Notes under the pieces: generated by a model
The model's database searches: none
Seen by the model: the letters and a program-made list of their open reading frames with translations, nothing else
Told to the model about the DNA's origin: nothing
DNA from: Bacteroidales bacterium
Lineage (GTDB): Bacteria > Bacteroidota > Bacteroidia > Bacteroidales > GCA-2748055
Direction of reading: 5' to 3'
DNA length: 32,858 nt
Assembly (NCBI GenBank): GCA_029210725.1
Contig: JARGFM010000036.1
Coordinates: 1-32,858, forward strand
Position numbers and translations under genes: made by a program
Part shown: positions 1 through 32,858 of the stretch, in pieces
Layout of the letters: each line of letters opens with the position of its first letter
Numbering within the stretch: the first letter of the stretch is position 1

Positions 1-118
1 AAATGCGATTTGTGAAGTCATTTGTACCAAATTTTCTAAATTAGACGGCAATCCAAATTAGTTTTGTGAAGCCCTATTCGTAATAAAACCTGCATTTCGA
101 AAAAAGAACTTTCTTCTG

Positions 119-1344
119 ATGAAAAAAACTACTCCCTGCAATTTCCGGCGACCCTGGTCCTGGTTCTGGTATTCTCCCTGTCATTCTCCTGTAACAACAG
201 CCCGGAATCAGTGGCGGGCCTGTCATTGGATACCCTGAAACTGGCCGACACCAAAATGCAGTCGCTGGTGGATGAAGGAAAGCTGCCCTGCGTGGCGACC
301 ATGATTGTCAAAGATGGCAAGCCGGTTCACCGTTTTACCACCGGATGGGCAAATATCGAAGAAAACCGGGCTCTGGGGGAGGACGCGATCTTCAGGATCT
401 ATTCCATGTCAAAGCCAATTACCACAGCCGCCCTGATGATCCTCTATGATGAAGGCCGGTTTCAGCTGGATGATCCGGTGGCCGCTTATATTCCCGAATT
501 TGCCGGGACAAAGGTCTGGGTGAATGGTGAAGAGGTGGAGCAGGAGGAAGCTTTCACCATCAGGCATCTGCTGACTCATACGGCAGGGTTCTGTTATGGC
601 TGGGACGTCTCTCATGTGGATTCGCTCTATGTCCAGGCCTCTCCTGAAGGCTTATGGGGTATCCGCAACCTGGAAGAGATGATCAGACTGGTGGCCTCTA
701 TCCCGCTGAAGAACCAATCGGGTTCCAAATATGAATATTCCATATCCATCGACGTAGCCGGCTACCTGGTGGAAGTTCTGTCGGGGATGCCTTTTGATAA
801 ATTCCTGCAAACCCGCCTGTTTGATCCGCTGGGAATGAAGGATACCGGCTTTGATGTGCCGGAGGAGGACTTTGACCGCCTGGCCATGATCTATACCAGG
901 GATCCGGAAAGTGGCCAACTTGCACCGGTGGAAGGCCTGACAAACGGTGTCAAACAGAAAGTGACCCTTTTTTCGGGCGGAGGCGGACTGGTATCCACTC
1001 TGGACGATTACAGCAGATTTGGCCAGATGCTCCTGAATGGCGGAGAGCTGGAGGGAGTACGCGTTCTGGAAGAAGCGACGGTGAAAATGATTATGAGCGA
1101 ACAGATGCCCTCTGCATTGGACTACCAGGAGGGCTTCAGATACGGTCTGGGAGGACATGTGAACCTGACTACCCGTGAGTATGGATGGAGCGGTATGGCC
1201 TCCATCGATTTTATTGCAGATCCTGAAAACAACATGGTACTGCTCTCCTTCACCCAGTACATCCCTTTTATGGAGTTCCCCTTTGCAGCCGGGTACCGGG
1301 AGTTTGTTCGGAAGGCTATGGCGGAGCCGGTAAAAGAAGAGTAG
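119..1344 (+). CDS. Serine hydrolase lipoprotein, beta-lactamase/class C esterase family (start frameshifted)
   Basis: Predicted serine hydrolase of the class C beta-lactamase/penicillin-binding-protein-like/EstB family, acting on an ester or amide through an acyl-enzyme; substrate unknown. The open frame begins at a GTG at 211 (377 aa). Counted from there, the catalytic SxxK tetrad is SMSK at residues 65-68 within IYSMSKPIT, the second-motif tyrosine is likely Y176 (YEYS), and a C-terminal YGWSGMASIDFIADPE stretch matches the KTG/HxG region. The reading frame stays open upstream of 211 and encodes a lipoprotein signal: a hydrophobic LVLVLVFSLSFSC stretch with the lipobox cysteine at codon 190-192. 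No ATG exists in that frame, but ATG 119 followed by seven A lies one base out of phase; eight A would give M-K-K-N-Y-S-L and a complete lipoprotein. I therefore place the real start at 119 with a one-base error or slippage in the A run. Family assignment is firm; substrate is not. Confidence 0.85.
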
Positions 1345-1435
1345 AACAGCTTGTACATCGGCCTCCATATCCTTCGGCGGGACTCCTTTAATCAGGTCGC
1401 AGACTAAAAAACTTTGCGTATTTTTAAAGTATATT

Positions 1436-2233
1436 ATGGGCACTACAGACTCAGATCCTATATACTCCATTCTTTACATCGATGATGAAGAGAACAACCT
1501 GATCAGTTTTAAATCAACGTTCAGGCGGGATTATCACATCTATGTAGCCTCCTCCGGTATGGAAGGACTGGAAATTATGGAAAAACATAATATTCAGCTG
1601 GTCATTACCGACCAGCGCATGCCGGATATGTCCGGGATTGAGTTCCTGGAACAGATCGTCCCTCTCTATCCGTATTGCATGCGAATGATCATGACCGGTT
1701 TCAGTGACCTGGATGCTGTTATCCAGGCCATTAACAAAGGGAATATTTATCGCTATATCTCCAAACCCTGGAACAGGGAGGATCTGAAAATAACCATCGA
1801 CAGTGCCCTGGAGGTGTATAACCTTAAATCGCAAAACAAACACCTGATCGATGATCTGAAGGAGGCAAACAGGACCCTGGAACAAAAGGTACTGGAACGG
1901 GCCCGGCAAATTGAGCAACAGCGGCTGAATATTACCGATAGCCTGCATTATGCGAGGCGCATTCAGAAAGCCCTGATGCTTCCATCCGAAGAGCTTGAAA
2001 AGATACTGCCCGACCATTTCATCCTGAATAAACCCAAGGCTATCGTAAGCGGGGATTATTACTGGGTATCCCAGAATGACCATAAACTGATTATTGCAGT
2101 GGCCGACTGCACGGGTCACGGAGTTCCCGGTGCTTTTATGAGCATTATGGGAATTAATTTCCTGAACGAGATCGTAAACATGTCAGGGATCATCAAGGCG
2201 GATGAGATTTTAAATGAACTTCGCAAAAACTGA
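1436..2233 (+). CDS. Response regulator with REC and SpoIIE-type PP2C domain, N-terminal part (frameshifted)
   Basis: Encodes a receiver domain (residues about 10-125; acidic pair in YIDDEEN, phospho-acceptor D59 in LVITDQRMPD, K110 in the ISKPW motif), a coiled coil (about 126-170), and the first part of a SpoIIE-like PP2C serine phosphatase (SGDYYW and VADCTGHGVPGAF carry the metal-binding aspartates). Such proteins couple phosphorelay input to dephosphorylation of anti-anti-sigma-like partners. The frame stops at TGA 2231 in the middle of the phosphatase domain. One extra A in the A5 run at 2225-2229 would restore LRKKLIKSLGQ and run straight into the open frame ending at 2688, so the two parts are one gene of roughly 417 aa. 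The REC domain closely resembles the one in the sigma-54 activator at 29293. No clear ribosome binding site is seen, as usual in this phylum. Confidence 0.88.
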   Translation: MGTTDSDPIYSILYIDDEENNLISFKSTFRRDYHIYVASSGMEGLEIMEKHNIQLVITDQRMPDMSGIEFLEQIVPLYPYCMRMIMTGFSDLDAVIQAINKGNIYRYISKPWNREDLKITIDSALEVYNLKSQNKHLIDDLKEANRTLEQKVLERARQIEQQRLNITDSLHYARRIQKALMLPSEELEKILPDHFILNKPKAIVSGDYYWVSQNDHKLIIAVADCTGHGVPGAFMSIMGINFLNEIVNMSGIIKADEILNELRKN

Positions 2234-2280
2234 TTAAATCGCTCGGGCAGACCGGGCAAAGGGATGAGTCCAAAGACGGT

Positions 2281-2688
2281 ATGGAAATGGCCTTGTGCGT
2301 GGTCGATGCCGGTAAAAACATGCTTCAGTATGCAGGAGCCTTTCGTCCCATGTATCTCTTAAGACAGAACGAGCTTATTTTGATTAAAGGCGATCGTATG
2401 CCCATCGGCATTTATAATGAAGATGAAGTGCCCTTTACCAGCAAAGAAGTCCCCTTTAAGGAGAATGATATGATCTATATGTTCACAGACGGATATCTGG
2501 ACCAGATCGGAGGCCTGGAGAGAAAGACCTTCAAATCCGTAAGATTCAAGGCCCTGCTAAAGGAAATCCACTCCAAAGCGCTCGACGAGCAAAAATCCAT
2601 ACTGCGAGAAGAACATGAGATATGGAGATCTGGCTCGGAGCAGATTGATGATATCCTGATCCTGGGAGTCAGGCTCTCCTTCAAATAG
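2281..2688 (+). CDS. C-terminal half of the REC-PP2C phosphatase (same gene as 1436-2233)
   Basis: This open frame carries the rest of the SpoIIE/PP2C domain: a DGMEMALCVVD stretch, a core sheet region, and the late metal-binding motif FTDGYLDQIGG, ending with EQIDDILILGVRL. The same order of motifs is intact in the GAF-PP2C protein at 27737, where KDGMDMAIAIMD and YSDGYLDQYGG are in one frame with the upstream half. Translation in this frame is meaningful from about 2230, well before the ATG at 2281, so 2281 is not a true start but only the first ATG after the frameshift. The stop codon overlaps the stop region of the convergent kinase gene by 8 bp. If the frameshift is biological, this part would be untranslated and the phosphatase dead. 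Confidence 0.8.
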   Translation: MEMALCVVDAGKNMLQYAGAFRPMYLLRQNELILIKGDRMPIGIYNEDEVPFTSKEVPFKENDMIYMFTDGYLDQIGGLERKTFKSVRFKALLKEIHSKALDEQKSILREEHEIWRSGSEQIDDILILGVRLSFK

Positions 2689-3670
2689 AATTGCCCGTTT
2701 GGGTTCTTGGCAGGGAAATGATAAACTCGGTTCCTTTTCCGGGTTCTGAAAGAACATCGATGTTACCTTTATGCTTTTCTATGATCCCGTAACTGATTGA
2801 AAGACCCAGTCCGCTTCCCTGACCCACTTCCTTGGTAGTAAAAAAAGGATCAAAAATATGCTCTTTCACCTCCGGCGTCATCCCCTCTCCATTATCCTTG
2901 ATGATGATCTTGATCCCGATAGCACTGCCGACCGTCTGGATAAACAATTCACCTTTGCCCTCTTCCATAGCCTGAAGACTGTTATTGATTATATTCATAA
3001 TAACCTGCTTGAGCTGGCCGGGAAAACACTCCACCACTTCAAAATCCCCATAATCCTTATGGACCCGGACTTTCTTCTCCATGATCTGATTCTGGAGAAG
3101 AACCAGAGAGGAATCGATTCCCTCGTGAATGTCGTAGAACTGGCAGGCCTCATCGTCCAGCCGGGAAAAGCTCCAGAGCCCTTTAATTATTTCAGTAGAT
3201 CTGCTTGCCCCCTCTTCAATGCCTTTCAGGAGACTGAAAATCTCCTGGATCAGAAATGAAAAATCCATCTCCTCCTTGATGGCATTTACCTCCGCAAAAT
3301 ACCCGGTCAGTTTATTGGCTTCGACCGTCTTTTCATATTTTTCAATCACAAAGAAGACTTCTTCCAGGTCCTTTTGCAGCGGATAGACATTTCCACTCAG
3401 GAAATTGATGGGATTATTCAGCTCATGCGCTATGCCGGCCGTAAGAACCCCTACAGATGCCAGCTTTTCTGATTGAATTAATTGGGTCTGTGCCAGTTTG
3501 AGGTTTTCGACCATTAATTCCAGCTCATGTTTCTGAATTTCGGTGGCATTCCTGGTCAGCACGACCTCCTCCCTCTGGGTTGCAATAATTTCCCGAAGGG
3601 CCTGGATCTCCTTCTTCTGAGCTTTAACAGTTTCCTGCAGCTCCTGTATCTTATTTTTCAGTTTCTCCAT
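2681..3670 (-). CDS. Soluble NtrB-like sensor histidine kinase
   Basis: A 329-aa histidine kinase with no membrane segment. Residues 1-70 form a long heptad-rich coiled coil (MEKLKNKIQELQETVKAQ and following), and then come the H-box AGIAHELNNP with phospho-acceptor H82, an insert-bearing dimerisation domain, the N-box IINNSLQAM, G1 DNGEGM, F-box FDPFFTTK and G2 GSGLGLS. The HELNNP form of the H-box is typical of NtrB/HPK4-type kinases. Having only a coiled coil as input, it is probably regulated through a partner protein. Its 3' end overlaps the PP2C gene by 8 bp in convergent orientation, making the REC-PP2C protein its most likely phosphotransfer partner; this is inferred from position only. 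Confidence 0.9.
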   Translation of the reverse strand: MEKLKNKIQELQETVKAQKKEIQALREIIATQREEVVLTRNATEIQKHELELMVENLKLAQTQLIQSEKLASVGVLTAGIAHELNNPINFLSGNVYPLQKDLEEVFFVIEKYEKTVEANKLTGYFAEVNAIKEEMDFSFLIQEIFSLLKGIEEGASRSTEIIKGLWSFSRLDDEACQFYDIHEGIDSSLVLLQNQIMEKKVRVHKDYGDFEVVECFPGQLKQVIMNIINNSLQAMEEGKGELFIQTVGSAIGIKIIIKDNGEGMTPEVKEHIFDPFFTTKEVGQGSGLGLSISYGIIEKHKGNIDVLSEPGKGTEFIISLPRTQTGNSI

Positions 3671-3710
3671 CCTGTGTAAGAGTCCCGATGTTCATGAATA
3701 ACGTTCCTGA

Positions 3711-4445
3711 TTATAAGGTATAAGCCAGTCCCACGTTCCATTTAAATTCCGGGAAGGGAGTAATATTGCTCGAAAGAGGCTGAATGGCCTGAAAGAAAAT
3801 GGTGAAGGGGATATTCCGCAGGGAAGCAGAAAGATAAGCAGCGGTAAACAGCCCGTCCTCGTTCCCGGTGTAGTTAATATAGAAGATTTGAAAGCTGGCT
3901 GAAACTATAGTCTTATCCCCAATCCCGATTTCGGATCGATCGGCCTGAAGATTGAAGAAATGACCCTGTACGGTTCCAGGATCCTGTCCTCTGCCGAGCA
4001 GGTAGGTGAATCCCAGTGAGCTCCTGGGACTGAATTTATACTTACTTATAAACTCAACAGCCAGGTATTTCTGGGCCTGCCAGAGTACCTCCTCCTCTGT
4101 TTCAAATTCACTGAAAAAAGAGCTGATCACAGCACCTGTCTTAAATTCAAACCTGGGTCTGTCAATTAACTTATAATGAAACCAATTATCCATGATCCAG
4201 GGCCTAAGTTCCAGGCTGTAAGAAAGCTGAGGATCATAGCTGAATCGCCCCTTCGTCAGCGAAAAAGAGCCTATGAAAGCAGGTTTTCCAAGTGAAAAGG
4301 CAGGAACATAGGCAATACCATTGCTGTTCAGGGAAATTTTTGCCTCAGCGTGTAATTTCTTCGATCTGCTAATATCCTCAGCTTCCTGCGTCCAGGATAC
4401 AGTGAAAACAAAGAGAAATAACAGGAATGTCCAAAGTTTCTTCAT
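3711..4445 (-). CDS. Exported outer-membrane beta-barrel-like protein of unknown function
   Basis: A 244-aa protein with a clear Sec signal peptide (MKKLWTFLLFLFVFTVSWTQ, cleavage probably after WTQ). The mature part is rich in alternating aromatic and polar residues, with repeated beta-strand-like stretches (SYSLELRPW, FEFKTGAVISSFF, SSLGFTYLLGRG, FNLQADRSEIGIG). It ends in a short aromatic-containing strand (WNVGLAYTL), as expected of an outer-membrane barrel of about 8-12 strands. I do not recognise a specific family. It lies 40 bp downstream of the histidine kinase start, on the same strand but upstream in transcription, so it could be cotranscribed ahead of the kinase. Confidence 0.75.
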   Translation of the reverse strand: MKKLWTFLLFLFVFTVSWTQEAEDISRSKKLHAEAKISLNSNGIAYVPAFSLGKPAFIGSFSLTKGRFSYDPQLSYSLELRPWIMDNWFHYKLIDRPRFEFKTGAVISSFFSEFETEEEVLWQAQKYLAVEFISKYKFSPRSSLGFTYLLGRGQDPGTVQGHFFNLQADRSEIGIGDKTIVSASFQIFYINYTGNEDGLFTAAYLSASLRNIPFTIFFQAIQPLSSNITPFPEFKWNVGLAYTL

Positions 4446-4661
4446 GCTATAAGTTGTTTATTTGGCTGCCTTCTTTCTTTTTCCCTAAAGTATGAAAAGT
4501 AACCTATATAGACCTTAAAAAAAGTCAGGTCCAGGACTAAACAAATTCCAGTTTCACTTTTCTTACTGATAGAGAGATCATGCAAATTTCCGGCATTTAT
4601 TCTGAACAATTTAAACGGGTGCAGCGTATAAAGATCAGAAAACAGCCAAATCCTTATCATT

Positions 4662-4886
4662 ATGATTGACAAGATCGACATTCTTCGCAACTACCACGAT
4701 CAGGCAATTGTCATTACACTGGCCAATGAAAAGGAAGTCTTATCAGGAATGATCGTGGATGATACCCCCGACGATCACTGTGTATTTGTGGAAAATCCCC
4801 ACCTGGTGGAATTTTATGAAACCAGAAAAAAATCCCTCATGCACAGAGTCTACTTCAAGGATATGAAAGCCATTGATTACCAGTAA
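4662..4886 (+). CDS. Small 74-aa protein upstream of the metallopeptidase, unknown function
   Basis: A 74-aa acidic cytosolic protein beginning MIDKIDILRNYHDQAI and ending VYFKDMKAIDYQ. The pattern IVITLANEKEVLSGMIVDD followed by a second beta-rich half looks like a small beta-barrel (SH3- or LSm-like), but I cannot name a family. Only 19 nt separate it from the metallopeptidase start, so the two are very likely cotranscribed. In the protealysin/emfourin pairs known from other bacteria, a small inhibitor is encoded next to a cytosolic M4 peptidase; the arrangement here is similar, although no sequence likeness to emfourin is visible to me. Inhibitor, adaptor or RNA-binding roles are all possible. 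Confidence 0.7.
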   Translation: MIDKIDILRNYHDQAIVITLANEKEVLSGMIVDDTPDDHCVFVENPHLVEFYETRKKSLMHRVYFKDMKAIDYQ

Positions 4887-4905
4887 TTGTTAAGAGAAGA
4901 CAGTC

Positions 4906-6039
4906 ATGGCAGGCAGCAGAGTTAAAATCTGGAAACAGGATCCCAGCGTGGAGAGCATTGGGATCCGTTCTTCTTACATATCCACCGAGGTACAGAACGG
5001 GCCGGCCGATCAGGACATCGTTCTTCAGGGCATGCCCCATGTGGTCGCTAACGCGCAAAATGATTTCATCTTCTACCCGGAAGAAAATCCTCTGGAGTTT
5101 GATGCGGTCCACACCTTCTCCATAGTCCGGCAGGTGCTCACCATGCTTCGCCGGGCTTTGAACCGGATGCAGATTACACAAAACTTTAACTGGTTCTGGG
5201 GGCCAGAACCCATTCAGGTATACCCGAGAGCGGGTCTGGATGCTAATGCCTATTACAGCAGAAATGAGAAGGCCCTCCGCTTTTATTATTTTCATCCTTC
5301 GGGAGATACATCAAATCCACTGATCTATAGTTGCCGTTCCTTCGATATTGTGGCTCATGAGGTGGGACATGCTGCCCTGGACTCCCTGAAGCCGGAGTAT
5401 CTGAGCAGCAGCTGGCACCCCCAGACCGGAGGCCTCCATGAATCTTTTGCCGATCTGTTAGCCATATTTACCATGCTGGCCCAGATGGATGTCTGTGAAG
5501 CCATCATCGTGGAGTCCAAAGCGGATCTTCATTCCAAAAGCTTTTTCCCCGCCCTGGCCGAACAGTTCGGCCTGGCATTTGGACAGCCCATGGGCTTGAG
5601 AAATGCCGACAACGACCTTAAAATGAGCGATGTAACCACCGAGGTTCACGATATTTCCAGAGTATTTACCGGAGCCATCTATGATATCCTGGCCGATTTC
5701 TTCGAACTTTCCCAGGATCCTGGTTTATTTGACCAGGCCGAATCCCTCTTCAGGGTCGGTAAATACCTGACCTCCCTGGTCATCGCCTCCATCTGGCAGG
5801 GACCCGATGCCAATGCCACATACGCCGATATCGCCAATAAAATGCTTGAACAGGAAGAAGACAGCGAACGAAAGGAGCTCATCCGGCAGCAGTTCAGGAA
5901 AAGAGAAATCCTGGATGCTCCGGTCGGCCTGGCAGGTGTACAGCCCCGGGACCTCTCCTGGGAAGGCTGTTGCGGAACCATGCGTCTGAAAGAACACCAG
6001 AACCTGTTTGAGAAAAGCATTGGTGCAGCATCCGGGTAG
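4906..6039 (+). CDS. Cytosolic thermolysin-fold (gluzincin, M4-like) metallopeptidase
   Basis: A 377-aa zinc peptidase. The metal site is HEVGH at residues 151-155, with the third ligand E179 in GGLHESFADL, 28 residues after the first histidine. H248 in VHDISRVFTGAIYD matches the position of the transition-state histidine of thermolysin-type enzymes (VHxNSG region). There is no signal peptide or membrane segment, so the enzyme should act in the cytosol unless exported by another route. The N-terminal 140 residues are mixed alpha/beta and may act as a propeptide-like domain. It follows the 74-aa gene by 19 nt and precedes the TPR membrane protein by 124 nt. Substrate unknown; maturation of a peptide made in the same locus is one hypothesis. 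Peptidase class is secure, exact family (M4 versus M36-like) less so. Confidence 0.85.
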   Translation: MAGSRVKIWKQDPSVESIGIRSSYISTEVQNGPADQDIVLQGMPHVVANAQNDFIFYPEENPLEFDAVHTFSIVRQVLTMLRRALNRMQITQNFNWFWGPEPIQVYPRAGLDANAYYSRNEKALRFYYFHPSGDTSNPLIYSCRSFDIVAHEVGHAALDSLKPEYLSSSWHPQTGGLHESFADLLAIFTMLAQMDVCEAIIVESKADLHSKSFFPALAEQFGLAFGQPMGLRNADNDLKMSDVTTEVHDISRVFTGAIYDILADFFELSQDPGLFDQAESLFRVGKYLTSLVIASIWQGPDANATYADIANKMLEQEEDSERKELIRQQFRKREILDAPVGLAGVQPRDLSWEGCCGTMRLKEHQNLFEKSIGAASG

Positions 6040-6163
6040 AGACCCTCTTCCCGGGAAGCATATCCTTGATAATAAAAAACTTACGTTTCTTGGATAAGTC
6101 CTGAAAATGTCGGAAATTATATAGCTTTTTACCGAGACACGCTTACGTAAACCGGCTATAGCT

Positions 6164-8227
6164 ATGAAGCCTGACAAGGTTTATAAGTTTGTTCAGGAGC
6201 TGAAGCGCAGAAGAGTATTTCGGGGAATAATTGTATACGGTGCTTCGACCCTGGTCTTATTTGAAGCTGCCACAAACCTGGCCAATTTCCTTGGCCGCGA
6301 TCGACCGCCCACCTGGTTTGTGGTGCTGCTTGGAGCAGGCTTTATTGTTTCTCTGTGGTTTTCCTGGATCTATGATATTACCCCCGGGGGCATCCGTAAA
6401 ACCGAGTCCGTCTCAGAAGATAAAGTACCCATCCCGAAAAAGGAGATCAGGACCTACCAGACCACAACCTTTGTGGGTGTCCTTATTATTATCGGGCTCC
6501 TTAGTTATAAGCTCATTGATCATGCCAAATCGAAGAAAATCAGGGCACTGGACAAATCCATTGCTGTGCTCCCCCTGGAAGATCATACTTTGAGTCCATC
6601 TCAGGCCAGGGAATTTGAGTTTATTGGGAGTGAGATCACTTACTGTTTAACAAAAGTGAAAGACTACCGGATCGTTCCCTGGGAAGACAGCCGGAACTAT
6701 CCAATACGAAGTAAAAACCGCAGGGAAATAGGAAATGATCTCGCCGTATCCCTACTGGTGGAATGGAAGCCCTTTACCACAGAAGAGGAACGGCATTTAT
6801 CCATTGAGCTGATCTCCGTGGATAATACCTCGCTTATCTGGGGACAAACCTTCGCCATTAATGGCAGCTGGTCAGAAGAAATATGCAGGCTCAGCCGGAA
6901 AATATCAAAAAAAATTACCCGGGAACTTCGAACCTACCTGACCCCGCACGAAAGGGCGCTTATCAGTGAACAGGCCTACCCGGCCCAGGCAAGTCTTTAT
7001 GCCGCCCTGGGGAATTCCTATACCCAGGATGCCTGGACCCGGACCGTAACCGGAGAGATCGATAAGCAGCACAGGAAAAATGCACTCACCGATTCCATTA
7101 GTTTCAGCCGGGCCATAGAATATTTCACCGATGCCATCCAGGAGGACCCATCATTCGCTGAGGCCTATGCAAACCGGGCAAAAGCCATGCTAATGGGGAT
7201 CCAGGCGCGCTTTTTTGACAGGACTGTCCTGGATAAGAGCCGGGAAGATATCGAGCAGGCATTCACAATAAACGAGGATCTCCCTGAGGCCCATGTAGCT
7301 ATGGGTTTTTATTACTGGTATGGATTAGATGAGTATAAACTGGCAGCCGTCTCCTTTGAAAAAGCGTGTGAATTGAGTCCCAATTCAACGGAGAACCTCT
7401 TCTATTTGTCAAAAATATATTCCACTCTTGGAAACTGGAGGGAAGTCCTGGTTCTGAGCAACAAAGTATTTAAATCCAATCCCCAGAATGCTCTCTACTA
7501 CACCAACCTGGGGATATCTTATCAATTCCTGGATGAATTCGAAAAAGCAGACCGGAGTCAGGACCGTGCCATTGAGTTAATGCCCCATTGGTATGCTCCA
7601 TATGTTAATAAAGCCATTTCACAGGCGTACAGGGGAGAGATGGACAAAGCCAGGACTACCATGGTTGAAGCTGTTGAAAACACGGGCAAAAGTTTTAACA
7701 GATTCTTTGCCGAATTGAACCTGTATGAAGGAAACTACCTCCTTGCCGCACAGCTAATTGAACAGGTTCCTGAGCAAGAATTCAGGGATCTGGGTGAGAG
7801 CCCGGGAGATGCCTTCCTGATCAAAGCAAAAATCCACAAATATGCCGGCCATGAAGCCCTTTCCACAGACAATTTAAGGCTGGCAGCTGCCTATTTTGAG
7901 GATCAGCTGCAAAAGCATCCGGAGGATCCGGATACTCAAAGCAAACTGGGACTTGCCAAAGCCGGAATGGGAAAAAAACAACAGGCCGTCGAGCACGGAG
8001 AAATGGCACTGATGCTGGGAACTCAAAATTACAGCGCTGTGAGCTTCCCCTCCATTCTCCTTGCCATGGTTCAGACATACGTCCTGTGCAATGACCATGA
8101 ATCTGCCCTAAACACCCTGAAAGACCTGAAGGATACACGCTCCCTATATACCCTCGATTATCTTAAAACGGACCCGGACCTGCAGCCCCTGTTTGAGGAC
8201 CCGGGCTTTAAAATTTCTAACCTTTAA
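6164..8227 (+). CDS. Membrane-anchored TolB/FlgO-like TPR protein
   Basis: A 687-aa protein. It starts with the ELKRRRVFRGIIVYG module, which has two membrane helices (about residues 21-43 and 52-71) and the WIYDITPGGIRKT motif, then a third helix (about 103-117). A TolB-N/FlgO-like alpha/beta domain follows (from KSIAVLPLED, about 130-265), and the C-terminal half is TPR repeats (for example EYFTDAIQEDPSFAEAYANRA, AAVSFEKACELSPNS, ADRSQDRAIELMPHW). In related proteins this N-terminal module is fused to adenylate cyclase or winged-helix domains; neither is present here. Probable role: scaffold or sensor in the inner membrane. The next gene starts 11 nt after the stop, so it is in an operon with the 72-aa protein and the radical SAM enzyme. 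A paralogue lies at 23572-25356. Confidence 0.82.
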   Translation: MKPDKVYKFVQELKRRRVFRGIIVYGASTLVLFEAATNLANFLGRDRPPTWFVVLLGAGFIVSLWFSWIYDITPGGIRKTESVSEDKVPIPKKEIRTYQTTTFVGVLIIIGLLSYKLIDHAKSKKIRALDKSIAVLPLEDHTLSPSQAREFEFIGSEITYCLTKVKDYRIVPWEDSRNYPIRSKNRREIGNDLAVSLLVEWKPFTTEEERHLSIELISVDNTSLIWGQTFAINGSWSEEICRLSRKISKKITRELRTYLTPHERALISEQAYPAQASLYAALGNSYTQDAWTRTVTGEIDKQHRKNALTDSISFSRAIEYFTDAIQEDPSFAEAYANRAKAMLMGIQARFFDRTVLDKSREDIEQAFTINEDLPEAHVAMGFYYWYGLDEYKLAAVSFEKACELSPNSTENLFYLSKIYSTLGNWREVLVLSNKVFKSNPQNALYYTNLGISYQFLDEFEKADRSQDRAIELMPHWYAPYVNKAISQAYRGEMDKARTTMVEAVENTGKSFNRFFAELNLYEGNYLLAAQLIEQVPEQEFRDLGESPGDAFLIKAKIHKYAGHEALSTDNLRLAAAYFEDQLQKHPEDPDTQSKLGLAKAGMGKKQQAVEHGEMALMLGTQNYSAVSFPSILLAMVQTYVLCNDHESALNTLKDLKDTRSLYTLDYLKTDPDLQPLFEDPGFKISNL

Positions 8228-8238
8228 TACAGTAAATT

Positions 8239-8457
8239 ATGTCCTACGAACTACCCATTGTCTGGCATCTGGACACAAAAAGTATCAAAGAAGTACGCCT
8301 TTCACCACCAGACAGGTTAACACGCATCAGAGATATCATGAAAGAATTACAGGAGGGCCGCAAACAGCTGGACCCCACCTTAAAGGAAATCACGGCAATT
8401 TGTAATGAAACTACTCATCCGACAGATCCGGAAGAGTCAAATAGTCAGCAGGATTAA
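8239..8457 (+). CDS. Small 72-aa protein between TPR and radical SAM genes, unknown function
   Basis: A 72-aa protein starting MSYELPIVWHLDTKSIKE, with a central amphipathic helix (RLTRIRDIMKELQEGRKQL), a single cysteine at about residue 55 and a polar, acidic, Pro/Ser/Thr/Gln-rich tail. It starts 11 nt after the TPR gene stop and ends 12 nt before the radical SAM start, so it is translated from the same message. Its size and place next to a B12-radical SAM gene are what a ribosomal peptide precursor or a partner protein would show, but no leader motif (GG, Nif11, NHLP) is visible and the tail is not Cys/Ser/Thr-dense. I do not recognise the family. Confidence 0.72.
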   Translation: MSYELPIVWHLDTKSIKEVRLSPPDRLTRIRDIMKELQEGRKQLDPTLKEITAICNETTHPTDPEESNSQQD

Positions 8458-8469
8458 AACTTTCGATTT

Positions 8470-10062
8470 ATGAATAGCAACTCCGTGGTTTTTATCGCTT
8501 TCCAGGAGCGTGAAAACCTCGGCATCGGATATATGCATGCCATTCTTTCCGGGGCCGGCTATAAGGTAAGCACAATCGATGTCAGAAAAGATAAGGCAGA
8601 GATTCTGGAAGAATTGCGCGAGCTGGATCCCATTTTGGTCGGCTTCTCGGTAATTTTTGAAAATCACATCTGCGATTTTCAGGAACTTATCGCTTACCTG
8701 CGCTCCGGGGGTATTCAAAGTCATTTCACGGCCGGTGGTCACTTTGCCACACTGAGGCCTGCCGAATTGTTTGCGCTCTCCCCGGCACTTGACTCCCTGG
8801 TCAGGGTGGAAGGAGAGCACAGCATTCTTGATCTGGTAAATCATCTTCAAATTCAAAAGGGAAAAGACTGGACCAGGGTGACAGGCATCTCCTACAGGGA
8901 TCACGGAACCCTGGTGAATAATGCCTCCCGTGCCCTGGAGCCTGATCTGGATAACTTCCCCTACCCCTTTCGTTCAGACTTTAAAGAATACGCGCTTGAA
9001 AAAAAATATACCACCCTGTTAGCCGGAAGGGGTTGCCTTCATAATTGCGCCTTTTGCGACATCAGGGAATTCTATAGCCAGGCAGCCGGTCCGGTCAAGC
9101 GGATCAGAAAGCCCGAAAAGGTTGTGGAGGAGATGGCCTTCCTGCACCAGGAACACCATTGCAGAATTTTTCTCTTTCAGGATGATGATTTTCCGGTACT
9201 TACCAACAGAACCTCTGTCTGGGTGGAGGAATTCTGCAAAGCTCTGAAGGAACAGAAACTGATTGGAAAGATCCTGTGGAAAATCAATTGCCGTACCGAT
9301 GAAGTGGAGCGGGAAGTATTTGAGCTGATGAAAATGCATGGCCTTTATAAAGTGTATCTGGGAATTGAAGATGGCACCGATACCGGACTGAGGCGGATGA
9401 ACAAGCGGCTCCTGGTGTCTGATAACCTGGAGGCTGTTCAGACACTGAAAGACCTGGCCATCCGTATAGATTATGGCTTTATGCTCTTCCAGCCCTCCTC
9501 CACCTTCCACTCCATAAACGAAAACCTCGCATTCCTCGAAGAGATATGCCGCGATGGCTATATGCCTGTAACCTTCCTGAAAATGATGCCTTACCTGGGC
9601 ACCAGGATTGAGAAGGACCTTAGAAAAGAGGGACGCTTGAAGGGGCAGCCCGGGTTTTTAGATTACGATTTCCCCGATCCGGCCATGGATAACTTTTATG
9701 CATTTACAGACAAAGTTTTTAATATCTGGATCCATGCAGGAGACGGACTGGGTAACTATTTGAAATGGGTAATAAACTACCTGGCTGTATTTACCTTCTT
9801 CCATGGATCCTTTGAAGGAATTGAACGCAGCTCGGAAAGCATCCGGAAGCTGGTGGCCGATTCCAACAACTTTATCATTCAGACCATGAAGGAGCTATCA
9901 TCCCTTTTTGAATCCGGAAAATCCGGCCCGCAAATGGATAAGGCCCTGGATAGGGTAAAAAGCTCCATCGGGAAAAAACACCAGAGCGCCCTGAAAGAGG
10001 CCGCTGCTTTACTGGAGCAAATCGAAATATATTACCTGACCCGGGATATCTTTATGGAATGA
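8470..10062 (+). CDS. B12-binding-domain radical SAM enzyme
   Basis: A 530-aa enzyme of the B12-radical SAM superfamily. Residues 1-130 form a Rossmann-like cobalamin-binding domain (LGIGYMHAILSGAGYKV; LVGFSVIFENH; TAGGHFATLRPAEL; VRVEGEHSILDL). The 4Fe-4S cluster/SAM site is GRGCLHNCAFCD with C189, C193 and C196 (CxxxCxxC), and YLGIEDGTDTGLRRMNK is typical of the TIM-barrel core. The last 130 residues are helical and family-specific. Such enzymes methylate unactivated carbons or carry out ring and rearrangement chemistry; the substrate cannot be read from sequence. The DxHxxG lower-ligand motif of classic B12 proteins is not apparent, which is usual for this superfamily. It is in an operon with the 72-aa and TPR genes and is followed 95 nt later by an exported TPR protein. 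Confidence 0.88.
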   Translation: MNSNSVVFIAFQERENLGIGYMHAILSGAGYKVSTIDVRKDKAEILEELRELDPILVGFSVIFENHICDFQELIAYLRSGGIQSHFTAGGHFATLRPAELFALSPALDSLVRVEGEHSILDLVNHLQIQKGKDWTRVTGISYRDHGTLVNNASRALEPDLDNFPYPFRSDFKEYALEKKYTTLLAGRGCLHNCAFCDIREFYSQAAGPVKRIRKPEKVVEEMAFLHQEHHCRIFLFQDDDFPVLTNRTSVWVEEFCKALKEQKLIGKILWKINCRTDEVEREVFELMKMHGLYKVYLGIEDGTDTGLRRMNKRLLVSDNLEAVQTLKDLAIRIDYGFMLFQPSSTFHSINENLAFLEEICRDGYMPVTFLKMMPYLGTRIEKDLRKEGRLKGQPGFLDYDFPDPAMDNFYAFTDKVFNIWIHAGDGLGNYLKWVINYLAVFTFFHGSFEGIERSSESIRKLVADSNNFIIQTMKELSSLFESGKSGPQMDKALDRVKSSIGKKHQSALKEAAALLEQIEIYYLTRDIFME

Positions 10063-10157
10063 CCTGCTTTTAAAAAACAATAAACCGGAACAGATGTTAA
10101 TACAGAAATATGGACTGGTAACACCCTGTTCCCTAAATTGGTGCTGTCAGGCAAAAA

Positions 10158-11510
10158 ATGAAAAACCCAACTATGAAGAAAAAGAGCTTGAGGACATTAG
10201 TAATCACTATACTTCTGTTCCTGCTGGTGATGCCCGGAGTGTCGCAGGAAAGCAGAGTAAAGATTTATAGTGCAAATTCGGACACCACCGCCTGTGGACC
10301 AATGGTCTCCGCTTACAGGGATTTTTTCAGGATCAAACTTTACAATGATGCCCTGGTCAACTGGCGTCCTGTCTTTAGAGATTGCCCGTCATTCAGCGAA
10401 ATGATCTATGTCGATGGAGTCACTATGTACCGCTCCTTCATAGAGCTTGCACCGGAAGGTCCGGTCAGGGAGGGCCTTATCGATACCCTGATGCTCATTT
10501 ACGACCGAAGGATGGAAAATTTCCTGGGAGAAGGAAATGTGCTGGGTCGTAAGGGAAGAGATCTGCTCAACTACCGGGGATCGGATATAGAACAGGTTCA
10601 GAAGGCCCACACGATGCTTAGAAGGAGCATCGAGCTTCAGGGAGTGAAATCCCTGGAAACCACCATGGTCCTCTGCATGTCCTCTGGAATTGCACTGAAA
10701 AAAGAAGGTGTGATAGATGAGAAGCAAGTCCTTGAGGATTATCTGATGGTACTGAGCAACCTGATCCGGCTCCAGAAAGAGAGCTCGCGTTGGGACAGGG
10801 CCAGGACCGCTATCGATGAAATGATCTTCAGAGAGGACATTGTTTCCTGTAAAGCGCTCGACCGTTACTACGAAGCAATATTTGAAGAGAACCAGGATGA
10901 TCTTGCTTTCCTGGAGACCGTAATCTCCTCCTATCATAATGCGGGATGCGACCGTTCAGAGTTTTTTGCGGTCGCTTCAGAGAATCTTTACAGACTTGAA
11001 CCTGGTCCTGAATCCGCTCATAATGTGGCTATCCGGTTTATTTCTGTAAACGATCTTGAAAAGGCAGCCAAATACCTGAAAGAGGCCGTGCAGGCAGAGA
11101 CCATCGACCCGGAAACCAAGGCCCAATGGTATTATGAACTATCTGTGGTGAGCATGGCTCTTCAGGACAATTGCCAGGCCATCGTCTATGCCCGTGAGGC
11201 CATTAAACTGAAGAGTGATTTCGGGCAGGCCTATATCCTCCTCGGAGATGCCTTCATTGCATCCCGGAACGGCCTGGGTGATGAGTTTCAGCAACGCACG
11301 GCTTACTGGGCTGCAGCTGATAAGTATGCCAGTGCTGCCTCCATGGAGCCCTCTCTTGCAGAAGAGATCAACATAAAACTAAAAGAGTCTGCCAGCCAGT
11401 ATCCCGGCAATGAGGATATCTTCTTCCATGATATCAAAGAAGGAGAGCAGTTTATTGTAGGCGGATGTATCAATGAAAAAACCACCGTCCGGGCAAGGAA
11501 AGAACTTTAA
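10158..11510 (+). CDS. Exported TPR-repeat protein
   Basis: A 450-aa protein with an N-terminal signal peptide (KKKSLRTLVITILLFLLVMPGVSQ). The start could be ATG 10158 or the in-frame ATG 10173, both ahead of the signal. The mature protein is all-helical with degenerate TPR units, clearest near the C terminus (NDLEKAAKYLKEAVQAE; NCQAIVYAREAIKLKSDFGQAYILLGDAF). A conserved-looking N-terminal stretch (DTTACGPMVSAYRDFFRIKLY, with paired cysteines C46/C74 region) and a final GEQFIVGGCINEKTTVRARKE stretch frame the repeats. TPR proteins with this layout are common and uncharacterised in Bacteroidota. Co-directional with the radical SAM gene but separated by 95 nt, so possibly its own transcription unit. 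Confidence 0.8.
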   Translation: MKNPTMKKKSLRTLVITILLFLLVMPGVSQESRVKIYSANSDTTACGPMVSAYRDFFRIKLYNDALVNWRPVFRDCPSFSEMIYVDGVTMYRSFIELAPEGPVREGLIDTLMLIYDRRMENFLGEGNVLGRKGRDLLNYRGSDIEQVQKAHTMLRRSIELQGVKSLETTMVLCMSSGIALKKEGVIDEKQVLEDYLMVLSNLIRLQKESSRWDRARTAIDEMIFREDIVSCKALDRYYEAIFEENQDDLAFLETVISSYHNAGCDRSEFFAVASENLYRLEPGPESAHNVAIRFISVNDLEKAAKYLKEAVQAETIDPETKAQWYYELSVVSMALQDNCQAIVYAREAIKLKSDFGQAYILLGDAFIASRNGLGDEFQQRTAYWAAADKYASAASMEPSLAEEINIKLKESASQYPGNEDIFFHDIKEGEQFIVGGCINEKTTVRARKEL

Positions 11511-11546
11511 AAACAGTCCTGACGGAGAAAACAGGAAAGTGTTGAC

Positions 11547-12248
11547 TTACAGATCCAGGGTCAGCCCGATCATGGCAAAGGGCATAAAGGCAGGCTGGTA
11601 GATGATTTTGTTAGCATCCTTGTAGGTAAAAGGTTCATCGTCATTTTCGATGTCATTTCTCGGGTTCACATTGTCATCATCCGGACTGTAGGAGGTGTCA
11701 TGACCATGCAAGGTACTCGGCAAATAATAATCGAGTCCTGCAGCTATCACCAGGTTCAGATTACCAGACATGCTAAAATGACTTTCAATCCCAGCTCCTG
11801 CTCCCCATTGCCGGGAGACCACATCAAATTCTTCGTTCCCGCCTATATATGCGAAATTTCCCTTGAAGGAAGATCCTCTTGGTCCAAGTATAAGGTAAGA
11901 ATGCTTTAATCCGAAAATTGATTTTGGAAACAGGAAATCAAATCTGTAATCGATCGATCGGCCCGACTTTTCCGGCGTTCCATTGGTATTATTGTTAATG
12001 AAAACTCGACGGGCATCCATGGCCCTTCCCGGATTGATAAAGCTGTAGCCAACTCCTACCCTGAGTTCAAACGGGAGATGCACATTATGCAGGGTCAGGT
12101 TGCCCTGTATCCCATATCCACGGTTATACCCGCTTAAGACCCCTGCAGATAAGCTGGAAGGACTTTTGTCTTTTTCCTGAGCACTGGCAAATGACCCTAA
12201 GCCCATCAATAATATAAGCAGTGCAAAAAAGATCTTTCCTGTTTTCAT
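11547..12248 (-). CDS. Exported outer-membrane beta-barrel-like protein
   Basis: A 233-aa protein starting at ATG 12248 (the frame is open further upstream, but this methionine directly precedes the signal peptide MKTGKIFFALLILLMGLG, ending ASAQ). The mature part has glycine- and aromatic-rich amphipathic strands (SAGVLSGYNRGYGIQGNLTL; LRVGVGYSF; GAGAGIESHF; NLVIAAGLDYYLPS) and ends MIGLTLDL, typical of a small porin-like or OmpA-beta-barrel-like protein. An acidic loop (DTSYSPDDDNVNPRNDIEND) may bind calcium, by composition only. Its stop faces the stop of the TPR gene 36 bp away; its start is 123 nt from the divergent aminotransferase start. Confidence 0.75.
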   Translation of the reverse strand: MKTGKIFFALLILLMGLGSFASAQEKDKSPSSLSAGVLSGYNRGYGIQGNLTLHNVHLPFELRVGVGYSFINPGRAMDARRVFINNNTNGTPEKSGRSIDYRFDFLFPKSIFGLKHSYLILGPRGSSFKGNFAYIGGNEEFDVVSRQWGAGAGIESHFSMSGNLNLVIAAGLDYYLPSTLHGHDTSYSPDDDNVNPRNDIENDDEPFTYKDANKIIYQPAFMPFAMIGLTLDL

Positions 12249-12358
12249 CCTGTTATGTTTTAGAAACGCGACAATTCTTAAATGGCCCATGTAAAACGCA
12301 AAAACCCGAAAGATGTTTTCTCATTCGCTCACTTTTCAGAATCAAGTCCAAAAGTCAT

Positions 12359-12366
12359 TACATTTG
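12359..12366 (+). promoter_or_regulatory. Candidate -7 box (TACATTTG) of the aminotransferase gene
   Basis: Exact match to the Bacteroidota TAnnTTTG element, ending 5 nt before ATG 12372. No good -33 TTG is present at the expected distance. If used, the transcript would be leaderless or nearly so. Confidence 0.4.
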
Positions 12367-12371
12367 AAACC

Positions 12372-13187
12372 ATGAACCGATCCGACTACTCCTATTTCAA
12401 CGGTGACCTGGTACCCTACGGGGATCTGAATCTGCATATAAGCGATTTGCTATTTCAAAGGGGATATGGCGTTTTTGACTTCTTTCGCTGCCGGAACGGG
12501 AGCATCCCCTGGCTGGAGGACTATGTGAAAAGACTTTTCAGCTCCCTGGAGTATTCGGCTATTGAACTGGATCTGGACCAGGAACAGTTTATTTCCCTGA
12601 TTCACGAACTTCAACAAAAGAACAGATTGATAAACAGTGCATTCAAGGTGATTATCACAGGGGGCTATTCCGAGAGCCTGGAATCAGTTACCGGCCGGGC
12701 AAACATCATGGTCCTGAACATCCCCTGGAACAAACCACCCGATGAGACCTTCGAGAATGGAGTACAGCTGATCCGGGAAGAATTTGTCCGCCCCAACCCC
12801 GAGCTTAAATCACTTTATTACCTCAACACCCTGAAACTTCAAAAAAAAATGAGGGAGTACAAGGCCGTGGATGTCTTGTTCCATACCGATCGGATCTCTG
12901 AAGCTTCACGTGCCAATCTCTTTTTTATAAAGAGTGGTCGTATATATACCCCCGCCAGCAACATACTCAAAGGGATCACACGAAAGCAGATACTGTCGCT
13001 GTTCCCGGAGATCCGGGTGGAAGACATTGAGGCCCGCTTCCTTTACGATTTCGATGAACTCTTTCTGACCAGTACCTCCAGGGATGTAACCCCGGTAGTA
13101 TCGGTGGAAGGACAAAAAATCGGCAAAGGCACCCCGGGGCCCCTCACCCGGGAAATCCAGGCGGCATTCCGTGCAGAAGGGTGGTAG
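12372..13187 (+). CDS. Class IV PLP-dependent aminotransferase
   Basis: A 271-aa fold-type IV aminotransferase (branched-chain aminotransferase / D-amino acid aminotransferase / aminodeoxychorismate lyase group). Key features: FQRGYGVFDFFRCRNG near the N terminus, the catalytic lysine K146 in ELKSLYYLNTL, E177 in RISEASRANLFF (PLP ring-nitrogen contact), and TPASNILKGITRKQI and FLTSTSRDVTPV near the C terminus. I chose ATG 12372 because homology begins there; the 30 codons upstream, back to 12282, are unlike the family and overlap a promoter-like box. The substrate within class IV is not decidable by eye. It stands alone, divergent from the barrel gene, so it probably serves general amino acid or folate metabolism. 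Confidence 0.85.
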   Translation: MNRSDYSYFNGDLVPYGDLNLHISDLLFQRGYGVFDFFRCRNGSIPWLEDYVKRLFSSLEYSAIELDLDQEQFISLIHELQQKNRLINSAFKVIITGGYSESLESVTGRANIMVLNIPWNKPPDETFENGVQLIREEFVRPNPELKSLYYLNTLKLQKKMREYKAVDVLFHTDRISEASRANLFFIKSGRIYTPASNILKGITRKQILSLFPEIRVEDIEARFLYDFDELFLTSTSRDVTPVVSVEGQKIGKGTPGPLTREIQAAFRAEGW

Positions 13188-13252
13188 AGAGCGGGATATC
13201 TTTGCTGAGACACTGTCTCCCCCGGTAATTTTTCAATGAATTCTGGACTCGA

Positions 13253-13282
13253 TTGACATCCGCACCCCAGGGATGTAACTTG
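13253..13282 (+). promoter_or_regulatory. Candidate promoter of the zinc-ribbon protein gene
   Basis: TTGACA at 13253-13258, a 17-nt spacer and TAACTTG at 13276-13282, about 78 nt upstream of ATG 13360. The downstream hexamer is one position off the TAnnTTTG consensus. Confidence 0.35.
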
Positions 13283-13359
13283 CATTGAATCCATGCAAAT
13301 CATAAATGCCTGAAAAGTCCGTTATACTTTCACAGTGAAAACATTTAAAGCCATGCATT

Positions 13360-14022
13360 ATGAAAAATCTTGTTTTCCTGCTATTCCTGAGTATCTCAGC
13401 AGTAGCATATTCGCAGGTTATTACTGAAGAAGAACTCACCTTGATGCTTGTAAGTGCACAGGAAAAATGTGCCGGTGCTCACGAAAGTGTTGTACTCCGG
13501 AGCAATGAGGAGTTTGCAAAGACCATCTGGGGCAAAAAAATCAGATTTAACAATGCCCATATTAACCGCTTCTTCAGCCATTCGGCCGGAGAAAAGGTTT
13601 CAGCCGGAGTAGATTTGTTTAAAAGTAATCCGAAAGACTGGGTGTATTCATTTGATCAGCAAGAGGCCGCAGAGCTTTTTAAAGGAAATGGAGTCGGGGT
13701 AACGGAATCTTACAATACCCTATGGATCAAGGCCAGGCAGAATATACTGCATGCAGAAGTTGAGAAGGAGGGGCGAAAACTCACCCTCGAATTATACTGC
13801 CCCCATGACAGCTTCCTGGAGTTGCTCCGGATCGGAAAGACTCAGAGTATCGAATTTTTAATCACCGGATACAAAGGGAGTACAACTTTCAATAGCCACA
13901 TATACGGGGTGTTGACCGATGTTCACGCCGAAAAGCAGGTGCTCACCTGTGAGAACGGACATGAATTTGATAAAGCACTGGGATATAAATTCTGTCCCAC
14001 CTGCGGGAAGCCTTTAGAATAA
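13360..14022 (+). CDS. Exported protein with C-terminal zinc ribbon
   Basis: A 220-aa protein with a signal peptide (MKNLVFLLFLSISAVAYSQ). The middle region (about 45-185) is alpha/beta and resembles no family I can name; it contains FAKTIWGKKIRFNNAHINRFF and an OB-like stretch in ELYCPHDSFLELLRIG. The last 25 residues carry a zinc-ribbon knuckle pair, CENGHEF and CPTCGKPLE. Zinc ribbons are usual in cytosolic proteins, so one behind a Sec signal is odd; the cysteines could instead bind another metal or form disulfides. It is followed by a small basic lipoprotein gene 175 nt downstream. Confidence 0.75.
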   Translation: MKNLVFLLFLSISAVAYSQVITEEELTLMLVSAQEKCAGAHESVVLRSNEEFAKTIWGKKIRFNNAHINRFFSHSAGEKVSAGVDLFKSNPKDWVYSFDQQEAAELFKGNGVGVTESYNTLWIKARQNILHAEVEKEGRKLTLELYCPHDSFLELLRIGKTQSIEFLITGYKGSTTFNSHIYGVLTDVHAEKQVLTCENGHEFDKALGYKFCPTCGKPLE

Positions 14023-14197
14023 TCCTCCTGTTCCCGGATAGGCTTACAAAAAGCAACGCTGTCACAGTGTAGTGATTTGAAGCTGACTCCCAGCTCAGAA
14101 ATCCCGGTAATATAAACGGTGCAACCCTTTCTCCTGGTTAGCTGTCCTTATATATGAAGAAAAAATTCCATCGAATCGGACCACTAAAACCCGGCCT

Positions 14198-14416
14198 ATG
14201 AACAGAACTATTTTATTAGGACTGGCCTTGCTCGTGCTGTCAGCCGGGCCATCCTGTACCAGCACACAGAAGATCTCAGTTGAAGAACAGAGACGTGGAC
14301 TGCTGCTTATGGAAGGAGAGCAGATTTATAAGAACAGGGGATTCTATAAAGCAAAAAAGAGTAAAAAGCAGCGCAGGAAAACCCTGAAAGCCTCCCGGAG
14401 AAAATATAAAAGATAA
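14198..14416 (+). CDS. Small, very basic lipoprotein
   Basis: A 72-aa lipoprotein: the signal MNRTILLGLALLVLSAGPSC ends in a plausible lipobox (AGPSC, Cys 20), followed by TSTQK. The last 25 residues are almost all Lys/Arg (KAKKSKKQRRKTLKASRRK). A lipid-anchored polycation could bind nucleic acid, lipopolysaccharide or the cell wall; no family recognised. The 175 nt before it contain no other gene. Confidence 0.65.
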   Translation: MNRTILLGLALLVLSAGPSCTSTQKISVEEQRRGLLLMEGEQIYKNRGFYKAKKSKKQRRKTLKASRRKYKR

Positions 14417-14424
14417 TCCCGGGC

Positions 14425-14541
14425 TTACCAGTTGTAATCGTTTTTATAATCCCGGATATAGGCGGTCAGCAAGGAAACCAGAGCATCCAGGCTTTTTGAG
14501 GTCTCATTCACCAGCCCGATTGCGGCCTTCCATTTTTTCAA
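14425..14541 (-). other. Possible small minus-strand ORF or gene remnant
   Basis: Reading the minus strand, a frame open from about 14635 down to TAA at 14425-14427 gives protein-like sequence ending LTAYIRDYKNDYNW, with amphipathic helix character (WKAAIGLVNETSKSLDAL). The only plausible start is TTG 14541 (38 aa), because no ATG is in frame and the frame runs into the DUF1858 promoter region. It may be a decayed gene tail or a real microprotein; composition and helicity are the only support. Confidence 0.25.
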
Positions 14542-14605
14542 AACAGGAAACAGACCGGTGAACAGGTACCCGGAGAAGGCCCTTTTCGAATCACAGAATA
14601 AGTCA

Positions 14606-14613
14606 TAAATTTG
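14606..14613 (+). promoter_or_regulatory. Candidate -7 box (TAAATTTG) of the DUF1858 gene
   Basis: Exact TAnnTTTG match ending 11 nt before ATG 14625, which implies a very short leader. No convincing -33 element. Confidence 0.45.
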
Positions 14614-14624
14614 GCTTGCAGAAC

Positions 14625-14822
14625 ATGAAAATTACGAAAGACATAACGATCGAGGACCTTGTAAACCAGAAAACGGCTGCGGTGCGTTACCTTAGCGAAA
14701 AGGGGATCAAATGCATTGCCTGCGGCGAACCCATATGGGGCACCCTGGAAGAAGCGGCCAAACAGAAAGGATTCGGAGAAGAGGATATTGAAGGCTTTGT
14801 CAGGGACCTGAATGCGCTTTAG
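14625..14822 (+). CDS. DUF1858 domain protein
   Basis: A 65-aa protein beginning MKITKDITIEDLVNQ, with the conserved GIKCIACGEPIWGTLEEAAK core of DUF1858 (a small domain often linked to hybrid-cluster proteins and redox enzymes, with a CxxC pair here spaced C-I-A-C). Start ATG 14625 is preferred over the upstream TTG 14616 because the latter sits just behind the promoter-like TAAATTTG. The two cysteines suggest a redox or metal-binding role in the cytosol. It stands alone, convergent with the large lipoprotein gene 27 bp downstream. Confidence 0.82.
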   Translation: MKITKDITIEDLVNQKTAAVRYLSEKGIKCIACGEPIWGTLEEAAKQKGFGEEDIEGFVRDLNAL

Positions 14823-14849
14823 GAGCATTCGCAAGTACGAAAGAGATCC

Positions 14850-15818
14850 TCATTCCCGGCCAGCAATACTGGCCAGAACATACCACATGGCATAGGCCTT
14901 GCGATTGGCCGTTATATGCTGTGAATTGTGCGCTCCGTAAGAGACCGAACCACCCGGGGATGTTCTGTTTTCGTAATAGCCGGCACCAACGCTATGGCTG
15001 TTCTGCCAGTCTGCATAGAAGTTACCTCCCGTGGAAGAGTCTCCATCATCACCGGCATCTTCCCAGTAGTTTCCATCCATGTCATGGGTATCAATGCCAT
15101 AGTAATCCAGACAGTAAAAATTGTTATCCCTGCAGTAATCAAGAATCAGATCTGCCTGGTTTTTCGGCTTCCCGTCGCCCACATTATCATCTTTGTTGGC
15201 ATGGCCCGTCATAAATATGAAGCTCACGGAATTCTCCCTTTGTCCGTTCCCGGTACCAATCTTGCTTCCGCCTTTGCCGTATTCGTTGATCAGAGTCTGC
15301 ATTCCCGGGAGGTAATTACCCTCGACGTCATGCCCGGCAATATTGCACCAACTCCACATCACCACATTTATTTCTGAATTGTCCAGGTCATCCAGGTAGT
15401 TCCGGGTGGCCTGAATAAATGCAGTTTCATTCTGGCTAAGATCAGCCGCACTAACCCCCGGTGCGGCATAAGCTGCCAGGACATTGTCTCTGAAGTCAAG
15501 TTTTCCGGCCTGCGGATTATTATTCGTTATGGCATACCTGTCCGCATCCCCTGCTTTGTAGCCCGGCAACCCGAACATGCCGTAAGAGACATGTGTACCA
15601 TGAGAGGTGTGCTGATAAGCAATATGAAGATTTTCGCGGGCTGCATTAATATATTCATCCGGGACAGACCGGAGGATATCTTCGAAAGCGATGGTATGGT
15701 CTGCAATCACGGCATTTTCTCCCTTAATAAATTCAGCATCAGGATCATCTTTTTCGCAGGATGAAAAAACAAACGCAAAAAGAGATGTAAGTACCAGAAT
15801 ATATGAAATTTTCTTCAT
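14850..15818 (-). CDS. Lipoprotein of unknown function, possibly hydrolase-like
   Basis: A 322-aa lipoprotein: signal MKKISYILVLTSLFAFVFSSC with lipobox FSSC, followed by the acidic spacer EKDDPDAE. The mature domain has conserved-looking motifs (IAYQHTSHGTHVSYGM; VVMWSWCNIAGHD; VSFIFMTGHANKDD; YGIDTHDMDGNYW) that resemble the strand-plus-catalytic-loop layout of SGNH-type hydrolases, but the canonical GDS block is absent, so this is only a suggestion. Rich in His, Asp and Asn, it may bind metal. Surface exposure is likely. It is transcribed alone, and its 145-nt upstream region shows no clear promoter. Confidence 0.7.
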   Translation of the reverse strand: MKKISYILVLTSLFAFVFSSCEKDDPDAEFIKGENAVIADHTIAFEDILRSVPDEYINAARENLHIAYQHTSHGTHVSYGMFGLPGYKAGDADRYAITNNNPQAGKLDFRDNVLAAYAAPGVSAADLSQNETAFIQATRNYLDDLDNSEINVVMWSWCNIAGHDVEGNYLPGMQTLINEYGKGGSKIGTGNGQRENSVSFIFMTGHANKDDNVGDGKPKNQADLILDYCRDNNFYCLDYYGIDTHDMDGNYWEDAGDDGDSSTGGNFYADWQNSHSVGAGYYENRTSPGGSVSYGAHNSQHITANRKAYAMWYVLASIAGRE

Positions 15819-15963
15819 TTCGCTTGTTTTGATTTTTAATGAGTTTGTTAAGAGTTAAACGTTTCAAGGAAATGATTAGTATCCTCAGGGAGCAATTCCC
15901 GGGCCTTATGCTTGTAGCAATCCGGAGACTGCCAGGAGGATATTCAAAAATGAAGGTGCCCGC

Positions 15964-17736
15964 TTACACCCCGAACTGCATTTCACTCAGGTTTTTATAG
16001 ATGCCGTCAGCTAATTTCATCAACTGCACGTGGGTGCCCTGCTCAGCAATTTTCCCCTGATCGATCACCACAATATTATCTGCCTTCCGAATGGTGGATA
16101 GCCGGTGAGCAATGACAATGGAAGTCCGACCCACCATTAATTTCTCCAGTGCATCCTGCACCCATTTTTCTGATTCCGAGTCGAGCGAAGAGGTGGCCTC
16201 ATCGAGTATCAGGATCCTGGGATTCTTCAATACGGCCCTGGCTATGGCAATGCGCTGGCGTTGTCCGCCGGATAACTGAGTGCCCCGTTCTCCCACCCGG
16301 GTATCCAGTGTATCAGGGAACCTGTTAATAAACTCCATGGCATTGGCCTGCCGGGCGGCATCCAGGATCTCCTCATCGGTAGCCGAGGGTTTCCCATAAG
16401 CTATGTTCTCTTTGATGGTCCCTCCAAACAGAAAAATATCCTGAGGAACCAGAGAGATCTGACTCCTTAACACAGATAGGGGAATGTCATGGCAGTCGGT
16501 GCCGTCATAGAACAGCTCTCCTTTTTCCGGATAATGGAGCATCAGGAGCAGGGAGGCCAGTGTGGTTTTTCCAGCGCCGCTGGAACCCACGAAAGCAATC
16601 AGTTGATTGGGATCGATATTCAGGCTGATATTCTGAAGCACTGCCTCTTCCCGCCTGGAAGGGTAGGAAAAACTAAGGTTTTTCAGCTGAATGCTGCCTT
16701 CCAGCTGGAATTCTTCTCTGATCTCACCAGGTTCTTCCAGCTTTTCCTCCCCTTCGTCAAAGAGTTCAAACAGGTCTTCGGTGGCCCCGATGAATCTTTG
16801 AATATTGGTGAACAGGTTGGCCAGTCCTCCGATATTTCCTCCTACAAACACCGAATAAATGACAAAGGAGAAAAGATCGCCCGAAGCCAGTTCGCCCATA
16901 GCCATTAAGCGCGACCCCTGCCATACCACCGCAGAGATCGCCCCGAAAATTCCAAAGATGATAAAGGAAGAGAAGGCTCCCCTGTATTTGCCGCTTTTCA
17001 TCCCCAGGGCCGCTATCTCGATGGTAAGCTTTTTATAACGGTTCATCTCCAGATACTCATTGGTATAAGCCTTCACACTCTGGATGCCCTGCAGGGTCTC
17101 TTCAACAACCGTATTGGATTCTGCAACCTGTTTTTGAACCTCTTTGGAATACCGGCGTATAAATCGTCCGAATATCCTGGCCAGCACCATCATGGGTGGC
17201 AGGATGGCCAGCATAAAGAGGGTCAGTTTCACCGAGGTGAGGGCCAGCAGGACGGTCCCTCCGATGATAATAACGATCTGCCTGATAAACTCGGCCAGGG
17301 TGGTGGTCAGCGTTTCCTGCAGCAGCGCCACATCTGCAGAGATCCGGCTGTTAAGCTCACCCACTCGTCTAAGTTCAAAAAAACGAATGGGCAGTTTAAT
17401 AAGATGATTATAGGTAGAACCCCTTAAGGATGCCAGGGATTTTTCAGTGACATTCACAAAGAGAATCACCCGGAAATAAGAAAATACCGACTGGATGAGG
17501 ATAAGGATCCCGAGTAAAAGCGCAGTTTGATTGATGGCCTGCTCCAGCGAACCTTCATTTCCGGAATTCACCAGGTCTCCGAGCAATTTGGGGAAAGCCA
17601 GGCTGGTAAGGCTGGATCCCAGCAGAAAGAACATGCCCAGCAGGTATTCCCCCTGGAATGGACGTATATAACTATATAGTTTTAAGGAGTTTCGGAGGCC
17701 TTCGCGTGTGATCTTTCTTTTGGGTGGCTCTGCCAT
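15964..17736 (-). CDS. ABC transporter, MsbA/multidrug-exporter type (fused TMD-NBD)
   Basis: A 590-aa half-transporter. Start ATG 17736 (MAEPPKRKITREGL) was chosen over the longer frame because it lies 7 nt after the upstream gene's stop. The transmembrane domain spans about residues 30-320 with six hydrophobic segments, followed by the ATPase: Walker A GSSGAGKT at 384-391, Q-loop in VPQDIFLF, signature LSGGQ at 488-492, Walker B ILILDEA at 508-514 and the H-loop in VIAHRLST. All catalytic elements are intact, so it should be active as a homodimer exporting lipids, drugs or peptides. It is the last gene of a three-gene operon with the MDR oxidoreductase and the NAD(P)-binding protein. Confidence 0.92.
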   Translation of the reverse strand: MAEPPKRKITREGLRNSLKLYSYIRPFQGEYLLGMFFLLGSSLTSLAFPKLLGDLVNSGNEGSLEQAINQTALLLGILILIQSVFSYFRVILFVNVTEKSLASLRGSTYNHLIKLPIRFFELRRVGELNSRISADVALLQETLTTTLAEFIRQIVIIIGGTVLLALTSVKLTLFMLAILPPMMVLARIFGRFIRRYSKEVQKQVAESNTVVEETLQGIQSVKAYTNEYLEMNRYKKLTIEIAALGMKSGKYRGAFSSFIIFGIFGAISAVVWQGSRLMAMGELASGDLFSFVIYSVFVGGNIGGLANLFTNIQRFIGATEDLFELFDEGEEKLEEPGEIREEFQLEGSIQLKNLSFSYPSRREEAVLQNISLNIDPNQLIAFVGSSGAGKTTLASLLLMLHYPEKGELFYDGTDCHDIPLSVLRSQISLVPQDIFLFGGTIKENIAYGKPSATDEEILDAARQANAMEFINRFPDTLDTRVGERGTQLSGGQRQRIAIARAVLKNPRILILDEATSSLDSESEKWVQDALEKLMVGRTSIVIAHRLSTIRKADNIVVIDQGKIAEQGTHVQLMKLADGIYKNLSEMQFGV

Positions 17737-17743
17737 AGAATAC

Positions 17744-18739
17744 TCATATTTTAACGACCATCTTACCTTTGTTCCTGCCCTCAAAGAGATCCAGGAAAGC
17801 CTGCGGGATCAAATCAAAACCCTCCACCAGGGTTTCTGCATGCCGCAGTTTACCTTCGGTCAGCCAGCCCGATAATTGGACCAAGGCTCCGGGAAATCCA
17901 GCCTCATAATCATTTACAATAAACCCCTGCATCAGGGCACTGTTGCGTACCAGAAATGGCTGAACGCTAATGCTCTGGGGCAGAGAGCTTGCGTTATAAA
18001 CCGAAATGGCCCCGCATACCACGATTCTGGCAAAGCGATTGATTTTCACCAGGACCGCATCTGAAATCTCACCTCCCACATTATCGAAATACACATCCAC
18101 TCCATCGGGACAGGCAGTGGCTATGGCTTTTCTCATGTTCCGGGTGCTTCTGTAATTGATAGCTGCATCAAAGCCGAATTCAGAGGTGAGCATCCCGGCC
18201 TTTTCATCCGATCCGGCGATACCAACCACGCGGCAGCCACGGATTTTCGCAATCTGGCCTGCCACGCTCCCCACTGCACCTGCAGCGCCAGAAACCACCA
18301 CGGTCTCCCCTTTTTTTGGCTTCCCGATTTCGGACAAACCCAGGTAGGCCGTAAGACCCGTCATTCCCAAAACTCCCAGATAAGCGGAAAGCGGGGCTTT
18401 ATCCGCATCCACCTTATGCAGACCCTGACCATCGGATGCCAGATATTCCTTCCACTCCAGCATTCCGGAAACATAATCCCCTTCGATAAATCCGGGGTGC
18501 TTTGATTCAATCACCTGAGCAATTACCCCGGAGCGAATGGCTTTGTCCAGTTCAAACGGAGCCACATAGGATTTCGCATCGTTCATCCGGCCTCTCAGAT
18601 AGGGGTCCACAGACACAAAGCCTGTCTTTAACATGACTTCCCCTGCACGTATAACCGGCATGGCTTCCCTGACAAATTTGAAATCCGAAAGCAGGGGCTT
18701 TCCCTTTGGTCTTTTAGCTAGCAATATGGCTCGATTCAT
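17744..18739 (-). CDS. NADP-dependent MDR oxidoreductase (prostaglandin/2-alkenal reductase-like)
   Basis: A 331-aa medium-chain reductase of the zinc-free PTGR / CurA-type group. Visible features: an N-terminal GroES-like part with VDPYLRGRMND, the cofactor-binding GAAGAVGSVAG at residues 151-161, YFDNVGGE, and FIVNDYE near the C terminus, all typical of 2-alkenal or 15-oxoprostaglandin reductases that reduce activated C=C bonds with NADPH. No structural or catalytic zinc cysteines are present. Start ATG 18739 shares one base with the stop codon of the preceding gene, and its stop lies 7 nt before the ABC gene, so translation is probably coupled. Confidence 0.88.
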   Translation of the reverse strand: MNRAILLAKRPKGKPLLSDFKFVREAMPVIRAGEVMLKTGFVSVDPYLRGRMNDAKSYVAPFELDKAIRSGVIAQVIESKHPGFIEGDYVSGMLEWKEYLASDGQGLHKVDADKAPLSAYLGVLGMTGLTAYLGLSEIGKPKKGETVVVSGAAGAVGSVAGQIAKIRGCRVVGIAGSDEKAGMLTSEFGFDAAINYRSTRNMRKAIATACPDGVDVYFDNVGGEISDAVLVKINRFARIVVCGAISVYNASSLPQSISVQPFLVRNSALMQGFIVNDYEAGFPGALVQLSGWLTEGKLRHAETLVEGFDLIPQAFLDLFEGRNKGKMVVKI

Positions 18740-19404
18740 CAGTCTTTTCCCATTTTTTGAATGATATCCGAGGGTACAATCTGCATGTCGGGCAGGGATG
18801 TGGCCAGATTAATCATGGCAGCGGCTATGCAGGAGGCCTCAATGGCCCTGTATTTCCTGAACCTTCCCAGAAGGAAGGGATGGGACAGTTTCAGCAGGAC
18901 TGCTCCCAGGCTCTCTCCGAACCTCCTCTCCTCTCTTTGTCCCAAAATCAGTGAAGGACGCAGAAGGTAGGTATGGGAGATTTGTTGATCCAAAACAGCC
19001 TGCTCCATCTCTCCTTTGGTCCTGCTGTAAAAGATTTTACTTCCGGGGTTCGCCCCAATCGCCGAGATCACCACCATAGTGGGTATCCTGTTCACTCGGG
19101 CCAGTCTGGAGGCGGCCACAGGAATCCCGTAATCAATGGCGCGGTAGACCGCCCTGTCTTTGGTTTTCACCGAAGTGGTTCCCACACAGACAAAAACCTC
19201 ATCGGCCCTGAAATTTTCCTGGAAGTCTTCCAGCTGAAGCACATCGCCCAGATGCTCTTTGACTTTGGGAGAGCGGATTCCGGAAGCCCTTCTGGAAAAT
19301 AGTTTTATGCTTGCATAGCGGTCATCTGCAATTAATTTTTTTACAAGCAAGCTTCCTGTCAATCCAGTGCTTCCCAATACTATGGCTGTCTTCTGATCTT
19401 TCAT
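18739..19404 (-). CDS. NAD(P)-binding atypical SDR (HTATIP2/YbjT-like)
   Basis: A 221-aa Rossmann protein. Start ATG 19404 (MKDQKTAIVLGSTGLTG) is chosen because the nucleotide-binding motif should lie near the N terminus; the frame is open upstream to 19515 but those residues look untranslated. Features: GSTGLTGS for NAD(P), VCVGTTSVKTKDRA, VVISAIGA and the YSRTKGEME stretch with Tyr and Lys in YxxxK spacing. This group includes HTATIP2-like oxidoreductases and NAD(P)H-binding regulators; substrate unknown. First gene of the operon with the MDR reductase and ABC exporter. Confidence 0.85.
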   Translation of the reverse strand: MKDQKTAIVLGSTGLTGSLLVKKLIADDRYASIKLFSRRASGIRSPKVKEHLGDVLQLEDFQENFRADEVFVCVGTTSVKTKDRAVYRAIDYGIPVAASRLARVNRIPTMVVISAIGANPGSKIFYSRTKGEMEQAVLDQQISHTYLLRPSLILGQREERRFGESLGAVLLKLSHPFLLGRFRKYRAIEASCIAAAMINLATSLPDMQIVPSDIIQKMGKD

Positions 19405-19590
19405 ATCCGGGAAATTCAGTCCTTTAGTACCTGGGACATTACTCATAACAAGCGGAAGTGAAAATAGTTTTTGATCCTTCATTTGACTTGCAAGGCAAAA
19501 GGCGGTAAATTGCAATAAACCATCGACCCAAGATGCCCGGCAGCCTCAACCGGCGATATCCATGTTGAAAGGAACTATTTACACCACATT

Positions 19591-19824
19591 ATGGTAGAAA
19601 AGATCAGACAGTTTTTTTTAAGCATCATCGGAATCATCACCTTTGCCTTCGTTTTTTATCTGGTGTTTCGGGACGATCAGAAATTTATGATTGTATTTCT
19701 GATTAGTCTGGGCGGTCTTATCCTGCTGTTTCTTATTGTAGGGCTTATTTTAAAAATAAAAGACAATCTGGAAGAGAAAAAGAGACTGCAGCACTTCAAG
19801 CATCACTCCGGCAAAGAAAAGTGA
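19591..19824 (+). CDS. Small two-helix membrane protein
   Basis: A 77-aa protein with two strongly hydrophobic segments (about residues 8-26, FFLSIIGIITFAFVFYLVF, and 33-54, MIVFLISLGGLILLFLIVG) separated by RDDQK, and a basic cytoplasmic tail (KIKDNLEEKKRLQHFKHH). A GGAAC stretch 15 nt before the ATG may help ribosome binding. Function unknown. It leads a series of tiny membrane proteins on the plus strand. Confidence 0.65.
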   Translation: MVEKIRQFFLSIIGIITFAFVFYLVFRDDQKFMIVFLISLGGLILLFLIVGLILKIKDNLEEKKRLQHFKHHSGKEK

Positions 19825-19891
19825 CCTTCAGAACGGGAGGGAAACTGGTTCAGATCATTGAACAATTCTGCCTTTTAATTGCTTTATATAT

Positions 19892-20068
19892 ATGTCCGTT
19901 GTATATGCACAAACACCGACCCACTATCCCACAGGGCGTGATCCCATGGAATTCACGACAGGTAATATCTTGGTCTATATTGTATTCCCCCTGTTGTTAA
20001 TCGTATTTGCGATCCTGATCAGGAGGCGCAAAAAAAGCAAGAAGGAGCACGAGGAAAATTCTGTTTAG
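19892..20068 (+). CDS. Tiny single-helix membrane protein (58 aa)
   Basis: ATG 19892 opens a 58-aa frame: a short polar N-terminus (MSVVYAQTPTHYPTG), the motif DPMEFTTGNIL, one membrane helix (LVYIVFPLLLIVFAILI) and a basic tail (RRRKKSKKEHEENSV), ending TAG 20066-20068. Small Bacteroidota membrane proteins with a PMEFTTGNILVY-like motif are widespread, and some databases mislabel them as adenylosuccinate synthetase. The SVVYAQT start could be a short signal remnant. Codon use fits the neighbours. Function unknown. Confidence 0.6.
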   Translation: MSVVYAQTPTHYPTGRDPMEFTTGNILVYIVFPLLLIVFAILIRRRKKSKKEHEENSV

Positions 20069-20219
20069 CTTTCTCAATCCTCAGAAAGACCTGGATCCCT
20101 TTGATGAGGAGTTCGACTGGAAGGCTCCGGAAGAATCACCTGTCATAGACAACAAGGAGGATATGATCCGGGAAAGCAAGAAAAAAGATGAATACCGGCT
20201 GGAGAACAGAGAAAATTGA
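20058..20219 (+). other. Possible small acidic ORF without a standard start
   Basis: Overlapping the end of the 58-aa gene in another frame, an open frame reads FSFLNPQKDLDPFDEEFDW and onward to KKKDEYRLENREN, stop TGA 20217-20219. It looks protein-like (acidic, then basic helix), but the only candidate starts are ATT 20058 or CTG 20061, behind a GAGG sequence. It may be a real overlapping gene with a rare start or a damaged one. Confidence 0.3.
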
Positions 20220-20719
20220 ACGGTTGGTTTCCTCCATATTGATCAATCCCGGTTCATTCACTTTCTCCAGATGCTCAAATTGCCGGATATTCGGATAAGC
20301 ACCATTATGGCGCCAGAAGAAATGAAATAATATATCCCTTCGATGATCTGAACCAGGCACCCGGACCTACCCCAATATTTAGCAAGACCCAAACATATGA
20401 AAACCGGCCCACTATCTTCAAAAGGGTAAAAATTATCAAGATATATAACAATATCGGTGCATTTATGGATAATAAATAACCCTCAGGAGATATATGATAT
20501 CCTATAGAATATCAAAAAAGGTTAATAAGCGGATAAAAAATATCCCTTTCATGATCTGCCACCTCGAAAATTCCAAATTCAATGGCCCTGATTGCAGGAA
20601 TGAAACTATCCCCATTTTTCCGGGCATATCATATCAAAATCTTCTGAACTACAGGCCCAGCCTACAAAACTTGAAAATCAAAAGAAAATATGGGGGGAAC
20701 TCCAAAAACCAGGCACGGA
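20220..20719. other. Non-coding, AT-rich spacer
   Basis: About 500 bp with lower G+C than the flanks and no frame I can support as a gene. A plus-strand frame ending near 20480 (ending NNIGAFMDNK) lacks any start codon, and the 78-codon frame at 20494-20730 has Lys/Asn/Ile-rich, non-protein-like composition. No repeats or strong hairpins seen. Possibly a decayed region or a long 5' region. Confidence 0.5.
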
Positions 20720-20750
20720 TTGACAGGTAAGTAATTATAGCTTAGATTTG
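20720..20750 (+). promoter_or_regulatory. Candidate promoter of the 84-aa membrane protein
   Basis: TTGACA at 20720-20725, a 17-nt spacer and TAGATTTG at 20743-20750, an exact TAnnTTTG match, 46 nt before ATG 20797. This is the best two-box promoter in the window. Confidence 0.55.
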
Positions 20751-20796
20751 TATAGTTATTCGTTCAATAAGTGTTTTCTAACTCAAAACCAAAGGA

Positions 20797-21051
20797 ATGA
20801 AACTCGACAAAAGAGCTTTTGCATTATCGGCCGGCATATTGCTGGGTGCAGCTATCCTTGTGGTAACCTTCGTGTTTGTCATTTTCAGCTATGAAGGACG
20901 GCAGCTAGTAAAACTTCAGGGTTTGTGTTTTGGCTATTCCGTGAGCTGGTGGGGGGCTTTTATCGGGCTGCTGTGGGGTTTTATTTACGGACTCATCGGG
21001 GGTTGGCTCTTTGCATGGCTTTACAATAAGCTGGGCAGAGCGGAAGTCTGA
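20797..21051 (+). CDS. Small membrane protein, holin-like two-helix family
   Basis: An 84-aa protein with a first helix at about residues 9-32 (FALSAGILLGAAILVVTFVF), a short loop, and a second Trp/Gly-rich segment (WWGAFIGLLWGFIYGLIGG) followed by WLFAWLYNKL. This Trp-rich pattern is seen in small conserved membrane proteins that databases sometimes label bacteriophage holin; there are no phage genes here, so lysis is unlikely. A good promoter lies upstream and a hairpin terminator directly downstream, so it appears to be a single-gene transcription unit. SD-like AAAGGA precedes the ATG. Confidence 0.75.
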   Translation: MKLDKRAFALSAGILLGAAILVVTFVFVIFSYEGRQLVKLQGLCFGYSVSWWGAFIGLLWGFIYGLIGGWLFAWLYNKLGRAEV

Positions 21052-21063
21052 GTGTTTTATAAA

Positions 21064-21095
21064 GTAAAGCCTCCCCCCTAAGGAGAAGGCTTTAC
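21064..21095. terminator. Bidirectional hairpin terminator
   Basis: Perfect 9-bp inverted repeat, GTAAAGCCT (21064-21072) and AGGCTTTAC (21087-21095), with a 14-nt loop, between two convergent stops (21051 and 21112). No long T run, but position and stem quality support termination of both genes. Confidence 0.7.
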
Positions 21096-21111
21096 ACTGA
21101 CCGGAACTCTT

Positions 21112-22527
21112 TTAGAGTTTATAGTTGTTCCTGTACTTATAATGCATCAGGCGGTGACCGGCCGCTTCCGGATCATCCACAAACTGATTGGTGGCCGGGT
21201 TCCACTTCAGGGGTCGCTGAAGTTCTGTGGCCATATTGCCCAGGCAACAGGCGATTGCCGTGCTGGCACCCACCTCGATAGGAGCAATGGGATCCTTGCG
21301 CGAACGAACACTGTCTATGAAATCAAACATGTGCGCTGCCCGCTGCTCATAGGCATTTCCACCTCCCTGCTCGGCGGCTTTCTGCATGGCCTCCCACATC
21401 TTTCTCCTTTCTTCCCTGGACATCTGACGGGGCCTCATACCGGCAATTTCCGCAGGAATAAGTTCTGGCTTGGAGCAGCCGATATAGCCTCGTGCCACTT
21501 CAATCCATCCATCAGTTCCTATAAATTTAATTCCCTGGGCACCGGGCATGTCCTCCAGGTAAGGCTGTTCGGTCATGACCACACCGGTCTTGTATTTAAA
21601 GGTCAGGTATTCCTGTCCCTTGTAGCCTTTCGGGATAATCTCGCTGGGACCGGATCCATCCATCCCGATAGCGGCCTGGGCGATATCAAACATATGGGCA
21701 CCCCAGTCGGCCGTGTAGCCATTTCCGGTTTCAAGGTACCAGCGCCAGGCTCCCCATAATTTCTCATTCTCGGGCGGATCCAGACTGATCGGCGGGCACA
21801 GGTCCGGATGATAATGAATATTCGCATCATCTAAGGGTCCCAGCCAGAGGTTCCAGTTAAGGTTTTGAGGAACAGGCATCTCGGGAAGATCCAGGGGTTT
21901 GGGCGGATCGCCCACCTTTGCATATATCTTTTCGATATGACCAATGGAGCCGTTTTGTACCAGTTCTATGGCCTTTTGAAATTCAGCACTGGAGCGCTGC
22001 TGACTTCCCACCTGGACCACCCTTCTGGTCTTGTCGGCAACATCTTTCATTTTCAGGGCCTCCTGAATGGTAAAAGAAAGAGGCTTTTGCACATACACAT
22101 CTTTCCCTGCCTGGCAGGCATGAATGGTTTGCAAGGCATGCCAGTGGTCGGGAGTTACCACTTCAACGGCATCGATATCGGTCCGTTCCAGGATCTCCTC
22201 ATAGCGTTCGTACATATCGCAACGCTCCACCATTCCCTTCTCCTTTTGCCAGGCTTCGATCAGTTTCTTGAAACGAAGCTGTTTCATGCTGTCCACATCA
22301 CAAACGGCTGCAACCTGAACACCTGGAACCGACGAAAAGCCCCTGAAATCATTTAATCCCTGCTGACCTGCACCAATGAATCCAAGGACCACCCGGTCGC
22401 TGGGCGCAATGCGAATTCCATTGATGGTGTAACTGGGAAGAATAGTCAGGCCCGTCAGGCCTAAAGCAGAGAGGCCCAAAAATTTACGCCTGTCCATACT
22501 GTTGTCATTCTTTCTTTTCATAATCAT
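21112..22527 (-). CDS. Tat-exported Gfo/Idh/MocA-family oxidoreductase
   Basis: A 471-aa NAD(P)-dependent sugar oxidoreductase. The N terminus carries a twin-arginine signal (MDRRKFLGLSALGLTGLT), so the enzyme acts folded in the periplasm. The Rossmann motif is GFIGAGQQG (residues 49-57), followed by AAVCDVDS, VVTPDHWHAL and VYVQKPLSF, the QKP variant of the usual EKP motif common in this subfamily. DWGAHMFDIAQAA lies in the C-terminal substrate domain. Start ATG 22527 or 22521 (MKRKNDNS); both keep the signal. It is divergent from a DUF1080 gene across 241 bp, a known pairing in Bacteroidota 3-keto-glycoside metabolism: the oxidoreductase would make a 3-keto sugar. The cofactor is probably tightly bound, as in other exported members. 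Confidence 0.88.
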   Translation of the reverse strand: MIMKRKNDNSMDRRKFLGLSALGLTGLTILPSYTINGIRIAPSDRVVLGFIGAGQQGLNDFRGFSSVPGVQVAAVCDVDSMKQLRFKKLIEAWQKEKGMVERCDMYERYEEILERTDIDAVEVVTPDHWHALQTIHACQAGKDVYVQKPLSFTIQEALKMKDVADKTRRVVQVGSQQRSSAEFQKAIELVQNGSIGHIEKIYAKVGDPPKPLDLPEMPVPQNLNWNLWLGPLDDANIHYHPDLCPPISLDPPENEKLWGAWRWYLETGNGYTADWGAHMFDIAQAAIGMDGSGPSEIIPKGYKGQEYLTFKYKTGVVMTEQPYLEDMPGAQGIKFIGTDGWIEVARGYIGCSKPELIPAEIAGMRPRQMSREERRKMWEAMQKAAEQGGGNAYEQRAAHMFDFIDSVRSRKDPIAPIEVGASTAIACCLGNMATELQRPLKWNPATNQFVDDPEAAGHRLMHYKYRNNYKL

Positions 22528-22557
22528 TTATTTATCAATCCATCTAAAAGCTTGTTA

Positions 22558-22654
22558 TGTCATAAATTATATTTGTCAAAGCGAATACAATACTTTAGGC
22601 TTTCAAGATAATAAAAGTTCTGACTTATTGTGTCATAATTACACATAATTGTGT
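22558..22654. promoter_or_regulatory. Candidate operator region between divergent sugar genes
   Basis: The spacer holds a direct repeat TGTCATAA (22558-22565 and 22631-22638); the first copy lies in the palindrome TTATG-T-CATAA (22555-22565). It also holds alternating inverted repeats TGTGT (22629-22633), ACACA (22641-22645) and TGTGT (22650-22654). A TATATTTG box at 22568-22575 matches the -7 consensus on the plus strand. This is consistent with a shared regulator site; no regulator gene is nearby. Confidence 0.4.
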
Positions 22655-22768
22655 GTCAGGACCACCTCCCTGTGGTTTATCAACAGGGATCTGGAGAGCT
22701 ACGAAAAGTACCATTGTCCATTAGTGAAGCTTTCGTAACTTTAATCTGTAAACACAAGTCTGCTGACG

Positions 22769-23569
22769 ATGAAAAAAACGAAAACATCTGCCTTTCTGGC
22801 CTTAATTATTATGGCGATAGCCGGGGCAAAAAGCTTCGGACAGATACAATTGTTCGACGGCCGAAGTCTGAACGGGTGGTATACCTTCCTCCAGGACCGG
22901 GGGCGAGATCAGGATCCCAAAGAGGTATTTACCGTAATCGACGGGATGATCAGGATTTCCGGAGAAGAGTGGGGCTGCATTACCACAAATGAGGAGTATG
23001 AAAACTATAAAATTGTGCTGGAATTCAAGTGGGGCGAACTGACCCATGAGCCCCGGCTGGAAAATGCCCGTGATTGTGGCCTGTTGCTGCACTCCCTGGG
23101 TGAAGACGGCGGCTCTCAGGGGATTTGGATGCATTCGATTGAATGCCAGATGATCGAAGGAGGTACCGGGGATTTCATCGTCGTGGGGGATGGAAGCGAC
23201 CAGTTTCAGCTTACCTCAAATGTAAGATCCGATCCACAGGGGAACCACTTTTTCACCCGGGAGGGTGGACATCCCCGGACCATCACAGAAGGACGCATCA
23301 ACTGGTACGGGCGCGATCCGGAATGGAAAGATGTGCTTGGCTTCCGCGGCAGACAGGATGTGGAGAAGCCGGCCGGAGAGTGGAACACACTGGAGTGCAT
23401 CGCCTTTGAGGATCAGATCACCGTATTTCTGAACGGGATACTGGTTAATCAGGCCACCGCAGTGAGGCCCGCCAGGGGACGAATCCAGATACAATCGGAA
23501 GCAGCAGAAGTTTTTGTCCGGAAGGTGGAGCTGAGCCCGCTGACTGATCCAGGGATTACAGAGAAATAA
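22769..23569 (+). CDS. Exported DUF1080 protein (3-keto-disaccharide hydrolase/lyase-like)
   Basis: A 266-aa protein with a signal peptide (KKTKTSAFLALIIMAIAGAKSFG). The mature concanavalin-like beta-jellyroll starts with the family motif LFDGRSLNGWY, followed by VIDGMIRISGEEWGCITTN, FEFKW-type strands (VLEFKWGEL), DCGLLLHS, IECQMIEGGTGDF, and WNTLECIAFEDQITVFLNG near the end. DUF1080 enzymes cleave 3-keto-glycosides; the partner oxidoreductase is divergently encoded next door. Full length for the family. A weak promoter (TAACTTTA near 22737) lies upstream. It ends 3 bp before the stop of the convergent TPR gene. Confidence 0.85.
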   Translation: MKKTKTSAFLALIIMAIAGAKSFGQIQLFDGRSLNGWYTFLQDRGRDQDPKEVFTVIDGMIRISGEEWGCITTNEEYENYKIVLEFKWGELTHEPRLENARDCGLLLHSLGEDGGSQGIWMHSIECQMIEGGTGDFIVVGDGSDQFQLTSNVRSDPQGNHFFTREGGHPRTITEGRINWYGRDPEWKDVLGFRGRQDVEKPAGEWNTLECIAFEDQITVFLNGILVNQATAVRPARGRIQIQSEAAEVFVRKVELSPLTDPGITEK

Positions 23570-23571
23570 AA

Positions 23572-25356
23572 TCAGTTATGCCTTGGATGAGGCAGGTTCA
23601 TGCTGTCCAGGACGGCCAGAAAACGGGCGCTGTCATGCAAGGCTTCAAATCTGCCCCCTGTTCCGATATAGGGCATATTGGGATTGTGTATGGCAAGCCC
23701 CTTTTCAAGCGCATCTATGGCTTTCCTATGAGCCCCGATCCGGTAATAGTCCACCGCCAATGAAATGGGCCTGGAGGAATACCTTTCGCCGCAAAGCTCT
23801 TTCAGTCGCACGACTTCCTCATAAGCTACCTGTTTTCCGGAATCCCTGTATATGGAAATCAGGTCCAGATCAGGCTCCCCAGAAAGTGAGGCGGATAAAT
23901 TACTCTGTTGAATTTCAAGGCTTTTTGTGTATTCTCCAAGATTGTAGTAAGCATTTTCCCTCTGGTAATGTGTAAAGGAATGGTCCGGATCAATTCGAAG
24001 TGCTTTCTTAATGGATTCCAGCACAACCCGGTCCTGTCCGGCACCTTTCTGGACCACAGAATAAAGTGCCAGGATCAATGGATTCATGGGGTCCAGGGCC
24101 AGGGCCAGTTCGGCCTGGGTCGTTGCTTCAGCCATTCGCTGAAGGATCATCAATAAATGGGCATAGTACATTCTGGACATGACATGGTTGGGGTTAACTG
24201 CCAGAGCCTTCAGGAATTCCTTCTCCCCCTTTTCCCAGTTCCATTCGTACCAGGTGGAGATTACAGCAACGCAAAAATGGGAATCCGGGAAATCGGGATC
24301 CAGTTCAAAGGCCTGGTCCAGGTTCTCATAAACCTTCTCTAAACCCGCCTGGATTTCCACCATGCCCATTTGCATTCTTCCAATCCAAACAAGTGCCATC
24401 GTTGAATAAAGCGGCGCCCATTCAGAGTATTTCTCAATGGCCTGGTTTAATATCTCTTCAGCTTCATTCAGGGCATCCGGGCCCAGATCTCCCCAGTGTT
24501 TATAACTTTTAATATAGGCATCTATAGCTTCCCCGTCCCCGGACCTGTCCCTGATCAGTATCACTTCCTCCTTTTCGGTCAGCTGGATCAGAACCTCTTC
24601 AGCAATCTTTTTAGTGACCCTGTTATACATATTCAGGATCTGGCTTTTATCCTCTTTATAGTCGCCTACCCACAGTTGCTTTTCATCTCCGTTTGTGCTA
24701 ACCAGCCTGAATTGCATACAAATACTGTCACCCAGGCACATCACACTGGCCTCCACCACGGCATCCACACCCAGCTCACCAGCAATATCCTTAGCGGTCA
24801 TTTCTGCTTTCTCAAACACCCCGGAGGAGGTTTTTCCGATAACCCGCAGGTTGCTGACACGCCCCATATCACCTATTAGAAGTGAGTGCATACCCTCTAC
24901 CATATTTCCCAGCTGCGTATCTCCGGTATAGTTATCGAACGGAAGAATAACGAGCGACTGGATATCACCGGCATGCAATTTTGCCGGGCCTTGCAATACA
25001 TTCATCAGGATCAATCCGGCTATGACCATAAAACTCGCATAGGTAGCAATTTTCCATGCATTGGGAACACTCTTCGTTTCCCCCTCTTCTATTTCTTCTA
25101 AAGGACGGGTTTTTTCAATACCTTCCGGTGTCAGATCATAGATCCATCCCAGGATCGCAGCCAGCGGAAACCCCACTGCCAGTAAAATAATCACGATGGT
25201 GGATAAGCCCCCGGGAAGGTTCAGCGGCTCACTCAGATTATTGATAAGCTCAATCAGCACAAACGAAGCCGAGCCATAGACCCATGTCACATGAACTACC
25301 CTTCGTCTTTTCAATTCTGACCAGAAACGGGATAATTTGTTGGGATTGGGGCTCAT
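23572..25356 (-). CDS. Membrane-anchored TolB/FlgO-like TPR protein (paralogue of 6164-8227)
   Basis: A 594-aa protein with the same architecture as the gene at 6164: the SELKRRRVVHVTWVYG module, two membrane helices, GWIYDLTPEGIEKT, a third helix (about residues 100-117), a TolB-like domain starting QSLVILPFDNYTGD (about 133-250), then TPR repeats (EEILNQAIEKYSEWAPLYSTMA; KEFLKALAVNPNHVMSRMYYA; QAELALALDPMNPLILA; SIKKALRIDPDHS). This copy keeps the canonical NYTGD / GMHSLLIGDMGRVSNLRVIGKTS signature of the TolB-like domain, which the 6164 copy has largely lost. Two copies in one window suggest a lineage-specific family expansion. No catalytic domain is seen. Role: probable inner-membrane scaffold or signalling adaptor. 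Confidence 0.82.
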   Translation of the reverse strand: MSPNPNKLSRFWSELKRRRVVHVTWVYGSASFVLIELINNLSEPLNLPGGLSTIVIILLAVGFPLAAILGWIYDLTPEGIEKTRPLEEIEEGETKSVPNAWKIATYASFMVIAGLILMNVLQGPAKLHAGDIQSLVILPFDNYTGDTQLGNMVEGMHSLLIGDMGRVSNLRVIGKTSSGVFEKAEMTAKDIAGELGVDAVVEASVMCLGDSICMQFRLVSTNGDEKQLWVGDYKEDKSQILNMYNRVTKKIAEEVLIQLTEKEEVILIRDRSGDGEAIDAYIKSYKHWGDLGPDALNEAEEILNQAIEKYSEWAPLYSTMALVWIGRMQMGMVEIQAGLEKVYENLDQAFELDPDFPDSHFCVAVISTWYEWNWEKGEKEFLKALAVNPNHVMSRMYYAHLLMILQRMAEATTQAELALALDPMNPLILALYSVVQKGAGQDRVVLESIKKALRIDPDHSFTHYQRENAYYNLGEYTKSLEIQQSNLSASLSGEPDLDLISIYRDSGKQVAYEEVVRLKELCGERYSSRPISLAVDYYRIGAHRKAIDALEKGLAIHNPNMPYIGTGGRFEALHDSARFLAVLDSMNLPHPRHN

Positions 25357-25573
25357 GCAGACTCATATTCAGTTAACCCAAGATAATGAGTTAAAGCATA
25401 AGAATCAAATCAGGGGCGGGGTGCCTGATCTCCTCAGGTCCTTTCAGCACAGGCATAATCAGATTTAAGACCAGTTAAACTCTCAAGTTTATCACAGGGA
25501 AATACATTAAGAACATTATGGGGAATTGGCTGTTAGTATGCTGGAATATTACAGCAAAACAAGGATTTAAGAT

Positions 25574-26491
25574 ATGAATTGGACTTTAGAGAATATGCCC
25601 GATCTGAGCGGGAAGATTATAGTGGTAACGGGAGGCAACAGCGGCCTTGGTTATGAATCTGTCAAAGCCTTTGCCGGCAAAGGGGCCGAAGTGGTCCTGG
25701 CAAGCCGGTCCATGGAAAAGGGAGAAGCAGCAAAAGCAGATATTTTAAAGGAGCTTCCCGAGGGAAACATCCGGGTCATGCAGCTGGACCTGGGTGACCT
25801 GAAATCTGTAAGGAACTTTGCTTCTGCCTTTAAGAAAGTGTATAAGAAACTGGATGTGCTGCTGAATAATGCCGGAATCATGATGACCCCGTATTTTACC
25901 ACGAAAGACGGGTTTGAGGGCCAGCTCGGAACCAATCACCTGGGGCACTTTGCGCTTACGGGCTTATTGTTGGACCTGCTGCTTGCTACTCAGGGTTCAA
26001 GGCTTGTGAACGTGAGCAGTGGAGCACACAGAAACGGAGAGATGGATTTCTCTAATCTGCAGTTTGAAAACGGGAAGGGATATAAACCCATGAAAGCCTA
26101 TGGGCGATCAAAACTTTCCAACCTCCTGTTTAGCTATGAACTTCAGAGAAAACTCGAAGCTGCTAGAAAGGATACGATTGCCGTAGCGGCCCATCCCGGT
26201 GTTGCCATGACCAACCTGGCACGCTACCTGGAAAGCAGGTTTCTGTACAAGATCATGTTCCCTCTTTTCAAACTGCTGGCACAGGACCAGTCCATGGGTG
26301 CCCTGCCCCAGATCAGGGCCTCAGTCGATCCGGAAGTAAAAGGAGCTCAATATTATGGCCCCGGAGGAAACAGGGAATTAAAAGGCTATCCGGTTCTGGT
26401 CGAATCCAGCGAGGCATCGTATAAGCCCGATGATGCCGCACGATTATGGGAGGAATCGGAGAAACTGACCGGAGTGAAATTTAATCTCTGA
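25574..26491 (+). CDS. Short-chain dehydrogenase/reductase (retinol dehydrogenase-like)
   Basis: A 305-aa classical-type SDR: cofactor motif TGGNSGLG at residues 19-26, NNAG at 98-101, catalytic Ser at 148-149 (VNVSSGAH), and YGRSK with Y176 and K180. The acidic/basic residue pattern after strand 2 (ASRSMEKGE) suggests NADP preference. The long C-terminal part and the AHPGVAMTNLARY stretch resemble WWOX/RDH-type SDRs with hydrophobic alcohol or ketone substrates. Stand-alone gene between two minus-strand genes; exact substrate not predictable. Confidence 0.88.
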   Translation: MNWTLENMPDLSGKIIVVTGGNSGLGYESVKAFAGKGAEVVLASRSMEKGEAAKADILKELPEGNIRVMQLDLGDLKSVRNFASAFKKVYKKLDVLLNNAGIMMTPYFTTKDGFEGQLGTNHLGHFALTGLLLDLLLATQGSRLVNVSSGAHRNGEMDFSNLQFENGKGYKPMKAYGRSKLSNLLFSYELQRKLEAARKDTIAVAAHPGVAMTNLARYLESRFLYKIMFPLFKLLAQDQSMGALPQIRASVDPEVKGAQYYGPGGNRELKGYPVLVESSEASYKPDDAARLWEESEKLTGVKFNL

Positions 26492-26503
26492 ACGGGGTAA
26501 AGC

Positions 26504-27331
26504 CTAATCTCCGCTTGCCGACAGGAAGTCTCGCAGTCCATTCAGGTCATCGGTATTTATCAGATCTGCTCCTGCTTTCAATAATTCTGTCCAGACCGCA
26601 TAGCGTTCTTTCCCGGGCGAATCAGGGGTGGCCCAGAAACGGATCATCTGACCGTTTTCATGGGCCTGCTGCACGTAGTTTCTTAGCTGTGTCCTCTCTT
26701 TCTCCGGCATTTCACCCTTTCCCTTCCAGGAGAAGTATTTGGTCCATCTGTCGCTGATCAGGGGCATCAGGAGCGTAGGGTATTCTTCCGTAAGGTCCTG
26801 TATCCGGCCATCCACGAAGGCAAATCGCTCTGTTTGCTCCATCATGTACCCGATGGGACGGTTCCCGGAGACAACAACCTTCACACTTCCGGGGTAATAA
26901 GCTTCCGGAGATACCCGGCAGAGAATATCCCTGTATTCATTCAGAATGCGGTCCAGCAAGCCGTAGGTAGTCAATCCATGGTCCTTGATATCAATAAGCA
27001 AAATAAGCGGACAGGTACTATCATAGAGGCTCAGCCGGCCCTCCGCAAAAGACTCCCCAAGTGGTTCCAGGTATAGCGCCCGGAGGGTACGACCGGGTCT
27101 GATATCCTTCCTGTCGTGCGCCACGTACAGGGAATCCCCCAGGCTGAACACATCCGCTTCAATGCTCCGGAAACCATTTCCGAGCGCATCAAAAAGGGGG
27201 CGTTCATGCATATAATCATTATGCGCATGTGCCGGACAGGGCCCTTTAATGCTGTCTCCTAAGAGCGCTCCACACACCATGGGCCGGAACAACAGGAGCA
27301 GGACCAGGCAGATAGAAATACGAAGTTGCAT
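26504..27331 (-). CDS. Exported GDPD/PI-PLC-like phosphodiesterase
   Basis: A 275-aa exported protein starting at ATG 27331 (MQLRISICLVLLLLF signal); the longer frame upstream to 27364 adds a polar stretch unlikely to be translated. The catalytic signature of the PLC-like phosphodiesterase superfamily is present: AHAHNDY (H35, H37, N38, D39), SIEADV (E58, D60) and VAHD (H72), followed by LILLIDIKDHG. These residues bind Ca2+ or Mg2+ and cleave glycerophosphodiesters or phosphoinositides. A C-terminal LINTDDLNGLRDFL matches the barrel end. Likely periplasmic phospholipid-headgroup scavenging. Confidence 0.83.
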   Translation of the reverse strand: MQLRISICLVLLLLFRPMVCGALLGDSIKGPCPAHAHNDYMHERPLFDALGNGFRSIEADVFSLGDSLYVAHDRKDIRPGRTLRALYLEPLGESFAEGRLSLYDSTCPLILLIDIKDHGLTTYGLLDRILNEYRDILCRVSPEAYYPGSVKVVVSGNRPIGYMMEQTERFAFVDGRIQDLTEEYPTLLMPLISDRWTKYFSWKGKGEMPEKERTQLRNYVQQAHENGQMIRFWATPDSPGKERYAVWTELLKAGADLINTDDLNGLRDFLSASGD

Positions 27332-27424
27332 GTACGAACAGGGTTTATTGTCAGAGTCTGTCATGCAAGTTAATAAAACAGTCCTGATATAGTCAATTTG
27401 ATTAACAGTCAGAAAGATATAACA

Positions 27425-27616
27425 TTATTTTAGTTTACTGGTCAGATGCCATAAACCACAGCTGGGACACTGATAGGCTCGCAGTTCTCTGACTACCCTG
27501 TTTTCACCTATATACCGGATCATATCTTCGGCCTCCTCCCGCGTATTGTAAATGGTCTTTTTACACGCAGGGCCAATCGGTTCCAAGCTCTTGAATTCAG
27601 GCGGTCTGTAGGCCAT
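27425..27616 (-). CDS. Small zinc-ribbon protein
   Basis: A 63-aa protein with a helical middle (YNTREEAEDMIRYIGEN) and the C-terminal motif YQCPSCGLWHLTSK, a CxxC...H zinc-binding pattern with a further Cys at residue 18 (GPACKKTIY). Proteins with this CPxCxxWHLTS tail occur widely in Bacteroidota and in mobile elements, mostly uncharacterised. A TAATTTTG box upstream supports expression. Function unknown; nucleic-acid or protein binding likely. Confidence 0.75.
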   Translation of the reverse strand: MAYRPPEFKSLEPIGPACKKTIYNTREEAEDMIRYIGENRVVRELRAYQCPSCGLWHLTSKLK

Positions 27617-27654
27617 CTCAGTTTTTATTTACAGCAGACAATTTATAGCTCCTG

Positions 27655-27662
27655 CAAAATTA
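27655..27662 (-). promoter_or_regulatory. Candidate -7 box (TAATTTTG) of the zinc-ribbon gene
   Basis: Plus-strand CAAAATTA is TAATTTTG on the minus strand, an exact TAnnTTTG match, 38 nt upstream of the start at 27616. Confidence 0.4.
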
Positions 27663-27713
27663 CTCTTTTTAGTTAACAAGGGTATGGATAGACCCGTACT
27701 GGTATTTTTAATT

Positions 27714-27721
27714 TATCTTTG
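27714..27721 (+). promoter_or_regulatory. Candidate -7 box (TATCTTTG) of the GAF-PP2C gene
   Basis: Exact TAnnTTTG match, 15 nt before ATG 27737. It contains the alternative TTG start at 27719, which argues against that start. Confidence 0.5.
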
Positions 27722-27736
27722 CACAAAATTCCAATA

Positions 27737-29152
27737 ATGTCCCCCGGCGAGAGTGCAAAATATCAAAACAATGAGAAAAAATGGGAATCTCTTCTGAGGA
27801 TCTCTGAAGAGGCTCATACGGCAACAAACATTGAAGAATTTGTCGCCACTATACATGGCATACTTGCGGAGCTGGTCATGGCCAGGAATTTCTTTATTTG
27901 TCTGCATGATGAATCGACCGATAAATATTTTTTCCCTTACTTCAAGGATGAATTTGACAGCATTGAAACCGCTGGAGCAAACTTTGATTACGACGAATCT
28001 TTAGAAGTTACAATGTATGATTTGTCCGGTACCCTGACCGACTATGTCCGGCGGAGTGGCAAGCCTGTCAGGTTTCCCAATGAGGAAATGAACAAACTTT
28101 ATCAATCGGGCGAAATTAAACTATTTGGTTCCCAATCCACTTCCTGGCTGGGTGTACCCCTGAAGCTTGCCGGAAAAACCTTCGGAGTGATGGCTGTCCA
28201 GTGCTACGACAGGACCGATGCATATTCCAGTGCGGATGAAGAGTTAATGGTTTTTGTTTCGGACCATATCGCCAGGGCCATAGAAAATGTCAGGGCAGAA
28301 GAAAAAATCAGGAAACAGCATCAGCTGGTCCTTCAGCAAAAACAGGCGATAACTGACAGCATCTCTTATGCCAAGAGGATACAGAAAGCGGTACTTCCGT
28401 CCCCCCTTTACCTGGACAATATACTCTCTGACCATTTCACCATTTTTAAACCCAAAGATATCATCAGCGGAGACTTCTACTGGGCAAGAGAAATCGAAGG
28501 ATACAAAGTGGTTATCGTGGCAGATTGTACCGGGCATGGGGTTCCCGGAGCGCTGATGAGCATGCTGGGGGTAACACTGCTCAATGAGCAATTCAGAACC
28601 TTCGGGATCAGGCAACCAGGCGAGATTCTGGGACATCTGCGTACCAAAGTAAAAGAAATACTCGCCCAGGAAGGATCCACCAGCGATCAGAAGGATGGAA
28701 TGGATATGGCGATTGCCATCATGGACCGGGAGAATCATGAACTTCAGTTTGCCGGTGCAAATATTCCTCTGATTCTTATCCGGATGAAGGAACACCAGGG
28801 CGATATGGAGAGTGATATGAAATTGTCCATGGAAAATGAAAATTACCAATTATACAGGGTAAAGGCGGATAAGCAACCCATTGGAGTACACTGGGAGGAA
28901 AAAGATTTTTCCACCCGGGTGGTGAAGCTGAAAGAACGGGACAGCCTCTATATGTATTCGGACGGTTACTTAGATCAATACGGGGGCAATGACCGTAAAA
29001 AATTCAAATCGCGCCGGTTAAAAAAACTGCTGCTGTCGCTTCAGGAGGCACCGATGGAAATGCAGAAACGGCTGCTCGAAGATGCCTTTGACAAATGGCG
29101 GGGCAGCCATGAACAGATCGATGACGTTTGTATGCTCGGTATCCGGATTTAA
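27737..29152 (+). CDS. GAF-domain SpoIIE-type PP2C phosphatase
   Basis: A 471-aa signalling phosphatase. Residues about 20-185 are a GAF sensor domain (LLRISEEAHTATNIEEFVA; FFICLHDESTDKYFF; SWLGVPLKLAGKTFGVMAVQ), followed by a coiled coil and the PP2C/SpoIIE domain: ITDSISYAKRIQKAVLP, SGDFYWARE, VADCTGHGVPGALM, KDGMDMAIAIMD and YSDGYLDQYGG, all metal-binding aspartates present. Start ATG 27737 is preferred over TTG 27719, which lies inside the promoter box. Known relatives dephosphorylate anti-anti-sigma or STAS partners under control of the sensor domain. It shares long stretches with the REC-PP2C gene at 1436. The gene ends 140 nt before the sigma-54 activator, so the two could be coregulated. 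Confidence 0.9.
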   Translation: MSPGESAKYQNNEKKWESLLRISEEAHTATNIEEFVATIHGILAELVMARNFFICLHDESTDKYFFPYFKDEFDSIETAGANFDYDESLEVTMYDLSGTLTDYVRRSGKPVRFPNEEMNKLYQSGEIKLFGSQSTSWLGVPLKLAGKTFGVMAVQCYDRTDAYSSADEELMVFVSDHIARAIENVRAEEKIRKQHQLVLQQKQAITDSISYAKRIQKAVLPSPLYLDNILSDHFTIFKPKDIISGDFYWAREIEGYKVVIVADCTGHGVPGALMSMLGVTLLNEQFRTFGIRQPGEILGHLRTKVKEILAQEGSTSDQKDGMDMAIAIMDRENHELQFAGANIPLILIRMKEHQGDMESDMKLSMENENYQLYRVKADKQPIGVHWEEKDFSTRVVKLKERDSLYMYSDGYLDQYGGNDRKKFKSRRLKKLLLSLQEAPMEMQKRLLEDAFDKWRGSHEQIDDVCMLGIRI

Positions 29153-29254
29153 AAAAACAATTCTCCATTTCAGGCACCTGCCCCGGAAAGAAGCAGTCCA
29201 ATGATTTTCAGTGCCGAAAAACGACCCTCTGCCGGAACCATATATCATTAATTG

Positions 29255-29262
29255 TATCTTTG
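29255..29262 (+). promoter_or_regulatory. Candidate -7 box (TATCTTTG) of the sigma-54 activator gene
   Basis: Exact TAnnTTTG match, 30 nt before ATG 29293; identical to the box before the GAF-PP2C gene. No clear -33 element. Confidence 0.45.
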
Positions 29263-29292
29263 TGTAAACAGCATCTCCGGAATTCCAAAGGA

Positions 29293-30201
29293 ATGGATCA
29301 GGCAACCCACATGACGCGAGAGAAAATTCTGTACATCGATGACAATGAAACGAATCTGCTTTTGTTTTATGAGATGTATAAAGAGGCCTGCGAGGTATTT
29401 ATTACCACTTCCAAGGATGCTGCTCTGGAACAAATCAAATCGGGTGAGTACAAAGTCATTTTTGTGGACTACCTGATGCCGGAAATCTCCGGCCTTGATT
29501 TTATTATGCAGGCAAAGCAGATCAGTCCCGACAGCCTTTACAACATCCTTACCGCACATGCCAATCTGGAGGTAGCCATCTCAGCCATTAATCACGGTTC
29601 CGTATTCAGATTCATTGAAAAACCCTGGAAGGAATTTGAGATTAACAGAGCCATCCGGGAGGCGGTTGCTCTTTTTGACCTGAAAGTGCAGAACAAGAAC
29701 CTGATCAAAAGTATCAGGCAAAAGAATGCAGAGTTAACTTTATTGAAGGAACAACTGGAGGAGGAAAACCTGTACCTGCAGGAAGAAATCACTTCCACCA
29801 CCGGATTCGAAGACATTATCTCCAAGGATCCCGCCTTTAAAAGCGTCTTAAAAAAGGTGGAGCAGGTATCGGGGACCATGGCGACTGTCCTGATCCTTGG
29901 CGAAACAGGCACCGGAAAAGAACTGATAGCCAGGGCAATACATAAATTAAGCCAGAGAAGCAACAAGTCCTTTATCAAACTGAACTGTGCAGCAATCCCG
30001 GAGACCCTGATTGAAAGCGAATTATGCGGTCACAGGAAAGGTGCATTTACCGGTGCTGTGGAACACAAAAAGGGAAAGTTCGAACTGGCAGATCATGGAA
30101 CCATCTTTCTCGATGAAGTGGAAGAATTGCCCCTGCTGATGCAACCCAAACTTCTGCGGGTGCTGCAGGAAGGTGATATTGAAAAACTGGGGGGGGACTG
30201 A
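29293..30201 (+). CDS. NtrC-family REC-AAA+ sigma-54 activator, N-terminal part (frameshifted)
   Basis: Starts at ATG 29293 (AAAGG just ahead); the frame upstream to 29128 lies beyond a promoter-like box and does not look like protein. Domains: REC (residues about 10-125; YIDDNET, phospho-acceptor D59 in FVDYLMPE, T88, K110 in IEKPW), coiled coil (135-168), AAA+ with Walker A GETGTGKE (203-210), the sigma-54 loop GAFTGA (250-255) and Walker B IFLDEVEE (271-278). The loop is preceded by ELCGHRK where ELFGHxK is usual, a Cys for Phe change. The frame breaks at the G8 run 30189-30196; seven G would give EKLGGTDPIHVGVRV and join the next ORF. Bacteroidota use sigma-54, so an activator is expected; the kinase partner is probably the one at 30696. 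Confidence 0.87.
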   Translation: MDQATHMTREKILYIDDNETNLLLFYEMYKEACEVFITTSKDAALEQIKSGEYKVIFVDYLMPEISGLDFIMQAKQISPDSLYNILTAHANLEVAISAINHGSVFRFIEKPWKEFEINRAIREAVALFDLKVQNKNLIKSIRQKNAELTLLKEQLEEENLYLQEEITSTTGFEDIISKDPAFKSVLKKVEQVSGTMATVLILGETGTGKELIARAIHKLSQRSNKSFIKLNCAAIPETLIESELCGHRKGAFTGAVEHKKGKFELADHGTIFLDEVEELPLLMQPKLLRVLQEGDIEKLGGD

Positions 30202-30832
30202 CCCGATTCATGTGGGTGTCAGGGTGATAGCCGCTACCAACCGGGATCTGGAAAAGGAGATGAGAACGGGAAGATTCAGGGACGATCTGTATTACCGGCT
30301 GAATGTATTTCCCATCACCCTCCCACCCTTAAGAGAACGGCCCGAAGATATTCCCATACTGGTTGACCATTTTATAAAAAAGTATAACCGCATCAATAAT
30401 AAAATGATCAAAAAGGTGTCCAGGGAAACCATGGATATCCTTTGCCGGTATCTCTGGCCCGGTAATATCAGGGAGCTGGAAAATGTAATCGAACGGGCAA
30501 TTATCATCAGCAACGGTACCCAGCTTGACCTGATGGATGGTCTTTCCCTTCGCTCTGCGAAACCTGAGCGGGAAAATACTGAATTAAAGACTCTTGAAAA
30601 GATAGAGAAAGAGTATATTGAAAAAGTGCTGCGTGCCACCGGTTTCCGGGTGAGCGGTGAAAAGGGCGCTGCCAGGATTCTGGGAATGAATTCAATTGTA
30701 CACGGAGCTGGAGGATCGTGTGAAGCTTCGCACCGCACAGTTAGAAGCGGCCAACACAGAGCTCGAAACCTTTACCTATACAGTTTCCCACGACCTGAAA
30801 GCACCCCTGCGGGGCATAGACGGGTACAGTAA
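30173..30832 (+). CDS. C-terminal part of the sigma-54 activator, truncated in its DNA-binding domain
   Basis: This frame carries the second half of the AAA+ domain (VRVIAATNRDLEKEM; FRDDLYYRLNVFPI; LRERPEDIPIL; YLWPGNIRELENVIERAI) and the Fis-type helix-turn-helix up to GEKGAARILGMNS at about 30690. Homology then stops: the recognition helix expected next is absent, and the remaining codons to TGA 30832 are an out-of-phase shadow of the kinase gene. So the DNA-binding domain has lost its second helix. True translation would come from the upstream frame through the G-run; the GTG at 30173 is not a real start. As it stands, the protein could not bind DNA normally, though AAA+ contact with sigma-54 might remain. 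Confidence 0.75.
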   Translation: MILKNWGGTDPIHVGVRVIAATNRDLEKEMRTGRFRDDLYYRLNVFPITLPPLRERPEDIPILVDHFIKKYNRINNKMIKKVSRETMDILCRYLWPGNIRELENVIERAIIISNGTQLDLMDGLSLRSAKPERENTELKTLEKIEKEYIEKVLRATGFRVSGEKGAARILGMNSIVHGAGGSCEASHRTVRSGQHRARNLYLYSFPRPESTPAGHRRVQ

Positions 30833-31436
30833 ACTGCTGCTCGACGGATACGGGGAAAGTCTTGACGAGGAGGCTGCTCACTTTATCAGGACCATCCGCA
30901 GCTCCACCCTTCAGATGAACCGTCTTATAGACGACCTGCTTAAGTACTCCCGCCTGGAACGGAGCCGGTTCAAGCGGGAAAAGATTGCCTTAAAATCCCT
31001 TATCGAATCTCTGCTCACCACCTATCAGGAAGAACTGAAAACGAATCATTTTTCGGTAAAATTGCTCGTTCCCGAGGTGGAGATTATAGCCGATCCGACC
31101 GGCCTTTCCATTGCCCTGCGGAATCTGATTGAAAATTCGATTAAATTTACCGGTGATAATCCCAATCCGGCCATGGAGATTGGCCTTGAAGAACAAGCGG
31201 ATTCGTGGGTCATCCATGTTAAAGACAATGGCGTTGGCTTTGATAAGAAATACCACGATCGCATATTTGAAATCTTCCAGTGCCTGCACCGGGCCGAAGA
31301 TTATCCGGGAACCGGAATCGGACTGGCTCTGGTGGCTAAAGCAGTGCAAAGGATGAACGGAAAAACATGGGCGGAAAGCGCGGCCGGAGAGGGTTCCGTA
31401 TTTTTTATACAAATTCCAAAAAAAATTTCCATATGA
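30696..31436 (+). CDS. Histidine kinase, HisKA-HATPase core lacking a sensor (5'-truncated)
   Basis: The frame begins at TTG 30696, right after the break in the sigma-54 activator. It opens inside a coiled coil (YTELEDRVKLRTAQLEAAN), followed by the H-box SHDLKAPLRGIDGYSK (H32), N-box LRNLIENSIKF, G1 DNGVGF, F-box FEIFQCLHR and G2 GTGIGLALV. The FTYTVSHDLKAPLR form is typical of kinases with PAS or GAF sensors or phytochrome-like input, but no sensor domain remains: an in-frame TGA lies 9 nt upstream at 30687. The kinase has probably lost its N terminus by the same event that removed the activator's HTH. Its stop overlaps the start of the response regulator by ATGA, the normal arrangement for a kinase/Rcp1-type regulator pair. 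Confidence 0.85.
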   Translation: MYTELEDRVKLRTAQLEAANTELETFTYTVSHDLKAPLRGIDGYSKLLLDGYGESLDEEAAHFIRTIRSSTLQMNRLIDDLLKYSRLERSRFKREKIALKSLIESLLTTYQEELKTNHFSVKLLVPEVEIIADPTGLSIALRNLIENSIKFTGDNPNPAMEIGLEEQADSWVIHVKDNGVGFDKKYHDRIFEIFQCLHRAEDYPGTGIGLALVAKAVQRMNGKTWAESAAGEGSVFFIQIPKKISI

Positions 31437-31864
31437 CAGGATTCAATGAAATCCAACCCATATTGCTGGTAGAAGATAACCCGGTCGACCTGGACCTGAC
31501 CCTTCGGGCATTCAGGTCCCAAAATCTCGAGAACCCAATAATTGTGGCCCGCGACGGGGAAGAGGCCCTGGCTTTCATTGAAAAATGGGAAGCAGGCGAA
31601 CCGCGTCCTGTAATCATTTTACTCGACCTGAAGATGCCAAAAGTTGCTGGTCTGGAAGTTCTGAAAGTCCTGAAAAATCATCCGGAATTCAAAACCATCC
31701 CTGTAGTGGTATTGACTACTTCCTCTGAATCGTCCGATGTGCATGCTGCATACCAGCTTGGCGCAAATTCCTACATTGTAAAACCGGTGGACTTTGAGAA
31801 GTTCCTGGAAGTGGCCAGGCAAATCGATCTCTACTGGAGGTTGTTGAACAAAGCCGATCAATAG
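31433..31864 (+). CDS. Rcp1-like single-domain response regulator
   Basis: A 143-aa CheY-like receiver with no output domain. Start ATG 31433 overlaps the kinase stop (ATGA), showing translational coupling. Motifs: VEDNPVDLDL (acidic pair E14/D15), phospho-acceptor D65 in ILLDLKMP, TTSSE (switch Thr/Ser) and K117 in YIVKPVDFEKF. The DNPxDxxLTLRAF start and the GEEALAF / EPRPVIILLDLKMP pattern match Rcp1-type regulators that partner phytochrome-like and other cytosolic kinases. Its output is likely protein-protein contact or further phosphotransfer, for example to the REC domains of the neighbouring proteins (inference). Confidence 0.9.
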   Translation: MTGFNEIQPILLVEDNPVDLDLTLRAFRSQNLENPIIVARDGEEALAFIEKWEAGEPRPVIILLDLKMPKVAGLEVLKVLKNHPEFKTIPVVVLTTSSESSDVHAAYQLGANSYIVKPVDFEKFLEVARQIDLYWRLLNKADQ

Positions 31865-32175
31865 GCAACTGCCGCCAATGCGCCTTCGCGGGAGCACAAA
31901 ATTTATTACCCCAGAATGGTGTGAAAGATCGTTGTGGAATCCAATATCAACGAGCTTGAATATAGAGGGCAGGATAAGGGCTATAACCATTTTAGCCCTG
32001 ATGTGGGCTTAGCTGAGCCAACTGAGGGTAAGAGCCAAGAAATAGCCATGCTTAAGAATCACCCGCATCTTTACAATAGTAGTTCCCTTCCTGCTGAAGT
32101 ATGCGGACATTCCGTGTCAGATGCTGTTACCTGTGCCTGTTTGGTTTATCTTCATTGTTGACTTATATTGCATGT
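31865..32175. other. Intergenic stretch without a supported gene
   Basis: About 310 bp. A 75-codon plus-strand frame (31934-32161) has unlikely composition, no ribosome binding site and a Cys-rich C terminus unlike a family I know, so I leave it out. No hairpin or repeat of note. The promoter of the following TPR gene should lie in its last 60 bp, which are AT-rich, but no TAnnTTTG match is present. Confidence 0.5.
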
Positions 32176-32858
32176 ATGCCCAAAAAGCAATATTCTGGAT
32201 TTTTCATATTCTGCATTATATCAGTGTGGTTCTTGTTGTGTTCGAAGCATGTTTCATGTCAGGAGAATAATCAGGCAAAAGTTGACAGCCTCCGTTATAT
32301 TTTGGAAACAACTGACGATTTGGAAGTTAAAAAGAGTGTGCTGACATCGCTCTGTATCCATTTCAGATATGAGGGCGATTGGGTGAAACATGATCAGATT
32401 ATACAGGAGATGATCCTCCTGCAGGAAGAAAAGTTGGATAGCGCTTATCTGGCAGATACCTACAATGAATTGGGAATATCCAATAGCCTGAGGGGAGAAA
32501 ATGAAGAATCGCTTAAGTATTTCCAGGAAGCCTTTAATATTAATAGTGCCTGTGGCCATATGTTCGGGGTATCGGCCAGCTATGAAAACCTGGCCCAGGT
32601 TTATATCGATATGGGTAACTATAACACTGCGGTCGACTGCCTGTTGAAATCCATCGAAATAAAGAAGGAACATAATTATTCCCGGATATTCAATATATAC
32701 ATGAAGCTGGCATCAATACAGACCATACTGGAAACCGATAAGGTGGATCATTACATTGGACTTGCGAGACAGGAGATTCAGGCAATGGATAGTGTCCAGC
32801 CGGCCGATCAGGTGGTATTTTACAATGAACTTGGTGCCATTTTAAGGGACCAGGGGAT
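32176..32858 (+). CDS. Exported TPR protein, 5' part (runs off the window)
   Basis: ATG 32176 opens a frame with no stop to the window end (227 codons visible). The N terminus has a signal sequence (MPKKQYSGFFIFCIISVWFLL, ending near KHVSCQ), and the rest is TPR-like helices: YNELGISNSLRGENEESLKYF, ASYENLAQVYIDMGNYNTAVDC, VVFYNELGAILRDQG. In Bacteroidota such N-terminal TPR arrays often precede a membrane helix and a histidine kinase or LuxR/HTH domain, so a TPR sensor is a reasonable guess given the preceding signalling genes, but the output domain is outside the window. Confidence 0.75.
   Translation, partial: MPKKQYSGFFIFCIISVWFLLCSKHVSCQENNQAKVDSLRYILETTDDLEVKKSVLTSLCIHFRYEGDWVKHDQIIQEMILLQEEKLDSAYLADTYNELGISNSLRGENEESLKYFQEAFNINSACGHMFGVSASYENLAQVYIDMGNYNTAVDCLLKSIEIKKEHNYSRIFNIYMKLASIQTILETDKVDHYIGLARQEIQAMDSVQPADQVVFYNELGAILRDQG

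Follow-up and report, generated by a model that had tools for sequence, protein, structure and literature searches.

A conserved pair of a small protein and a B12-radical SAM enzyme, joined by a TPR protein in Bacteroidota, as a candidate intracellular protein-modification unit

B12-radical SAM enzymes carry out chemistry that few other enzymes can do, and many of their families are without a known substrate. What such an enzyme acts on is the question raised by a run of genes from a Bacteroidales bacterium, found within the 32,858 nucleotides analysed here (the window: contig JARGFM010000036.1, positions 1–32,858, forward strand, assembly GCA_029210725.1). A sequence-only reading had described six plus-strand genes at 4662–11510 as a possible RiPP-like locus comprising a radical SAM enzyme, a small peptide and a peptidase. 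All six open reading frames lie where that reading placed them, and the tight spacing it reported was confirmed, with successive intergenic gaps of 19, 124, 11, 12 and 95 nt. Do these genes work as one locus, and which of them belongs with the enzyme?

We compared gene order around 68 enzyme loci from a genome scan, which carry at least ten phylum labels; in two of the 70 loci scanned (L049 and L102) the enzyme match begins inside the gene at a contig edge, and these were for that reason excluded from every count. The proposed check on co-occurrence of the 72-aa and radical SAM genes came out in favour of pairing, with a small gene upstream of the enzyme in 66 of the 68 loci. For the peptidase, BLAST found no relative among the 6649 ORFs of these loci. 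It is present in three of 41 relatives; of the two besides the window, G008 has it more than 10 kb away from the enzyme and G003 has it on a different contig. Of the supposed RiPP-like parts, the small protein and the radical SAM enzyme are thus conserved as a pair, and membership of the peptidase is unsupported. Relatives of the 74-aa protein occur in two of the 68 loci and of the exported TPR protein (10158–11510, plus strand) in one, a 57% relative placed after the enzyme in G008/L038. Only three genes stay together across relatives, and by synteny these are the conserved core: those for a membrane TPR protein (6164–8227), the 72-aa protein (8239–8457) and the B12-radical SAM enzyme (8470–10062), all on the plus strand. 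The peptidase and the 74-aa gene are bystanders of this core, and the exported TPR gene, an optional neighbour, is probably likewise only that. The earlier suspicion that the 124-nt gap after the peptidase separates two units was right as judged by synteny. A single six-gene RiPP-like locus matured by the gluzincin, as the window's gene order with gaps of 19, 11 and 12 nt might suggest, is largely refuted by the same comparison; we consider it extremely improbable and dropped it.

The 377-aa gluzincin has HEVGH at residue 151 and a downstream Glu, with a sub-threshold Pfam match to Peptidase_M4 only (E 0.089), and by eye no signal peptide is visible at its N-terminus, as had been described. 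The run does lack an ABC exporter; a full ABC exporter gene lies ~5.9 kb off on the opposite strand (15964–17784), with no link to the pair. An aminotransferase gene (12282–13187) was rejected as a linked gene, having a 74.5% relative in L038 alone and three others below 29%.

How constant is the pairing? An iterative HMM detected the small gene immediately ahead of the enzyme gene in 58 of the 68 loci and matched no other ORF among 8313 ORFs of 30–250 aa; eight further loci were added by eye (seven of 65 listed, plus L074 from its translation), giving the total of 66. In a held-out genus, represented by five genomes absent from the profile, the small gene was found in 5/5 loci: the five best of 644 ORFs were all the upstream ORF, four of them with E no higher than 1.5e-5. 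Across phyla, an HMM built on 21 seeds from outside Bacteroidota recovered the upstream ORF at E ≤ 1 in 10 of the 22 loci from Bacteroidota and nothing besides it among 2490 ORFs, the reverse test recovered just 4 of 46 loci at the same threshold, and plain BLAST with the window's small protein recovered only one of 68. Each of 20 host genomes has one strong enzyme match, and 19 have exactly one detectable small gene, next to the enzyme by coordinates in all 19; no extra small-gene copies were found elsewhere in the 20. The small protein was found in none of 198 Acidobacteriota genomes without the enzyme. In G008, two tandem small proteins with a common PIVWF(L/V)D precede one enzyme. L103 and L069, the latter from the isolate Limobrevibacterium gyesilva, carry canonical pairs, and L063 comes from the cultured Desulfosediminicola flagellatus. 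In searches for mobile carriage, neither a plasmid collection queried with the L103 enzyme at an E limit of 1e-60 nor a phage collection queried with the enzyme of the window at an E limit of 1e-20 yielded a match. An attenuator hairpin between the two genes was also considered and dropped, since gaps before the enzyme showed no excess of RNA structure over control gaps (z < −2 in 8/51 versus 19/92). Our combined findings indicate a conserved pairing of small protein and enzyme in very different bacteria, and the constant position of the small gene ahead of the enzyme suggests that its product is chemically altered by that enzyme.

The ORF at 8239–8457 looks like a real gene, because in four genomes of the same genus the matching position is occupied by a small ORF whose N-terminus is related. 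Its 72-aa product reaches the cut-off of no Pfam or NCBIfam family and has no signal peptide visible by eye. Its architecture is an N-terminal aromatic-x-x-Asp-Pro motif (PIVWHLDT in the window, 8254–8277) followed by a faster-evolving helical tail. In the 28 sequences picked for alignment A5 the motif Asp is invariant and the Pro at least 90% conserved; the motif is looser in Bacteroidota, where some sequences replace the Asp by Asn, His or Glu, and four of 65 small-protein sequences are without any searched form of it. Where enzymes are 68% identical, identity is 58% in the motif versus 36% in the tail, and the motif is the better conserved in 80 of 90 pairs, these pairs being non-independent. 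An AlphaFold2 model of the window's small protein and enzyme read through as one chain predicts helices at residues 26–38 and 44–55 (8314–8403), with a mean pLDDT of 84 over residues 31–50 and values below 50 for residues 1–24. The motif was not placed in the active site, its pLDDT being below 50 in both models. Fold alignments excluded unpaired small-protein rows, which misaligned to the joined rows, except L066 in A3.

The 530-aa enzyme matches the Pfam families B12-binding (6e-15) and Radical_SAM (2e-15) and carries Cx3Cx2C at residues 189–196 (CLHNCAFC, 9034–9057), a pattern shared by all 64 full-length homologues checked. With both domains and the cluster motif present, it can be assigned from its sequence to the class B (cobalamin-dependent) radical SAM enzymes. 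Among the NCBIfam matches listed, none of the B12-radical SAM subfamilies (BchE, HpnJ, PhpK, ApyD and others) came close to its cut-off, the best score being that of BchE (125.2 bits against 481.35), and two further family members likewise fell far below the cut-offs. The family is uncharacterised. No RRE (PqqD-like) domain was detected in the window enzyme by Pfam or in the best 25 of 29 NCBIfam matches, a search that divergent RREs can escape. For the model of the L103 relative, Foldseek gave OxsB, TsrM and MgmA as nearest folds, with E from 2e-25 (OxsB) to 3e-16 (CysS) and 15–18% identity in the named matches; phmmer with the window enzyme matched OxsB, 9ccb (MgmA) and TokK. Of these enzymes, MgmA methylates glutamine in a protein and TsrM methylates Trp.

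In one bacterial group, the Bacteroidota, a sensor-like repeat protein has joined the pair. Of the 23 loci in the Bacteroidota enzyme clade, counting the window, 21 have a TPR homologue directly before the pair, and these proteins have a related body with N-termini that are either membrane or TIR-like. In the window, TPRs of the 687-aa protein score above Pfam cut-offs and its membrane segments were read by eye, in agreement with its earlier description; the additional label "TolB-like" has no supporting Pfam match. Pfam matches of this and eight other TPR proteins include no DNA-binding domain. PADLOC gave only weak overlaps with known defence systems (PDC-M51A, 38 bits, for the enzyme; PDC-M71B, 31 bits, for one TPR protein).

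Building on the observed pairing, gene order, one-to-one gene number, motif conservation and common TPR body, we propose, at roughly 50% probability, that the pair is a RiPP-like protein-modification unit acting inside the cell and coupled in Bacteroidota to a TPR sensor; we infer the substrate role, the reaction, the docking and the recognition by the TPR protein. The small protein would be synthesized without a visible signal peptide and dock through its C-terminal helices onto the enzyme, offering the N-terminal motif to the active site. The enzyme would then alter one motif residue, most likely by C-methylation, which we favour because it is the commonest reaction among class B radical SAM enzymes. 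The modified protein would remain and act in the cell, where in Bacteroidota the upstream-encoded TPR protein would most likely recognise it, membrane helices (window) or a TIR-like domain serving as its N-terminal output part.

A substrate role is supported by the nearest folds, which include the methylases MgmA and TsrM, by the tandem small proteins with a common motif before one enzyme in G008, and by the stronger conservation of the motif than of the tail. Extra copies of the small gene would have favoured it further, and their absence takes that support away. Indeed, the exact one-to-one gene number, without extra copies, fits at least as well with a serious rival, in which the enzyme depends on the small protein as an obligate accessory subunit or chaperone and the true substrate is a lipid, cofactor or other small molecule. 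The confidently predicted helices of the tail and the best NCBIfam score of the enzyme, that of a metabolic enzyme (BchE, though far under cut-off), also speak for this role. Yet the tail, the expected docking part, evolves faster than the motif, and one enzyme is common to two different small proteins in G008. Moreover, among neighbour families of the scanned loci, none recurs at a fixed position by the pair outside Bacteroidota, metabolic genes included, so that no pathway for a small-molecule substrate is visible. We judge an accessory role less probable than a substrate role, though by no decisive margin.

Alternatively, the small protein could be a carrier on which a residue is built or altered and subsequently released by cleavage as a small product, as has been proposed for pearlins, where a dedicated ligase adds the residue to the C-terminus. 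The motif here is N-terminal instead, and outside Bacteroidota neither a ligase nor a protease was found to recur at one position next to the pair. A conserved motif would suit a scaffold, and excerpts of one study offer a precedent in 3-thia-amino acids built on a carrier peptide (PMC9303977); overall, we find a carrier role quite improbable. The modification reading has its own difficulties. No dedicated protease or exporter accompanies the pair and ABC-transporter genes lie near it only at scattered places (68 loci; families common to at least four loci), which counts against it, as do the loose motif in Bacteroidota, the weak reverse HMM test and the single locus recovered by BLAST.

We found no description of the pair in an open-licence library, and each of the closest known systems resembles it in part. 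The class B enzymes OxsB, TsrM, MgmA, TokK and CysS have the two domains and Cx3Cx2C in common with the window enzyme, whose family differs by its obligate small-protein partner, 15–18% identity and sub-cut-off NCBIfam scores. RiPP clusters likewise keep a small gene beside a modifying-type enzyme, but here no dedicated protease or exporter was found among families common to at least four loci, and no RRE was detected in the window enzyme. In bottromycin, as far as the sections consulted describe it, the precursor N-terminus is modified ahead of a follower peptide in a pathway with radical SAM methyltransferases (PMC5103208); the pair would share this layout if modified as proposed, but has a single enzyme and no tailoring or hydrolytic genes. 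Parts of another report describe ApyD of aminopyruvatide, a B12-radical SAM enzyme that beta-methylates Tyr in a ribosomal peptide (PMC10635010), an aromatic target such as the motif here would also offer; its clusters, in the same excerpts, contain an RRE together with an MNIO enzyme and, in most cases, a P450, unlike the pair, and the ApyD model gives ~90 bits to the three members tested against a cut-off of 750 bits. FtsH ternary conflict systems combine a radical SAM enzyme (class not given) with a standalone peptide effector that it likely modifies, and elsewhere the same partial source places peptide-processing genes alongside TIR and TPR effectors (PMC7159879). These systems are defined there by vWA, MoxR or FtsH partners, however, none of which was identified among the scanned neighbours. 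The Bacteroidota version resembles RRNPP peptide–TPR signalling in having a TPR gene beside a small-protein gene, but shows no secreted propeptide signal by eye and no DNA-binding domain among the Pfam matches of the nine TPR proteins examined.

More tentatively, and with doubts outweighing confidence, the Bacteroidota version may be an undescribed intracellular signalling or defence module: the enzyme would mark the tiny protein, the mark would be read by a TPR protein whose output domain can be either membrane helices or TIR, and the output would be set by vitamin B12, SAM or iron-sulphur status, or else by an invader, with the marked protein working without a reader outside Bacteroidota. 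The enzyme family is spread across many phyla, and synteny supplies it with a likely substrate in the form of a small protein that bears a short conserved motif. If the TPR protein does read the mark, B12-radical SAM chemistry would be tied to TIR-type signalling.

All six ORFs of the plus-strand run described in the sequence-only reading were located where claimed, separated by intergenic gaps of 19, 124, 11, 12 and 95 nt, on a contig (C36) that the window covers entirely and that belongs to a 3.8 Mb genome in 70 contigs. The enzyme (8470-10062) contains B12-binding and radical SAM domains, with its Cx3Cx2C motif at residues 189-196, and is preceded by a 72-aa small protein (8239-8457) and a membrane TPR protein (6164-8227). 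No Rfam match at the gathering score and no tRNA was found in the window. Elsewhere on the contig lie a full ABC exporter (ABC_membrane and ABC_tran; 15964-17784, minus strand), ~5.9 kb downstream of the enzyme and on the opposite strand, a GAF-SpoIIE protein adjoining a response regulator with a sigma-54 domain (27719-30201, plus strand), and a response regulator close to a histidine kinase (1436-3670). From these GAF-SpoIIE, response regulator and histidine kinase genes, the contig is rich in signalling genes. The window also encodes, at 23572-25356 on the minus strand, another membrane-TPR protein broadly similar in type to that at 6164-8227; it has neither small protein nor enzyme adjacent and is a more distant paralogue (115 bits).

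Which of these genes travel together was examined in 41 genomes of relatives, counting the window genome. The genomes G003, G004, G006, G008, G009 and G010 encode close enzyme relatives (46-70% identity, E < 1e-40). The order TPR gene, small ORF (64-90 aa), enzyme was present in all four genomes with the upstream side on the contig (G003, G004, G006 and G008); in G009 and G010 the contig stops within the enzyme gene. Apart from a short N-terminal motif (PIVWHLDT, PIVWFLD, PPPWEMNP, PLPFIMDP), the small ORFs have little in common. G008 carries two small proteins in tandem before one enzyme (region L028:15837-16309); both have the PIVWF motif, but their tails differ. The peptidase, a cytosolic-looking HExxH gluzincin (4906-6039, plus strand) with only a sub-threshold Peptidase_M4 match, was found in three of the 41 genomes; in the two relatives that have it (88-89% identity), it lies remote from the enzyme. 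The 74-aa gene (4662-4886, plus strand; sub-threshold Sm_like match, E 0.14) was found in seven, with 68-73% identity in six relatives, and adjoins the TPR gene in G003, not in G008. The exported TPR gene (10158-11510) has a 57% identical relative 3' of the enzyme in G008 and none there in G004; in G003 and G006, the contig stops at the downstream side of the enzyme. A BLAST search of 6649 ORFs of at least 40 aa from 68 loci of the wider enzyme family found relatives of the 74-aa protein in two loci, of the exported TPR protein in one and of the peptidase in none.

These loci came from a scan of an 84,980-species collection with a five-row enzyme alignment (A1), which returned 70 loci picked via the enzyme and independently of the small protein; two (L049, L102) that begin inside the enzyme were left out. 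Because the scan retrieves only loci in which either of two short enzyme peptides is matched exactly, these loci are a sample. The tree rows span ten labelled phyla, many of the labels belonging to metagenome bins. An HMM seeded with 28 upstream ORFs bearing a loose W-x-[DN]-P pattern and iterated four times matched the ORF directly upstream of the enzyme (ending at most 750 nt away) in 58 of the 68 loci, and nothing elsewhere among 8313 ORFs of 30-250 aa. Eight further small ORFs were accepted by eye (seven plus that of L074). Co-occurrence of small gene and radical SAM gene, a check suggested in the sequence-only reading, was seen in 66/68 loci; no such small ORF was found upstream of the enzyme in L060 and L107. 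The gap between the two genes is 2-383 nt (median 91). The pair also occurs at L050 (CP070759.1), whose record title, Candidatus Bathyarchaeota, is the one such label; the enzyme of this locus nests among bacterial sequences, which may reflect either gene transfer or mis-binning.

Since the seeds were themselves upstream ORFs, we tested transfer between phyla. At E<=1, non-Bacteroidota seeds recovered 10/22 Bacteroidota loci and Bacteroidota seeds 4/46 other loci, with no matches elsewhere (2490 and 5823 ORFs, respectively); at E<=0.001 neither direction recovered any locus. The strength of this test lies in the position of the matches, and the E-values are weak. The enzyme was detected (E<=1e-90) in six of 395 sampled genomes of the window's phylum, namely that of the window and five from a single other, held-out genus. 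All five of the latter have a W-D-P small ORF directly upstream, and a small-protein profile (A5, from 28 sequences, none from these five) gave these ORFs the five best ranks among 644, with E-values of 1.5e-5 or better for four and 0.27 for the fifth. Each of 20 host genomes has one strong enzyme match. Exactly one small gene (A5, E<=0.1) was found in 19, beside the enzyme by coordinates in 19/19; in the remaining genome, G058 (locus L063), a divergent small gene was accepted by eye. G046 (host of L084, titled Acidobacteriaceae) was the only one of 199 genomes in its phylum with the enzyme (E<=1e-80) or the small protein (E<=0.001); as G046 supplied an A5 row, the informative count is 0/198 with the small protein alone, from a profile that would overlook divergent forms like the Bacteroidota small proteins. 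The system is rare and patchy in distribution.

Bacteroidota rows make up a single 23-member clade in the 66-row enzyme tree (support 100/99). In 20/22 fetched loci plus the window (21/23), the gene for a related TPR protein ends no more than 1 kb before the enzyme. Of the two remaining loci, L043 shows, by eye, a TPR-like fragment of 101 aa where its contig ends; in L060, the small gene is missing and the TPR gene is displaced to -4645. By eye, twelve N-termini are membrane-type and nine TIR-type; three of the TIR-type N-termini were scanned with Pfam, and all matched TIR_2 under the cut-off (E 0.0004-0.022). The bodies of the two types are related. The window TPR protein matches seven of the nine TIR-type proteins at 190-271 bits (its residues 129-683 align with residues 255-794 of the L047 protein at 31%), versus 115 bits for its paralogue at 23572-25356, and the remaining two (L045, L046) at only 69-73 bits. 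Each N-terminus type needs two changes on the tree, one compatible with well-supported branches, and a swap of N-termini is the simplest reading. In six TIR-type loci (L047, L051, L053, L054, L056, L062), the TIR-TPR gene is preceded by SiaC and RyR-SpoIIE genes, and in L101 RyR-SpoIIE lies downstream, as labelled from one scanned representative per family. The gene order, SiaC phosphoprotein and RyR-SpoIIE phosphatase-like protein, then TIR-TPR, small protein and enzyme, resembles a partner-switching signalling operon. Beside the L047 locus lies a 554-aa protein (L047:9600-11264, minus strand) with no Pfam match, whose N-terminus looks, by eye, like that of SLOG-type proteins.

Neighbour clustering covered ORFs of at least 100 aa around the 68 loci, with families in at least four loci considered; besides the enzyme, TPR proteins were the single family holding a fixed place, given crude ORF calling at GC-rich loci and many short contigs. 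An ABC-ATPase family occurred in 10 loci at scattered positions.

The small protein had no match above cut-off in Pfam (with ten further members scanned) or NCBIfam (with four others). W-x(0-2)-[DN]-P occurs in 30/65 listed small proteins (23 by pattern and 7 with WDP among those printed), a looser aromatic form in 31 and neither in four; the 28 sequences selected for A5 all have the Asp, and at least 90% of them the Pro. Over 90 non-independent locus pairs with enzymes 60-97% identical (mean 68%), aligned motif columns were 58% identical versus 36% for the tail, and motif exceeded tail in 80. Small proteins at L057:2168-2506 and L059:4663-4998 contain five consecutive cysteines (STCCCCCS), and two stretches resembling the motif can be made out by eye. 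In AlphaFold2 models, pLDDT for the L103 read-through chain (652 aa) was mostly > 90 in the enzyme, 66-75 in the one long helix of the small protein and < 50 in the motif; for the window chain (607 aa), the small-protein helices reached 84 at residues 31-50, again with the motif < 50. The closest solved folds to the L103 model were OxsB, TsrM, MgmA, AprD4, TokK and CysS.

In searches of open-licence papers, we recognised no description of this pair. B12-radical SAM enzymes are called a largely untapped reservoir (PMC8992657); related work deals with the SPASM family (PMC9062424) and, in a different setting, with a radical SAM enzyme likely modifying a peptide effector (PMC7159879). Bacteroidales RiPP clusters contain TPR-like genes, with pheromone binding by TPR in other bacteria, in a paper whose main text never uses B12 or cobalamin (PMC10352776).

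We infer that the small protein docks on the enzyme, and a serious rival explanation is that it is an accessory subunit. The pair is best read as an enzyme and its predicted protein substrate, because a B12/SAM radical enzyme is joined by one obligate small protein with a conserved short motif and no visible pathway genes. Precedents are ApyD, which beta-methylates Tyr of a peptide (PMC10635010), TsrM, which methylates free Trp (PMC5682303), and bottromycin, whose precursor is modified at its N-terminus with a follower behind (PMC5103208).
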